Source: Pseudothauera nasutitermitis (GTDB taxonomy: Bacteria > Pseudomonadota > Gammaproteobacteria > Burkholderiales > Rhodocyclaceae). Taken from it: a stretch of DNA of 64,000 bases. Positions 1-64,000 of this stretch are shown piece by piece. The first letter of the stretch is position 1, and every line of letters starts with the position of its first letter. The position numbers and the translations under genes are program-made. The notes under the pieces are model-generated. The model worked only from the letters and a program-made list of their open reading frames with translations, was not told the DNA's origin and did no database searches. The DNA is taken from assembly GCF_004801295.1 (NCBI RefSeq), contig NZ_SSOC01000006.1, positions 124,001 through 188,000 of the forward strand, written 5' to 3'.

Positions 1-155
1 AGCGCACTTTCGCTTTCGAAAATGGGGATGGCCACCGGGAAGCGCGTGGCGCCCGCACCGGTGATCTCGATGGAGAGCTGGGCCTGCGCGGCCATGGCGA
101 AGGCCGCCAGCAGGGTGGCGAAGCTCAGGCGAAGGTAGGAAAGTGTCTTGATCAT
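1..155 (-). CDS. tolB: TolB, N-terminal fragment (cut by window edge)
   Basis: Periplasmic beta-propeller of the Tol-Pal system, which links the inner membrane to Pal and supports outer-membrane constriction at division. Only about 51 residues are in the window. They start at the ATG at 155-153 with a signal peptide (MIKTLSYLRLSFATLLAAFA, then MAAQAQ), followed by LSIEITGAGATRFPVAIPIF, which matches the start of mature TolB. It is the last visible gene of the minus-strand tol cluster and begins 66 bases after the tolA stop. The reading frame runs off the left edge, so nothing can be said about the propeller itself. The identification rests on the mature N-terminus and on position. Confidence 0.88.
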   Translation of the reverse strand, partial: MIKTLSYLRLSFATLLAAFAMAAQAQLSIEITGAGATRFPVAIPIFESESA

Positions 156-220
156 GGCGGCAATTGCGTCGAATTCTAAACCAATGGCGGATTTCGGGGG
201 CGTTTGCGGCGTCTGCCGTT

Positions 221-1099
221 TTACTCGGCCAACGGCCTGAATTTGAGTTCCAGGGTGCGCTGGAAGAGCGCGCGGTTTTCCGGCAGCGGCAGGGGGCTGG
301 AACGCCGGATGGCGCGCTCGATGGCTTCGTCCAGCAAGGGAATGCCGGACGAGCGCGTCAGCCGTACGTTGATGACCTCGCCGCTCGGTAGCTGGTCGAC
401 CATGAAAACGGCCTCCGGGTTGCCGGCCACGCCGGGCGGGGGCAGCAGATTGCCGCGCACCTTGGTGGCGATGGCGTTGCGGTAGGCATCGGCCGCCGCC
501 GCGTTGCGCGAGGCGGCCAGGCGTGCCGCGTCCTCGCGCAGGACGCGGTCGAGCTGGGCCTGCTGGGCCTCCTGCGCGAGGCGCTCGGTCAGGTAGTCGG
601 GCTGCGCCGGTTGCTGCGGTTGCGGCTTCGGTTCCGGTTTGGGCTGCGGCTTGGGCGCAGGTTTCGGCTCCGGCTTGGGTTCCGGTTTCGGCTCGGGCTT
701 CGGCTGTGGCTTGGGTTCCGGCTTCGGCTGGGGTTTGGGCTCCGGTTTGGGTTCGGGCTTGGGCTTTTCCGTGCGCGTGGCCACTTCCGGCGGCGGCGTG
801 GGGCGCGCTTCCGGCTGGGGCTTGGGGGGCTCCGGCTTGGGTTCGGGCCTGGGTTCCGGTTTCGGCTCGGGTTTGGGTTCCGGCGCCGGCTGCGGGCGCG
901 GCTCCGGGCGGGTCACCTGGGGTGGCGGCGGGGGCGGCGGTGCGCCGACCAGGCTGACTTCCAGGCTGCCCGGCGGCGGATTCTGCCAGGACACCCCGAA
1001 GAACAGGAACAGCGCGAGCGCCAGGTGCACGCAGACCGTGAGGGCGAGCGAGGCCCATTTGCCGGGCGGCGGCGGACGGTGCAGCTGTGCCGGGCTCAT
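221..1099 (-). CDS. tolA: TolA/TonB-family energy-transducing protein with Pro-rich linker
   Basis: Cell-envelope protein that carries proton-motive energy from TolQR across the periplasm. The 292 residues comprise a short cytoplasmic start, one membrane segment (about 14-37, [18 protein letters not shown]), a periplasmic linker (about 52-170) dominated by Pro, Lys and Glu in KPEP/KPQP units, and a C-terminal TonB_C-type domain (about 200-292, including [20 protein letters not shown]). The start at 1099 overlaps the tolR stop by one base (TGATG), which indicates translational coupling. The linker resembles TonB rather than the long Ala-rich helix of E. coli TolA, and the protein is much shorter. 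Position between tolR and tolB supports TolA; a TonB-like name would also be defensible. Confidence 0.85.
597..945 (-). repeat. Degenerate short tandem repeats encoding the TolA KPEP linker
   Basis: The part of tolA coding for the periplasmic linker is a run of degenerate 6- and 12-base units. Read on the plus strand they look like ggcttgggttccggtttc and encode alternating Lys-Pro, Glu-Pro and Gln-Pro dipeptides on the minus strand. The units differ mainly at third positions and in Lys/Glu/Gln swaps. The linker is therefore kept as a stiff charged polyproline rod while its length can change by slippage. Confidence 0.8.
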
Positions 1100-1503
1100 C
1101 AGCCGCCGGACGCCGTCTGCAGGCTGACCTTGCGCACGCCGGCGGTGCGTACGGCTTCCAGCACGTCGATCACGGTCTGGTAGGGCAGGGTCTTGTCGGC
1201 AGCCACCAGGAAGGGCTGCTCGGGATTGGCGGCGAGCGCCTCGGTGATGAAGCGCTGCAGTTCGAGGTCGCTCACCTTGCGTTCGGGCGCGCTGCCCGAT
1301 TCCTTCACCGACAGGCTGCGGTCGGCTTCCACGGCGATCACCATGGCCTCGGCCGGCGGCGCGGTGAGCTCGCCGGCGGTCGGCACGTCGATGTTGCCGG
1401 TCTGGATCATCGGTGCGGTGACCATGAAGATCACCAGCAGCACCAGCATCACGTCGATGTAGGGCACAACGTTGATCTGGTTCATCAGGCGGCGCTGGCG
1501 CAT
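1099..1503 (-). CDS. tolR: TolR/ExbD-family proton-channel subunit
   Basis: Inner-membrane partner of TolQ that uses the proton gradient to drive TolA. The 134 residues have a short cytoplasmic start ([20 protein letters not shown]), one membrane helix (about 13-33, with the conserved Asp in [18 protein letters not shown]), and a periplasmic domain ending [17 protein letters not shown]. The Asp in the membrane helix is the expected proton-carrying residue of ExbD/TolR proteins. It lies 18 bases downstream of tolQ and is coupled to tolA by a one-base overlap. Length and motif are normal for the family. Confidence 0.95.
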
Positions 1504-1521
1504 GTTCGGGCTCCTGCGTCC

Positions 1522-2196
1522 TCAGCGCAGCTGGCGCTGCAGGATGTTGGAGAACTCTTCCATGAAGCTCTCGCAACGGATGCTGAGGCGGTCGATGTCG
1601 TGCGCGAAGCGGTTGTAGGCCACCACCGCAGGAATCGCCGCGAACAGGCCGATGGCCGTGGCCACCAAGGCCTCGGCGATGCCGGGGGCGACGTGCGCCA
1701 GGGTGGCCGCGCCCACGCTGGACAGGCCGCGGAAGGCGTTCATGATGCCCCACACGGTGCCGAGCAGGCCGATGTAGGGCGACACCGAGCCGACCGAGGC
1801 GAGGAAGGCGAGATGGGCTTCCAGATCATCCACTTCGCGCTGATAGGTGGCGCGCATGGCGCGCCGCGCGCCTTCGATGATGGCATCGTGGTCGTGGCTC
1901 TTGGCGCGCAGCTTGGTGTATTCGCGGTAGCCGGCCTCGAAGATGCGTTCCATGCCGCCGGCGTGATGGCGGGCGGCGCTGGCCGACTGGTACAGGGCGT
2001 TGAGGTCGCCGCCGCTCCAGAAGTCGCGTTCGAACTCGGCGGTCTGGGTGCGCGCGGCACGGATCTGGAAGCCCTTGCGGAAGATCCAGTACCACGACAC
2101 CAGCGACAGGCCGGCCAGCAAGGCCATGACGAGCTGGACGAGGACGCTGGCCTCGGAGATCAGGCTGAGAATGGAAAGGTCTTGATTGACGGTCAT
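1522..2196 (-). CDS. tolQ: TolQ/ExbB/MotA-family proton-channel protein
   Basis: Inner-membrane channel subunit of the Tol-Pal motor. The 224 residues show one membrane segment near the N-terminus (about 15-38), a cytoplasmic loop rich in charged residues, and two C-terminal membrane segments. The second is in [20 protein letters not shown] and the third in [23 protein letters not shown], the classic MotA/TolQ/ExbB signature. The ATG at 2196 overlaps the end of ybgC by 4 bases, so ybgC and tolQ are coupled. Order ybgC-tolQ-tolR-tolA-tolB is the standard proteobacterial arrangement. Confidence 0.96.
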
Positions 2197-2639
2197 GCTG
2201 CGACGTGAGCGGAGAGTTGAGCCCTGACCTCGGCCGGCAGGGCGGTGGGTTTGTGGTGCGTGGTGCCGATGCAGGCCACCGAGACGCTTGCTTCGAACAG
2301 CAGTTCGTCGCCGCGCACGATGCGCTGCGCGAATTCGATGCTCGCGCGTCCCAGGCGTTCAATGCGGGTGAGCACGAGCAGGCTGTCGTCGAGCACCGCC
2401 GGGCGCCGGTACTCGGCCTGGAACGAGCGCACGACGAAGGCCAGCCCCTGTTCAGCCGCCATGCGCTGCTGGCTGAAGCCGGCGGCGCGCAGCCATTCGG
2501 TGCGCGCGCGTTCGCAGAAACGCAGGTAGTTGGCGTAATAGACCATGCCGGCCGCGTCGGTGTCCTCGTAGTACACCCGCAGCGCCCAGGGGAAGTCCGG
2601 GGCGGACGCGGCGGAGCGGGACTGGCTGGAGTTTTGCAT
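2193..2639 (-). CDS. ybgC: YbgC-type acyl-CoA thioesterase (hotdog fold)
   Basis: Cytoplasmic thioesterase usually encoded first in tol-pal operons; family members hydrolyse short or long acyl-CoA and have been linked to phospholipid metabolism. In 148 residues it carries the signature VYYEDTDAAGMVYYANYLRF (about 22-41) with the catalytic Asp in EDTDAAG, followed by CERARTEWL. The ATG at 2639 gives a short Ser-rich start before the fold. Its 3' end overlaps tolQ by 4 bases. Length is about 10 residues above the E. coli protein, all at the N-terminus. Confidence 0.93.
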   Translation of the reverse strand: MQNSSQSRSAASAPDFPWALRVYYEDTDAAGMVYYANYLRFCERARTEWLRAAGFSQQRMAAEQGLAFVVRSFQAEYRRPAVLDDSLLVLTRIERLGRASIEFAQRIVRGDELLFEASVSVACIGTTHHKPTALPAEVRAQLSAHVAA

Positions 2640-2939
2640 CGCCGCATTCTAGCTGAGGACGCCGCGCCGGACGTGTCCGCGCAATGCTTTCGGCGCTTGT
2701 AAACACGCGCAAAAAGGTAAGTCGGTGTTACAACATCAAGGCTTCGGAGGGAAGGTGTCATGCACGGGTGAAGAAACGTGTCGATGGGTAAAATTGCATG
2801 GCACCCGTCCTGTGGGCGCGGGCGGGCCGTCCAATACACCGGATGAAGGTGCTATCCTTGCAGCCCGTTTCCGTCCGATGGTCGGGCGCCCATGCGCCTC
2901 GCGGACGAAGGCAAACGATCCGAACGTACAGGTCTGAGC
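2640..2939. other. Divergent intergenic region between ybgC and the STAS-like gene
   Basis: About 300 bases without a gene. It must hold the minus-strand promoter of the tol cluster and the plus-strand promoter of the STAS-like gene. Its centre (about 2700-2800) is more A/T-rich than its surroundings. I found no pair of boxes good enough to call a promoter on either strand, no terminator hairpin, and no RNA-like structure. Confidence 0.5.
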
Positions 2940-4118
2940 GTGGTTCTCCCCTTCTTCGGCAAAAAACCAGCCCCCGGACAAGGCGACGCGGCTCCCCGCG
3001 ACGCCGGTGGCGGGCGTGGCGACGACGATGATGTGCCGCCCCCGCAGTCGACAGAGTTGTCCACGCTGAATTTCGCCGGGGGCGATGCGTCCCATGCGCT
3101 CGCGCGCTGCGCGGGCCAGGTCGAAGTGCAGGAAATGGATTCCGGCGCCGGCGCGGTGTATGAGGAAGCCGCCGTGCTGTACGCCAACGGCAACGTGGGC
3201 GATGCCGAGAAGGTGCTCGACGCGGTGCTGGAAGACCCGGCGGCCAACGCCGGGGACGGGCTGTGGATGATGCTGCTCGATCTCTACCGGCTGACCGGCC
3301 AGCGCCAGCGCTTCGAATCGCGCGTGCTCGACTACGCCACCCGTTTCGAGCGGTCCCCGCCGCCGTGGGAAGACCTTTCCAGCCAAGCCGCGCGCCCGCG
3401 CGGCGACATCGCCCCGCTGGTCAACCTGTCCGGCAATCTCAACGGGCAGGCCACCGCACAGTTCCAGCAGGTCACCGTGATCGGCCGCAAGAGCGGGGCG
3501 ATCCGCATCGACCTGAACCGCCTGCGTTCGGTGGATGACGCCGGCTGTGCGCTGTTCATGGGCCTGCTGCGCCAGTTGGCCGCCGACCGCGTCAAGGTTT
3601 CGGTGCTCAACGCCCGCCAGCTGGTGAATATGCTGGCCGGCCAGGTGGCGCCGGGGCGCGCGGAAAACCGCGATGCCTGGTTGTTGCTGCTGGAGATGCT
3701 GCAGTACAGCGGCGAGCAGGAACGCTTCGAGGAACTGGCGGTGGATTACGCCGTCACCTTCGAGGAGTCGCCGCCTTCCTGGGCGCCGCGCGAGCAGGCG
3801 GCGCTCACCGAGACCGCCATCGCCCGGCTGGACGCCAGCCTGCCCGGCGCCTTCCGCCTGGAGGGCGAAGTGGTCGGCTCCCAGGCCGAAGGGGTGCGCA
3901 AGCTGGCGGCTTTCGCCGCCGAGCGTCAGAATGTGGACGTGGACTGTAGCCAGCTGCGCCGCATCGACTTCGTCAACGCGGGCACCCTGTTCAACATCCT
4001 CGCCACGCTGCAGGCCGAGGGCAAGAAGGTGACCCTGCGCAACGTCAATGCGATGGTCGGCGCCTTGCTGCGGGTCATGGGCGTGGACCAGGTCTCGCAG
4101 ATCATGCTGCGTGGCTGA
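2940..4118 (+). CDS. Internally duplicated helical-repeat/STAS-like protein
   Basis: About 392 residues from the GTG at 2940; an in-frame ATG at 2892 is possible but encodes an unlikely leader. An acidic stretch (DDDDV) is followed by two copies of one unit. Unit 1 is a helical segment near 106-140 ([20 protein letters not shown]) plus a STAS-like domain near 160-230. Unit 2 is a helical segment near 245-280 ([20 protein letters not shown]) plus a STAS-like domain near 303-385. STAS domains bind anti-sigma kinases or other partners. Both copies lack Ser/Thr at the usual phosphorylation site (VDDAGCALF and [10 protein letters not shown] where DSSG would be expected), suggesting a non-switching scaffold. 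It precedes hslVU by 104 bases. Function unknown. Confidence 0.75.
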
Positions 4119-4126
4119 TCGCGGCG

Positions 4127-4207
4127 CGCGCCTCCGGGGGAGGCGCGGGCGGCACGGCGCCTTTCCGCGCAAGGTGGAAAGGGCTTCAACCGGGGCCGTC
4201 GGCCCCG
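4127..4207 (+). promoter_or_regulatory. Three consecutive stem-loops in the hslV leader
   Basis: Between the STAS-like stop and hslV lie three perfect hairpins. 4127-4135/4139-4147 has 9 base pairs and a 3-base loop. 4161-4166/4176-4181 has 6 pairs and a 9-base loop. 4191-4197/4201-4207 has 7 pairs and a 3-base loop. None is followed by a U-run, so a simple terminator is unlikely. The last ends 15 bases before the hslV ATG, leaving room for a ribosome site near 4208-4213. A stem-loop in the 5' leader is known to matter for hslVU mRNA in E. coli; a similar role here is inferred. Confidence 0.55.
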
Positions 4208-4222
4208 ACGGGAATCGAATAC

Positions 4223-4759
4223 ATGGAACAATATCGCGGCACCACCATCCTCTCGGTGCGGCGCGGAGAACGCGTCGCGCTGGGCGGGGACGGCCAGGTC
4301 ACCCTCGGCAACATCGTCATCAAGGCCAGCGCGCGCAAGGTGCGCCGCCTGTACCAGGAGCGCATCCTGGCCGGCTTTGCCGGCGGCACGGCGGACGCCT
4401 TCACGCTGTTCGAGCGTTTCGAGGCCAAGCTGGAGAAGCACCAGGGCAACCTGCTGCGCAGCGCGGTGGAACTGGCCAAGGACTGGCGCACCGACCGCAT
4501 GCTGCGCCGCCTGGAGGCCATGCTGGCGGTGGCCGACCGCGAGCATTCGCTGGTGATCACCGGCAACGGCGACGTGCTGGAGCCGGAGCAGGGCATCGTC
4601 GCCATCGGCAGCGGCGGCGCCTACGCCCAGGCGGCGGCGCGCGCGCTGCTGGAGAACACCGAGCTGGAGCCGGAGGCCATCGTGCGCAAGTCGCTGGGCA
4701 TCGCCGCCGACCTGTGCATCTACACCAACCACAATCACATCGTCGAAACGCTCGATTGA
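4223..4759 (+). CDS. hslV: HslV (ClpQ) protease subunit of HslVU
   Basis: Threonine peptidase of the cytoplasmic HslVU (ClpQY) ATP-dependent protease, a two-ring proteasome relative induced by heat shock in many bacteria. The 178-residue product starts [20 protein letters not shown]. Removal of the short MEQYRG leader would expose the catalytic Thr of [20 protein letters not shown] and the [17 protein letters not shown] segment near 130 match the family. The leader is longer than the single Met of E. coli. It is followed 19 bases later by hslU, its unfoldase partner. Confidence 0.97.
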
Positions 4760-4778
4760 GGCGCCGGAGAACGCACCG

Positions 4779-6113
4779 ATGACCCAGATGACCCCGCCGG
4801 AGATCGTCTCCGAACTCGACAAGCACATCGTCGGCCAGGCGCGCGCCAAGAAGGCCGTGGCCATCGCGCTGCGCAACCGCTGGCGGCGCGCCCAGGTGGC
4901 CGAGCCGCTGCGCGCCGAGATCACCCCCAAGAACATTCTGATGATCGGTCCCACCGGCGTGGGCAAGACCGAGATCGCCCGCCGCCTGGCGCGTCTGGCG
5001 AATGCGCCGTTCATCAAGATCGAGGCGACCAAGTTCACCGAAGTGGGCTATGTTGGCCGCGATGTGGACACCATCATCCGCGATCTGGTGGAGATCGCCG
5101 TGAAGGACGGGCGCGAGCGCGCGATGCGCCTGGTACGCGACCGCGCGCTGGATGCCGCCGAGGACCGCGTGCTCGACGCCCTGCTGCCGCCGGCCCGCCC
5201 GGTGGGCTTCAATGCCGAGCCCGAGCCCACGCCGGATAACGCCACGCGGCAGAAATTCCGCAAGAAGCTGCGCGAGGGCGAGCTGGACGACAAGGAAATC
5301 GAGCTGGAAGTGGCGGCGCCCTCGATGCAGGCGGAAATCTTCGCGCCGCCGGGCATGGAGGAGCTCACCCAGCAGATCCAGGGCATGTTCCAGAACATGG
5401 GCGGCGGCAGGAAGAAGCTGCGCAAGCTGAAGATCGCCGAAGCCATGAAGCTGCTCGCCGACGAGGAGGCCGCGCGCCTGATCAACGACGAGGAAGTGAA
5501 GGCCGGCGCGGTGCGTGCGGTGGAGCAGAACGGCATCGTGTTCCTCGACGAGATCGACAAGATTGCCGCGCGCAGCGACGTGCAGGGCGCCGACGTGTCG
5601 CGCCAGGGCGTGCAGCGCGACCTGCTGCCGCTGGTCGAGGGCACCACGGTGTCCACCAAGTACGGCATGATCCGTACCGACCACATCCTGTTCATCGCCA
5701 GCGGCGCCTTCCACCTCGCCAAACCCTCGGACCTGATCCCCGAACTGCAGGGCCGCTTCCCGATCCGCGTGGAACTGGAGTCGCTGTCGGTGGACGACTT
5801 CGAGCGCATCCTCACGCAGACCGACGCCTGCCTGACGCGCCAGTACCAGGCCCTGCTGGAAACCGACGGCGTGCGCCTGGCGTTCGCCCCCGAAGGCATC
5901 CGCCGCCTGGCGGACATCGCCTTCCAGGTGAACGAGCGCACCGAGAACATCGGCGCGCGCCGCCTGTACACGGTGATGGAAAAGCTGCTGGAAGAGGTCT
6001 CCTTCGACGCCGGCAAGGCCGGGCTGGATCATGTGCACATCGACGCGGCCTATGTCGATGCGCGTCTGGAAATGCTCGCCCAGCGCGAGGATCTCGCCCG
6101 CTACGTGCTCTGA
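4779..6113 (+). CDS. hslU: HslU (ClpY) ATPase subunit of HslVU
   Basis: AAA+ unfoldase that recognises, unfolds and feeds proteins into HslV. The 444 residues include the Walker A box GPTGVGKTE (57-65), the substrate-gripping pore loop GYVG (in [11 protein letters not shown], about 91), the intermediate I-domain (about 130-240), Walker B IVFLDEID (about 252-259), and the C-terminal sensor region [17 protein letters not shown]. The C-terminal residues EDLARYVL are the tail that docks into HslV. Length is as expected. The start has GGAG 11 bases upstream and the gene forms an operon with hslV. Confidence 0.98.
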
Positions 6114-6228
6114 GCGCCGGCTGCGTGCGCGCTTTGTATCGGTCGGCGCGCGCGCAACTGTCTAGGGAAAGGGCGCGGCGCGGGCCGCTACACTGCGCGG
6201 GTCGTTCGTTGCCGGGCTGTCGCCGTCC

Positions 6229-7101
6229 ATGCTGATCCGCATCGTCTCCATCCTCTTCCCGCTGTTCGCCATCACCGCGCTCGGCTACTTCGTCGGCAAG
6301 CGCCTCAAGCCGGACCTGTCGCACGCCAACAAGCTGAACATGGACGTGTTCGTGCCGGCGCTGGTGTTCGCCGCGCTGGCCAACAAGGAATTCCACATCT
6401 CCGAATTCGTGCCCCTGTCCATCGCCACGCTGGTGGTGGTGCTGGGCTCGGGCGCGGCCGGCTGGCTGCTGGCGCGCGCCGCGCGCGTGGAGGTGCGCAC
6501 CCTGGTGCCGCCGATGATGTTCAACAACTGCGGCAACCTCGGCCTGCCGCTGGCGGTGCTGGCCTTCGGCGACATCGCACTGGCGCCGGCGGTGGTGATG
6601 TTCATGGTCTCCAACCTGCTGCACTTCTCCTTCGGCGCATGGATGCTGGACCACCGCATCAAGCTGTGGACGGTGTGGAAGGTGCCCTCGGTGCTGGCCA
6701 CGCTGAGCGGCCTGGCCGTGGGCATCGCCGGGGTGGAGGTGTGGCCGCCGCTGATGATCGCCATCAAGATGCTCGGCGACATCTCCATTCCGCTGATGCT
6801 GTTCGCCCTCGGCGTGCGGCTGACCGATTCGCGCATCACCTCGGTGGGGCTGGGCGTGTTCGCCGCCGTCGCCCGGCCGCTCGCCGGCATGCTGCTGGCG
6901 CTCGCGGTGATCCAGGTGATTCCCCTGCCGCCGCGCGAGCAGGCCCTGCTGCTGGTGTTTGGCGCGCTGCCGCCGGCAGTGCTCAACTACATCTTCGCTG
7001 AGCGTTACCACCAGGAGCCGGACAAGGTGGCTTCGATGGTGCTGATCGGCAACGTCGCCGCGCTGATCTTCCTGCCGGTGGCGCTGGCCATGGGGCTCTG
7101 A
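6229..7101 (+). CDS. AEC (auxin efflux carrier) family permease
   Basis: Inner-membrane carrier of 290 residues with about ten hydrophobic helices. It opens MLIRIVSILFPLFAITALGY and contains the family-typical NNCGNLGLPLA (about 102-112) and a second-half repeat around FGALPPAVLNYIFAERY (about 245-261). Relatives export malonate, malate or other organic anions in bacteria; the substrate cannot be read from the sequence. It lies 115 bases after hslU on the same strand, probably with its own promoter, and converges with the minus-strand gene ending at 7105. No linked metabolic gene suggests a substrate. Confidence 0.85.
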   Translation: MLIRIVSILFPLFAITALGYFVGKRLKPDLSHANKLNMDVFVPALVFAALANKEFHISEFVPLSIATLVVVLGSGAAGWLLARAARVEVRTLVPPMMFNNCGNLGLPLAVLAFGDIALAPAVVMFMVSNLLHFSFGAWMLDHRIKLWTVWKVPSVLATLSGLAVGIAGVEVWPPLMIAIKMLGDISIPLMLFALGVRLTDSRITSVGLGVFAAVARPLAGMLLALAVIQVIPLPPREQALLLVFGALPPAVLNYIFAERYHQEPDKVASMVLIGNVAALIFLPVALAMGL

Positions 7102-7104
7102 GGC

Positions 7105-8022
7105 TCAGATGAGGATGTAGCGGTGCGCGAGGCTCTCGCGCCCGACCGCGGCGAGCGCTTCCGCGCGGGCGAAGCGGATCAGGCAGAGCGGCCAGCGCCG
7201 CCGGTCCGCGCCGACCAGCGCGGGGAGTTCGAGTTTCTGCAGGCCGCGCTGGCCGGGGTCGTCGAGCGGCATCACCACGGTGGCATCCTCGTGCCCCATT
7301 TCCAGGCGCAGGTGCTGCTGCGGGGCGTTCAGCCAGTCGATCAGGCTGTCGAGCAGGCCGGCGGGGCTGAGGTCTGTGGCCAGCATGTCGAGCGCGCCGT
7401 CGTCCTCCCCGGCGCTTTCCGCTCCGGTGGCGGTTTCGCGCAGCAAGGCGCGTTCGCTGTGCATCAGCTTTTCGCAGCGGCGCAGGTTCTGCACCTGGTT
7501 GAGAAAACCGTGGCGCAGGCTGTCGAAGGCGGCCGTGGCGAATCGCCGGCGTACCGCGTCCTCGCTGTTGCCGAGGCTGCGCAGGGTGTGGTCGGCGAAG
7601 CGCGGCTTGCGCCATCCGCGCGGCAGTTCCGGGTTGCCGGCGGCGGTCACGCGCTGGCGCATGCCGAGCAGGGCGTAGATTTCCCCGTTGCCGGCGTCGG
7701 CGAATTCGTGGATGCGGTCGCGCACCTCGATGCTGCGGCCCATGGCGATGCCGATGTCCTCGCGCTGGGGGAACAGGGCGTTCAGCAAGGGGTTGCTGCC
7801 GTGCTGGCTGCGGCTGACCACGTACGGGCCGGGTATGCCGGCCGCCAGATGGGCGCAGTAGTCGTGGGCATGCTGCGCGGCCGGCTCCAGCCGGGCGCGG
7901 TAGCCGGGCAGGGCGGCGATCCGGGGTTCGAGGATTTCGATGAAGCGGTCCATGTGCCAGGCCACGTCCGCTTCCGTCGGCCGGGAGCCGAGCAGGGTAC
8001 GCAACTTGCCGATCATGTTCAT
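7105..8022 (-). CDS. Unrecognised conserved-looking cytoplasmic protein
   Basis: A 305-residue protein read from the ATG at 8022 (MNMIGKLRTLL); a GTG at 8043 would add seven residues and neither has a clear ribosome site. I do not recognise the family. It is soluble, with no signal peptide or membrane segment, and mostly helical. It has a run PYVVSRSQHGSNPLLNALF near 72-90, a central acidic segment (ESAGEDDGALDML), and a C-terminal part rich in beta-like patterns (LRLEMGHEDATVVMPLDD). It lies 103 bases downstream of hslR and converges with the AEC permease gene. Base composition matches its neighbours. Confidence 0.7.
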   Translation of the reverse strand: MNMIGKLRTLLGSRPTEADVAWHMDRFIEILEPRIAALPGYRARLEPAAQHAHDYCAHLAAGIPGPYVVSRSQHGSNPLLNALFPQREDIGIAMGRSIEVRDRIHEFADAGNGEIYALLGMRQRVTAAGNPELPRGWRKPRFADHTLRSLGNSEDAVRRRFATAAFDSLRHGFLNQVQNLRRCEKLMHSERALLRETATGAESAGEDDGALDMLATDLSPAGLLDSLIDWLNAPQQHLRLEMGHEDATVVMPLDDPGQRGLQKLELPALVGADRRRWPLCLIRFARAEALAAVGRESLAHRYILI

Positions 8023-8124
8023 GCGAGGGGTTTCCGGTTGCACGCCGGCGGATATGCTGGCGCGTGAATGTTGCCGGCATGGTGCGCCAGCCGTGCGGTG
8101 GCGTAAAGCCGGCGGCGCGGCGCT

Positions 8125-8511
8125 TCAGCCCTCGCGGAAGCGGTCGATGCGGCGGCGGTCGCGCTTGGTCGGGCGGCCGTGCAGGTCGGCGCCGGGCGGC
8201 GGGGCGACGCGCCGCTGTTCGCGCTGGAGCTCGCGCCGCGACAGGCTTTCCGCGCTTTCTTCGTACAGGGTCTGCGCCACGCTGGCGGGGCCGCGCTTTT
8301 CCGCGATGGCACGCACGGTGACGGTGAAGCGCTGCTCGCCCACGGTGATGTCCACCGTGTCGCCCGGCTTCACGCCGCGCGCGGGCTTCACCGCCTGGCC
8401 GTTCAGGTGCACTTTTCCGCCCTCCACGGCCTCGGTGGCGCCGCTGCGGTGCTTGAAGAAGCGCGCGGCCCACAGCCATTTGTCGAGGCGGGTGCCGGTG
8501 GATTCGGTCAT
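8125..8511 (-). CDS. hslR: Hsp15 (HslR), S4-domain ribosome-rescue heat-shock protein
   Basis: Small RNA-binding protein that in E. coli binds free 50S subunits still carrying a nascent chain with tRNA and helps recycle them after heat shock. The 128 residues contain an N-terminal S4 domain (about 8-70; RLDKWLWAARFFKHRSGATE, then GGKVHLNGQAVKPARGVKPG), followed by a basic tail (SRRELQREQRRVAPPP, then RPTKRDRRRIDRFREG) typical of Hsp15. The ATG at 8511 is used, and longer upstream reading was rejected because it lies before the S4 domain. Another heat-shock operon (hslVU) lies 2 kb away on the other strand. Confidence 0.93.
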   Translation of the reverse strand: MTESTGTRLDKWLWAARFFKHRSGATEAVEGGKVHLNGQAVKPARGVKPGDTVDITVGEQRFTVTVRAIAEKRGPASVAQTLYEESAESLSRRELQREQRRVAPPPGADLHGRPTKRDRRRIDRFREG

Positions 8512-8618
8512 GACTCGTTGAAACTTCCGCTCAGGGGTTGCCAGCGCCATGATACCTGCGCCCAGCGCCGCATCGGTGGGCCTGTGCAGGGAAGGTGGCC
8601 GGCCGTGTCTGTGCGGGG

Positions 8619-9203
8619 TCAGGCGGTGTCGTGGGGCGCGCCGTCCAGCCGCAGCACCGCGCGCAGCACCACGCGCAGCACCACGCGCGAATCCGCCCAG
8701 GGCTGGATCTCGAAGCCCAGCCGGCGGGCACAGGCGAGCATGCGCTGGTTGGTCGCCAGCACCCGCCCGGTCATGGTGCGCAGGCCGCGCCGGCGCGCGT
8801 CGTCCGCGAGTGCCGCGATCAGCCTGCGGCCCATGCCGCGGCCTTGCCAGGCATCGGCCACCACCAGCGCGAGTTCGCAGCCGTCGTCCGCATCGACGCA
8901 GTAGCCGGCGAGCCCCACCGCGGCCGTGCCGGTGTCGCCCTCGCAGGTGAGGATGTAGGCGACGCCTTCGCGCGGGTCCGGGCTGCACAGGCTGGCGATT
9001 TCGGCTTCGCCGAGCACGGCGTCGCCATGGCCGAAGCGGAAGTAGCGCGAGCCGTACGACAGATCCCGCAGGAATCGACCCAGCAGGGCCGTATCGGAAG
9101 CCGCTTCCGTCCGGCGCAGGGACCATGTACAGGCGGCCTCGCCGGGTTGCCGCCACATGCCGCGGCCGTCCGTTGTGGACAACTGTTCCGCAATCCCTCT
9201 CAC
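8619..9203 (-). CDS. GNAT-family N-acetyltransferase
   Basis: Acetyl-CoA-dependent acetyltransferase of 194 residues; substrate unknown. GTG at 9203 is preferred because GGGGAG lies just upstream; the in-frame ATG at 9158 has a poorer site. The fold begins near WSLRRTEAASDTALLGRFLR, and motif A is VVADAWQGRGMGRRLIAALA (about 113-132), with the acetyl-CoA-binding Q-G-R-G-M-G loop. A second conserved block is VLATNQRMLACARRLGFEIQ (about 148-167). The C-terminal strand comes from a threefold 12-base repeat giving RVVLRVVLRAVL. It stands alone between cysN and hslR. Confidence 0.85.
   Translation of the reverse strand: MRGIAEQLSTTDGRGMWRQPGEAACTWSLRRTEAASDTALLGRFLRDLSYGSRYFRFGHGDAVLGEAEIASLCSPDPREGVAYILTCEGDTGTAAVGLAGYCVDADDGCELALVVADAWQGRGMGRRLIAALADDARRRGLRTMTGRVLATNQRMLACARRLGFEIQPWADSRVVLRVVLRAVLRLDGAPHDTA
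8650..8685 (-). repeat. Three tandem 12-base units at the 3' end of the GNAT gene
   Basis: Three consecutive copies of a 12-base unit: cgcagcaccgcg at 8650-8661 and cgcagcaccacg at 8662-8673 and 8674-8685. Because 12 is a multiple of 3 the repeat keeps frame and encodes RVVL-RVVL-RAVL in the last beta strand of the acetyltransferase. One base separates the first unit from the others, so the expansion looks recent. Confidence 0.9.
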
Positions 9204-9307
9204 GCGCTCCCCTTTCCGGATGTTCCCGCACCGCGGGCCAGGATGGGTGCAACGCTAGCAAGGGGGGATGTCGAGCATATTGCAGAAGGATGCGGGGGGC
9301 GGCGTGT

Positions 9308-10588
9308 TCAGGCGATCATGCCGGCGCCCACGGTGTTGTTGGTGCTTTCGTCGATGACGATGAAGGCGCCGGTGGCGCGGTTGTCGGCATAGGCGTCGGC
9401 GACGATGGGCTGGGCGAGCTTGAGGGTGACGCGGGCGATGTCGTTCATCGCCAGTTGCGCGGCCGGCTCGTGCGCCAGGGTGTTTACGTCCACGCGGTGG
9501 GCGATCTGCGCCACCTTGGCCTTCACCTCGCGCGTGGTGTGGCGCACGAGGTAGGTGCGCGCCGGCGACAGCGGGGCTTCCGACAGCCAGCATAACGTGG
9601 CGTCGATCTGCTTGACTGGCTCGGGCGCCTCGGCGGCCTTGACGATCAGGTCGCCGCGCGAGATGTCGATTTCGTCTTCCAGCAGCAGCGTCACTGACTG
9701 CTCGTGGATGGCGCGCTCCAGCCGCGCACCGCCCAGCTCGATGGCCTTGACCCGGCTGGTGGCGCCGGAAGGCAGCACGCTGACTGCGTCGCCCACGGCG
9801 ATCTCGCCGGATTCCACCCGGCCCATGAAGCCGCGGTAGTCGTGCAGTTCGGGGTTGGCGGCATCCTGCGGGCGGCACACGTACTGCACCGGGAAGCGGA
9901 AATCCTCGGCGCGTTCGGTGTGCGCGGCCGGAGCGGCTTCGAGGATCTCCAGCAGGGTGGGGCCGGCGTACCAGCCCAGCCGGCTGCCGCGGTCCACGAT
10001 CATGTCGCCGTTGAGCGCAGAGATGGGGATAAAGCGCACGTCGCGGATGCCCAGCTTGTCCGCGAAGGCCAGGTAGTCGGCGCGGATGCGCTCGAACACG
10101 GCCTGGTCATAGTCCACCAGATCCATCTTGTTCACCGCCACCAGCAGATGCGGGATGCCCACCAGGCTGGCCAGGTAGGAATGCCGGCGGGTCTGGGTGA
10201 GCACGCCCTTGCGCGCATCCACCAGGATGATCGCCAGGTTGGCGGTGGACGCGGCGGTGACCATGTTGCGGGTGTACTGCTCGTGGCCCGGCGCGTCGGC
10301 AATGATGTATTTGCGCGTGCCGGTGGAGAAGTAGCGGTAGGCCACGTCGATGGTGATGCCCTGTTCGCGCTCGGCCTGCAGGCCGTCGGTGAGGAGCGAC
10401 AGGTCCACCGCGCTCATGCCGCGCCGCGCGGAGGTGCGCTCGATGGCGTTGAGGGTGTCGGCGAGGATGGTCTTGCTGTCGAACAGCAGACGGCCGATGA
10501 GCGTGCTTTTGCCGTCATCCACGCTGCCGCAGGTGAGGAAGCGCAGCAGGCCGTTGTCGATGTCGGGCAGGTGTTCGGGGGCGGACAT
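9308..10588 (-). CDS. cysN: Sulfate adenylyltransferase large subunit (CysN)
   Basis: GTPase subunit that couples GTP hydrolysis to formation of APS from sulfate and ATP by CysD. The 426-residue protein has the GTP-binding P-loop GSVDDGKST (21-29), the DAPGHEQY switch (about 107) and NKMDL (about 160), followed by EF-Tu-like beta-barrel domains. There is no APS-kinase (CysC) domain fused at the C-terminus, and no separate cysC in the window, which fits direct APS reduction by the neighbouring CysH. ATG at 10588 is 47 bases after the cysD stop in the direction of transcription. It is the last gene of the operon. Confidence 0.96.
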   Translation of the reverse strand: MSAPEHLPDIDNGLLRFLTCGSVDDGKSTLIGRLLFDSKTILADTLNAIERTSARRGMSAVDLSLLTDGLQAEREQGITIDVAYRYFSTGTRKYIIADAPGHEQYTRNMVTAASTANLAIILVDARKGVLTQTRRHSYLASLVGIPHLLVAVNKMDLVDYDQAVFERIRADYLAFADKLGIRDVRFIPISALNGDMIVDRGSRLGWYAGPTLLEILEAAPAAHTERAEDFRFPVQYVCRPQDAANPELHDYRGFMGRVESGEIAVGDAVSVLPSGATSRVKAIELGGARLERAIHEQSVTLLLEDEIDISRGDLIVKAAEAPEPVKQIDATLCWLSEAPLSPARTYLVRHTTREVKAKVAQIAHRVDVNTLAHEPAAQLAMNDIARVTLKLAQPIVADAYADNRATGAFIVIDESTNNTVGAGMIA

Positions 10589-10635
10589 GGTCGGTTTTCC
10601 TAAGGTTCTTGCGGTTCGGGGCGGCTCGGGCGGGC

Positions 10636-11550
10636 TTAGAAATAGCCTTCCTTCTTGCGCTGCTCCATCGAGGCTTCCGAGGTCTGGTCGTCCATGCGCG
10701 TGGCGCCGCGTTCGGTGATCGTGGTGGTGGCGGTTTCCAGCAGGATCTTGTCCACCGTGTCGGCGTCGGACTCCACCGGCGCGGTGCAGGTGATGTCGCC
10801 CACGGTGCGGAAGCGCACCTGCACGTCCTCGACCCGGTCGTCGGGCTGGGCCGGGGTGATCGGGGTCACCGGCTGCAGCAGACCGTTCCTGCGCACCACC
10901 GGGCGAACGTGGGCGAAGTAGATGCTGGGCAGTTCGAGCTGTTCGCGGGCGATGTACTGCCACACGTCCAGTTCCGTCCAGTTGCTGATCGGGAAGGCGC
11001 GGATGTTCTCGCCCTTGTGGCTGCGTGCGTTGTACAGGTTCCACAGTTCCGGGCGCTGGTTCTTCGGGTCCCATTGGCCGAATTCGTCGCGGAAGCTCAT
11101 GATGCGCTCCTTGGCGCGCGCCTTTTCCTCGTCGCGCCGCGCGCCGCCGATGCAGGCATCGAAACCGAATTCCTCGATGGCTTCCAGCAGGGTCACCGAC
11201 TGGTGCTTGTTGCGCGATTCGCCCGCGTGCTTGAGCACCACGGTGCCGCGCGCCATGGAATCTTCCACCGAGCGCACGATCAGCCGCTCGCCCAGTTCGG
11301 CGGCACGCTTGTCGCGGAATTCGGTGACCTCCGGGTAGTTGTGCCCGGTGTCGATGTGCAGCAGCGGAAAGGGGAAGCGCCCCGGGCGGAAGGCCTTCTC
11401 GGCCAGGCGCAGCAGGCAGATGGAATCCTTGCCGCCGGAGAACAGCAGCGCCGGGTTGGCGCACTGGCCGGCCACCTCGCGCAGGATGTGGATGGCCTCG
11501 GCTTCCAGCCAGTCGAGGTGGGAAAGAGTCTGTTTGGTCAGCGTGGACAT
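10636..11550 (-). CDS. cysD: Sulfate adenylyltransferase small subunit (CysD)
   Basis: Catalytic subunit of ATP sulfurylase, making APS in the cytoplasm. The 304 residues carry the PP-loop SGGKDS (38-43), the substrate segment HIDTGHNYPEV, FGFDACIGGARRDEEKARAK and the C-terminal AATGRM-like region TTITERGATRMDDQTSEASM followed by EQRKKEGYF, all typical of CysD. It sits between cysH and cysN with gaps of about 50 bases. Length is normal. Confidence 0.97.
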   Translation of the reverse strand: MSTLTKQTLSHLDWLEAEAIHILREVAGQCANPALLFSGGKDSICLLRLAEKAFRPGRFPFPLLHIDTGHNYPEVTEFRDKRAAELGERLIVRSVEDSMARGTVVLKHAGESRNKHQSVTLLEAIEEFGFDACIGGARRDEEKARAKERIMSFRDEFGQWDPKNQRPELWNLYNARSHKGENIRAFPISNWTELDVWQYIAREQLELPSIYFAHVRPVVRRNGLLQPVTPITPAQPDDRVEDVQVRFRTVGDITCTAPVESDADTVDKILLETATTTITERGATRMDDQTSEASMEQRKKEGYF

Positions 11551-11604
11551 GGTGTTCTCTGCGGCTCGGTTGTGTCGCGTATGCGTGCGCGACGGGCGGG
11601 ATGC

Positions 11605-12372
11605 TCAGCCTTTCTTGACGTGCAGCCCGCATTCCTTCGATTCGGGGTTTTCCCACCACCAGCGTCCGGCGCGCACGTCCTCGCCGACGGAGATGGCGCG
11701 CGTACAGGGCGCGCAGCCGATGCTGGGGTAGAACTGGTCGTGCAGGGCGTTGTAGGGCACCTCGCGCAGGCGGATGTAGGCCCATACCTCCGCCTCGCTC
11801 CAGTCGGCCAGCGGGTTGAGCTTGTGCAGGCCGTTGCCGGCGTCGAACTCGCGTGTGGCGAGGCCCGAGCGGGTCACCGACTGGGCGGCGCGCAGGCCGG
11901 TGATCCAGGCCTTCTTGCCGGCCAGCGCGCGGGACAGCGGCGCCATCTTGCGCACGCCGCAGCAGGCCTTGCGCAGTTCGACGCTGTCGTAGAAGGCGTT
12001 GATGCCGTGCGTGCGCACGTAGTTTTCCACCGCCGTGGCGTCGGGGAAGTACACCTGCAGCCGGGTGGCGTAGCGCTTTTCCACCTGCTCGATCAGCGTG
12101 TAGGTCTCGGCCGGCAGGCGGCCGGTGTCGAGCGAGAAGATCTCGACGGGCAGGGCATTGGCGAGGATCAGGTCGGTGAGCACCATGTCCTCGGCGCCGA
12201 AGCTGTTGGCGAAGGTGAGTTCGCCCTGGGTGCCGAATTCGGCCACCGCCTCGCGCAGCAGGGCCAGCGCGGCGGCGGTCCTGGCTTCCACGCTGGCGCG
12301 CAGCGCGTCGGTGAGCGTCGGGCGGGTTGCCGGGTTGCCGGCCGCCGGGCGTAGTGGCGAGACGGTGCTCAT
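11605..12372 (-). CDS. cysH: Adenylyl-sulfate (APS) reductase, [4Fe-4S] CysH type
   Basis: Reduces APS to sulfite with thioredoxin or similar donors. The 255-residue protein has a PP-loop-like segment NSFGAEDMV (56-64), the paired cysteines CC at 137-138 and the CAPC pair at 220/223. These four cysteines bind the [4Fe-4S] cluster that marks APS reductases and is absent from PAPS reductases of the E. coli type. The catalytic Cys is in KECGLH at 248. The start ATG at 12372 overlaps the DUF934 stop by 4 bases. The missing cysC agrees with an APS route. Confidence 0.94.
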   Translation of the reverse strand: MSTVSPLRPAAGNPATRPTLTDALRASVEARTAAALALLREAVAEFGTQGELTFANSFGAEDMVLTDLILANALPVEIFSLDTGRLPAETYTLIEQVEKRYATRLQVYFPDATAVENYVRTHGINAFYDSVELRKACCGVRKMAPLSRALAGKKAWITGLRAAQSVTRSGLATREFDAGNGLHKLNPLADWSEAEVWAYIRLREVPYNALHDQFYPSIGCAPCTRAISVGEDVRAGRWWWENPESKECGLHVKKG

Positions 12373-12905
12373 GCCGGCGCCCCGCGCTGCGCGCGGCGGA
12401 ACAGTGGTTCGCGGTCCACGGCGCCCTGGTAGGGCTCGCTGAAATCCCGCAGGCTGGCCAGCGCGGCGCGCAACTGCTCGGCGCTGTACCTGCCGGAGGG
12501 CGGCTGGAACACGTCGAAGCCGCAGCGCGCGTAGAAGAAGAACTGGTCGCGCAGCACGTTGCCGATGGCGCGCAGTTCGCCGCCATAGCCCAGCCGGCTG
12601 CGCAGCAGGGTGGCGATGGAATAGCCGCGCCCGTCGGCGAACTTGGGGAAATCCACGGCGATCAGCGCCAGGCGGGTGAAGTCGCCGGCCAGTTCGGCGG
12701 GGTCTTCGTCGCCGGCCAGCCAGACACCCAGCACGCCGGCCTCGGCGCGCGCGGCCAGCGCCTCGCGCTGCGCGCGCCACACGGCGAGCGGCACGATGCG
12801 GCGCCCGGCGGGCACGTCGACGGCGGCCGGATCCTGGCCCTCTTCCAGGCGCAGCACTTCCCAGTCGTCGGCATGGATGGCGCCGTTGCGGATGATCTCA
12901 GCCAT
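12369..12905 (-). CDS. DUF934 protein, sulfite-reductase partner
   Basis: A 178-residue protein of the DUF934 family, which is found almost only beside proteobacterial sulfite reductase and cysH genes. It is thought to help the siroheme reductase, possibly in electron transfer, but its biochemistry is not settled to my knowledge. The start MAEIIRNGAIHADDW at 12905 is used; a longer reading from 12947 lies inside the reductase gene. Typical family blocks are AVDFPKFADGRGYSIATLLR (about 89-108) and AIGNVLRDQFFFYARCGFD (about 119-137). It overlaps the reductase by 8 bases and cysH by 4. No metal-binding Cys cluster is present. Confidence 0.88.
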   Translation of the reverse strand: MAEIIRNGAIHADDWEVLRLEEGQDPAAVDVPAGRRIVPLAVWRAQREALAARAEAGVLGVWLAGDEDPAELAGDFTRLALIAVDFPKFADGRGYSIATLLRSRLGYGGELRAIGNVLRDQFFFYARCGFDVFQPPSGRYSAEQLRAALASLRDFSEPYQGAVDREPLFRRAQRGAPA

Positions 12906-14589
12906 GGGCCACCTTCCTTTGCTCCTGGCGGGCGCCGCGCTCGGCATACACCCGGGTCTTGAACGGTTCGGCGCCGGCGCGGCGCACGGTGTCGATGAAG
13001 CGCTCGCCGGGTTGGCGCAGCGCCACGTAGGTGTCGATCAGCGAACTCACCACGTCGGGCATTTCCTCGGCGGCGAAGGACGGGCCGATGACCTTGCCCA
13101 GCGCGGTATGGTTGCCCTGCTCGCCGCCGATGGTGACCTGGTACCACTCCTCGCCGTGCTTATCGACGCCGAGCACGCCGATGTGGCCGACGTGGTGGTG
13201 ACCACAGGCGTTCATGCAGCCGGAGATGTTGAGTTCCAGATCGCCGATGTCGTGCAGGTAATCGAGATCGTCGAAACGCGCCTGGATGGCGTTGGCGATG
13301 GGGATCGACTTGGCATTGGCCAGATTGCAGAAGTCGCCCCCGGGACAGGAGATCACGTCGGTGAGCAGGCCGATGTTGGGGGTGGCCAGGCCGGCGTCGC
13401 GCAGCGTGCCCCACAGTTCGAACAGCGCGCGCTGCTCGACGTCGGCGAGCACCAGGTTCTGTTCGTGGGTCACGCGGATCTCGCCGAAGCTGTAGCGCTC
13501 GGCCAGATCGGCGACGAGGTCGAGCTGTTCGGCGGTGATGTCGCCGGGCGCCACGCCGGTGGGTTTGAGCGACAGCACCACGCTGGCGTAGCCGGGGCGC
13601 TTGTGGGCGCGCACGTTGCGCCGTGCCCAGGCGGCGAAGGGCTTGTTGCCGGCCTTGCGGGCCTCGAAGCCGGCGTCGGTGGCCGGCAGGTCGAGGTAGG
13701 TCGGGTCGATGAAATGGCCGGACACGCGGGCCACTTCGGCCTCGGTCAGTGTTGCCGGACCATCCTTCAGGTGGGCGAACTCGGCTTCCACCTGGCGGCT
13801 GAATTCCTCGACGCCCAGGGATTTCACCAGGATCTTGATGCGCGCCTTGTACATGTTGTCGCGCCGGCCGTGCAGGTTGTAGACCCGCAGGATGGCCTCG
13901 CAGTAGGACAGCAGGTGCTGCCAGGGCACGAAGGCGGCGACTTCCTCGCCGATGATCGGCGTGCGCCCCAGGCCGCCGCCCACCAGCACGCGGAAGCCCA
14001 CCTCGCCGGCGGCATCGCGGACGAGGTCGAGGCCGATGTCGTGCGCCTGGATCACCGCACGATCCTCGGCCGCGCCATTCACGGCGATCTTGAACTTGCG
14101 CGGCAGGAAGGCGAATTCCGGGTGGAAGGTGCTCCACTGGCGGACGATTTCGCACCACGGGCGCGGGTCGATGCGCTCGTCGCCGGCCACCCCGGCAAAG
14201 GGGTCGGAGGTGGTGTTGCGGATGCAGTTGCCCGAGGTCTGGATGGCGTGCATCTGCACGGTGGCCAGCTCGGCGAGGATTTCCGGCACGACTTCCAGCG
14301 GCGGCCAGTTGAACTGCACGTTCTGCCGCGTGGTGAAGTGGGCGTAGCCGCGGTCGTAGGTACGCGCGATGTGCGCCAGCTTGCGCACCTGGGCGGCGCG
14401 CAGGTTGCCGTAGGGGATGGCGATGCGCAGCATCGGCGCGTGGCGCTGCACGTACAGGCCGTTCTGCAGGCGCAGCGGGCGGAACTCGTCCTCGCCCAGC
14501 TCGCCGGCCAGATAACGGCGCGTCTGCTCGCGGAACTGTGCGACGCGTTCGTCCACCAGGCGTTGATCGTATTCGTCGTACTGATACAT
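12898..14589 (-). CDS. cysI: Siroheme [4Fe-4S] sulfite reductase (nitrite/sulfite reductase family)
   Basis: Six-electron reduction of sulfite to sulfide in the cytoplasm. The 563-residue protein begins at the ATG at 14589 (MYQYDEYDQRLV) behind an AGAGAG ribosome site; a longer frame extends upstream through the promoter region and was rejected. Two ferredoxin-like half domains are visible: RHAPMLRIAIPYGNLRAAQV and HFTTRQNVQFNW in the first half, and CPGGDFCNLA (Cys about 413 and 419) with CMNACGHHH (Cys about 457 and 461) in the second. The four cysteines hold the coupled cluster and siroheme. No CysJ flavoprotein is encoded nearby. Context (cysH, cysD, cysN, DUF934, cysB) makes sulfite rather than nitrite the likely substrate. 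Confidence 0.93.
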   Translation of the reverse strand: MYQYDEYDQRLVDERVAQFREQTRRYLAGELGEDEFRPLRLQNGLYVQRHAPMLRIAIPYGNLRAAQVRKLAHIARTYDRGYAHFTTRQNVQFNWPPLEVVPEILAELATVQMHAIQTSGNCIRNTTSDPFAGVAGDERIDPRPWCEIVRQWSTFHPEFAFLPRKFKIAVNGAAEDRAVIQAHDIGLDLVRDAAGEVGFRVLVGGGLGRTPIIGEEVAAFVPWQHLLSYCEAILRVYNLHGRRDNMYKARIKILVKSLGVEEFSRQVEAEFAHLKDGPATLTEAEVARVSGHFIDPTYLDLPATDAGFEARKAGNKPFAAWARRNVRAHKRPGYASVVLSLKPTGVAPGDITAEQLDLVADLAERYSFGEIRVTHEQNLVLADVEQRALFELWGTLRDAGLATPNIGLLTDVISCPGGDFCNLANAKSIPIANAIQARFDDLDYLHDIGDLELNISGCMNACGHHHVGHIGVLGVDKHGEEWYQVTIGGEQGNHTALGKVIGPSFAAEEMPDVVSSLIDTYVALRQPGERFIDTVRRAGAEPFKTRVYAERGARQEQRKVAHG

Positions 14590-14724
14590 CGCGGCTCTCT
14601 GTATGCCGGCGGGTTGAGCCGGGTTCTTGGGGATGGTGCGCCGCATCGTACGGGCGGGCGATAGGCGCAGGAAGCTGTTCTGCGTTAGACTCAAAGAACT
14701 TCTGGTTATTTATCGGTCGCCGCG
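14590..14724. promoter_or_regulatory. Divergent cysI/cysB promoter region
   Basis: 135 bases separate the divergent starts of the sulfate operon (minus) and cysB (plus). An A/T-rich patch at about 14688-14716 (around gttagactcaaagaactt and tggttatttatcgg) stands out from the GC-rich flanks and is the natural place for RNA polymerase and CysB to bind. I can see only weak -35/-10 candidates on each strand and do not assign a CysB site. CysB control of the operon is inferred from the arrangement and from known LysR-type behaviour. Confidence 0.5.
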
Positions 14725-15666
14725 ATGAATCTTCAGCAATTGCGCTACGTGCATGAAGTGGCCCGCCACGGGCTCAACGTCTCCGAGGCGGCCGAGGCGC
14801 TGTTCACCTCGCAGCCGGGGGTGTCCAAGCAGATCCGCCAGTTCGAGTCCGAACTCGGGGTGGAGATCTTCGTGCGCCACGGCAAGCGTCTGGTGGATGT
14901 CACCGAGCCGGGCCGTGCGGTGCTGGAGATCGTCGGCCGCATGCTGCGCGACATGGAGAACCTGCGCCAGGTCGGCGAGGAGTTCAGCAACGAATCGGCC
15001 GGCAGCCTGTCCATCGCCACCACCCACACCCAGGCGCGCTATGCGCTGCCGGCGGTGATCCGCGACTTCATGCAGCGCTATCCGCAGGTCAAGCTCTCGC
15101 TGCACCAGGGCAGCCCGCGCCAGGTGTGCGAGATGGTGCTGTCCGGCGAGGCCGACATCGCCATCGCCACCGAGGCCATCGCCGAGTACGAAGAACTGGT
15201 CATGCTGCCCTGCCAGCAGTGGAACCGCTGCATCGTCGCCCCGCTGCGCCACCCCATCCTGCAGGCCAAGCCGCTCACGCTGGAAGAGATCGCGCGCTGG
15301 CCCATCGTCACCTACGACTTCGCCTTCACCGGGCGCAACCAGATCAACAAGGCCTTCCTCGGCCGCGGGCTGAAGCCCAACGTGGTGCTCACCGCCATCG
15401 ACTCCGACGTCATCAAGACCTACGTGAGCATGGGCCTGGGCGTCGGCATCCTCGCCCGCATGGCCTACGACCCGGCGGTGGACAAGCACCTCGGCATGCT
15501 TGACGCCAGCCATCTGTTCGAGTCCAGCACCACCCGCATCGGCATCCCGCGCCGGGCGTGGCTGCGGGGCTATGTGTATGCCTTCATCGAGCAGTTCGCG
15601 CCGCATCTGTCGCGGCGCATCGTCGAGGCCGCGCTGGCGGGCGGGGGGACGGATCCGGGGCTGTGA
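14725..15666 (+). CDS. cysB: CysB, LysR-type regulator of cysteine biosynthesis
   Basis: Transcription factor that activates sulfate-assimilation genes when N-acetylserine or O-acetylserine accumulates. The 313 residues have a winged helix-turn-helix at about 1-60 (LRYVHEVARHGLNVSEAAEA, then SQPGVSKQIRQFESELG) and a periplasmic-binding-protein-like effector domain from about 90. Typical CysB segments are SIATTHTQARYALP, where the TTHTQARY stretch lines the sulfate/inducer pocket, and MGLGVGILARMAYDP. It is divergent from the sulfate operon, the usual place for a LysR regulator. Length is slightly below the 324 residues of E. coli CysB. Confidence 0.95.
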   Translation: MNLQQLRYVHEVARHGLNVSEAAEALFTSQPGVSKQIRQFESELGVEIFVRHGKRLVDVTEPGRAVLEIVGRMLRDMENLRQVGEEFSNESAGSLSIATTHTQARYALPAVIRDFMQRYPQVKLSLHQGSPRQVCEMVLSGEADIAIATEAIAEYEELVMLPCQQWNRCIVAPLRHPILQAKPLTLEEIARWPIVTYDFAFTGRNQINKAFLGRGLKPNVVLTAIDSDVIKTYVSMGLGVGILARMAYDPAVDKHLGMLDASHLFESSTTRIGIPRRAWLRGYVYAFIEQFAPHLSRRIVEAALAGGGTDPGL

Positions 15667-15706
15667 GGGCGCCAAGGCCGCAGCTTTTCATCCTGGTTCC
15701 GGCGCT

Positions 15707-17119
15707 TCACCGCCACTTTTCCCGCCATGCCCGGTATTCCCCCGGCCGCAGCCGGTAGCGGGCGATGTTGCCCTCGTGCAGGCTCATCAGCTCGGTTTCG
15801 GCGATCTCGATGAAGCGCGGGCGATCCGGTTCCGGAATGTCGTTCGCGGCCCGCTGGCGGATGCGGGCGATGGCAGCCGCCTTGTCGAAACGGGCACGCA
15901 CCACCTCGGCGACCGTCTCGCCAAGCAGGCGGCGGTAATGCAGGCGGAAAGGATCGGGCTCGCCCAGGGACTGGCGCACCGCAGAATAGCGCGCGCACGA
16001 ACGCTTGTAGGCCCAGGCGAAAACGTCGCGCAGCAGTTCGATGCGATTCAGCTCGTAGATGCCCAGCGTGGCATCCACGTAGGTTTGCTGCGGTACATCG
16101 ACGAAGGAAAGCGGGCACAGGTTGTGGCGGATCAGAGGGATGTTGGCCGCAAGACGCGAGACGCGCTTGTTCACATCCTCGAAGGGCTGCAAATAAGGCA
16201 GATGCACCATGACGAAGAAAGCCTGCTCGAAGGGTTCGGCAATGGCGGCCGCGGTGTCCAGCACCTGATCCAGGCACTCTTCGATGCGCTGTGGGCCTTC
16301 CAGCGGGTGGAACACCGTACCGCCGATGCCGACCGCGATGGTGCGCGGCCGGCCGCAGGCGGTGGGGTCGGCGAGCAGGTTGTCCGACAGCAGCGCGTGC
16401 AGGTTGAGGAGAGTGTAGCGGTCGAAGTCGATGTCGGCGGCGCCGTCCACCAGAAACTCGATGGCGCTCTTGTGGTTGAGGATCATCTGCGCCTCGAGGG
16501 CGCCCTTGCCGCCGGCCGTCTGGCCGGCCGCGAGCAGGAGCTCGGTTTCCAGCAGGGAGTAAGTGTTGCCTTCAAGGCGGCTGGAGTTCCACGACAGGTC
16601 GATCAGCAGGCGGTCGTAAATCTGGCGGGCGTAGGTGCCGGCGGGTGTTTCGGTCACGCTGGCCTGGCCGGCCGCGCGCAGCTCGTCGCACAGCTCGGGC
16701 GGCAGGTAGCGGGTGCGATTGGGCTGGTAGGCATCGAGGAAATCGCGCCGGTAGCCGACTGGCTGGCGCCGGCCGAGTGGCTGGCGGACGGCGGCTTCGA
16801 CCTCGCGCGCGGCGAGCGAAAGCGGAATGACGACGGTGGCCTCCGCGACGCCGACGAAGTGGGCCGGTGGCACCGGGGCGGGTGCGTAGGCGAACATCCG
16901 TGCTTGATGGACGGCCGGAAAGTAGCGCCGGCCGCGTCGCTCCCCCTGCGCGCCCAGGCGGCCTTCCGCGACAAGCTGGGCGAGGCGCCGTTGCAGGGTG
17001 CGGCGCGGCGGTGCATCGGGCAGGGCGGCGGTAATGGCTTCGATGCTCGCCCCTTCGGGAAAGCGGCTGACCGCCGCGATGATGGCGGTGAGTTCGGCAG
17101 AGGCGGTGATGGAGGACAT
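15707..17119 (-). CDS. Fic-domain protein with altered FIC motif and N-terminal winged helix
   Basis: Fic proteins usually move AMP from ATP onto target proteins. The 470 residues start at the ATG at 17119 (MSSITASAELTAIIAAVSRF). An N-terminal helix-turn-helix (about 1-65, PRRTLQRRLAQLVAEGRLGA) precedes the Fic fold. The autoinhibitory helix motif SSRLEGN (S/T-x3-E-G/N) is near residue 176. The active-site loop near 310 reads LQPFEDVNKRVSRLAAN: the catalytic His of HPFxxGNGR is Gln and the first Gly is Val, though Asn and Arg remain. Transferase activity is therefore doubtful, or differs; the change may be usual in this subfamily. The strong palindrome just upstream suggests autoregulation. 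No antitoxin-like partner gene is adjacent. Confidence 0.88.
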   Translation of the reverse strand: MSSITASAELTAIIAAVSRFPEGASIEAITAALPDAPPRRTLQRRLAQLVAEGRLGAQGERRGRRYFPAVHQARMFAYAPAPVPPAHFVGVAEATVVIPLSLAAREVEAAVRQPLGRRQPVGYRRDFLDAYQPNRTRYLPPELCDELRAAGQASVTETPAGTYARQIYDRLLIDLSWNSSRLEGNTYSLLETELLLAAGQTAGGKGALEAQMILNHKSAIEFLVDGAADIDFDRYTLLNLHALLSDNLLADPTACGRPRTIAVGIGGTVFHPLEGPQRIEECLDQVLDTAAAIAEPFEQAFFVMVHLPYLQPFEDVNKRVSRLAANIPLIRHNLCPLSFVDVPQQTYVDATLGIYELNRIELLRDVFAWAYKRSCARYSAVRQSLGEPDPFRLHYRRLLGETVAEVVRARFDKAAAIARIRQRAANDIPEPDRPRFIEIAETELMSLHEGNIARYRLRPGEYRAWREKWR

Positions 17120-17128
17120 GGAGCATGC

Positions 17129-17175
17129 TGGCGCAAATTCGTTATGCGCCAATTTGCGCCAGTTTGGCGCAAATT
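17129..17175 (-). promoter_or_regulatory. Palindromic operator array upstream of the altered fic gene
   Basis: The 11-base word TGGCGCAAATT occurs three times within 47 bases: plus orientation at 17129-17139, inverted at 17151-17161, and plus at 17165-17175. Copies two and three form a perfect inverted repeat with 11-base arms and a 3-base centre; copies one and two form a second with an 11-base spacer. The array begins 10 bases upstream of the fic ATG (minus strand), where a bound protein would block transcription. A shorter ATGCGCC word recurs at 17144-17150 and 17194-17200. The likely binder is the winged helix of the Fic protein itself. Confidence 0.8.
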
Positions 17176-17323
17176 GCAATCCGGGAACCTTATATGCGCC
17201 ACCCACCTGGCGTCGAGGCGGCCGACGATGAGGCGTCGGAGCCGTCTTGAGCGTGCCGCCATGATTGTGGTCACGTGCGCTACAGGATAGCTTGTGCGCG
17301 AGTACTGCACCGGAGCGCCAAGG

Positions 17324-18037
17324 ATGCCACCGCCGCCCGATTCACCGTCCGCCCGCTTCTCCGCCCTCGATCGCCTCGGCCTCAACCTCCACGCCGTTTT
17401 CGACGTGGACAGACTCCCCGCCGAACTGCTGGCTGACCTTCGCCGCCACTTCACCCCGGCGCACCCCGTCCGCCAGCTCATTCTCATCGGCAACGCCGGC
17501 CGCGCGTTGTGGGCCTCGGTGAAAGCCGCCGGGCTGGATTCAGCCGATCCCATCGACGATTTCAGCGTGCGTGCGGTTGCGCGGTGGTTCGCCGGGCAGT
17601 TGCCCGGCCACCGATACACCTTGCTGTACCCCGGCGACAGGCCCGTCGGCTTGCAGGCGCTCGGACAATTGGCCGGATGGCATCATGCCACACCCTTCAT
17701 GGTAGGCATCCTGCCGGGGTGGGGGAGCTGGTTCGGCTACCGGGCGGCGCTACTGGCCGATACGAGCTTGCCGGTCACCGCGCCGCTGCGGGTGGAATCA
17801 CCCTGTCTCGCCTGTGCGGCGCAACCCTGCATTGCCGCCTGTCCGGCACGGGCGATGGAGGGGGGCGGTTTTGTGCTGGAGAAGTGTCTGGCGTACCGGC
17901 GGCAGCCGGGTTCCCCGTGCCGGGCGCGCTGCCTCGCGCGCGATGCCTGTCCGGTGGGGCGGGCGCATCGCTACGACGAGGATCACATGCGCCACACCTA
18001 CGAGCACTCGCTGCGGATGATCGAGCGCCACTTCTGA
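17324..18037 (+). CDS. Small Fe-S (4Fe-4S dicluster-like) protein of unknown role
   Basis: A 237-residue soluble protein from the ATG at 17324; a GTG at 17294 would add ten residues. The N-terminal two thirds (about 10-150) form an alpha/beta part without a family I can name (PVRQLILIGNAGRALWASVK; HHATPFMVGILPGWGSWFGY). The C-terminal part has a cysteine-rich motif SPCLACAAQPCIAACPARAM (about 158-177) and then CLAYRRQPGSPCRARCLARD and CPVGRAHRY, at least eight cysteines in all. The first set resembles CxxCxx(x)CxxxCP, a [4Fe-4S] ligand pattern, in the style of the QueG C-terminal ferredoxin domain. It is a single gene between fic and asparaginase genes. Function not inferred. Confidence 0.75.
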   Translation: MPPPPDSPSARFSALDRLGLNLHAVFDVDRLPAELLADLRRHFTPAHPVRQLILIGNAGRALWASVKAAGLDSADPIDDFSVRAVARWFAGQLPGHRYTLLYPGDRPVGLQALGQLAGWHHATPFMVGILPGWGSWFGYRAALLADTSLPVTAPLRVESPCLACAAQPCIAACPARAMEGGGFVLEKCLAYRRQPGSPCRARCLARDACPVGRAHRYDEDHMRHTYEHSLRMIERHF

Positions 18038-18057
18038 ATCTCCGGGCGCCGGCCCGT

Positions 18058-19049
18058 TCAGCCGGGCGTTTGGGCGACCGTTGCGAACAGGTTCGGGTCG
18101 CCGCTGGCGATGGCCAGCATCAGCAGCACACGCGCCTGCAGCGCGGAGCACCAGCCGGCCGCCTGCAGCGCCGGGTAGGTCCGGCGCGCGGTGACCGGGC
18201 CGGCGGCCACGCGGCTGGCGCGTACCAGTTGCAGGCCGGCACCGGCGGCGCGCTCGACGGCGGGCAGCCAGGTGTCCGGCAGGCTGCCGTTGCCGGGCAG
18301 GGCGAGCACTACGCCGGCGGCACCGGCGTGGATCAGGGCGTCGAGCAGTCGCGGGTCGGCACCGGCGGAGACGTGCAGCACTTCCACCCAGGGCAGGGCT
18401 TCCAGGCGGTCGAGTACGCCGCGCGGCAAGGCGGCGGCGCCGGGTGCGCTGCCGGTGCGCAGGCGGGTGGGCGGCGCGGCCAGTCCCAGCGGGCCGGCCT
18501 GCGGGGCGCGGAAGGCGGCCGGGCGGATGGTGTGGGCCTTGGCGAAGTCGTCGGCGCCGAACACCTCGCCGCCCAGCGCGAGCAGCACGCCGGGGCCGTG
18601 GAAGGCGGGGCTGGCCGCTACGCCCACGGCTTCCCAGAGGTTCATCGGCCCGTCGGCGGACAGCGCGGTGGACGGGCGCATGGCGGCGGTCATCACCACC
18701 GGTTTGTCACCGTGCACGGCCAGATGCAGGAACCAGGCGGTTTCTTCCAGCGTGTCGGTGCCGTGGGTGATCACGACGCCGCCGATGGTGGGATCGTCGC
18801 GCAGGGCCTGCACGCGGCGGGCGAGCTGCGGCCAGTGCGGTGGGCCGATGTCCTTGCTGTCCAGGTTGAACAGCTGTTCGGCGCGGATTTCCGCCAGTTC
18901 GCCGAGTTGCGGAACGGCGGCGAGCAGGGCATGCGCGCCGAGCGCCCCGGCAGCATAGCCAGTGGTGTCGGTGGCCGAGGCGGCGGCACCGGCGATGGTG
19001 CCGCCGGTGGCGACCAGCGCGACGACGGGGCGTGCGGGCAGGCCGGTGC

Positions 19050-19053
<4 letters not shown>
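18058..19053 (-). CDS. L-asparaginase
   Basis: Hydrolyses L-asparagine to aspartate and ammonia. The 331 residues carry both catalytic threonine signatures: VALVATGGTIAG (11-22, nucleophile Thr 19 in TGGTI) and VITHGTDTLEETAWF (about 93-107). The AAMRP block follows. No signal peptide is seen, so the enzyme is probably cytoplasmic. The start overlaps the aspartase stop by 4 bases (ATGA), so aspartase and asparaginase are one translationally coupled unit that turns asparagine into aspartate and then fumarate. Confidence 0.92.
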
Positions 19054-20453
<1,400 letters not shown>

Positions 20454-20541
20454 CGTTCTTCCTCCTCGTGGTCGGGCGGTGTCGCCGCCCCGCTCGCAGT
20501 GTAGCGGAAGGTTTGCCGCGCGGCCCGTCGATGACATGGCC

Positions 20542-20568
20542 CTGACGGCGCGGGGGCGCCTATACAAT
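20542..20568 (+). promoter_or_regulatory. Possible sigma-70 promoter of the GGDEF gene
   Basis: In the 149-base gap between divergent aspA and the GGDEF gene, CTGACG (20542-20547, 4 of 6 to TTGACA) and TACAAT (20563-20568, 5 of 6 to TATAAT) are separated by 15 bases, which is shorter than ideal. The -10 box stands out from a GC-rich surround and lies 35 bases before the ATG. Direct evidence of use is lacking. Confidence 0.35.
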
Positions 20569-20602
20569 GGCGCATCGCAATCGATGCCTTGGGGGGAAGG
20601 GG

Positions 20603-22732
20603 ATGCGCGCGAGGTCGCGCCAGTCGATGGGCCTGGCCGTGCTCCTGGTGGTGGGGCTGGCGGCTGCCGCGCTGGGGCTGCTGGTCGGCACGCTGGCCAG
20701 TGAAAGCCTGCTGGAGCGCTGGCGCGCCGAACGCCTGAGCGAACTGGGCGGCATCCGCGCGCGGCTGGAGGGCGCGTTGAGCGGTGCGACCAACCTGACC
20801 GCCGGGCTGGTGGCCGACGTGGCGATGGAAGGCGGCATCGATCCGCACAAGTTCGCCCGCCATGCCCGCGAACTGATGACCGAGCGCTCCCTGCTGCGCA
20901 ACATCGCCCTGGCGCCGGACAACGTGATCGCCATGATGTATCCGATGCAGGGCAACGAAGCCGCGCTGGGCCTGGATCTGCTCAACCATCCGCAGCAGGG
21001 CGTGTCGACCCGGCGCATGCTGGAAATCCGCGGCCCGGTGCTCGCCGGGCCGCTGGATCTGGCCCAGGGCGGGCGCGCACTGATCCACCGCGTGCCGATC
21101 TACCGCAGCCCGGCGGACGGCTTGCCGCGCAGCGGGGACTACTGGGGGCTGATGAGCACCCCGGTGGATTTCGACGGTCTGCTGCGCGAGGCCGGCTTGC
21201 TCGACCATCGCCTGTCCTACCGCATCGCCCTGCGCGGGGTGGATGGCCTGGGCGAGGGCGGCGCGGTATTCTGGGGCGACGCGGCCCTGTTCGACGATCC
21301 CGACGCCTTCCTGCTCGACGTGCGCGTGCTCGAGGGCAGTTGGCGCATGGCGGCCCGGCCGCTGGGCGCGCCGGCCGGGCTGGAAGGCATCGTCTGGGGT
21401 TCGCGCATCCTTTCCCTGCTGCTCGCCGTGCTGACCATCGCGCTGGTCTACAAGATCGACCGGGTGAATCGCCGGCTGGCCGATTCCGAGCAGTTGCACC
21501 GCGAAACGGCCGAGCAGCTGCAGGACGTGCTGTTCCGCACCGACGAGCGCCAGCGCGTGACCTACCTCAGCCCGGCGTGGACCCCGCTCAGCGGACGCGA
21601 GCCGGAAGACTGCCTGGGCGTGCCGTGGAGCACGCTGCTGCATCCCGCCGATTCGCCGCGTGCGCGGCGCACCTATACCGATTTCATCGCGGCGCGGGCG
21701 GGCGACTACGATGAATCCTTCCGCCTGCAGGACGGCGAGGGCCGCGTGCGCGAGGTGCAGGTGCGCGCCGCGCTGCACCGCGACGCCGGCGAAGAGGTGG
21801 CCGGCACGGTCGGGGTGATCATGGACGTCACCGAGCGCAAGCGCCTGGAGGCCCGCCTGGAGGTGGCCGCGCGCATGTTCGAGCGCAGCGGCGAGGGCAT
21901 CGTGGTGTTCGACGGCGACGGGCGCATCCAGTCGGTCAACCCCGCGTTCACGCGCATCACCGGCTATGCCGCCGGCGAGATGATCGGCACCCGCCGCGAC
22001 CCGTTCGCCCGGCCGGACGGGCAGGAAGGCGTGCTGGAGCCATTGCGCCTCGAATGGGGCGAGGGCGATTTCTGGCAGGGCGAGGTCGATGGCGTGCGGC
22101 GCGACGGCACGTGCTACCCGATGGCGCTGTCAGTGACCGCGGTGCGCGACGAAAACGGCGTGCTGACCGAACGGGTGGCGATCTTCTCCGACATCAGCGA
22201 GCGCCGCGCCACGCTGGAGCATGTGCGCCACCTCGCGCTGCACGACAGCCTTACCGGCCTGGCCAACCGCGTGCTGCTGGCCAGCCGCTTCGAGCAGGGT
22301 GCCGCGCTGGCGCGCCGCGAAGGGCACGGCATGGCACTGTTGTACTTCGACCTGGACGGCTTCAAGCCGCTCAACGACCGCTACGGGCACGAGGCCGGCG
22401 ACCGCATGCTGCGCCACGTGGCCGCCCAGCTCACCGAGGAAGTGCGCCAGAGCGACACCGTGGCGCGCGTGGGCGGCGACGAGTTCGCCGTGCTGCTCGG
22501 CCGCATGGGTACGCTGGCCGATGCCGAGAAGGTCGCCGCCAAGGTGGTCGAGGCGCTCGCCCAGCCGCTGGTCTGGCACGGCGAGCAGTTGCGCGTCGGG
22601 GTGAGCATCGGCATCGGCCTGTATCCGCTGCACGGCGAGACGCTGGACGAACTGATGCGCGTGGCCGACCGTGCGATGTACCAGGCCAAGACGGACGGCA
22701 ACGGCGGCTGGCGGGTGGCGCGCCCGGCATGA
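20603..22732 (+). CDS. CHASE-PAS-PAS-GGDEF diguanylate cyclase
   Basis: Membrane sensor enzyme making cyclic di-GMP. The ATG at 20603 is chosen because GGGGGGAAGGGG lies directly upstream. Of the 709 residues, membrane helix 1 is about 9-30 and a CHASE-like periplasmic domain (about 85-230) contains RNIALAPDNVIAMMYPMQGN. Helix 2 is about 266-284, two PAS domains span about 300-410 and 420-535, and the GGDEF domain lies at about 540-705. The active-site RVGGDEFAVLL (about 622) is intact, and RQSD five residues before it matches the RxxD inhibitory product-binding site. There is no EAL domain. It should be a working, feedback-inhibited cyclase responding to an extracytoplasmic ligand. Confidence 0.93.
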   Translation: MRARSRQSMGLAVLLVVGLAAAALGLLVGTLASESLLERWRAERLSELGGIRARLEGALSGATNLTAGLVADVAMEGGIDPHKFARHARELMTERSLLRNIALAPDNVIAMMYPMQGNEAALGLDLLNHPQQGVSTRRMLEIRGPVLAGPLDLAQGGRALIHRVPIYRSPADGLPRSGDYWGLMSTPVDFDGLLREAGLLDHRLSYRIALRGVDGLGEGGAVFWGDAALFDDPDAFLLDVRVLEGSWRMAARPLGAPAGLEGIVWGSRILSLLLAVLTIALVYKIDRVNRRLADSEQLHRETAEQLQDVLFRTDERQRVTYLSPAWTPLSGREPEDCLGVPWSTLLHPADSPRARRTYTDFIAARAGDYDESFRLQDGEGRVREVQVRAALHRDAGEEVAGTVGVIMDVTERKRLEARLEVAARMFERSGEGIVVFDGDGRIQSVNPAFTRITGYAAGEMIGTRRDPFARPDGQEGVLEPLRLEWGEGDFWQGEVDGVRRDGTCYPMALSVTAVRDENGVLTERVAIFSDISERRATLEHVRHLALHDSLTGLANRVLLASRFEQGAALARREGHGMALLYFDLDGFKPLNDRYGHEAGDRMLRHVAAQLTEEVRQSDTVARVGGDEFAVLLGRMGTLADAEKVAAKVVEALAQPLVWHGEQLRVGVSIGIGLYPLHGETLDELMRVADRAMYQAKTDGNGGWRVARPA

Positions 22733-22755
22733 GCGGGCGTCGTGAAGACGACGCG

Positions 22756-24564
22756 TCAGTCCGGCCGGGTTTCGGCTTCCTGCTGTTGCAGCGCCCACAT
22801 GCGCGTGTAGTGGCCGCCGCGTGCGAGCAACTGGAGATGGGTGCCGCGCTCGACGATTTCGCCCTGGTCGAGCACGAGGATTTCGTCGGCGTTCATCACC
22901 GTGGACAGGCGGTGGGCGATGACCAGCGCGGTGCGCCCGGCGGCGGCCAGTTCCAGTTGGGCCTGGATGGCTTTCTCGGTCTTCGAGTCGAGCGCCGAGG
23001 TGGCCTCGTCGAAGATCAGGATGGCCGGATTCTTCAGCAGCGCGCGGGCGATCGCCACGCGCTGCTTCTCGCCGCCGGAGAGCTTCAGCCCGCGCTCGCC
23101 CACGCGGGTGTCGTAGCCGTCCGGCAGGCGGGCGACGAAATCGCCGAGCTGGGCGGCGGCGGCCGCCGCCTCCACTTCCGCGCGGCTGGCCTGAGGGCGG
23201 CCGTACTGGATGTTGTAGAACAGCGTGTCGTTGAACAGTACGGTGTCCTGCGGGACGATGCCGATGGCCGCGCGCAGGCTGCTCTGGGTGAGTTCGCGGA
23301 TGTCCTGCCCGTCGATGCGGATGGCGCCGCCCTGCACGTCGTAGAAGCGGTACAGCAGGCGGGCCAGGGTGGATTTGCCCGAGCCGGAATGGCCGACCAC
23401 CGCCACCGTGTGCCCGGCCGGCACCTCGAAGCTTACGCCGTGCAGGATCGTGCGCCGGGGATCGTAGCCGAAGCGCACGTCGTCGAAGCGCAGCGCCGCC
23501 GGGCCGGGGGCCAGGGCGTGCGCGCCCGGCGCGTCGGCGACCTCGCGGTCCACATCGAGCAGAGAGAACATGCGCTCGATGTCGGTGAGCGCCTGGCGCA
23601 GCTCGCGGTAGATCACTCCGAGGAAGTTCAGCGGAATCGACAATTGCAGCATGAAGGCGTTGACCAGCACGATGTCGCCCAGCGTCATGCCGCCGTCGGC
23701 CACGCGCACGGCGGCCTGCCACATCATCACTGTCACGCCCACCGCCAGGATCACCGCCTGACCGAGGTTGAGCAGCGCCAGCGACTGCTGCGAGACGGTC
23801 TGCGCGTGGATCCACTTCTTCAACTGCTCGTCGTAGCGCGTGGCCTCGAAGGCCTCGTTGTTGAAGTACTTGACCGTCTCGAAGTTGAGCAGGCTGTCGA
23901 TGGCGCGTGAGTTGGCCGCCGAATCGAGTTCGTTGGCGCGCCGGCGCAGCGCGGTGCGCCAGTTGGTGACCACCACGGTGAAGCCGATGTAGGCGCTCAG
24001 GGTGATCGTGGTAACCAGCGCGAAGATGCTGTCGTAATGGATCAGCAGGATGCCGATCACCAGCAGGATCTCCACCAGCGTGGGCAGGATGGAATACAGC
24101 GTGTAGCTGATCAGCGCGTTGATCGAGCGCGTGCCGCGTTCGATGTCGCGCGTCAGGCCGCCGGTCTGGCGTTCCAGGTGGAAGCGCAGGCTGAGCCCGT
24201 GCAGGTGGCGGAAGACCTGCAGCGAGATGGCCCGCACGGCTTCCTGGGTGACGCGCACGAAGACGAATTCGCGCAGTTCGGTGAACAGCGAGGAGGAAAA
24301 GCGCAGCACGCCGTAGGCCAGCAGCAGGGCGGCCGGCACCACCACGTAGGCCTGCCCGGTGGTCAGGCCGAGGGCGTCGATGAGGTGCTTGAACACCAGG
24401 GGCACCGAAACGTTGGCGCCCTTGGCGGCGATCAGACAGGCGAGCGCGAACAGTACCCGGCCCTTGTAGGCCCACAGGTAGGGAAACAGGCTTTTCAGGG
24501 TCTGCCAGTCGCGCCGCTCGGAGGTGGCCGCTGCGGGCGGCGGGAGGGAGGCGGCGTTACGCAT
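22756..24564 (-). CDS. Atm1/HMT1-like ABC exporter (membrane and ATPase domains fused)
   Basis: Inner-membrane half-transporter of 602 residues. Six membrane helices occupy about 35-325 and the ATPase domain the rest. Walker A is GHSGSGKST (about 390), signature LSGGEKQRVAIARA (about 495), Walker B ILIFDEATSALD (about 517) and switch His in VIAHRLSTV. The segment NFETVKYFNNEAFEATRYDE in the membrane domain is characteristic of Atm1-type exporters, which move glutathione-linked sulfur compounds or heavy-metal conjugates. The opening LKSLFPYLWAYKGRVLFALA also fits. The substrate here is inferred from family only. It is a single gene convergent with the GGDEF gene. Confidence 0.9.
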   Translation of the reverse strand: MRNAASLPPPAAATSERRDWQTLKSLFPYLWAYKGRVLFALACLIAAKGANVSVPLVFKHLIDALGLTTGQAYVVVPAALLLAYGVLRFSSSLFTELREFVFVRVTQEAVRAISLQVFRHLHGLSLRFHLERQTGGLTRDIERGTRSINALISYTLYSILPTLVEILLVIGILLIHYDSIFALVTTITLSAYIGFTVVVTNWRTALRRRANELDSAANSRAIDSLLNFETVKYFNNEAFEATRYDEQLKKWIHAQTVSQQSLALLNLGQAVILAVGVTVMMWQAAVRVADGGMTLGDIVLVNAFMLQLSIPLNFLGVIYRELRQALTDIERMFSLLDVDREVADAPGAHALAPGPAALRFDDVRFGYDPRRTILHGVSFEVPAGHTVAVVGHSGSGKSTLARLLYRFYDVQGGAIRIDGQDIRELTQSSLRAAIGIVPQDTVLFNDTLFYNIQYGRPQASRAEVEAAAAAAQLGDFVARLPDGYDTRVGERGLKLSGGEKQRVAIARALLKNPAILIFDEATSALDSKTEKAIQAQLELAAAGRTALVIAHRLSTVMNADEILVLDQGEIVERGTHLQLLARGGHYTRMWALQQQEAETRPD

Positions 24565-24591
24565 GCGGCGATTCTACCTCCGCCGCGCGGG

Positions 24592-25509
24592 TCAGCCCTG
24601 CGGTTTCGGCAGCGGCGGCAGGCCGATGAGCTGCAGCCATTCGCGCAGTTCGGCCAGTCCGGCGCTGGTCAATTCCGCCATGTCCGCTTCTTCCAGTTCG
24701 AGCATCGCCGCGCGCAGATAGACGATGCCACCGCCCCCGGCTTCCGGCGCCAGCGCGGTGGACGCCACGCCGGCGGCCAGCTGCAGCACGCCGGCCAGCA
24801 GATAGGGGCGAGAATCGGGCTCGAAGCCGCCGCCTTCGGGGTCGCGCTGCCAATACACCACGTCGGCCAGTTCGGTGGGGACGCCCCAGTCGGCCAGCAG
24901 CACCGCCGACAGTTCGTGGTGGTCGAAACCGAAGGCCTGCTGTTCGAGCAGTTGCAGCGGTACGCCGCGTTCGGCGGCGCGTGCCAGCACGGTGCCGTAC
25001 TCGTCCGGCGCGGCGGTGGCGAAGGCCAGCCGGCCGATGCCGGCGAGCAGGCCGAGCACGAAGGCCTCGCCCGGGCGGAACTGGCGGAAATGCGCGGCCA
25101 GGCGGTCCATCAGCACGGCGGTGTACAGCGATTCGGTCCAGAACATCTGGTAGTTGAAGTGCGTGCAGCGCGGCCGCGCGTGGTCGCGGATCATCGACAG
25201 CGCCAGCGCGTGTGCGCGCACCATCTGCATGCCTGCGCGCACCACCGCGCGCTTGAGGTCGAGGGTGCGCTCGATGCCGCCGAAGCGCGCGGCGTTGGCC
25301 GCGCGCAGCACGAAGCCGGTGAGCGCCGGATCGGTCTGGATGACGCGCACGGTCTCGTCGATGCTTGCCTCGGGGTCGCGCGCCAGTTCGATCAGGCGCA
25401 GCGCGGCGCCCTTCGGGCTGGGCAGCGCTTCGGCGTCGAGCAGGAAGCGGCGGATCTGGTCGCGCGTGACATCCGGGTCGCGCGGCGCGGAGGCGGCGGG
25501 TGTGCTCAT
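24592..25509 (-). CDS. HDOD-domain signalling protein
   Basis: A 305-residue soluble protein whose HDOD domain spans about 18-220 (LPSPKGAALRLIELARDPEA, VIQTDPALTGFVLRAANAAR, GLLAGIGRLAF, FGFDHHELSAVLLADWGVP). HDOD is a non-catalytic relative of HD phosphohydrolases found in bacterial signalling proteins, often linked to cyclic di-GMP, motility or chemotaxis. The HD metal pair is incomplete, as expected. The ATG at 25509 overlaps the stop of the DUF1631 gene by 4 bases, so the two are coupled. The C-terminal 70 residues have no named domain. Confidence 0.88.
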   Translation of the reverse strand: MSTPAASAPRDPDVTRDQIRRFLLDAEALPSPKGAALRLIELARDPEASIDETVRVIQTDPALTGFVLRAANAARFGGIERTLDLKRAVVRAGMQMVRAHALALSMIRDHARPRCTHFNYQMFWTESLYTAVLMDRLAAHFRQFRPGEAFVLGLLAGIGRLAFATAAPDEYGTVLARAAERGVPLQLLEQQAFGFDHHELSAVLLADWGVPTELADVVYWQRDPEGGGFEPDSRPYLLAGVLQLAAGVASTALAPEAGGGGIVYLRAAMLELEEADMAELTSAGLAELREWLQLIGLPPLPKPQG

Positions 25510-27533
25510 GATCTGTTCTCGTGGCGTTCCAGCGCGTCGTCAACGATGCGGTCGAGCACTGCGTTGTGATCGGCGCGGGTGGCCTCGCCGGTGGCGAAGC
25601 GGCGCGCCAGTTCGTCCCGGGTCAGCGCCACGGCGCGTTGACCCTGGCGGTTGGCGAACAGGTACAGCGTGCGGGCGGGGCTGATCCAGGTGAGGCGCAC
25701 GCGGCGCACCGCGCCGTCGGTTTCGCGCAATTCCAGCCAGTCGCCGCGCGCGAGCAGGCCGAGTTCCAGGCTGGTGTCGCTTTCCGGTTCGGGGGCCGCG
25801 TCGCCTTGATAGGCCAGCCGCCGTTCGGCGGCGGGCACCTGCGGCACCGGGGCGACGGCCATGCCGGTGCGCACGGCGGCGGCGTGCAGGCGGGCGAGTT
25901 CCCCCAGGAAGGCGTCGCGCGCGGTGGCCTGCGTACTGTCCGGCGGAAGGGCTTCGCGCAGGCCGCGCAGCAGCGGGTCGAGCAGGCGCGCGAGGCGTTC
26001 ACGTTCTTCCGCGCTGTGCTTGGGACGCACGCTCCAGACCAGGTCCTGGAGCAGCGCACGGGCGTGGCGCCAGGCCGGCGCGTCGGGGCCGCCGTCCAGC
26101 CAGGCGCGGGTGAGAATCTCCGGCCAGGCGGTGTCGAGGAAGGTGCGCAGGCTGTCCGGCAGGGAGGCGTCGGTGACCAGCGGGGCCAGTTCCTGATCGG
26201 CGGCGCGGCGCGCGAGCTGCTGGCGTTCGCGCTCCTCGAGGCGTCCCGTGAGCGTGGCGGCGCGCTCGTCGGCATCGCGTTCCTGCCTGCTCAGCCAGCT
26301 TTCCAGCGCGTCATGGCAGGCGGCGAAGAGCGCCGGCGAGGCGTTCCGCTCGCGTTCGATGCGTTCGATCAGTGCGCTGGCCTCGCGGTACAGCGAGCTG
26401 TCCGGGGTGAGTTCCCCATCCCAGGTGGCGCCGGCGAGCGCCAGCAGGTTGAGCAGCCGGCGCGCGGGGTGGTCGCGTTCGGCGAAGAAATCGTGGTCGT
26501 TCAAGGCGAGCTGCAGCATCGGCAGCTGCAGGCGGCCGATCAGCGACTTGATGGCCGGGGGCAGCGATATGCTGTTGAACAGGTGCTCGAAAAGCGTGGC
26601 GACGACGTCGAGGACGATCCGGTCGGCCTCGGCCACGACCTTGCCCAGGCCGGCGCCGAGCAGCGCGCGGATCTGGTTGGCGGGAGCATGGGGGCCGTGT
26701 TCGAGCGCGAAGCTGCGGCCGCCGTATTGCAGCGCGCCTGCGCCGAGCCGTGCCTCCGCCAGTGCATCGGGCAGCGCGGCATCGCGCCGGTCGGAGCGCG
26801 GCGGCGCGGCGGGGGCCCCCTGCGCGGCGGAGGTGCCGGGAGCGGGACGGCCGCCGGGGCGCAGCGGCGGATCGGCTTCGCCGTCGCGGCTCGGATCGAT
26901 GAGCAGGGCGTCGGCCTGGAAGAGCAGTTCGGGCAGCGCGGCGGCCAGGTCGGTGGCCAGCATGCGCACGATGCGCGCCCGGTTCTCCAGCGCGCCGCCC
27001 AGCGATGAACAGGCATCCAGCAGGGCCTCGCAGACGGCTGCCGGACCGAAGGGGTCGGCGCTCGCATCGAGTTCTTCCCGGCCGAGCAGCAGCGCCACGC
27101 GCGGACGCAGGCGCCCCAGCACGGCGGCACAGCGGGCTTCCAGCGGGGTGCTGAGGGCCTGCGTTTCGGGGGAAATTTCCACGCTGCCGGGGGCGAACAG
27201 CTGGAACGCGGGCAGCAGGCATTCCCCTTCATCGGCGCCGTCATCCGGCAGCGTGGAGCTTTCCGTGCGGCGCCGGTAGGCAGCCTCGAACGCGCTGGCG
27301 AACCTGGCCGGCAGGTCGCGCGCGAGCGCGCGAAGCTGGTACTGCGCTTCCAGCCATTGCAGCGAGGCGGCGAGTTCGGAGGTCGCCTTGCGCTGCGCGC
27401 CCAGTTCGGCGTCGATGCGCGCGGCGGAAGCCTCCAGCGTGGCCGACAACTGGCGGACGTAGCGTTCACGGCAGGCCGCGAGCAGTTCGGCGAACGACTT
27501 GAACGGCGTCGTGCGCGGTACGGCTGGAGGCAT
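25506..27533 (-). CDS. DUF1631 family protein
   Basis: A large (675-residue) cytoplasmic protein of the DUF1631 family, common in Beta- and Gammaproteobacteria and of unknown biochemistry. The start at 27533 (MPPAVPRTTPFKSFAELLAA) is the first good ATG; the frame continues to 27671 with a doubtful leader. The protein is mostly helical with coiled-coil-like runs. The C-terminal part (about 570-670; LGLLARGDWLELRETDGAVR, RVRLTWISPARTLYLFANRQ) looks like a small beta-barrel and resembles PilZ-type domains, which would bind cyclic di-GMP; that is an inference. Coupling to an HDOD gene near a cyclase gene also suggests a signalling role. Confidence 0.82.
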   Translation of the reverse strand: MPPAVPRTTPFKSFAELLAACRERYVRQLSATLEASAARIDAELGAQRKATSELAASLQWLEAQYQLRALARDLPARFASAFEAAYRRRTESSTLPDDGADEGECLLPAFQLFAPGSVEISPETQALSTPLEARCAAVLGRLRPRVALLLGREELDASADPFGPAAVCEALLDACSSLGGALENRARIVRMLATDLAAALPELLFQADALLIDPSRDGEADPPLRPGGRPAPGTSAAQGAPAAPPRSDRRDAALPDALAEARLGAGALQYGGRSFALEHGPHAPANQIRALLGAGLGKVVAEADRIVLDVVATLFEHLFNSISLPPAIKSLIGRLQLPMLQLALNDHDFFAERDHPARRLLNLLALAGATWDGELTPDSSLYREASALIERIERERNASPALFAACHDALESWLSRQERDADERAATLTGRLEERERQQLARRAADQELAPLVTDASLPDSLRTFLDTAWPEILTRAWLDGGPDAPAWRHARALLQDLVWSVRPKHSAEERERLARLLDPLLRGLREALPPDSTQATARDAFLGELARLHAAAVRTGMAVAPVPQVPAAERRLAYQGDAAPEPESDTSLELGLLARGDWLELRETDGAVRRVRLTWISPARTLYLFANRQGQRAVALTRDELARRFATGEATRADHNAVLDRIVDDALERHENRS

Positions 27534-27850
27534 GCTGGGATCGGTCACTTGCCTGCTCGCGGAGGATCGGGCGCCGACGCGGAAATGCGCCGGGCGGCGG
27601 TGGAGGTGTGTGCAAGGTGAATATTGCCTGCCGTTCCATCCGGCGTCCACCGTGCGGGGTGTCGGGGGCACGGGTTATCCCGGCCTTGACATTCGCAAGA
27701 CGTACGATCATATTCAAACGAACGTTCGAATCATGCTCCCGCGAACCATCCACGGGGGACATGGCGAAAGCGTTGCAACACCCGAAATCATACAAAAGAC
27801 CTAAAAGCACACCTTCCGCCGGCACCAACCGGCATCACAGGAGGAGACAA
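27534..27850. other. 317-base divergent region before the DUF1302 gene
   Basis: Non-coding region between the minus-strand DUF1631 gene and the plus-strand DUF1302 gene. It contains the promoter and operator described at 27686-27730 and then about 120 bases of untranslated leader ending in a strong AGGAGGAGACA ribosome site before the ATG at 27851. No clear minus-strand promoter was found. Confidence 0.65.
27686..27730 (+). promoter_or_regulatory. Sigma-70 promoter with PsrA/TetR-type operator for the envelope module
   Basis: A perfect -35 box TTGACA at 27686-27691 and CATATT (4 of 6) at 27709-27714 are spaced 17 bases apart. Overlapping the -10 box is the operator TTCAAACGAACGTTCGAA at 27713-27730. 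Its AAAC-N4-GTTC core resembles the AAAC-N2-4-GTTT sites of the fatty-acid regulator PsrA. The same operator, with 15 of 18 bases identical, lies at the tetR promoter at 34641-34658. Binding there would cover the transcription start and repress the operon. Confidence 0.75.
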
Positions 27851-29755
27851 ATGTATCGGAACCCGCATCAACGGGCCGTTCCGCGGCCCTGCCTTCGTCC
27901 CGCCGTACTCGGTGCCGCGGTGGCGCTGGCGGTGGGCGGCACTGCACCGGCGCATGCCTTCGAGTTTTCCGGCGCCGATGGCGAACTCACCGGCAGCTTC
28001 GACACCACCCTCTCGATCGGCGGCCTGTGGCGCATGCAGGACCGCGAGAAATCCCTGATCAGCATCGCCAATGGCGGCACGTCGCGCGATCCGAACTCGG
28101 ACGACGGCAACCTGCGCTACAAGAAGGGCGAACTGGTCTCGCTGGCCGTCAAGGCCACCCATGATCTGGAACTGCGCTACCGCAACTACGGCGCCTTCGT
28201 GCGTGCCTCGTACTTCTACGACGACGCGATCATGGGCAAGAGCGGCCTGCATTCGTCGGCGCGGCGCGAGGCGGGGCGCGATGCGGAAATCCTCGACGCC
28301 TACGTGCGCGGCGCCTTCGAGATCGGCGGGCGCAGCCTCAACGTGCGCGCCGGCCGCCAGGTGGTGAGCTGGGGCGAGAGCACCTTCATCCAGAACGGCA
28401 TCAACGTGCTCAATCCGATCAACGTCACCCGCCTGCGCGTGCCGGGCGCCGAATTGAAGGAAGGCCTGATTCCCACCGGCATGCTGTGGGCCTCGCAGGA
28501 ACTGACCGACAACCTGTCGCTGGAAGCGGTGTGGATCGCGGAGTGGAAGGAAACCAAGATCGAGCCGGTGGGTACCTTCTTCAGCACCAATGATTTCGTC
28601 GCCACGGGGGGCAACATCGCCTACACCGGCTTCGGGCGGAGAAAGGACGGGAATGCGGCACCCGCGATGTTCGGCCTGGACCCCACTGCGCAACTCTTCG
28701 CTCCCCGTTCGAAGGATCGGGAGCCCAGTGATGGCGGCGAATACGGGATTTCGCTGCGCTGGTTCGTGCCGGAGCTGAACAACACCGAATTCGGCTTCTA
28801 TCACGTCAATTACCACAGCCGTACGCCCTATGTTTCGGGCTATCGCGGCGGTATCAGCGTCCATTCGACGCCGATTTCCGGCTGCACGGTGTTCGACGCG
28901 CCGCTCGCCTCTGTGGCGGGCCTTCCGACTGCTTGTGCCTTCGCGGCCGGGCGGGCGGGATCCTACTTCGTCGATTACCCGAAGAACATCAAGCTGTTCG
29001 GTTTGAGTTTCAACACGGAGGGGCCGGCCGGCATCGCCTTGCAGGGCGAGTACTCCTATCGCAAGAACCAGCCCCTGCAACTGCCTTCCGCCGATTTGCT
29101 GAACGCGGCCCTGGGCCTGGGCAACCAGATCACCACGACCAACCCGATCGATGCCCAGGCGGTGCCCTACGGCACCGAGATCAAGGGCTACCGCCGGGTG
29201 AAGATGCATCAGGTGCAATTCACCGGTACCAAGGCACTGCCGCGCGTGCTGGGCGCCGAGCAGATGGTGATGGTCGGCGAGGTCGGCTACACCTATCTCG
29301 ATCTGCCCTCCAATCTCAAATTCGCCGCGCCGGGCTGCCATCTGCCCCAGGTTGGCTCGGAAGCCAGTTCGGCCTTCGGTTCGACCTCCGCTGGCTGCTT
29401 CATGACCCGCAACTCCTGGGGCTACCGTCTGGTCGGCCGGCTGGACTACAACAACCTGATCGACGGGGCCACCGTGTCGCCCCGGCTGGCGTTCTCCCAT
29501 GACGTCAGCGGCCGCAGCCCGACCTTCAACGAAGGCGCCAAGGCGCTGACCCTGGGGCTGGGGGTGAACTACCGGCAGAACTGGCAGGCCGACATCGCCT
29601 ACACCAGCTTCTTCGGCGGCAAGAAGATCAAAGGGACCGATCCGGGCGCTGCGTCGCCGCAGTTTCCCGCCGGACAGGCCGCCACCTACGCCAGCCACAC
29701 CAATCCGCTCGTCGACCGCGATTTCCTCTCGGTCAGCGTGAGCTATTCGTTCTGA
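27851..29755 (+). CDS. DUF1302 outer-membrane beta-barrel-like protein
   Basis: A 634-residue exported protein of the DUF1302 family, found beside DUF1329 proteins in organisms that use fatty acids, esters, steroids or other hydrophobic compounds. A signal peptide ends at AHA (34-36) and the mature part begins FEFSGADGELTGSFDTTLSI. The rest is rich in alternating polar/apolar strands and aromatic residues (ELRYRNYGAFVRASYFYDD; GRQVVSWGESTFIQNGINV), and the chain ends with aromatic Phe (SVSVSYSF), as outer-membrane barrels do. It is the first gene of a four-gene module, with a strong AGGAGG ribosome site. Channel or uptake function is inferred, not shown. Confidence 0.85.
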   Translation: MYRNPHQRAVPRPCLRPAVLGAAVALAVGGTAPAHAFEFSGADGELTGSFDTTLSIGGLWRMQDREKSLISIANGGTSRDPNSDDGNLRYKKGELVSLAVKATHDLELRYRNYGAFVRASYFYDDAIMGKSGLHSSARREAGRDAEILDAYVRGAFEIGGRSLNVRAGRQVVSWGESTFIQNGINVLNPINVTRLRVPGAELKEGLIPTGMLWASQELTDNLSLEAVWIAEWKETKIEPVGTFFSTNDFVATGGNIAYTGFGRRKDGNAAPAMFGLDPTAQLFAPRSKDREPSDGGEYGISLRWFVPELNNTEFGFYHVNYHSRTPYVSGYRGGISVHSTPISGCTVFDAPLASVAGLPTACAFAAGRAGSYFVDYPKNIKLFGLSFNTEGPAGIALQGEYSYRKNQPLQLPSADLLNAALGLGNQITTTNPIDAQAVPYGTEIKGYRRVKMHQVQFTGTKALPRVLGAEQMVMVGEVGYTYLDLPSNLKFAAPGCHLPQVGSEASSAFGSTSAGCFMTRNSWGYRLVGRLDYNNLIDGATVSPRLAFSHDVSGRSPTFNEGAKALTLGLGVNYRQNWQADIAYTSFFGGKKIKGTDPGAASPQFPAGQAATYASHTNPLVDRDFLSVSVSYSF

Positions 29756-29785
29756 CCGACGCACGGACACCAGGAGACAGGAACC

Positions 29786-31132
29786 ATGCGCAATTCCCTC
29801 ACGATCCTCGGCGCCGCGCTGGCGCTGGCTTTCGTACCCGCCGCCCACGCCGAGGTGAGCGCGGCGCAGGCCGCCGAACTGGGCAAGAGCCTGACCCCGC
29901 TGGGCGCCGAGCGCGCCGGCAATGCGGCGGGCACCATTCCCGCATGGGATGGCGGGCTGACCAAGCCGCCGGGGGCGCACACCTCCGGCGACCACTACGC
30001 CGACCCGTTCGCCGCAGACCAGCCGCTGTTGGAGATCACCGCAGCCAACGCCGCGCAGCATCAGGACAAGCTCACCCCGGGGCAACTGGCGCTGCTCAAC
30101 ACCTATCCGACCTGGAAGATAAAGGTGTATCCGACGCGGCGCAGCGCGGCCTTCCCGCAGGGGCATTACGACCAGACCGTAGCCAATGCCACCAAGGTCA
30201 AGCTGGCGGACAACGGCAGCAGCTTCAGCGGGACCACCGGCGGGATTCCCTTCCCCATCCCGCAGAACGGCATGGAAGCAATCTGGAACCACCTGGCGCG
30301 CTATCGCGGCGAGGCCTACGCGATGAACTGGAGCCAGGCGGCGGTGACCCGCACGGGCAGCTACACGCCGGTGCGCTTCGAGTACGAGTACGACTTCCAC
30401 TACGGCAGCCTGACCAAGAGCGATGCCGAGCGCGAGCCCAACAAGCTGTTCAACTTCCTGCAGACGGTGACCGCGCCGGCCCGCCTGGCCGGGCAGATCC
30501 TGCTGGTGCATGAGTTCCTCGACTCGCGCCAGGCGTGGACCTACAACCCCGGCCAGCGCCGCGTACGCCTGGCGCCCAACGTGTCCTACGACAACCCGGG
30601 CACGGCGGCCGACGGCCTGCGCACCAACGACGACTTCATCATGTTCAACGGCGCCATCGACCGTTACGACTGGAAGCTCGTCGGCAAGCAGGAAATCTAC
30701 GTGCCGTACAACTCGTACAAGCTGGTCGGCAACCAGGTGAAGATGGCCGACGTGCTGATGGCCGGCCACCTCAACCCGGAACACGCGCGCTACGAGCTGC
30801 ACCGCGTGTGGGTGGTGGAGGCCACGCTCAAGCAGGGCACCAGCCACATCTACCACCGCCGCACGTTCTACATCGACGAGGACTCGTGGATGATCGTGGT
30901 GGCCGACAAGTACGACTCGCGCGGCCAGCTGTGGCGGGTGTCGGAGCAGCACAACATCAACTTCTACGACGTGCCGATGCAGTATCCCTCGCTGGAGGTG
31001 CACCACGACCTGCAGTCCGGGCGCTACATCGCCATGGGCCTGCGCAACGACGAGCCGCGCCTCTACCAGCAGGCGGATCGCCGCTCGGCGCGCTTCACCC
31101 CGGCCGGCCTGCGCGACCTGGGCACGCGTTGA
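29786..31132 (+). CDS. DUF1329 periplasmic protein
   Basis: A 448-residue exported protein with signal peptide MRNSLTILGAALALAFVPAA followed by HA and cleavage before EVSAAQAAEL; no lipobox Cys is present, so it should be soluble in the periplasm. Family features include NAAGTIPAWDGGLTKPPG near the start, YPTWKIKVYPTRRSAAFPQG (about 108-127), and the central beta-rich region (LVHEFLDSRQAWTYNPGQRR) that resembles the LolA/LolB lipoprotein-carrier fold as I recall it. It follows the DUF1302 gene by 30 bases. A role in carrying a hydrophobic molecule between membranes is plausible by fold and context. Confidence 0.85.
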   Translation: MRNSLTILGAALALAFVPAAHAEVSAAQAAELGKSLTPLGAERAGNAAGTIPAWDGGLTKPPGAHTSGDHYADPFAADQPLLEITAANAAQHQDKLTPGQLALLNTYPTWKIKVYPTRRSAAFPQGHYDQTVANATKVKLADNGSSFSGTTGGIPFPIPQNGMEAIWNHLARYRGEAYAMNWSQAAVTRTGSYTPVRFEYEYDFHYGSLTKSDAEREPNKLFNFLQTVTAPARLAGQILLVHEFLDSRQAWTYNPGQRRVRLAPNVSYDNPGTAADGLRTNDDFIMFNGAIDRYDWKLVGKQEIYVPYNSYKLVGNQVKMADVLMAGHLNPEHARYELHRVWVVEATLKQGTSHIYHRRTFYIDEDSWMIVVADKYDSRGQLWRVSEQHNINFYDVPMQYPSLEVHHDLQSGRYIAMGLRNDEPRLYQQADRRSARFTPAGLRDLGTR

Positions 31133-31307
31133 GCCGCTGACCGCCATGCGCCCGCTCGTCCCGCCTCGGCGTTCTTCGACGGGGCGGGGCGCCGCCCGCC
31201 CGCCGACGCTGTCGGCGGGGAGGCCGACGGCCGGGCGCAAACCGGCGCCTTCCCGAGCGCAAGCCGCTGGCGATGCGCCGAGCAGATTTTCCCTTCCACG
31301 GTTTTCC

Positions 31308-32279
31308 ATGAATCTCTATAAAGCCATCGGCGTACTGTTCGTGCTGTTCGTCGGCGCGACCGTCATGTTCGCCTTCTCCCCGCGCCACGGCGCACCCGTG
31401 CCGCCCACCGAAATCCGCATCGAGCAGTTGCTGATGCTTGATGCCGCCTTGCTCGAGGACGGCCGTCTGGTCGCGGCGGGCGAGCGCGGCCGCATCTTCT
31501 ACTCCGACGATGGCGGCGCGTACTGGCAGACGGCGGCCAGCCCGACCGAAGCCACGCTGACCGCGCTGAGCTTCACCGACGCCCGGCACGGTGTGGCGGT
31601 CGGGCACGACGCGGTGGTGCTGCGCACCGAGGATGGCGGGACGACCTGGCAGTTGGTGGCGGAAGACCCGCAGGCCGAAGCCCCCTTGCTCGCGGTGCGC
31701 ATGGAAGCCGACGGGCGCGGGCTGGCGGTGGGCGCCTACGGCAGCGCGCTGGCCAGCGCGGACGGCGGCGCGCATTGGGAGCCGGTGACCTTGGCGGACG
31801 ACGACCGGCACTTCAACGCGCTGGCCGCGCTGCCGGACGGCACGCTGCTGCTCGCCGGCGAGGCCGGTCTGCTGATGCGCTCGGACGACGGCGGGGAGAA
31901 CTGGGCGGCGCTGGAGTCGCCCTACAACGGTTCCTTCTTCGGCCTGCTGACGCTGCCCGGCGACGTGGTGCTGGCCTACGGCATGCGTGGCCACATCTTC
32001 CGCTCGGAAGACCGTGGCGAACATTGGGAAGAGGTGGATTCCGGCATCGAGGCTACCCTGTTCGGCGGCCGCGTGCTGGACGACGGGCGCGTGGTGCTGG
32101 CCGGCCAGGCCGGCACGGTGCTGGTCGGCGATGCGCAGGGGCGCGGCTTCGCGCCGGGCGGGAATGACGATACCGGTGTGTATGGCGCGGTGCTGCCGCG
32201 CGCCGGTGGATTGCTGCTGTTCGGCGAGGGCGGCGTGCGCCGGATGGCGATGGAAGGGAACGGGGGAAGCAAACAATGA
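31308..32279 (+). CDS. YCF48/BNR-repeat beta-propeller protein, membrane-anchored
   Basis: A 323-residue protein from the ATG at 31308; an ATG at 31146 would add 54 basic residues and was rejected because the hydrophobic anchor (5-24, KAIGVLFVLFVGATVMFAFS) should be near the start. The anchor places the rest in the periplasm. At least five repeats of the type SDDGGAYWQTAASP, TEDGGTTWQLVAED, SADGGAHWEPVTLA, SDDGGENWAALESP and SEDRGEHWEEVDSG mark a YCF48-type propeller. YCF48 is a photosystem II assembly factor in cyanobacteria, but this fold is general. It overlaps the MMPL permease gene by 4 bases (ATGA), so the two products probably act together. Confidence 0.85.
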   Translation: MNLYKAIGVLFVLFVGATVMFAFSPRHGAPVPPTEIRIEQLLMLDAALLEDGRLVAAGERGRIFYSDDGGAYWQTAASPTEATLTALSFTDARHGVAVGHDAVVLRTEDGGTTWQLVAEDPQAEAPLLAVRMEADGRGLAVGAYGSALASADGGAHWEPVTLADDDRHFNALAALPDGTLLLAGEAGLLMRSDDGGENWAALESPYNGSFFGLLTLPGDVVLAYGMRGHIFRSEDRGEHWEEVDSGIEATLFGGRVLDDGRVVLAGQAGTVLVGDAQGRGFAPGGNDDTGVYGAVLPRAGGLLLFGEGGVRRMAMEGNGGSKQ

Positions 32280-34657
32280 AGGCCAATCGTCTCGTCCAGG
32301 CCTTCGGCCATGTGCTGTTCCGCCAGCGCAAGCTGTTCCTCGCGTTGTTCGTGCTGCTCACCGTGCTGCTGGGCTGGTCGGCATCGAACCTGAAGGTGGA
32401 TGCCGGGTTCGAGAAGATGATTCCGCTCGAACACCCCTACATGAAGACCTTCATGGACTACCGCAGCACCTTTGGCGGCGCCAACCGCGTGCTGGTCGTG
32501 CTGCGCCAGAAGCAGGGCGACATCTACACGCCCGAATTCTTCAGCGCGCTGAAGGGACTCACCGACGACGTGTTCTTCCTGCCCGGCGTGGATCGCGCCA
32601 CGGTGACCTCGCTGTTCACCCCCAACGTGCGCTACATCGAGGTGGTGGAGGAAGGCTTCGCCGGCGGCAACGTGATTCCCGCCGACTTCGCCGGCACCCC
32701 GGAAGACCTCGTGCAGGTGCGCGAGAACGTGCTGAAATCCGGCCGTCTGGGGCGCCTGGTGGCCAACGACCACAGCGCCGCGCTGATCAGCGCCGAACTG
32801 CTGGAAATCGACCCGACCACCGGTGCGCGCCTGGACTACCTGGCCGTGGCCGACCTCCTGGAAGAACTGCGCGCGCGCTACGAACAGGCGGGCTTCGAGG
32901 TGAACATCATCGGCTTCGCCAAGGCCGTCGGCGACATCACCGATGGCGCGCGCGGCGTGCTGGTGTTCTTCGCCGTCACCATCGTGGTGACCGGGCTGCT
33001 GCTGTACGCCTACGTCGGCTCGGCGCGGCTGGCGGGGCTGGGCGTGCTGTGCGCCCTGGTGCCGGTGGTCTGGCAACTCGGCATCCTGCCGCTGGTGGGC
33101 TTCGGCATCGATCCGATGTCCATCCTGGTGCCCTTCCTGATCTTCTCCATCGGCATCAGCCATGCGGTACAGATGGTCAATGCCTGGAAGATCGAGGCCG
33201 AACATGGCGCGGACGGGCTCACCGCGGCCAACAACGCCTTCCTCAAACTGTTCCTGCCCGGCGCCACCGCGCTGACCACCACGGCGCTCGGCTTCCTGGT
33301 GATCCTGTTCATCGACATCGCCATGGTGCAGGAACTGGCCCTGACCGCGGCGATCGGCGTGGCGCTGATCATCGTCACCAACAAGATGTTGCTTTCCGTG
33401 CTGCTTACCTGGGTGCCGGCCGAGGCGGTGCGCAGCGCGCGCCCGCGCGCCAGCGGAGAATGGCTGTGGCAGCGCCTCAAGCACTTCGCCGAGCCGCGCC
33501 GCGCGGTCTGGGTGCTGGCCGGTGCTGCGCTGCTGCTCAGCGTGGCGGCCTTGCAGGCACGCAGCGTGCAGACCGGCGATCTGGGCGACGGCATCCCCGA
33601 ACTGCACGACGATTCGCGCTACAACCGCGATACCGCTGCCATCGTCGGCTCCTTCTCGATCGGCGTCGACGTGCTTTCGGTGATCGCGCAGACCCATGGC
33701 GTGGACGGCGCGTGCACCGACTTCGAGATCATGGACACGCTCGACCGCTTCGAGACGCAGATGCGCAACACCTATGGCGTGCAGGGCGTGCTCTCGCTGC
33801 CGGGCATGGCCAAGGTGGTCAACGCGGGCTGGAACGAGGGCAATCCGCGCTGGCGCGTGCTGTCGCGCGACCCCAGCGTGCTCGCCCAGTCGGTGACCCC
33901 CATCGACACCTCCACCGGGCTGCTCAACACCGACTGCAGCGCGATGCAGATCCTCATCTTCACCCGCGACCACGAGGGCCGCACCATCGCTCACATCGTC
34001 GAGGAGGTGAAGAAGTTCGCCGACGCGAATCGCTCCGAACGCCTGGATTTCCTGCTCGCCTCGGGCAACGTCGGGGTCATGGCGGCCACCAACGAGGCGG
34101 TCGACGCGGCCGAACTGAAGATCCTCGTGCTGCTGCTGCTGTCCATCGGCCTGGTGTGCTATCTGGAGTTCCGCTCGCACACCGCCACGCTGTGCATCGT
34201 GCTGCCGCTGTCGCTGGTCGCGGTGACCTGCAACGCGCTGATGGCCACGCTGGGCATCGGCCTGAAGGTGCCCACGCTGCCGGTGATCGCGCTGGGCGTG
34301 GGCATCGGCGTGGACTACGGCATCTATCTCTACGAGCGCATGCAGCACCAGCTGCGCCGTGGCGGTTCGCTGGTCAATGCCTATCTGGAAGCCCTGCGCC
34401 AGCGGGGCACGGCAACCTTGTTCACCGCCGTGGCGATGAGCATCGGCGTGGGCTCGTGGGCGTTCTCCGCGCTCAAGTTCCAGGCCGACATGGGCGTGCT
34501 GCTGGCCTTCGCCTTCCTCGCCAACATGCTGGCGGCGGTGCTGCTGCTGCCGGCGCTGGCCTCCATCCTGCTGGTTTCGCAGGATCGTCGCCGGCTGGCG
34601 GCGATGAAAAGGCTTGACGCGCGCAAATTCAAACGTACAATTAAAACGAACGTTTGA
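32276..34657 (+). CDS. MMPL/RND-family exporter
   Basis: A 793-residue inner-membrane transporter with two repeats of one helix, a large periplasmic loop and five helices. Helix 1 is about 18-37, loop 1 about 40-225, helices 2-6 about 226-380, helix 7 about 408-428, loop 2 about 430-615, and helices 8-12 about 616-766. Conserved intramembrane segments include FLIFSIGISHAVQMVNAWKI and ALGVGIGVDYGIYLYERMQH, with the polar residues expected for proton relay. Relatives export lipids (MmpL) or hopanoids (HpnN). The 3' end contains the tetR promoter. With DUF1302, DUF1329 and the propeller it forms a probable envelope-spanning lipid transport system. Confidence 0.9.
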   Translation: MKANRLVQAFGHVLFRQRKLFLALFVLLTVLLGWSASNLKVDAGFEKMIPLEHPYMKTFMDYRSTFGGANRVLVVLRQKQGDIYTPEFFSALKGLTDDVFFLPGVDRATVTSLFTPNVRYIEVVEEGFAGGNVIPADFAGTPEDLVQVRENVLKSGRLGRLVANDHSAALISAELLEIDPTTGARLDYLAVADLLEELRARYEQAGFEVNIIGFAKAVGDITDGARGVLVFFAVTIVVTGLLLYAYVGSARLAGLGVLCALVPVVWQLGILPLVGFGIDPMSILVPFLIFSIGISHAVQMVNAWKIEAEHGADGLTAANNAFLKLFLPGATALTTTALGFLVILFIDIAMVQELALTAAIGVALIIVTNKMLLSVLLTWVPAEAVRSARPRASGEWLWQRLKHFAEPRRAVWVLAGAALLLSVAALQARSVQTGDLGDGIPELHDDSRYNRDTAAIVGSFSIGVDVLSVIAQTHGVDGACTDFEIMDTLDRFETQMRNTYGVQGVLSLPGMAKVVNAGWNEGNPRWRVLSRDPSVLAQSVTPIDTSTGLLNTDCSAMQILIFTRDHEGRTIAHIVEEVKKFADANRSERLDFLLASGNVGVMAATNEAVDAAELKILVLLLLSIGLVCYLEFRSHTATLCIVLPLSLVAVTCNALMATLGIGLKVPTLPVIALGVGIGVDYGIYLYERMQHQLRRGGSLVNAYLEALRQRGTATLFTAVAMSIGVGSWAFSALKFQADMGVLLAFAFLANMLAAVLLLPALASILLVSQDRRRLAAMKRLDARKFKRTIKTNV

Positions 34658-34658
34658 T
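34614..34658 (+). promoter_or_regulatory. tetR promoter and operator inside the 3' end of the MMPL gene
   Basis: TTGACG (34614-34619, 5 of 6) and TACAAT (34636-34641, 5 of 6) are spaced 16 bases. Directly after the -10 box is TTAAAACGAACGTTTGAT (34641-34658), sharing 15 of 18 bases with the operator at 27713-27730. Between the boxes is an additional half-site TTCAAACG (34628-34635) identical to the left half of that operator. This is the layout of a TetR regulator repressing its own gene and the genes downstream. Confidence 0.78.
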
Positions 34659-34698
34659 TCAGGCAATTCACTGAATCGGACGACCAGCAAGGATCCCC

Positions 34699-35403
34699 AT
34701 GGACACTTCCTCCTCAGCCCGCCACACGCCGGAAACCCGCAGCCGCATCCTCGATGCGGCCGAGGGGCTGTTCGTCGAGCATGGCTTCGAGGCCACGTCG
34801 ATGCGCATGATCACCAGCCAGGCCGGGGTCAACCTGGCGGCGGTGAATTACCACTTCGGCAGCAAGGATGCGCTGATCCAGGAAGTCTTCCGCCGCCGCC
34901 TCACCGACCTCAACCGCCAGCGCCTGGCCATGCTGGAGCGCCTGGAAAGCGAGGCGGGCGGCGCGCCGCTCAAGCCCAGCCGCATCGTCGAGGCCTTCTT
35001 TGGCACCGCGCTGGCCATGGCGGCCGATACCGAGCACGGCGGGCATACCTTCATGCGCCTGCTCGGGCGCACCTACACCGAACCCAACGCCTTCGTGCGC
35101 CAGTTCCTCGCGGAAGAGTACGCCGAGGTGCTGGAACGCTTCCTCGGCGCGCTGTACGGCGCGCTGCCGGACGTGCCGCGCGAGGAAATCCTGTGGCGCT
35201 TCCATTTCATGATGGGCGCGATGTCCTACGCCATCGCCGGCACCGACGCGCTGCAACTGTTCGCCGGCAAGTTCGACGACGCCGACCCGGCGCGCATGCT
35301 GCCCCGGCTGATGTCCTTTCTGCTCGGCGGCCTGCGCGCGCCGCTGCCCGATTACACCGGGCTGGCGGTCAAGGCGCGGCGCGGCGGCCGAGAGGCCGCA
35401 TGA
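34699..35403 (+). CDS. TetR-family regulator, PsrA-like
   Basis: A 234-residue repressor. The N-terminal helix-turn-helix (about 12-55) reads TRSRILDAAEGLFVEHGFEA and ITSQAGVNLAAVNYHFGSKD. The C-terminal ligand domain (FMRLLGRTYTEPNAFVRQFL, WRFHFMMGAMSYAIAG) resembles PsrA, the long-chain fatty-acid or acyl-CoA responsive repressor of Pseudomonas beta-oxidation genes. It sits at the head of the beta-oxidation operon, 74 bases before fadE, with a repeated operator at its promoter. The two matching operators suggest it controls both the envelope module and the fatty-acid genes. The inducer is inferred. Confidence 0.87.
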   Translation: MDTSSSARHTPETRSRILDAAEGLFVEHGFEATSMRMITSQAGVNLAAVNYHFGSKDALIQEVFRRRLTDLNRQRLAMLERLESEAGGAPLKPSRIVEAFFGTALAMAADTEHGGHTFMRLLGRTYTEPNAFVRQFLAEEYAEVLERFLGALYGALPDVPREEILWRFHFMMGAMSYAIAGTDALQLFAGKFDDADPARMLPRLMSFLLGGLRAPLPDYTGLAVKARRGGREAA

Positions 35404-35477
35404 ACGCAACCTAGATTTCGATTCGGACCACGGCGGATCGCGGCAGGAGATCGCGGCCCCGTCAAAAGGAGACAGCA

Positions 35478-37976
35478 ATGATCTGGTGGATTCTCGTTTC
35501 CCTCCCTCCCTTGGCAGGCGCGCTCGCCTTCGGGCGAGCGCCATTTTTTGCCTGGGCGATCGCGGGTCTGGCCTGGCTGGCCGGACTGTCCTGGGCGGCT
35601 GGTTTCGTGCCCCTCACCACGGCGCTGGTGCTGGGCGCGTGGGTGGTTTTCTCGGCGCTCTTCCTGATCCGTCCGCTGCGCCGCGCGCTGATCAGCGCGC
35701 CGATCTTCCGTGCCTTCCGCAAGGCGCTGCCGTCCATGTCGCAGACCGAGAAGGATGCGCTGGAAGCCGGCACCGTATGGTGGGAAGGCGACCTGTTCGC
35801 CGGCCGGCCGGACTGGAAGAAGCTGCTGGCCTATCCGTGGCCGCAGCTCACCGCCGAGGAACGCGCCTTCCTCGATCAGGAAACCGAGGAACTGTGCCGC
35901 CTCACCGACGACTGGGACAGCACGCAGAAGCAGGATCTGGCCTCGCACGTGTGGCGCTACATCAAGGAAAAGGGCTTCCTGGGCATGATCATTCCCAAGG
36001 AGTACGGCGGCAAGGGCTTCTCGGCCTACGCCCACTCCCAGGTCATCACCAAGCTGTCCACGCGCTCGTCCGCCCCGGCGGTAACCGTGATGGTGCCCAA
36101 CTCGCTGGGCCCGGCCGAGCTGCTGCTGCACTACGGCACGCCGGAGCAGAAAGCCCACTACCTGCCGCGCCTGGCGCGCGGCGAGGACATTCCCGCCTTT
36201 GCGCTGACCAGCCCGTGGGCCGGGTCGGACGCCGCGTCGATTCCCGATGCCGGCGTGGTGTGCAAGGGCATCTGGCAGGGCAAGGAAGTGCTCGGCATGC
36301 GGGTGAGCTTCGACAAGCGCTACATCACCCTCGCGCCGGTGTGCACGGTGTTCGGCCTGGCCTTCCGCCTGTTCGACCCGGAGCGCCTGCTCGGCGGCGC
36401 CGAGGATCTCGGCATCACCTGCGCGCTGGTGCCGCACGACCATCCGGGCGTGGACATCGGCCGCCGCCACCTGCCGCTCAACGCGGTGTGGATGAACGGG
36501 CCGGTGCGCGGCACCGACGTGTTCATGCCGCTCGACTTCATCATCGGCGGCGCGCAGATGGCCGGCCAGGGCTGGCGCATGCTGATGGAGTGCCTGGCCG
36601 CCGGGCGCAGCATCTCGCTACCCGGCTCCAACACCGGCATGCAGAAGCTCACCGCCCGCGCGGTGGGTGCCTATGCCCGGGTGCGCTACCAGTTCAAGAC
36701 CGCCATCGGCCGCTTCGAGGGCGTGGAAGAAGCGCTCACCCGTATCGGTGCCAACACCTATCTGAGTGACGCCGCGCGCGTGCTCACCGCCGCCGCCGTG
36801 GATCTGGGCGAGAAGCCCTCGGTGGTCTCCGCCATCGTCAAGTACCACGTCACCGAGCGCGCCCGCCAGACCGTCAACGACGGCATGGACGTGATCGGCG
36901 GCAAGGGCATCTGCCTGGGGCCGCAGAACTTCCTCGGGCGCGCCTACCAGCAGATTCCGGTGGGCATCACCGTGGAAGGCGCCAACATCCTCACCCGCAG
37001 CCTGATCCTCTTCGGCCAGGGCGCGATCCGCTGCCATCCCTACGTGCTGGCCGAGATGCGCGCCGCGCAGCAGAACGATCTGGCCGCCTTCGACGAGGCT
37101 TTCTGGGGGCACATCGGCTATACCGTGTCCAATGCCGCGCGCGCGCTGGTGATGGGTCTGACCGGCTCGCACTTCGTCGGCGTACCGGCCGGCGTGGCGT
37201 CCGAGACGCGGCGCTACTACCAGCAGCTCACGCGCTTCTCGGCGGCCTTCGCGTTCATCTCCGACCTGTCCATGGGCACTCTGGGCGGTGCGCTGAAGCG
37301 CAAGGAAAAGCTCTCCGCGCGCCTGGGCGACATCCTCTCGCTGATGTATCTGGCCAGCGCCACGCTGCGCCGCTACGAGGCCGAAGGCCGCCAGGCCGCC
37401 GACGCGCCGCTGATGCACTGGGCGATCTGGGACTGCATGTTCCGCGCGCAGAACGCCTTCGAGGGCGTCATCGCCAACTTCCCCAACCGGCTGTTCGCCA
37501 CCGTGCTGCGCCGTCTGGTGGTGTTCCCGCTGGGCAGGCCCTACGTGGTGCCGTCCGACCGCCTCGGCCACCAGGTCGCGCGCCTGCTCATCGAACCCTC
37601 GGCCACGCGCGACCGGCTGACCTCCGACGTCTATCTGCCGACCGATCCCGAAGAGCCGGTGGGGGCGCTGGAAGCCGCGCTGGCCGCCACCATCGAGGCC
37701 GAACCCATCGAGGCCAAGCTGAAGAGGGCGCAGCGCGACGGCAGCTTCCGGCCCGGCGTGGTGATCGGCGGCGTGGATGCGATGTGGACCACGGCGCTGG
37801 AGTACGGCGTGATCAGCGCCGACGAATTCGCCGTGATCGAACGCCGCAACCGCCTGCGCGACCAGGTCATCCGCGTCGACGACTTCGTCTACGACTTCGG
37901 CCTGCGCGCTGCGCTGCACGAGGCGCCGGCCACTGGCGAGCACGCCCGCCAGGCGGCGGAACGGGTCGCCGCATGA
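35478..37976 (+). CDS. fadE: Long-form acyl-CoA dehydrogenase (FadE)
   Basis: First oxidation step of fatty-acid beta-oxidation, forming trans-2-enoyl-CoA with FAD. The 832 residues include two N-terminal hydrophobic segments (about 3-20 and 27-60) as in E. coli FadE, then the acyl-CoA dehydrogenase domains: HVWRYIKEKGFLGMIIPKEY, ALTSPWAGSDAASIPDAGVV, and NDGMDVIGGKGICLGPQNFL. An additional C-terminal region (about 600-832), also seen in FadE, follows. The ATG at 35478 has AAAGGAGA upstream. The 3' end overlaps the thiolase gene by 4 bases (ATGA). Confidence 0.93.
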   Translation: MIWWILVSLPPLAGALAFGRAPFFAWAIAGLAWLAGLSWAAGFVPLTTALVLGAWVVFSALFLIRPLRRALISAPIFRAFRKALPSMSQTEKDALEAGTVWWEGDLFAGRPDWKKLLAYPWPQLTAEERAFLDQETEELCRLTDDWDSTQKQDLASHVWRYIKEKGFLGMIIPKEYGGKGFSAYAHSQVITKLSTRSSAPAVTVMVPNSLGPAELLLHYGTPEQKAHYLPRLARGEDIPAFALTSPWAGSDAASIPDAGVVCKGIWQGKEVLGMRVSFDKRYITLAPVCTVFGLAFRLFDPERLLGGAEDLGITCALVPHDHPGVDIGRRHLPLNAVWMNGPVRGTDVFMPLDFIIGGAQMAGQGWRMLMECLAAGRSISLPGSNTGMQKLTARAVGAYARVRYQFKTAIGRFEGVEEALTRIGANTYLSDAARVLTAAAVDLGEKPSVVSAIVKYHVTERARQTVNDGMDVIGGKGICLGPQNFLGRAYQQIPVGITVEGANILTRSLILFGQGAIRCHPYVLAEMRAAQQNDLAAFDEAFWGHIGYTVSNAARALVMGLTGSHFVGVPAGVASETRRYYQQLTRFSAAFAFISDLSMGTLGGALKRKEKLSARLGDILSLMYLASATLRRYEAEGRQAADAPLMHWAIWDCMFRAQNAFEGVIANFPNRLFATVLRRLVVFPLGRPYVVPSDRLGHQVARLLIEPSATRDRLTSDVYLPTDPEEPVGALEAALAATIEAEPIEAKLKRAQRDGSFRPGVVIGGVDAMWTTALEYGVISADEFAVIERRNRLRDQVIRVDDFVYDFGLRAALHEAPATGEHARQAAERVAA

Positions 37977-39259
37977 ACCGCCCGGTCTACATCGTCGACG
38001 GCGCGCGCACGCCCTTCCTGAAAGCGAAGAACGCACCCGGCCCGTTCGCCGCCGCCGATCTGGCCACCGCCGCCGGCAGCGCCCTGCTGGCCCGCCAGCG
38101 CTTCGCCCCGGAGCAGCTCGACGAAGTCATCCTGGGCTGCGCCAGCCCCTCGCCGGACGAGGTCAACATCGGCCGCGTGGTGGCGCTGCGCATGGGCTGC
38201 GGGCAGAAGGTGCCGGGCTGGACGGTGATGCGCAACTGCGCCTCCGGCATGCAGGCGCTCGACTCGGCCATCGCCAACATCCAGGCCGGGCGTTCGCAAC
38301 TGGTGCTGGCCGGCGGCGTGGACGCGCTGTCGCGCGCGCCGCTACTGTTCTCCGACGCCATGGTGCGCTGGCTGTCCGGCTGGTACGCGGCCAAGAGCAC
38401 CGGGCAGAAGCTCGCCGCGCTGCGCCGCTTCAAGCTGGGCTATCTGGCGCCGGTGATCGGCATCATGAAGGGCCTCACCGACCCCATCGTCGGCCAGTTG
38501 ATGGGGCAGACCGCCGAGAACCTCGCCCACCGTTTCGGCATTTCCCGCGAGGACATGGATGCCTACTCGATGGCCAGCCATCTGCGCGTGAAGACGGCGC
38601 GCGAGGCCGGCCATTTCGACGACGAGATCGTCCCGCTGATCGGCCGCGACGGCAGCGTGATTCGCCACGACGACGGCGTGCGCGACGATGCCTCGATGGA
38701 AGGGCTGGCCAAGCTCAAGCCCTTCTTCGACCGCAAGTACGGCCGGGTCACCGCCGGCAACAGTTCGCAGATCACCGACGGCGCGGCCTGGCTGGTGCTG
38801 GCTTCGGCCGAAGCCGTGGCGCGCCACGGCCTGAACCCGCTGGGGCGCATCGCCGACAGCCAGTGGGCCGGTCTGGACCCGGCGCAGATGGGTCTGGGGC
38901 CGGTGCATGCTGCAGCGCCCATCCTGCAGCGCCACGGCCTGGCGCCCAACGAACTGGATGCCTGGGAGATCAACGAAGCCTTCGCCGCCCAGGTCATCGC
39001 CTGCCAGCGCGCGCTGGCCGATGCCGACTACTGCCGCGATGAACTCGGCCTGCCCGACGCGCTCGGCGCCATCGACGCCGAACGCCTCAACGCCGACGGC
39101 GGCGCGGTGGCCCAGGGGCACCCGGTGGGTGCCAGCGGCGCGCGCATCGTGCTCCATCTGCTGCACCGCCTGCGCCGCAGCGGGGGACAGCGTGGCATCG
39201 CCTCCATCTGCATCGGCGGCGGCCAGGGCGGCGCGATGCTGGTCGAACGCATCGGCTGA
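37973..39259 (+). CDS. Acetyl-CoA C-acyltransferase, FadI-like thiolase
   Basis: Thiolytic cleavage of 3-ketoacyl-CoA. The 428 residues carry the nucleophile Cys 89 in MRNCASGMQALDSA, the NEAFAAQ block (about 340), HPVGASGARI (about 382, catalytic His) and the second Cys in CIGGGQGGA (about 413). An insertion around residues 120-165 (DAMVRWLSGWYAAKSTGQKL) is typical of the larger FadI type. It is coupled to fadE by an ATGA overlap. A second thiolase is encoded at 45276, so this copy may have a different chain-length range. Confidence 0.93.
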   Translation: MNRPVYIVDGARTPFLKAKNAPGPFAAADLATAAGSALLARQRFAPEQLDEVILGCASPSPDEVNIGRVVALRMGCGQKVPGWTVMRNCASGMQALDSAIANIQAGRSQLVLAGGVDALSRAPLLFSDAMVRWLSGWYAAKSTGQKLAALRRFKLGYLAPVIGIMKGLTDPIVGQLMGQTAENLAHRFGISREDMDAYSMASHLRVKTAREAGHFDDEIVPLIGRDGSVIRHDDGVRDDASMEGLAKLKPFFDRKYGRVTAGNSSQITDGAAWLVLASAEAVARHGLNPLGRIADSQWAGLDPAQMGLGPVHAAAPILQRHGLAPNELDAWEINEAFAAQVIACQRALADADYCRDELGLPDALGAIDAERLNADGGAVAQGHPVGASGARIVLHLLHRLRRSGGQRGIASICIGGGQGGAMLVERIG

Positions 39260-39420
39260 ACCATGCAACACAGGGGCGAGGCGCCCGCAGAGTGCGCCCG
39301 CCCCGCTGCTTACGTCCCGGTCCGGCTCCGCCTGGGGCCCCCTGCACCCCATCCGGGGCCGGGCATGGACGTATCCGCACCCCAAGAGAACAGTCGCCGC
39401 CGGCGACGACGCGAGGAGAC

Positions 39421-40365
39421 ATGGAGATCGGACTTGTGGTGGATGCCGCCTGCGACCTGCCGCCCGCCTTCCTGGCGGAGCAGGGCGTCGAAGTGCTGCC
39501 GATCGGCATCCGCCTGGGCGAGCGGCAGATGGAAGACGTGCGCGACCCCGAGCGCACCGCAGCCTTCTACCGCGAGCGGCTGGACCGGCGCACCGAACTG
39601 CACGCGCAGTCGCGCCCGCTGGAGCCGGCCGAGATCGAGGCGGTGGTGCTCGAACGCTGGGCCACCCGCTACGACCACCTGGTGTGCATGACCATCACCG
39701 CCAGCCGCAGCCCGATCTACGCCCACGCCACCCGCGCGGCGCTCACCGTCGGCACCCGGGCGCGCGAGGTGCGCAGGGCGGCGGGCCTGCCGCTGCGCTG
39801 GGGCGCGACCGTGGTCAACAGCCGCTCCATGTTCGCCGGGCAGGGCGTGCTGGCCTGGGAAGCCGCGCGCCTGCGCGCCGCCGGCAGCGGCCTGGGGGAA
39901 CTGGAACAGCGCCTGCTCGGCCTGGCGGAGCACATCCATGCCTACCTGGTGGCCGATGACCTGTATTTCATCCTGCACCGCGCAGCGCGCAAGGGCGAGC
40001 GCAGCGTCAACTGGGCGAGCTACGCGCTGGGCAACCTGCTCGACGTGAAGCCCATCCTGCACTGCCACCGCGACAGCACCGAGCCGGTGGCCAAGGCGCG
40101 CGGCTTCGAGGCCGGCGCCCGACGCCTGTTCGACAACGTGCTGGCGCAATGCACGGCCGGGCTGGAAGTGCCCTGTGTGTGTCTCAGCTATGCCGGGGAT
40201 CTGGCGCGCCTGGAGCGTCTGGAGGGCTATGCCGGTTTCCGCGCGGCCCTGCAAACCCAGGGTGTGGCGCTGCTGGTCAGCCAGATGAGCAAGACCGGCG
40301 CGATCAATGTCGGCATCGGCAGCCTGTGCGTGGCCTTTGCCGCCGCCCGGCACCGTTTCTCATGA
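39421..40365 (+). CDS. DegV-family (fatty-acid-binding) protein
   Basis: DegV proteins bind a single fatty acid; in Gram-positive bacteria they are the FakB subunits that present fatty acids to FakA kinase. The 314-residue protein starts at the ATG at 39421 after GAGGAGAC. The N-terminal motif is VVDAACDLPPAFLAEQGVEV, with DAACDLP in place of the commoner DSTxDLP, and TITASRSPIYAHATRAAL corresponds to the SGTY loop. The lid and second domain follow (LGNLLDVKPILHCHRDSTEP, SQMSKTGAINVGIGSLCVAF). No FakA-like kinase is present. It lies 161 bases after the thiolase, in the middle of a beta-oxidation operon, so a fatty-acid carrier or sensing role is likely. Confidence 0.85.
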   Translation: MEIGLVVDAACDLPPAFLAEQGVEVLPIGIRLGERQMEDVRDPERTAAFYRERLDRRTELHAQSRPLEPAEIEAVVLERWATRYDHLVCMTITASRSPIYAHATRAALTVGTRAREVRRAAGLPLRWGATVVNSRSMFAGQGVLAWEAARLRAAGSGLGELEQRLLGLAEHIHAYLVADDLYFILHRAARKGERSVNWASYALGNLLDVKPILHCHRDSTEPVAKARGFEAGARRLFDNVLAQCTAGLEVPCVCLSYAGDLARLERLEGYAGFRAALQTQGVALLVSQMSKTGAINVGIGSLCVAFAAARHRFS

Positions 40366-40397
40366 GCGCGGCAGCCCATAGCCGCTGGAGTAGAAGA

Positions 40398-42377
<1,980 letters not shown>

Positions 42378-42402
42378 CCCCGCAATCTTCCGGAGCATCC
42401 AG

Positions 42403-42813
42403 ATGACCGCCACCCCCGCCGAAGAACCCACCCGCCTGCCCGAGGGCAAGCAGCCCGCCCTGCGCGTGATGCCCATGCCGGCCGACCTGAACCCCGCCGG
42501 CGACGTGTTCGGCGGCTGGATCATGTCCATGGCCGATATCGCCGGGTCGATCCTGGCGCGCCGCCGAGCGCGCAGCCGGGTGGTCACCATCGCGGTGAAT
42601 TCCTTCACCTTCCGGCAGCCGGTGTCGGTGGGCGATCTGGTGAGTTTCTATACCGAAGTGGTGTCCACCGGGAACACCTCGGTGACCGTGGACGTGGAAG
42701 TGCTCGCCGAGCGCGACCCGGAGAACCCGGTGGTGGTGAAAGTGACCGAAGCCCGCCTGACCTACGTGGCGGTGGACGACAAGGGGCGCAAGCGTCCGCT
42801 GCCGCCCGCATGA
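42403..42813 (+). CDS. YciA-type acyl-CoA thioesterase (hotdog fold)
   Basis: Hydrolyses acyl-CoA to free acid and CoA, balancing CoA pools. The 136-residue protein has the family signature MPADLNPAGDVFGGWIMSMA (about 26-45) with the catalytic Asn-Pro-x-Gly-Asp region, VVTIAVNSFTFRQPVSVGDL and LTYVAVDDKGRKRPLPPA at the end. It lies 25 bases after the fused dehydrogenase and 53 bases before the next, so it is inside the operon. Its preferred chain length cannot be read from the sequence. Confidence 0.9.
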   Translation: MTATPAEEPTRLPEGKQPALRVMPMPADLNPAGDVFGGWIMSMADIAGSILARRRARSRVVTIAVNSFTFRQPVSVGDLVSFYTEVVSTGNTSVTVDVEVLAERDPENPVVVKVTEARLTYVAVDDKGRKRPLPPA

Positions 42814-42866
42814 TCCGCGCCGCCGCGAGGGCGGCGGCGCTGTATACAAAAGAGGAGGAGAACACA

Positions 42867-45248
<2,382 letters not shown>

Positions 45249-45275
45249 GCGGCCCGCCCGAAAGGAGACCAAGCA

Positions 45276-46475
45276 ATGAGCAAACAGATTCAGGACGCCT
45301 ACCTCGTCGCCGCGACCCGCACGCCGGTGTCCAAGCGCAACGGCATGTTCCGCCACGTGCGCCCCGACGACATGCTGGCCCACGTGCTGAGCGCCGTGGT
45401 GGGCCAGGTGCCGGGGCTGGACGCCGGTGAGATCGGCGATGTGGTGGTCGGCTGCGCCATGCCGGAAGCCGAGCAGGGCATGAACGTGGCGCGCATCGGC
45501 CTGCTGCTGGCCGGCCTGCCGGACCGGGTGCCGGGCATCACCATCAACCGCTTCTGCGCCTCCGGTCTGCAGGCGGTGGCCGACGCCGCCAACCGCATCC
45601 GCCTGGGCGAGGCCGACGTGATGATCGCCGCCGGCACCGAGTCGATGAGCGCCATGCCGCAGATCATGGGCAACAAGGTCAGCCTCAACCCGGCCATTTT
45701 CGACAAGGCGGAGAACGTCGCCATCGCCTACGGCATGGGCCTGACCGCCGAGCGCGTGGCCGCCAAATGGCAGGTCAGCCGCGAGGACCAGGACGCCTTT
45801 GCCCTGCAATCCAACCAACGTGCCTGCGCGGCGATCGCCGCCGGGCGCTTCCGCGACGAGATCACCCCGTACACCGTGCATGCCCACCTGCCGGGCGAGG
45901 GCGGTACGGTGCGCGTCAGCGAGCGCCTGTGCGAGCATGACGAAGGCCCGCGCCCGGATGCCAGCCTGGAAGGTCTGGGCAAGCTGCGCCCGGTATTCGC
46001 CGCGCGCGGCTCGGTGACCGCCGGCAACAGCTCGCAGATGTCCGACGGCGCGGGCGCCGTGCTGCTGATGAGCGAGGCCGCGCTGAAGCGCTACAACGTC
46101 ACGCCGGTGGCGCGCTTCGCCTCCTTCGCGGTGGCCGGCGTGCCGCCCGAGGTCATGGGCATCGGCCCGGTGGAAGCCATCCCGCGCGCGTTGGCGGCCG
46201 CCGGCGTGAGCCTGGGCGACATCGGCTGGACCGAGCTCAACGAAGCCTTCGCCGCGCAGGCGCTGGCGGTGATGCGCCAGCTCGACATGGACCCCGCCAA
46301 GGTCAATCCGCTGGGCGGCGCCATCGCCCTGGGTCACCCGCTGGGTGCCACCGGGGCCATCCGTGCCGCCACGCTGGTCAGCGCGATGCGCCGCGATCCG
46401 GCGCTGCGCTTTGGGCTGATCAGCATGTGCATCGGCACCGGCATGGGCGCGGCGGGCGTGTTCGAACGCGTCTGA
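45276..46475 (+). CDS. fadA: Acetyl-CoA C-acyltransferase, FadA-type thiolase
   Basis: Second thiolase of the operon, 399 residues, releasing acetyl-CoA from 3-ketoacyl-CoA. Nucleophile Cys 94 is in NRFCASGLQAVADA, the NEAFAAQ block is at about 321, the catalytic His in GHPLGATGAIR (about 353), and the proton-donor Cys in CIGTGMGAAG (about 385). It is the usual compact length, shorter than the first thiolase (428). AAAGGAGACC precedes the ATG. It forms a pair with the FadN-like enzyme. Confidence 0.94.
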   Translation: MSKQIQDAYLVAATRTPVSKRNGMFRHVRPDDMLAHVLSAVVGQVPGLDAGEIGDVVVGCAMPEAEQGMNVARIGLLLAGLPDRVPGITINRFCASGLQAVADAANRIRLGEADVMIAAGTESMSAMPQIMGNKVSLNPAIFDKAENVAIAYGMGLTAERVAAKWQVSREDQDAFALQSNQRACAAIAAGRFRDEITPYTVHAHLPGEGGTVRVSERLCEHDEGPRPDASLEGLGKLRPVFAARGSVTAGNSSQMSDGAGAVLLMSEAALKRYNVTPVARFASFAVAGVPPEVMGIGPVEAIPRALAAAGVSLGDIGWTELNEAFAAQALAVMRQLDMDPAKVNPLGGAIALGHPLGATGAIRAATLVSAMRRDPALRFGLISMCIGTGMGAAGVFERV

Positions 46476-46482
46476 GGCCGCG

Positions 46483-46992
46483 GTGCGACCGAGGATCCTC
46501 GACAGGGTGCCGCCGCGGTTCCGGGCGGCACTGCTGCGTCTGGGCTTCAACTTCTACCCCTCGTACCGCGCCACCGGCGGCCGGGTCATCCACGTCTCGG
46601 CCGACCTGCGCACCATCCGCGTCATGCTGCGCCACTCGTGGCGCACCGTGAATCCGGCGGGCGCGCTGTTCGGCGGCGCGCTGTACGCCGCCACCGACCC
46701 CATGTTCGCCATGCTGCTCGCCCTGCAACTGGGCGACGGCGTGGTGATCTGGGACAAGGCCGGCCACATCCGCTACCGCCGGCCGGGGCGCTCCCACCTG
46801 TACGCGGATTTCCACGTAGACGCGGACACCGTGGAGGCGGTGCGCCGCGACCTGGCGGCGCATGGAGAGACCGAGCGCGTGTTCCGGGTGGAGCTGCGCG
46901 ACGGCCAGGGGCGGGTGCACGTGGAGTTGGAAAAGACCGTGTATTGCGCCACCAAGGCGCATTACCGGGCGAAGCTGGCGGGCGTGGATTGA
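46483..46992 (+). CDS. DUF4442 hotdog-fold protein
   Basis: A 169-residue protein of the DUF4442 family, a branch of the hotdog thioesterase superfamily of unknown substrate. It starts with GTG at 46483, only 7 bases after fadA, and is the last gene of the operon. Visible blocks are GLGFNFYPSYRATG-like near the start (RLGFNFYPSYRATGGRVIHV), NPAGALFGGALYAATDPMFA (about 57-76), the hotdog helix, and VHVELEKTVYCATKAHYRAK at the end. Position beside thiolase and thioesterase genes supports action on an acyl thioester. Confidence 0.85.
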   Translation: MRPRILDRVPPRFRAALLRLGFNFYPSYRATGGRVIHVSADLRTIRVMLRHSWRTVNPAGALFGGALYAATDPMFAMLLALQLGDGVVIWDKAGHIRYRRPGRSHLYADFHVDADTVEAVRRDLAAHGETERVFRVELRDGQGRVHVELEKTVYCATKAHYRAKLAGVD

Positions 46993-47053
46993 GGGGCTCC
47001 GCTCGTGTGCCGTTCGCCCCAGGGTTGTTGTTGGGCTGTGGAATGGAAGGCCG

Positions 47054-48160
47054 TCACTTCTCTCCCTGCACCAGCAACTGCACCAGCGGCGCATTGATGA
47101 AGTACAGGTGCTTGCCCTGGCTGTGCTCCTGCACCAGCCCCACCTGGGCCAACTGGCGCAGATAACGTGCTGCCGTCTGCCGTGTGATGCGCAGATCCCG
47201 CTGTACGAACTCGATTCGTGTGTAGGGATGGCGGAAGAGGTTATTGAGCAGGTCCTGGGAATACAGCTTGGGCACGTCCGCGCGCATGCGGCGCTTGGTT
47301 TCGGCCATCAGATCGCGCATGCCGCCCACCAACTGGACGACACGCTGCGCCGTGTCCGCCACGGCATTCAGCATGAACACCACCCATGCCTGCCATGCAG
47401 CCACGTTCGGCATCTCGTCGCGCACCGTTTGCAGCAGGCGGTAGTAATCGCCCTTGTGCTGGTTGATATAGCGGGACAGGTACAGCACCGGCGTATCCAG
47501 CAGGCCGCTCCGCACCAGGTACAGCACGCACAGAATCCGTCCGATGCGGCCATTGCCGTCGCTGAACGGGTGGATGCTTTCGAACTGATGGTGGATCAGC
47601 GCCATCTTGATGAGCGGGTCCAGGTCGCAGGCGGTTTCATCGTTGATGAAACGCTCCAGCGCCTGCATGTGCGCCAGGATGCCAGCGCCATCCTGCGGCG
47701 GCACGAAGACCGTGGCACCGGTTCTTTCGTTCTTGAGCACCGTGCCCCCGCTGGTACGGAAGGTCTCGCTGCTGTTCTTGAGCAATTGGAACAGCGCGAT
47801 CAGGGTGCCGTTGCTCAGAATTCCTCGCTGTTGCCGCATGCGTTCGAACCCATGCGTCAGCGCCTCGCGGTAGCGCGACACCTCCTTCGCCGCCGGCGAC
47901 ATCCATTCCGCAATATGCAGGTCGGCCTGGAACAGTTCATCCTGCGTCGTGACGTAGCTTTCGACTTCGGAGCTGGCCTTGGCTTCCTGCAAGGCCAGGG
48001 TGTTGATGAGGATGCCCTGGTTGGGGATGCTTGCGGCACATCCCTTGAGTTCTGCCAGATAGCGATGCGCCGACACCAGCGCGATCAGGAGTTCCGGCGT
48101 TTGGAAATCCACGCTCGTCGGCGGCAGGTCGGGGATGGCGTAGTTGGCTTGCAGGACCAT
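47054..48160 (-). CDS. Fic/DOC protein with canonical motif and C-terminal winged helix
   Basis: Probable AMP-transferase of 368 residues. The Fic core has the complete active-site motif HPFSDGNGRIGR (about 196-207). The N-terminal inhibitory helix carries SSEVES (63-68), with the inhibitory Glu 67 in S-x3-E and Ser where Gly/Asn is usual. LFQLLKNSSETFRTSGGTVL and the ATVFVPPQDGAGILAHMQAL flap region are typical of class II Fic proteins. The C-terminal about 90 residues form a winged helix (LFRHPYTRIEFVQRDLRITR, QTAARYLRQLAQVGLVQEHS). Two matching palindromes lie upstream. The gene and its upstream region look more A/T-rich than their neighbours, hinting at acquisition. Confidence 0.93.
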   Translation of the reverse strand: MVLQANYAIPDLPPTSVDFQTPELLIALVSAHRYLAELKGCAASIPNQGILINTLALQEAKASSEVESYVTTQDELFQADLHIAEWMSPAAKEVSRYREALTHGFERMRQQRGILSNGTLIALFQLLKNSSETFRTSGGTVLKNERTGATVFVPPQDGAGILAHMQALERFINDETACDLDPLIKMALIHHQFESIHPFSDGNGRIGRILCVLYLVRSGLLDTPVLYLSRYINQHKGDYYRLLQTVRDEMPNVAAWQAWVVFMLNAVADTAQRVVQLVGGMRDLMAETKRRMRADVPKLYSQDLLNNLFRHPYTRIEFVQRDLRITRQTAARYLRQLAQVGLVQEHSQGKHLYFINAPLVQLLVQGEK

Positions 48161-48191
48161 GGAGAAATTCTATTTTCAGAGGTCGGATTTG

Positions 48192-48259
48192 ACATGAGAA
48201 AAATCTCATGTTGAAAAGTTCGTTCTTTTTTAACATGAAAAATGCCTCATGTTAAAAAA
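48192..48259 (-). promoter_or_regulatory. fic promoter covered by two equal-geometry palindromic operators
   Basis: Two inverted repeats share the half-site ACATGA-N8-TCATGT. The first core spans 48192-48211 (8-base arms ACATGAGA/TCTCATGT with a 4-base centre). The second core spans 48233-48252, inside a longer 13-base-arm repeat at 48226-48259. Their centres are 41 bases apart, about four helical turns. On the minus strand TTAACA (48255-48250, 5 of 6) and TAAAAA (48232-48227, 4 of 6) with a 17-base spacer form a promoter lying entirely inside the second palindrome. The first palindrome falls between promoter and ATG. This is strong evidence for tight autorepression. Confidence 0.82.
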
Positions 48260-50038
<1,779 letters not shown>

Positions 50039-50040
50039 GC

Positions 50041-51255
50041 ATGGGCCTGCGCTCCTGGCTCGACAGCATCGAGCATCACTTCGAAAAGGGCGGCCGCTTC
50101 GAGAAGTTCTACGCCGTCTATGAGGCCGTCGACACCGGTCTGTACAAGCCGGCATCGGTGACCCGGACCACCGCCCACGTGCGCGACGGCCTGGACCTCA
50201 AGCGCATGATGATCACCGTGTGGCTGTGCACCTTCCCGGCGATGTTCTTCGGCATGTGGAACGTCGGCTACCAGGCCAACAGCATCCTTGCCGGCAGCGC
50301 CGAGCTGATGGCCGCGCAGGACGGCTGGCGCTTCGCCCTGCTGGGCGCGCTGACCGGCTTCGACCCCGGTAGCCTGTGGGACAACTTCGTGCACGGCGCG
50401 GCTTACTTCGTGCCCATCTACCTGGTCACCTTCATCGTCGGCGGTTTCTGGGAGGTGCTGTTCGCGATGGTGCGCAGGCATGAGGTGAACGAGGGCTTCT
50501 TCGTCACCTCGGTGCTGTTCGCGCTGGTCTGCCCGCCGGACATGCCGCTGTGGCAGGTGGCGCTGGGCATCAGCTTCGGCGTGGTGGTGGGCAAGGAGGT
50601 GTTCGGCGGCACGGGCAAGAACTTCCTCAACCCGGCGCTCACCGGGCGGGCCTTCCTGTACTTCGCCTATCCGGCGCAGATGTCGGGCGACGCGGTGTGG
50701 GCGGCGGTGGATGGCTACTCCGGCGCAACCATGCTGTCGCTGGGCAACTCCGGCGGCATCGAGGCCATCGTCGGCAGCGGCATCAGTTGGATGGATGCCT
50801 TCCTCGGCACGGTGCAGGGCTCCATCGGCGAGACCAGCACGCTGGCCATCCTGATCGGCGGCGTGGTGCTGCTGGTGATGAAGATCGCCTCCTGGCGCAT
50901 CGTGCTCGGCGTGCTCGGCGGCATGATCGCCACCAGCCTGCTGTTCAACGCCATCGGCTCGGACACCAACCCGATGTTCGCCATGCCGTGGTACTGGCAT
51001 CTGGTGGTCGGCGGTTTCGCCTTCGGCATGATCTTCATGGCCACCGATCCGGTGTCGGCGTCGATGACCGATACCGGCAAATGGATCTTCGGCGCGCTGA
51101 TCGGCGTGATGACCGTGCTGATCCGCGTGGTCAATCCGGCCTTCCCGGAAGGCATCATGCTGGCCATCCTGTTCGGCAACCTGTGTGCGCCGCTGATCGA
51201 TCACTTCGTGGTGGCGGCCAACATCAAGCGGAGGCTCGCGCGCGATGTCCAATAA
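50041..51255 (+). CDS. nqrB: Na+-NQR subunit B
   Basis: Membrane subunit forming most of the sodium path and carrying covalent FMN plus riboflavin. The 404 residues have about ten membrane helices. The FMN attachment motif is SGAT in [14 protein letters not shown] (Thr about 229). Other family blocks are [20 protein letters not shown] and [20 protein letters not shown]. The start is 2 bases after nqrA stop and the end overlaps nqrC by 11 bases. Attachment of FMN to Thr needs ApbE, which is not encoded in this window. Confidence 0.97.
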
Positions 51256-52033
51256 GGAATCCACATCCCGTACCCTGCTGGTGGCGCTGGCGGTCAGTCT
51301 GGTCAGTTCCGTCTTCGTCGCCGGGGCGGCGGTTTCGCTCAAGCCGCTGCAAATCCAGAACAAGCTGCTCGACAAGCAGCGCAGCATCGCTTCGATCGCC
51401 GGCATGGGCGGGCGCGAGCTGCCGGCCGCGCAGGTGCGCGAGCTGTTCGGCGAAACCATCCAGGCGCGCCTGGTCGATCTGGGCACCGGAGAGTTCAGCG
51501 ATGCCTTCGACGCGGAAACCTTCGACGCCACCAAGTCCGCCCGCGATCCGCAACTGTCGGTGACCTTGCCGTCGGCCGATGACATCGCCTCGATCAAGCG
51601 CCGCGAGCGTTATGCCACGGTGTATCTCGTCGAGAACGCCGAGGGCGGCATCGAGACGCTGATCCTGCCGGTGCGCGGCTACGGCCTGTGGTCCACGCTG
51701 CACGGTTTTCTGGCGCTGGCGGGCGACCTGAACACCGTGGTGGGCCTGGGCTTTCACGAGCACGCGGAAACGCCGGGTCTCGGCGGCGAAGTGGATAATC
51801 CGCGCTGGCGCGGGCAGTGGGCCGGCAAGCGCCTGTTCGACGGCGAGGGCCGTCTGGCGGTGCAGGTCGTCAAGGGCTCGGTGGACCCGCAGGGCACCCT
51901 GGCGGCCTACCAGGTCGACGGCCTGGCCGGCGCCACGCTGACCAGCAACGGTGTCAACAATCTGCTGCATTTCTGGCTCGGCGAGCAGGGCTTCGGCCCC
52001 TTCCTCGCCAGGCTGCGTTCCAAGGAGGCGTGA
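51245..52033 (+). CDS. nqrC: Na+-NQR subunit C
   Basis: Periplasmic-facing subunit with one N-terminal membrane helix (about 9-29, [20 protein letters not shown]) and an FMN-binding domain. The covalent FMN motif is AGAT in [16 protein letters not shown] (Thr about 226); the first position is Ala where Ser is common. [20 protein letters not shown] and [20 protein letters not shown] are typical. The 262-residue length is normal. The gene overlaps nqrB and lies 2 bases before nqrD. Confidence 0.96.
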
Positions 52034-52035
52034 CC

Positions 52036-52701
52036 ATGGCCAAGCCCACTGCTAGGGAAGTCCTGCTCAATCCCTTGTTCAACAACAACCCCATCGCCCT
52101 GCAGATCCTCGGCATCTGTTCGGCGCTGGCGGTCACCAGCAACCTGAACACCGCGCTGGTGATGTCCATCGCGCTCACGCTGGTCACCGGCTTTTCCAGC
52201 ATGTTCGTGTCGATGATCCGCAACCAGATTCCCAGTTCGATCCGCATGATCGTGCAGGTGGTGATCATCGCCTCGCTGGTGATCGTGGTGGACCAGATAC
52301 TCAAGGCGTTCGCATTCGGCCTCGCCAAGCAACTCTCGGTGTTCGTCGGGCTGATCATCACCAACTGCATCGTCATGGGGCGCGCGGAAGGCTTCGCCAT
52401 GCAGAATCCGCCGGGCCTGTCCTTCCTCGACGGCATCGGCAACGGCCTGGGCTACAGCGCGGTGCTGATCGCCGTCGGCTTCGTGCGCGAACTGTTCGGC
52501 GCCGGCAAGCTGTTCGGCGTGACCGTCCTGCCGGCGGTCACCGACGGTGGCTGGTATCAGCCCAATGGTTTGCTGCTGCTGCCGCCCTCGGCCTTCTTCC
52601 TGATCGGCTTCCTGATCTGGGGGCTGCGCGCCTGGAAGACCCGCCAGGTGGAACACACCGAGTTCAAGATGGCCCCGCAGACGCACAAGGAGGCCTACTG
52701 A
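52036..52701 (+). CDS. nqrD: Na+-NQR subunit D
   Basis: Six-helix membrane subunit of 221 residues that pairs with NqrE around an intramembrane iron-sulfur centre. The conserved Cys residues are in [12 protein letters not shown] (about 27) and [20 protein letters not shown] (about 110). [10 protein letters not shown] near the start and the [11 protein letters not shown] loop are typical. It abuts nqrE, sharing one base. The Fe centre needs the maturation factor NqrM in characterised systems, and no nqrM is seen here. Confidence 0.96.
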
Positions 52702-53309
52702 TGGAGCATTACATCAGCCTCTTCGTGCGCACTGTGTTCATCGAGAACATGGCGCTGGCCTTCTTCCTGGGCATGTGCACCTTCATCGCCATTTCCAAGA
52801 AGGTGGAGACGGCGATCAGCCTGGGCGCCACCGTGGTGGTGGTGCAGACCATCGCGGTGCCGCTCAACAACCTCGTCTATCACACCTTCCTGGCCGAGGG
52901 TGCGCTGGCCTGGGCGGGGCTGCCGGAGGTGGATCTGTCCTTCATCGGCCTGTTGTCCTTCATCGGCATCATCGCCGCGACGGTGCAGATTCTCGAAATG
53001 CTGCTCGACCGCTACGTGCCGGCGCTGTACCACGCGCTGGGCGTGTTCCTGCCGCTGATCACGGTGCACTGCGCGATCATGGGCGGCGTGCTGTTCATGG
53101 TCGAGCGCGACTACACCTTCGGCGAGTCGGTGGTGTATGGAGTGGGTTCCGGGTTCTCCTGGGCGCTGGCCATCGCCCTGCTGGCCGCCATCCGCGAGAA
53201 GCTCAAGTACAGCGACGTGCCCGCCGGCCTGCAGGGCCTGGGCATCACCTTCATCACCATCGGCCTGATGTCGTTGGGTTTCATGTCCTTCTCGGGCGTG
53301 CAACTGTAA
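52701..53309 (+). CDS. nqrE: Na+-NQR subunit E
   Basis: Six-helix partner of NqrD, 202 residues, with inverted topology. It opens [20 protein letters not shown], and its iron ligands are in [16 protein letters not shown] (Cys about 26) and [20 protein letters not shown] (Cys about 120). It ends [14 protein letters not shown], the usual tail. The gene lies between nqrD and nqrF within the operon. Length is normal. Confidence 0.97.
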
Positions 53310-53322
53310 GGGGGCGGAGAAG

Positions 53323-54546
53323 ATGAACGCAGAAATCATTCTCGGCATCGGCATGTTCACCGCCACGGTGCTGATCCTGGCGCTGATTATTCTGATCGCG
53401 CGCTCCGTCCTGGTGTCCTCGGGCGACGTCGTCATCGACATCAACGGAGAGAAGAAACTCACCGTGGCTGCCGGCGGCAAGCTGTTGCAGACCCTGGCGG
53501 AAAACGGCCTGTTCCTGCCCTCGGCCTGCGGCGGCGGCGGCACCTGCGCGCAGTGCAAATGCGTGGTCACCGAAGGCGGCGGCTCCATGCTGGCCACCGA
53601 GGAGCCGCACTTCACCAAGCGCGAGGCCCGCGAGGGCTGGCGCCTGTCGTGCCAGACGGCGGTGAAGCAGGACATGAAGGTGGTGGTGCCGGAAGAAGTG
53701 TTCGGCGTGAAGAAGTGGGAATGCACGGTGGCGTCCAACCCCAACGTCGCCACCTTCATCAAGGAACTCACCCTGCGCCTGCCCGAAGGCGAGGACGTGC
53801 ATTTCCGCGCCGGCGGCTACGTGCAGCTCGAATGCCCGCCGCACGTGGTCAGGTACGCGGATTTCGACATCCAGGACGAATACCGCGGCGACTGGGACAA
53901 GTTCGACATGTGGCGCTTCGTCTCCAAGGTGGACGAGACGGTGATCCGCGCCTATTCCATGGCCAACTACCCGGACGAAAAGGGCCTGGTGAAGTTCAAC
54001 ATCCGCGTGGCCTCGCCCCCGCCGGGGCGCGACGACATCCCGCCGGGGAAGATGTCCTCCTGGGTGTTCGGCCTCAAGCCGGGCGACAAGGTCACCGTGT
54101 ACGGCCCCTTCGGCGAGTTCTTCGCGCGCGACACCGACCACGAGATGGTGTTCATCGGCGGCGGCGCGGGCATGGCGCCGATGCGCTCGCACATCTTCGA
54201 CCAGCTCAAGCGGCTCAACAGCCAGCGCAAGATCAGCTTCTGGTATGGCGCGCGTTCGCTGCGCGAAGCCTTCTACGTGGAGGAATTCGACCGGCTGCAG
54301 GCGGAGAACCCCAACTTCAAATGGCATCTGGCGCTCTCCGACCCGCTGCCCGAGGACAACTGGAACGGCCCCACCGGCTTCATCCACAACGTGCTGTACG
54401 AGCACTACCTGAAGGACCACCCGGCGCCGGAGGACTGCGAGTTCTACATGTGCGGCCCGCCGATGATGAACGCCGCGGTGATCAAGATGCTGTTGGACCT
54501 CGGCGTGGAGCGCGAGAACATTCTGCTCGACGATTTCGGTGGCTGA
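53323..54546 (+). CDS. nqrF: Na+-NQR subunit F (NADH dehydrogenase subunit)
   Basis: Entry point for electrons from NADH. The 407 residues include an N-terminal membrane anchor (about 6-28), a [2Fe-2S] domain with Cys 69, 75, 78 and 110 ([21 protein letters not shown]), a FAD domain (RAYSMANYP) and an NADH domain ([20 protein letters not shown]). The protein ends [10 protein letters not shown], as usual. It is the last gene of the operon; the next gene is convergent, so nqrM and apbE must lie elsewhere. Confidence 0.97.
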
Positions 54547-54664
54547 GCGGGCGACTGCTGGGTCACCTGGTTTGAACCTTGGCACCCGGAAGTGCGCATG
54601 ATTTCTGGCATCACATGGGCGCGCGCTGTGAAGCCGCGGGCTATCCCCGATTCCGCACCCCATG

Positions 54665-54693
54665 AAAAAAACGGCGCCGGAGTGAGGCGCCGT
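54665..54693 (-). terminator. Intrinsic terminator for the TonB-receptor operon
   Basis: Read on the minus strand, an 8-base-pair GC-rich stem (arms 54693-54686 and 54678-54671, ACGGCGCC/GGCGCCGT) with a 7-base loop is followed at once by seven U residues (54671-54665). It lies 65 bases beyond the receptor stop codon. On the plus strand the hairpin has no U-run, so it does not obviously end the nqr transcript. Confidence 0.9.
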
Positions 54694-54757
54694 ATCGCGA
54701 CAAGGGACAACGCGCTTCCCCGCTCGCCGACTGCCCGTACAGATCGTCAGGCAGACA

Positions 54758-57196
54758 TTACAGTCCGTACTGCAAGGTCAGCAGGAAGGACCTCGGCGCG
54801 CCGTAGTAATTATTGTCGTAGCTGATGGACTGGAAGTACTTCTTATCCGTCAGGTTGTCGATATTGAGCGCGAGCGAAAGGTTCTTGCCGATCTGGTAGC
54901 CGATGCGCGCATCGAACAGCGTGTAGCCGCCCTGGGTGCGTCCGAAATAGGCGAAGTCCGAGGAATGGCTCTGGCTGCGCAGACCGCCGCCCACGGTCCA
55001 GCGGCTCCATTCGCCCGGCAGGCGGTAGTTGCCCCACACACGCGCGATGTGCTGCGGCACGCCGGTATTGGCCGAGATGTCGTAGCCCACCGAAGGCACG
55101 TCGTTGCTGCGGTAACGGGTGTGCGTATAGGTGTAGGACGCGGCCAGTTGCAGACCCCGTGCCACTTCACCGCTCACTTCGGCCTCGAAGCCCTGGCTCA
55201 GCAAGTGTGCCGACGAGGTGTAGCAGGTACCGCCGCAGCGGATATCGGCGATGTCTTGGGGAACCGAGCCGTCCTCGAACGCGACGTTCTTCTGCTTGGT
55301 CCGAAAGAGCGCAAATGCGGTGTTGACCCGTCCACCCAACAATTCCCCTTTCAGCCCCAATTCATAGCTGACGCCACTGACCGGTGCCAGGAAGCTGCCT
55401 GAAACGTCGCGCTGGCTTTGCGGTTTGAAGATTTCCGCATAGCTGCCATACACCGACCACTGTCCGTTGACCGCATAGGTCAGTCCGGCGAAGGGCGTGA
55501 GTTTCTTGCTTTCCTTGGCGGTGCTTGCCGAGTAGCCCCAGATGCCGTCCGACACATAGGTCTGCTCGAAGGACGACAGACGTGTGCCGAGAACCAGGGA
55601 AAGCGGTTCGGCGAGCTGATAGCGGCCCATGGCATACAAACCTTTCTTGTTGGAACGATAGCCGTCGTCCATGCGGTTTGCGGCCAGGATGTCGGCCATG
55701 CTGGGCTCGGGAGAAACGCTGGGCCGGTCATAGGCACCGCCCAGTTCTTCGTAGTTGCGGATCCAGCCCCAGAGGTCGGCGCTGCGCTGGCGCGAGAAGT
55801 TTGCACCCGCGGTCAGCGCGAGCTTGCGGCCGAGAACCGTGCTGTCGCCGGTGACGTGGAAGTCGCCACCGAGGTTCTTGGAGTACATGTCGAAGGCGTA
55901 GGCATCGCCGCGCACGGTGTTCGGTGGGCCGAGCCGGCCGGCGCGCAGCAGGTACTTGATGTCGTTGGACTCGCGTACTTCAACCAGTGATGCCTTGAAC
56001 TTCCAGTTGTCGTTGAAGCGGTGGACAAGGTCGGCGTACCAGGTGTCCTGGGTCTTGTCGGCGTGGCCCCAGCGGGCGCCCAGATTGGTCGAGCGGCTGT
56101 AGTGCGGCATGCTGCCGTCCGCATAGCCGGACAGCCCACCCCAGTCGATCGTACCTTCCGGCTTTTCCCGACTGAAGCCGAACCCGAGCGTGGTGGCGGG
56201 GCCGAGATCGATGTCGAAAGCGCCATAGACGGTGCGTTCCTTCGAGTCGATGTGGTCGCGGAAGGAGTCTGCCTGTTCGTAGTTCACGATCAGACGTCCG
56301 CGGATGGTTCGGCTTTCGTTCAGCGGACCGGAAAGATCGACCTGGGCACCGTAGCGTTCCCATGAGCCGGCCTTGGCGGTGAGGCCGAGCTGCAACGCGT
56401 GTGTCGGGCGTTTGCGCACCAGATTTATGGAGCCGGACGGATCCCCCTCGCCTTCGAACAATCCCTGCGGGCCGCGCATGATCTCCACGCGATCGAATAT
56501 CGACATGTCGCTGTTGAATGCCGAGCCGCGTGCGTACAACTGGCGTTCGAGCGGCACGCCGTTGAACTGATAGCTCTGGATGAAGAAGCCGCGCGAATAG
56601 AAATGGCCGCCGGGATCGTTGGCCACCGTGGTGACGCCGGGAGCGGTGAGCAATGCGCTGCGGATGTCGGTGACCCCCCGGTCGTCCATTTGCTGCCGGG
56701 TCAGGACGGATACCGCCTGTGGAATTTCGCGCAGGGACTGCTCACCTTTGCCGATGGTCACGACACCCGAGGTGTATGAGCCGGTGCCTTCAGTGGTGCC
56801 GCTGCGCTCGGCAGTGGCGGTGACGGTCACCGGTTTGAGCGAGGTTTCTCCGCCGGTAGCCGGCGGCGCGGGGCGCAGGGTGTAGGTGCCGGCGGTGGTT
56901 TTCACCAGTTCGAGGTCGCTGCCGGCGAGGGCGGCGTGCAGGGCCTGTTCCGGGGAGAGCGTGCCGCGTACCGGTGCGGCCCGGCGGCTGCCGACCAGTT
57001 GGCTGTCTACGGTGAGCGTCAGGCCGGCCTCGCGGCTGATCCGGTTGAGGGTGGCGGCCAGCGGCCCGGCGGGCAGGTCGTAGTTTTGCTGGCTGACGGT
57101 AGCGGCCGGCTGGGCGACGGCGCCGTGCGGGAGGGCGCCGGCCAGGGCAAGGGCGAGCGCCAGTGCGATGGGGCGCGGAGAGCAGTGTTGGGTCAT
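54758..57196 (-). CDS. TonB-dependent siderophore receptor with STN signalling domain
   Basis: Outer-membrane receptor of 812 residues. The signal peptide is cleaved after GAVA (about 28). An STN domain (about 40-110; NYDLPAGPLAATLNRISREA) is used for cell-surface signalling to FecR. After a linker comes the plug (about 150-255; REIPQAVSVLTRQQMDDRGV, RVEIMRGPQGLFEGEGDPSG) and a 22-strand-type barrel. It ends SFLLTLQYGL, with Leu where an aromatic residue is usual. It is third in the operon fecI-fecR-receptor. A ferric siderophore is the likely substrate by family and by the Fur-like box; which one is unknown. Confidence 0.92.
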   Translation of the reverse strand: MTQHCSPRPIALALALALAGALPHGAVAQPAATVSQQNYDLPAGPLAATLNRISREAGLTLTVDSQLVGSRRAAPVRGTLSPEQALHAALAGSDLELVKTTAGTYTLRPAPPATGGETSLKPVTVTATAERSGTTEGTGSYTSGVVTIGKGEQSLREIPQAVSVLTRQQMDDRGVTDIRSALLTAPGVTTVANDPGGHFYSRGFFIQSYQFNGVPLERQLYARGSAFNSDMSIFDRVEIMRGPQGLFEGEGDPSGSINLVRKRPTHALQLGLTAKAGSWERYGAQVDLSGPLNESRTIRGRLIVNYEQADSFRDHIDSKERTVYGAFDIDLGPATTLGFGFSREKPEGTIDWGGLSGYADGSMPHYSRSTNLGARWGHADKTQDTWYADLVHRFNDNWKFKASLVEVRESNDIKYLLRAGRLGPPNTVRGDAYAFDMYSKNLGGDFHVTGDSTVLGRKLALTAGANFSRQRSADLWGWIRNYEELGGAYDRPSVSPEPSMADILAANRMDDGYRSNKKGLYAMGRYQLAEPLSLVLGTRLSSFEQTYVSDGIWGYSASTAKESKKLTPFAGLTYAVNGQWSVYGSYAEIFKPQSQRDVSGSFLAPVSGVSYELGLKGELLGGRVNTAFALFRTKQKNVAFEDGSVPQDIADIRCGGTCYTSSAHLLSQGFEAEVSGEVARGLQLAASYTYTHTRYRSNDVPSVGYDISANTGVPQHIARVWGNYRLPGEWSRWTVGGGLRSQSHSSDFAYFGRTQGGYTLFDARIGYQIGKNLSLALNIDNLTDKKYFQSISYDNNYYGAPRSFLLTLQYGL

Positions 57197-57198
57197 CG

Positions 57199-57245
57199 GG
57201 CAGACTCCGGGAGTGGATGGGGAAAAGCGTCTTTCCCTGTCTGCC
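57199..57245 (-). promoter_or_regulatory. Nested hairpin abutting the receptor start codon
   Basis: In the 87-base gap between fecR and the receptor gene, outer arms GGCAGAC/GTCTGCC (57199-57205 and 57239-57245) enclose an inner stem GGGAAA/TTTCCC (57220-57225 and 57232-57237). In the mRNA the outer arm ends two bases before the receptor ATG, and the only ribosome-site-like GGAG sits inside the loop next to it. The structure could tune translation of the receptor relative to the sigma factor and FecR. Confidence 0.55.
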
Positions 57246-57283
57246 GAGCCAGTTCGAAAAAGCGATAGAGGGAAACGGAAAAA

Positions 57284-58288
57284 TTATTCCTGCGCGTGCC
57301 GCGCTTCGATACGCACCAGCCAGCCGCCGTGCTGGACGATGCGTACCGGCAGCGAGGCGGCCAGCGCGGCCAGCGCCCGGTCGCCGTCGTCCAGCGGCAG
57401 CGTGCCGGTGACGCGCAGGTCAGCGACTTCCGGTGCCACGCGCAGCAGGCCGGGACGGTAGCGGGCGAGTCGGGCGGCGACGGCGGCGAGCGGCTCGCCG
57501 TCGAGGATGAGCATGCCGTCGGTCCAGGCGTCGGCTTCCGGTGCGGCGGGCTGGATTTCGCCGGTTGCGCCGTCGCCCAGGCGCAGTTGGCGGCCGGCTT
57601 CGACCCTGCGTTCGGCTGCGCAGGCGCTGGCGCGGTCGGGCGGGCAGGAGGCCGGGCGGGCGAGGACGGCGGATTCGGTGACGGTCAGCCAGGTGGTGTC
57701 GCCGTCGCGGCGGACGATGAAGCGGGTGCCCAGGGCATGCAGGCTGCCCTGCGCGGTCAGCACGACGAACGGCCGCTGTTCCGACGGGTCGGCGTGGGCG
57801 GTGTGGATGTGGATCTCGCCGTCGCGCAGCCGGATGGCGCGGGTGTTTTCGTCGAATTCGAGGTCGACCGCGGAGCGGGCGTTGAGGACGATGACGGTGT
57901 TGTCCGGCAGCGTCACGGTGCGCCGTTCGCCGGTGCCGCTGCGATAGTCGGCGAGCAGGCCGGCGACCGGCTGATGGCGGTCGAGCACGGCGGCGCCGAG
58001 GCCGATGGCGAGGAGCAGGGCGAGCGGGCGGGAGGCGGTTTTCCAGCCGGCCTTGCGCCGCGCCCGGCCGAGCGCGGCGCGGACCGGCGCTTGTGCGGGC
58101 AGGCCGACGAGTTCGGCATCGAGGCTGGCGAGCTGCCGCCAGGCGCGGGCGTGGTCGGGGTGGGCGGCGAGCCATGTGCGGTGGGCGGCGAGTTCGGCGG
58201 CGTCGTTGCCGTCCAGGCGCAGTTGCCAGTCGATGGCCTGGTCGAGCACGCGCCGGGAAACCGGCTGGTCGTCCGCGTTGGCCGTCAT
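57284..58288 (-). CDS. fecR: FecR-type transmembrane sigma-factor regulator
   Basis: Inner-membrane protein that passes the signal from the outer-membrane receptor to the FecI sigma factor. The 334 residues comprise an N-terminal cytoplasmic DUF4880-type segment (about 12-55; RRVLDQAIDWQLRLDGND, WLAAHPDHARAWRQLASLDA), one membrane helix (about 88-102, PLALLLAIGLGAAVL), and a periplasmic FecR domain (about 110-230; RTVTLPDNTVIVLNARSAVD). A C-terminal STN-interacting part follows (GEPLAAVAARLARYRPGLLR). It starts 4 bases after the fecI stop. Confidence 0.92.
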   Translation of the reverse strand: MTANADDQPVSRRVLDQAIDWQLRLDGNDAAELAAHRTWLAAHPDHARAWRQLASLDAELVGLPAQAPVRAALGRARRKAGWKTASRPLALLLAIGLGAAVLDRHQPVAGLLADYRSGTGERRTVTLPDNTVIVLNARSAVDLEFDENTRAIRLRDGEIHIHTAHADPSEQRPFVVLTAQGSLHALGTRFIVRRDGDTTWLTVTESAVLARPASCPPDRASACAAERRVEAGRQLRLGDGATGEIQPAAPEADAWTDGMLILDGEPLAAVAARLARYRPGLLRVAPEVADLRVTGTLPLDDGDRALAALAASLPVRIVQHGGWLVRIEARHAQE

Positions 58289-58292
58289 CGCT

Positions 58293-58802
58293 TCACTCGG
58301 CGGTGCCGAAACGCAATTCGTAGCAATGGCGGGCGACGGTGGCGAGGTATTGGCGTACGCGCGGCACCGAAACGCCCAGCAGGGCGGCGATCTCGCCATG
58401 GTTCAGGCCGTCGAGGCGGCTGTGCAGCCAGGCCCGGCGGGCCTTGGCGGGAAGCCCGTCGAGCAGGCGGTCGACTTCCATCAGCGCTTCCAGCGCGAGT
58501 TGCCGTTGTTCCGGCGAGGGCGCGGTGGCTTCTGGCTCGCCGGCCAGCGATTCGAGATAGGCCCGTTCGAGTTCGCGGCGGCGGAACTGGTCGATGAGCA
58601 GTCCGCGTGCGATGGTGGTCAGGTAGGCGCGCGGTTCGCGCAGGTCGGCGAGCTTGCCCTGGCGGCTGCCGAGAATGCGCAGGAAGGTGTCCTGGGCCAG
58701 GTCGGCTGCCTGGTGCTGGCAACCCAGCTTGTGGCGCAGCCAGCCGAGCAGCCAGCGTTGGTGTTCGGCATAGAGTTCGGCGACGGGATGGATGGCGGGC
58801 AC
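58293..58802 (-). CDS. fecI: FecI-type ECF sigma factor
   Basis: Extracytoplasmic-function sigma factor of 169 residues that should transcribe the receptor and related genes when signalled by FecR. The start is GTG at 58802, directly preceded by GGAGAGG; the frame stays open further upstream but crosses the Fur-like box and was rejected. Region 2 is about 8-75 (LYAEHQRWLLGWLRHKLG, DLAQDTFLRIL, EPRAYLTTIARGLLIDQFRR) and region 4 about 105-160 (LPAKARRAWLHSRLDGLNHG, EIAALLGVSVPRVRQYLATV). It is the first gene of the iron-signalling operon. Confidence 0.93.
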   Translation of the reverse strand: MPAIHPVAELYAEHQRWLLGWLRHKLGCQHQAADLAQDTFLRILGSRQGKLADLREPRAYLTTIARGLLIDQFRRRELERAYLESLAGEPEATAPSPEQRQLALEALMEVDRLLDGLPAKARRAWLHSRLDGLNHGEIAALLGVSVPRVRQYLATVARHCYELRFGTAE

Positions 58803-58837
58803 GGGCCTCTCCGGAGACGGCGGGAGCGTTGGATGTC

Positions 58838-58856
58838 GAGAATCGTTCTTATTCTC
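58838..58856 (-). promoter_or_regulatory. Fur-box-like palindrome upstream of fecI
   Basis: A 19-base near-palindrome, GAGAATAAGAACGATTCTC on the minus strand, with the outer six bases GAGAAT/ATTCTC perfectly inverted. It matches the classical Fur box at 13 of 19 positions. It lies 36 bases upstream of the fecI start, where iron-loaded Fur would repress the operon. No other Fur-like site was seen. Confidence 0.65.
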
Positions 58857-59034
58857 TGGCGTCGATGCGGTTGGCGTCAATCGTCCGGAGTTTGGCCGGT
58901 TCTCCGCGGGATGGCTGGTCGCCGACACCGGCGCGCGGGGGCGAAGCGCGAGATGCCCGCCGCTGCCATGGTCCGGTAGACTGCCACGCACAACACAAAC
59001 CGCCCGACAGGGCGGCTCACCGGAGACAAGCGCC

Positions 59035-59835
59035 ATGACCGACACCGTTCTGCTCGACATCGACCAGGGCATTGCCACCCTGACCCTCAACCGCCCGGCG
59101 GCGCTCAACGCGCTGTCGGTGGAAATGATGCAGGATCTGCACGAGGCCACCGCCCGTCTGGCCGCCGCGACCGACGTGGACGTGGTGGTGATCAGCGGTG
59201 CCGGCGAGCACTTCATGGCCGGCGGCGACCTGAAGGATTTCGCCCGCAACCTGCATCTTTCGCCCGAGGAACGCCTGGAGGTGTTCCGCGCGATGATCGA
59301 GCGCTACATCAACCCCACCGTGCTGCTGCTGCAGGGCCTGCCCCAGCCGGTGGTCGCCAGGGTGCGCGGCGCCTGCGCGGGCTTCGGCCTGTCGCTGATG
59401 ATGGGCTGCGACCTGGTGGTCTGCGCGGACGACGCGGTGTTCACCACCGCCTACTCGTCCATCGCGCTGTCCGGCGACGGCGGCGCGTCGTACTTCCTGC
59501 CGCGCCAGGTGGGCCGCCGCAAGGCTGCCGAACTGCTGCTGCTCGCCGAGCGCTTCGACGCGCAGGAAGCCCTGCGCCTCGGCCTGGTCAGCCGCGTGGT
59601 GCCGGCCACCGAGCTGGACGCAGAGACCGCCCGGCTGGCGGCCCGCCTGCGCGCCGGGCCGCGCCACACCTACGCGGAGATCAAGCGGCTGCTGGCGGAT
59701 TCGCACGATGCGGCGCTGGAAGCCCAACTGCGTGCCGAAGGCGGCGCCTTCGCGCGCTGCGCGGCCAATGCCGATTTCGCCGAAGGGGTCACCGCCTTCC
59801 TGGAAAAGCGCAAGCCGTCCTTCGGCGCCGGCTGA
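59035..59835 (+). CDS. Crotonase-family (enoyl-CoA hydratase/isomerase-like) protein
   Basis: A 266-residue crotonase. The first oxyanion-hole segment is GEHFMAGGDLKDFARNL (about 57-73) and the second is VRGACAGFGLSLMMGCDLVV. In the position where hydratases have their two catalytic glutamates the sequence is TAYSSIALSGDGGASYFLPR, with neither Glu. That arrangement, with an Asp-Gly-Gly, is seen in isomerase-like branches. It is therefore more likely an isomerase or another acyl-CoA-modifying enzyme than a classical hydratase. It is divergent from fecI with no metabolic partner next to it. Confidence 0.85.
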   Translation: MTDTVLLDIDQGIATLTLNRPAALNALSVEMMQDLHEATARLAAATDVDVVVISGAGEHFMAGGDLKDFARNLHLSPEERLEVFRAMIERYINPTVLLLQGLPQPVVARVRGACAGFGLSLMMGCDLVVCADDAVFTTAYSSIALSGDGGASYFLPRQVGRRKAAELLLLAERFDAQEALRLGLVSRVVPATELDAETARLAARLRAGPRHTYAEIKRLLADSHDAALEAQLRAEGGAFARCAANADFAEGVTAFLEKRKPSFGAG

Positions 59836-60615
59836 TCAGCGCGACAGCCGGTAGGCCAGCCGGCCCAGCCACTCGTGCGTGGCCATCCAGCTGGCGTAGG
59901 CAGCGCCGGCGCCGGGCAGGAGATCCAGTGCGCGGGGCGTGCCGCCGGGAAAACCCAGCCAGGCCGTGGGCGCGTCGATGACCTCCAGCCCGGCGGCCTC
60001 GAATTCCGCGCGGGCGCGCGGCAGGTGCGCGGCATGGGTGACCAGGGCGATGCGCCGCACGCCGGCCGCGTGCAGCAGCACGGCGGAGAATTGCGCGTTC
60101 TGCCGGGTATCCAGCGAGGCACGTTCGGCCCAGCGCACCGGCACGCCGAATTCCTCCTCCAGGGCCTGGCGCATCAGCGTGGCCTCGGGGATGCCGCCGC
60201 CCGGCGCGCCGCCGCTGACCAGTACCGGCAGCCCGCTCTGGCGGGCCAGGCGGGCGCCGTAGCGCACGCGTTCCAGGGTCAGGCGGTTGATCGTCTCGCC
60301 GCCGAAATCCGGCGCGTTGTCGCGCCGCCCGCCGCCCAGCACGACGATGGCCTCGGCGCGTTCCAGTTCGGCGGCGCCGATCGGCGCGCGCGCTTCCAGG
60401 CCGCCCAGCAGCAGCGCGCTGCCCGCCGGCAGGGTGAGCAGCACGGCGATGGCCAGCCCGCTCCAGGCCAGCACGCGCCCGGCGCGCGGGCGGCGGGCCG
60501 TCAGCAGCAGGCCGGCGGCGATCAGCAGCAACGGGCCGATCGGCGGCAACAGCAGCGTGGCGAGCAGTTTCTTGCTCCAGAACAGCAGCAGGGCGAAGTC
60601 CAGGCTCATATGCAT
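59836..60615 (-). CDS. ElyC/SanA/YdcF-family (DUF218) envelope protein
   Basis: A 259-residue inner-membrane protein, the same length as E. coli ElyC, which is needed for peptidoglycan synthesis at low temperature. Two membrane helices (about 19-38 and 46-68) precede the DUF218 domain. That domain has AEAIVVLGGGRRDNAPDFGG (about 86-105), RVRYGARLARQSGLPVLVSG, SLDTRQNAQFSAVLLHAAGV and VTHAAHLPRARAEFEAAGLE. DUF218 proteins have a Rossmann-like periplasmic domain of unsettled chemistry. It converges tail to tail with the crotonase gene with no gap. Confidence 0.88.
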   Translation of the reverse strand: MHMSLDFALLLFWSKKLLATLLLPPIGPLLLIAAGLLLTARRPRAGRVLAWSGLAIAVLLTLPAGSALLLGGLEARAPIGAAELERAEAIVVLGGGRRDNAPDFGGETINRLTLERVRYGARLARQSGLPVLVSGGAPGGGIPEATLMRQALEEEFGVPVRWAERASLDTRQNAQFSAVLLHAAGVRRIALVTHAAHLPRARAEFEAAGLEVIDAPTAWLGFPGGTPRALDLLPGAGAAYASWMATHEWLGRLAYRLSR

Positions 60616-60682
60616 TGTCGCGGGGGGAGGGCGCCAGTATTATCCCCGCAATCCTTTTCCCGCGCGCCGCCGCGCCCGTCTC

Positions 60683-61969
60683 ATGCCCGATCATCGCTAC
60701 GGCATCGAATCGCTCTGCCTGCACGCAGGCCAACAGCCCGACCCGGTCACCGGCTCGCGCGCGGTGCCGATCCACCAGACCACCTCCTTCGTCTTCGATT
60801 CGGCCGAACACGCTGCCTCGCTGTTCAACCTGCAGACCTTCGGCAACGTCTATTCGCGCATCTCCAACCCCACCGTGGCGGTGCTGGAAGAGCGCGTGGC
60901 CGCGCTGGAAGGCGGACGCGCGGCGCTCGCCACCTCGTCCGGGCTGGCGGCGCAGATGACCTGCTTCCTGACCCTGTGCCAGGCCGGCGACGAGATCGTC
61001 GCCGCGCGCACGCTGTACGGCGGCAGCCATTCGCAGCTTGACGTCAGCCTGCGCCGCCTGGGCATCGTCACGCGCTTCGTCGATCCGTCCGACCCGGCCA
61101 ACTTCCGCGCGGCGATCAACGAACGCACCAAGGCCGTGTATGGCGAGACCATCGGCAACCCCAGCCTGAACGTGTTCGACCTCGCCGGGGTGGCCGCGGT
61201 CGCCCACGAGGCCGGCGTGCCGCTGGTCATCGACAACACCCTGGCCTCGCCCTACCTGTGCCGGCCCATCGAGCACGGCGCGGACATCGTCGTGCATTCG
61301 GCCACCAAGTTCATCGGCGGGCACGGCACCACGCTGGGCGGGGTGATGGTGGAGTCCGGCCGTTTCCCGTGGGACAACGGGCGCTTCCCGCAGATGACCG
61401 AGCCCTCCGAGGGCTACCACGGCGTGCGCTTCTACGAGACTTTCGGCGATTTCGGCTTCTGCATGAAGGCGCGCATGGAGGTGCTGCGTACCTTCGGGCA
61501 GAGCCTCGCGCCGTTCTCCGCCTTCCTGCTGCTGCAGGGGCTGGAGACCCTGCACGTGCGCATGGAGCGCCACGTCGCCAACACCCTGGCGGTGGCGGAA
61601 TTCCTCGCCGCCCATGCGGGCGTGGTCTGGGTGAATTACCCCGGCCTGCCGGACACGCCGGACCGCGCGCTGGCCGAACGCTACCTGCCCAAGGGCGCCG
61701 GCGCGGTGCTGTCCTTCGGCATCCGCGGCGGCCAGCCGGCCGGCGAGCGTTTCATCGAGGCCCTGCAGATGTTCAGCCATCTGGCCAACATCGGCGATGC
61801 GCGCAGCCTGGTGATCCACCCGGCGTCCACCACCCACCGCCAGCTTTCCGAAGAGGAGCAGCGCGCCGCCGGCGTGCCGCCGGACATGGTGCGCCTGTCG
61901 GTGGGCATCGAAAGCATCGACGACATCCTCTGGGATCTCGAACAGGCCCTGGCGAAGGCGGCGGGCTGA
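60683..61969 (+). CDS. metY: O-acetylhomoserine (thiol)-lyase-type sulfhydrylase
   Basis: PLP enzyme that makes homocysteine from an activated homoserine and sulfide. The 428 residues match the longer MetY type rather than MetZ (about 400). Visible blocks are the opening [20 protein letters not shown], the substrate loop [20 protein letters not shown], the PLP lysine in [17 protein letters not shown] (Lys about 209), and the C-terminal [21 protein letters not shown]-acetyl versus O-succinylhomoserine cannot be settled by eye. It uses sulfide of the kind made by the cysI operon of this window. A short gap of 4 bases links it to the next gene. Confidence 0.88.
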
Positions 61970-61973
61970 TGCG

Positions 61974-62549
61974 ATGAGCCTGCGCACCGTCCTCGTCCTG
62001 CTGATTCTCGTTCTGGTCGCCTACGCCATCGTGCAGGCACGCCGCGCCGTGGCGGCACGCCGCGCGGCCAGGCGCGCCGCCGTGCCAGCGGCGCCGGAGC
62101 GCAACGAACCCGTCGAGGACGATGGGGACGACGACGAGGAGATCGACGAGGCCGGCTTCAACTACGCGCCCCGGCCCGCCGTCACGTCCGCGCCCGCCGC
62201 CCCGGTGGCGGCATCCGCCACGGCCGAATCGGCCGCCGCCGTGGCGGAGCGCTTCAAGCTGGAACTGGAGCTGCGCCAGTTGCGCGGCGACCTGACCCGC
62301 CTGCAATCCGAGCAGACCATGCAGCGCCAGGTCATCGACGATCTGGTGGACAGCGTGCGCACGCTGCGCGAGCAGCTGGAGGCCAACCTGAGCGGGCAGG
62401 GCGTATCGCCCGAGTATGACGAGGCGCTGGTGTTCGCCCGCCGTGGCCTGGATGCCGAGGCCATCGCCGAGCGCTGCGGCATCACCGTGGCCGAGGCCGA
62501 ACTGGTGCGCTCGATGACCCAGCGCGGTGCAGGACAGGAGGACGCATGA
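61974..62549 (+). CDS. DUF2802 membrane-anchored coiled-coil protein
   Basis: A 191-residue protein with an N-terminal membrane helix (3-21, LRTVLVLLILVLVAYAIVQA), a basic patch, an acidic segment (EDDGDDDEEIDE), a coiled-coil (about 80-130, ERFKLELELRQLRGDLTRLQ), and the DUF2802 motif YDEALVFARRGLDAEAIAER followed by CGITVAEAELVRSM (about 143-176). DUF2802 resembles a small helix-turn-helix and is often encoded near flagellar genes. It overlaps the SPOR gene by 4 bases. Its function is unknown; nearby fliW gives a weak flagellar hint. Confidence 0.82.
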   Translation: MSLRTVLVLLILVLVAYAIVQARRAVAARRAARRAAVPAAPERNEPVEDDGDDDEEIDEAGFNYAPRPAVTSAPAAPVAASATAESAAAVAERFKLELELRQLRGDLTRLQSEQTMQRQVIDDLVDSVRTLREQLEANLSGQGVSPEYDEALVFARRGLDAEAIAERCGITVAEAELVRSMTQRGAGQEDA

Positions 62550-63085
62550 AACGCAAACGGCGGGCGCCAGCCCCTGCGCAGGCCGATACGTCCCCCGGCG
62601 CCCGCGCACCACTGCGCAAGGCCCTGCTGGCCGCGCTGCTGGCCGGGGTGCTGGTGCTGATCCTGGTGTGGACGGGCAGGGAACCGGCGCCGCCCGCGCC
62701 GGCCTCGCCATCGCTGGCCGCCATGCCGGCGCCTGCGCTGCCCGCCGCGCAGCCGTTGCCGGCCGCCGAGGATCTGCCCGCGCAGGACGTGCCCACCGTG
62801 CAGGCCGCCGGCATGCCCGCCGCCGCGCCCGCGGAGGCCGCGCGCGAACCGATCCACATCGTCGCCTCGCCCGCCGGGCACGTGCTGCAGCTCGGCGTGT
62901 TCGGCGCCCAGCAAAATGCCGAACGGCGGCGCGACGAACTGGTGCGCGCCGGGTTCGGCGCGCGCATCGAGAGCCGCGTGGTGCTCGGTCCCTACCCGGA
63001 CCGCGCGGCCGCCGAACAGGCCCAGGAAAAGCTGCGCGCCTCCGGGCTGGATGCCGGCATCGTGGTGCCGCCGCGCGCGCCCTGA
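62546..63085 (+). CDS. SPOR-domain membrane protein
   Basis: A 179-residue protein with a short basic N-terminus, one membrane helix (about 26-43, ALLAALLAGVLVLILVWT), a Pro/Ala-rich periplasmic linker (about 47-105) and a C-terminal SPOR domain (about 108-176; GHVLQLGVFGAQQNAERRRD, VVLGPYPDRAAAEQAQEKLR). SPOR domains bind peptidoglycan lacking stem peptides at division sites. It is coupled to DUF2802 by an ATGA overlap. FtsN-like or DamX-like roles are possible, but FtsN essential-region residues are not recognisable. Confidence 0.87.
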   Translation: MKRKRRAPAPAQADTSPGARAPLRKALLAALLAGVLVLILVWTGREPAPPAPASPSLAAMPAPALPAAQPLPAAEDLPAQDVPTVQAAGMPAAAPAEAAREPIHIVASPAGHVLQLGVFGAQQNAERRRDELVRAGFGARIESRVVLGPYPDRAAAEQAQEKLRASGLDAGIVVPPRAP

Positions 63086-63163
63086 CGCAAGGCGGCGTTG
63101 CGCCCCGCGCGGGCGCTGCTATAGTCGACCATCGACCAATCGAACGCCATGCAAGGAGCAGGG

Positions 63164-63607
63164 ATGAAAATCGAGAGCGCGCTGTTCGGCACCTTCGAGA
63201 TCGCCGAAGACAAGATCATTGAATTCCCTGCCGGCCTGCCCGGCTTCGAATCCTGCACCCGCTTCGCCCTGGTGCACGAGGACGGCAGTGATACCTCGCT
63301 GGTGCTGCTGCAAAGCGCCGACGATCCGGAGGTAGCCTTCTCGCTGGCCGAACCGGCTTCCTTCGGCATCCACTACGAATTCTCCCTGAGCGACGACGAA
63401 CAGGCGGTGCTGGGCCTGACCTCGCCGGACGAGGCCCTGGTCGCGGTGATCCTGCGCAAGGACGACGCCGAGCAGGGCACGCCGTCCACCGCCGGCCTGC
63501 GCGCCAACTTCATGGCCCCGCTGGTGCTCAACGTGGCGGCCCGGCGCGGCCTGCAGAAAGTGATCGGCAAGATGGACTGCGACATCACCCTGCGCGCCCG
63601 CTCCTGA
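63164..63607 (+). CDS. fliW: FliW flagellar assembly factor
   Basis: Small cytoplasmic protein that binds flagellin and, in many bacteria, the RNA-binding protein CsrA, so linking flagellin level to translation. The 147 residues from the ATG at 63164 (AGGAGCAGGG upstream) show [40 protein letters not shown], and the C-terminal [20 protein letters not shown], all FliW hallmarks. No csrA or fliC is in the window. An intrinsic terminator follows. Confidence 0.93.
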
Positions 63608-63627
63608 GCGCCGTCTTCGCCCGTCCG

Positions 63628-63651
63628 CCGCCCGCCGCGCGCGGGCGGTTT
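63628..63651 (+). terminator. Intrinsic terminator after fliW
   Basis: An 8-base-pair stem CCGCCCGC/GCGGGCGG (63628-63635 and 63641-63648) with a 5-base loop is followed by TTTCGTT on the plus strand. It lies 20 bases after the fliW stop. The U-run is short and interrupted, so efficiency may be partial. Confidence 0.68.
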
Positions 63652-63692
63652 CGTTCCGGGCGTCCCATTCCGCAACCCCGACTGGAGCAGCC

Positions 63693-64000
63693 ATGACCCG
63701 CAGCATCATCTCCACCCCCGCCGCGCCCGCCGCCATCGGCACCTACTCGCAGGCCGTGCGTGCCGGCGATACCGTATACGTTTCCGGCCAGATCGGCCTG
63801 GACCCGGCCTCCATGCAGATGGTGGACGGCTTCGAGGCGCAGACCGTGCGCGTGTTCGACAACCTCAAGGCGGTCGCCGAGGCGGCCGGCGGCTCGCTGG
63901 CCGACGCGGTCAAGCTGAACATCTACCTGGTCGATCTGGGCAACTTCGCCAAGGTCAACGAGATCATGGCGCGCTACTTCACCGAGCCCTATCCTGCGCG
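63693..64000 (+). CDS. ridA: RidA/YjgF-family enamine/imine deaminase (cut by window edge)
   Basis: Cytoplasmic protein that hydrolyses reactive 2-aminoacrylate and related imines made by PLP enzymes. 102 residues are visible: [40 protein letters not shown] and [20 protein letters not shown]. These match the family, including the GQIGLDP block and YSQA near the start. The catalytic Arg region (C-terminal RxxV) lies beyond the window. It follows fliW after a terminator, so it probably has its own promoter. Confidence 0.93.

Follow-up and report, generated by a model that had tools for sequence, protein, structure and literature searches.

The window analysed here is a stretch of 64,000 nucleotides from Pseudothauera nasutitermitis, and its positions 27851-34657 hold four consecutive + strand genes, A to D, that make up a DUF1302-DUF1329-YCF48-MMPL set. 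Open reading frames and Pfam searches confirmed what an earlier note had read from the letters alone: four consecutive genes at these coordinates, the last two sharing an overlap of 4 bases (32276-32279). The genes are:

27851..29755, + strand: gene A, DUF1302 outer-membrane barrel, 634 aa (Pfam, 589 bits)
29786..31132, + strand: gene B, DUF1329 periplasmic carrier-like protein, 448 aa (Pfam, 501 bits)
31308..32279, + strand: gene C, YCF48-type propeller, 323 aa (Pfam PSII_BNR/YCF48, 77 bits; start set by homology)
32276..34657, + strand: gene D, MMPL/HAE3-like RND permease, 793 aa (Pfam MMPL, 81 bits)

Gene A starts at the ATG at 27851, preceded by an aggaggag stretch that resembles a ribosome site. 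The longest frame of gene C runs from 31146; its homologues begin like the ATG at 31308, which gives the 323 aa listed, and hydropathy places one hydrophobic stretch at the N-terminus (residues 1-27) as membrane anchor. Protein B also scores on Pfam LolA_like (44.6 bits vs a cut-off of 30). The 12 helices ascribed to D are those of the family match, the hydropathy scan having merged neighbouring helices and giving no independent count. The source genome (4.72 Mb, 20 contigs) contains a single DUF1329 match, and DUF1302 has one remote match there in addition to A (39 bits); the closest named relatives of B are found in a Thauera metagenome assembly (92%) and in Pseudothauera lacus (86%).

AlphaFold models of A and B were obtained with a mean pLDDT of 88 each and a pTM of 0.85 and 0.89, respectively. 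A is modelled as a barrel, and Occ/OprD channels come out as the structures most like it (Foldseek, VIA), as exemplified by OccK9 (VIA Z 23.4, rmsd 3.6, 324 aligned residues, 8% identity), and the FadL fold is absent from the best 50 structural neighbours listed. A sequence search of the PDB with A gave no significant match (best E 0.49), and among sequence families A matches only DUF1302, the Toluene_X (FadL) family not being matched; on its model, A is hence likened to an OprD/Occ-type barrel by fold only, without a match to that sequence family. In the model of B, residues about 158-446 adopt the LolA fold (VIA, Foldseek), with VIA Z values of 19.1 to P. gingivalis LolA3 (9tp6), 17.6 to a solved DUF1329 protein (4z48), 17.2 to a Vibrio LolA-like domain (3bk5) and 7.8 to an E. 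coli LolA complex (7z6x), a comparison that covers these residues and hardly the N-terminal part. The resemblance of DUF1329 to lipoprotein-carrier folds, stated in the earlier note, was thus borne out, and by its predicted fold B is a carrier-like member of the LolA superfamily.

A profile search of the PDB with D matched chains of MmpL4/5, HpnN and MmpL3. Its best NCBIfam model was HAE3 (TIGR00921), at 163.2 bits and below the cut-off of 351.9, and neither the HpnN model (74.4 bits, cut-off 751.85) nor the BstA model (22.7 bits, cut-off 1400) reached its threshold. An Asp-Tyr pair in the second half of D, D680-Y681, is kept in 41/41 homologues and aligns with the Asp-Tyr of MmpL5; S295-H296 in the first half is likewise invariant (41/41). 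We take the two pairs to be equivalent proton-relay positions, going by MmpL3. The protein families, together with the models of A and B, agree with the earlier reading that the set spans outer membrane, periplasm and inner membrane.

We looked at the conservation of the set in 80 relative loci, picked by similarity to B, so that the linkage rates among them are biased: A directly precedes B in 76/77 testable loci, and C follows downstream in 64/72 and D in 54/62. A start giving the 4-base C/D overlap is present in frame in 30/64 loci, a count that used the D start nearest the C stop and so favours short overlaps. These loci extend to Verrucomicrobia, Desulfuromonadales and Acidobacteria. We also surveyed 249 genomes drawn evenly from the phylum, which are related and not independent. 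Strong matches were found for A in 37 genomes, for B in 36, for C in 35 and for D in 36, with all four in 35; the genomes with B and those with D are the same 36, and the exceptions are one genome with only A (G069) and one without C (G154). The co-occurrence of the four families, which the earlier note proposed to survey, is almost complete in this sample and is not due to chance; the Fisher value overstates the case, since related genomes are not independent. The survey kept B matches above 150 bits and A matches above 80 bits, leaving out weaker and shorter DUF1329/DUF1302 matches (many of them in family f34). Where a C match was split, its second fragment was disregarded, as were five genomes whose C matches were all weak (G001, G040, G106, G198 and G245); few candidates per genome were scored, and copy numbers are lower bounds.

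Among the survey copies of D, C adjoins 53/55 and B adjoins 33/55, and B adjoins 71/76 copies of A. The proposal of the earlier note that the propeller is a partner of the permease gains from this adjacency and from the strong AlphaFold contacts reported between PP_2018 and PP_2019 of Pseudomonas putida, in the available part of that paper (PMC10866462). The same paper gives weak predicted contacts of the B homologue PP_0766, both with the A homologue PP_0765 and with the D homologue PP_2019. The survey units are AB (41), lone B (23), ABCD (20), CD (19), BCD (8), lone A (4), lone C (3), BA (3) and BADC (2), with seven further arrangements found once each, and the most frequent split point of the set falls between A-B and C-D. 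That B is found with either half fits a shuttle meeting both sides.

Plasmids carry the set too: among 72,556 records, 41 have B-like genes and 39 have D-like ones, and four of the five regions that we opened carry all four genes. These are in the order ABCD on a plasmid of Massilia sp. WG5, amid aldehyde dehydrogenase and similar catabolic genes; in the order BACD in Vibrio alfacsensis, beside meta-cleavage-type genes; in the order BADC in Cupriavidus pinatubonensis, beside arylsulfatase and oxidoreductase genes; and in the order ABCD in Pseudomonas aeruginosa, with sterol-desaturase-family and SDR genes on one flank and a mercury operon on the other. In the fifth, from Comamonas, D alone is listed, amid transposases. 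Variation extends to the inner-membrane part, as three survey loci with the weaker DUF1329/DUF1302 matches illustrate: L102 and L103 have shorter LolA_like, MMPL and DUF1302-like genes in a row with no propeller in the run, and in L104 carrier and barrel are followed by an MFS permease. Barrel and carrier look like a core to which exchangeable inner-membrane pumps are joined.

Downstream of D lies a gene for a TetR-type regulator, and promoter-like sites and PsrA-type operators precede both A and this gene:

27686..27714, + strand: promoter-like site of A, TTGACA-17-CATATT (10/12; 1 found vs 0.1 in shuffles)
27713..27730, + strand: PsrA-type operator before A, 1 mismatch, 2 bases in common with the -10 box
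34614..34641, + strand: promoter-like site of the regulator, TTGACG-16-TACAAT, inside the end of D (10/12; 1 vs 0.1 in shuffles)
34641..34658, + strand: PsrA-type operator before the regulator gene, 2 mismatches, 1 base in common with the -10 box
34699..35403, + strand: PsrA-like TetR regulator, 234 aa (TetR_N; TetR_C_30, 125.2 bits)

PsrA (NF053516) was the best of 17 NCBIfam models for the regulator, at 164.7 bits and below the cut-off of 300; the TetR_C_30 domain is presumably a mark of PsrA regulators. In the available part of a 2026 review, the footprint of P. putida PsrA on rpoS is given as TTCAAAC-N4-GTTTGAA, and oleic acid is described as freeing PsrA from a target (PMC13104628). The window holds three matches to the PsrA pattern at ≤3 mismatches, the third overlapping the second, vs 0.22 expected. 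In the whole genome there are two sites at ≤1 mismatch and five at ≤2 (reversed control pattern: one), and two of these five are the sites before A and before the regulator. Their position at the -10 boxes would suit a repressor. The other sites of the genome were considered as markers of fatty-acid genes and rejected on their neighbours: C4:163206 precedes a gene with an AIR-synthase domain, C6:275548 is flanked by a nitronate-monooxygenase/FabK-like gene and a gene with a glycine-transporter domain, and C4:183449 falls within long overlapping frames.

The operator recurs in relatives. Within 330 bases before A, a perfect site is present in 7/69 loci, a site at ≤1 mismatch in 13/69 and at ≤2 in 15/69, compared to 2/3380 (≤1) and 9/3380 (≤2) control windows of the same loci and 0/1380 shuffles; before the regulator, 13/14 loci have a site at ≤2 mismatches. 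No PsrA-type site was found in the regions upstream of fadE, where the best among 12 has 5 mismatches. A promoter-like pair (≥9/12) stands at the same offset in 25/27 sites of the relatives, this pair being the best in a 25-base range, with no shuffle control. Loci with a site before A belong mostly to Thauera, Azoarcus, other Rhodocyclales and Thioalkalivibrio. Among the 36 survey genomes with the set, 32 contain 108 sites at ≤1 mismatch and four contain none. When all 108 sites were compared with 139 typed genes, four preceded a listed A-D gene by no more than 1.5 kb, two of them standing before A (genomes G000 and G007) and two before a lone B (G126 and G144); none of the four is in the Pseudomonas-like family f12. 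This count led us to reject universal PsrA control; as judged from operator sequences, PsrA control is the rule in part of the family only.

Beyond the regulator, genes with matches to beta-oxidation families follow, along with a DegV-family gene:

35478..37976, + strand: FadE-type acyl-CoA dehydrogenase (Pfam ACDH_C, 386 bits; NCBIfam PRK09463, 1159 bits, cut-off 600)
37784..39259 (longest frame), + strand: thiolase (Pfam thiolase; NCBIfam PRK08170, 761 bits)
39292..40365 (longest frame), + strand: DegV-family protein (Pfam DegV, 147 bits)
40149..42377 (longest frame), + strand: FadJ/FadB-type enoyl-CoA hydratase / 3-hydroxyacyl-CoA dehydrogenase (Pfam; NCBIfam FadJ, 489 bits, below the cut-off of 869)
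42810..45248, + strand: 3-hydroxyacyl-CoA dehydrogenase / crotonase (Pfam; NCBIfam best 575 bits, below cut-off)
45276..46475, + strand: FadA-type acetyl-CoA acyltransferase (Pfam; NCBIfam PRK09052, 691 bits, cut-off 567)

All genes from the regulator through the FadA-type gene, up to 46475, are on the same strand as A-D. The FadE-type gene scored below the cut-off of the FadE_coli model, and the true start of the thiolase probably lies after fadE, given that its match begins at residue 62-68. The regulator, the operators and these downstream genes, which the earlier note left unused, are the best clue to the substrate.

We also clustered the proteins flanking the set in 65 loci of at least 9 kb; a composition heuristic served to call the genes, and Pfam was run on a single representative of each recurrent cluster. 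The most recurrent families are thiolase (25 loci), AMP-binding acyl-CoA synthetase-type (20), 3-hydroxyacyl-CoA dehydrogenase (18), PsrA-like regulator (14) and FadE (12); 38/65 loci have at least one of the five, 26/65 at least two and 27/65 none. In a tree of D, which has long branches (plasmid rows above all), the window falls into a supported clade that comprises 41 rows (40 from chromosomes, one from a plasmid), 31 of which have such neighbours, and the neighbour label needs 9 changes vs a mean of 18 in shuffles. As for FadL, no Toluene_X match was found in the source genome. The set as a general replacement of FadL was rejected, since 32/36 set-bearing survey genomes do have a Toluene_X match.

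The type of transporter to which the set appears to belong was named and deleted in 2018: AmeABCD of Castellaniella defragrans 65Phen consists of a DUF1302 protein, a DUF1329/LolA superfamily protein, a COG4447 (YCF48-related) protein and an HAE3 RND permease (PMC6394551). According to the available portions of that paper, deletion of ameABCD led to poorer growth on limonene and other apolar monoterpenes and to lower tolerance, the growth defect being relieved by acetate at lower limonene doses; Nile Red was slightly higher in CCCP-treated cells of the deletion strain, real-time efflux of the dye hardly differed from that of the wild type, and export was the role that the authors put forward (PMC6394551). 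In P. putida, PP_0765, PP_0766, PP_2018 and PP_2019 are all needed on Tween 20, as described in the sections available (PMC10866462). The earlier note knew of no settled function for the set and held that a published one would speak against its proposal; through AmeABCD a function is published in part, and the first statement was too strong. This work, together with that on anaerobic benzene degraders, also made us reject the view that the set is unstudied. We found no link of the set to PsrA or to beta-oxidation genes in the open-licence literature, as far as its texts were available, and nothing on this set in the available literature on RND permeases and propellers; a further paper on fatty acids in P. 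aeruginosa mentions none of the four parts in the passages available.

On balance, we favour the view that the set is an AmeABCD-type four-part trans-envelope transporter, serving here for long-chain acyl compounds (free fatty acids or esters), whether inward or outward. Acyl compounds are the likely cargo because of the operator, the neighbouring genes and the published need on Tween 20. The LolA fold of B, the weak contacts predicted for its P. putida homologue with both the A and the D homologue, and the lack of a FadL match in this genome also speak for the reading. If acyl chains are what is moved, we lean toward import that feeds beta-oxidation rather than removal of surplus fatty acid, because the set adjoins genes that burn the substrate, because plasmid relatives mostly adjoin metabolic genes and because acetate relieved the growth defect of the ameABCD deletion. 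We infer that a long-chain fatty acid or acyl signal would bind the PsrA-like repressor, which would then come off its operators at the two -10 boxes, before A and before its own gene, and allow joint expression of the transporter and the adjoining fad genes. A would be the outer-membrane channel; B, a LolA-type carrier, would ferry the acyl chain across the periplasm, with A at one end of its path and C-D at the opposite end; C would be the fixed periplasmic partner of D, and D a proton-driven inner-membrane permease.

Several observations count against the acyl-transporter reading. There is no operator before fadE, and the other best sites of the genome lie beside no evident fatty-acid genes; 27/65 loci have neither beta-oxidation nor PsrA-like neighbours, and 32/36 set-bearing genomes also have FadL; beyond the sampled loci of Rhodocyclales- and Thioalkalivibrio-like type, the operator is for the most part lacking; and the regulator scores below the NCBIfam PsrA cut-off.

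RND pumps generally export, a habit which, like the raised Nile Red accumulation on ameABCD deletion, counts against import. A bolder form of the import reading, in which the fatty-acid-induced set would be the main entry of long-chain fatty acids in Rhodocyclales without FadL, is a tentative possibility: the OprD-like barrel would be the outer gate, the LolA-type protein the periplasmic shuttle, and D would pull the acyl chain inward, running in reverse of the known RND export direction if this were true. The first alternative is efflux, as proposed for AmeABCD: free fatty acids that are toxic, or other hydrophobes, would be cleared to the outside from the periplasm and the inner membrane, and induction by fatty acid would act as a safety valve while beta-oxidation runs. 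The superfamily of D is one of proton-driven exporters, and lowered limonene tolerance and slightly raised Nile Red in CCCP-treated ameABCD deletion cells are what an exporter would lead one to expect; the almost equal real-time Nile Red efflux of wild type and deletion strain, the rescue by acetate at low limonene, the need of all four P. putida genes for Tween 20 use and the adjoining genes that burn the substrate all argue the other way, and we regard efflux as doubtful.

Outward lipid traffic, by which a lipid made in the cell would be taken to the outer membrane, for instance for remodelling during growth on oils, seems improbable. LolA-type carriers do move outward in the Lol pathway, which suits this alternative. 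HpnN, a weak profile match of D, likewise moves hopanoids from inner membrane to periplasm, as stated in the available text (PMC6394551); the neighbours of the set, however, are genes of breakdown and not of lipid synthesis, and related sets stand in monoterpene, benzene and alkane contexts in the reports available. That A-B and C-D are two independent systems under common control, as the 41 AB and 19 CD units found apart might suggest, is very improbable given that B and D occur in the same 36/249 genomes, that B also stands within 8 BCD units, that unlinked P. putida genes give a joint Tween 20 phenotype, and that a Thalassolituus protein fuses MMPL and LolA-like domains beside a porin gene in the text available (PMC6304351).

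The preferred reading, an acyl-compound transporter across the envelope, bears on a poorly understood step in Gram-negative bacteria, the passage of long-chain fatty acids and other greasy molecules through the periplasm once they are past the outer-membrane channel. As a candidate route the set is complete; a likely inducer can be named for it, and its operators are located to the base. The apparent fatty-acid control makes the function of this variant directly testable. Reports on Tween 20, monoterpenes, benzene, phenanthrene and alkanes would unite in one modular barrel-carrier-permease family, with relevance for biodegradation and lipid biotechnology.

FadL is the outer-membrane channel for long-chain fatty acids, a role like that proposed for A, which differs in matching DUF1302 only. 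HpnN, MmpL3, MmpL4/5 and BstA are RND permeases for lipids or hydrophobes with weak profile similarity to D, which stays far below the respective NCBIfam cut-offs; they presumably have other partners than D. The three-gene sets of L102 and L103 have carrier, RND permease and barrel in one run as in the window, their carrier and barrel being shorter and the propeller lacking.

Published relatives are compared here by the parts available of each report. In Thalassolituus oleivorans, TOL_3187/TOL_3188, an MMPL and LolA-like protein and an adjoining porin, are raised on n-C28 alkane (PMC6304351); carrier and permease are fused there in one protein with no propeller mentioned in the available text, whereas the window has separate genes. 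DUF1302-DUF1329 pairs are known from a phenol-hydroxylase cluster of Zoogloea (PMC7012976) and, as adjoining genes, from the phenanthrene cluster of the nanopod paper (PMC3110197), and in Delftia growth on phenanthrene suffered when a DUF1329 gene was deleted (PMC13101534). In anaerobic benzene degraders, a 'nanopod' cluster of porin-like, DUF1329, YCF48-related and MMPL genes is highly expressed (PMC13101534), with the same protein types as the window set but with two extra genes between them and a link to benzene. The P. putida genes PP_0765/PP_0766 and PP_2018/PP_2019 encode a DUF1302 protein, a DUF1329 protein, a periplasmic protein and an RND-type transporter as in the window, a likeness drawn from their description; they are split over two loci, whereas the window set is contiguous. 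AmeABCD has the same four families in the same order, as far as the families are described in the available text. It lies in a monoterpene island, and the window set has instead a PsrA-like regulator, PsrA-type operators and beta-oxidation genes; placement among monoterpene genes belongs to the founding member and does not define the cassette type. The transporter type is hence known, well conserved and partly characterised, and what is new here is its apparent fatty-acid control and its beta-oxidation context, as read from the sequence.

Aligned with 41 homologues, the MMPL permease (gene 32276-34657) keeps an invariant Asp-Tyr at residues 680-681 in its second half, whereas the first half carries an invariant Ser-His at residues 295-296 (41/41 in both cases). 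The two halves thus differ in what is likely the proton path.

Around the four genes, the window contains the following features:

25506-27671, (-): gene for a DUF1631 protein, divergent to the DUF1302 barrel gene
39292-40365: DegV-family gene, flanked by thiolase and fadJ-type genes
47054-48160, (-): Fic-domain protein (Fic_N, Fic and SoFic-like C-terminal domains), close to the beta-oxidation block
48524-52033, (+): sodium-pumping NADH dehydrogenase genes of the NqrA, NqrB and FMN-binding types
54758-58399, (-): gene pair, TonB-dependent receptor and FecR-type regulator

The predicted promoter of the barrel gene and its predicted PsrA-type operator both fall in the upstream region of the DUF1631 gene. 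Fatty-acid binding is a known trait of the DegV family, and the DegV-family gene within the beta-oxidation block matches the FakB1 model weakly (22 bits). A second NqrB/RnfD-type gene lies on contig C4 of the same genome (L093 364-1434).

Elsewhere in this genome, the only other operator-like site with one mismatch (C6:275548-275565) is flanked by a nitronate-monooxygenase/FabK-like gene on one side and a glycine-transporter-domain gene on the other. There is also a remote barrel:

Contig C5, L096 3742-5037, (-): DUF1302-like barrel, 46 bits

The DUF1302-like match of this gene overlaps Wzi and porin models, and polysaccharide-export genes adjoin it; it is probably an unrelated use of the DUF1302 fold.

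Carrier, barrel and permease also occur in other arrangements. At L044 (4812-16329) seven genes follow one another as barrel, carrier, carrier, barrel, carrier, propeller and permease, with three carriers and two barrels, an order that survey genome G078 shows too. Compact three-gene sets of LolA_like, MMPL and DUF1302-like genes, which overlap or almost touch and among which the propeller is absent, are present at L102 (1099-5476, genome G033) and L103 (512-4867, G052). Finally, in a run of LolA_like, DUF1302-like and MFS permease genes (L104 1023-4376, G247), another type of inner-membrane transporter accompanies the carrier and barrel.
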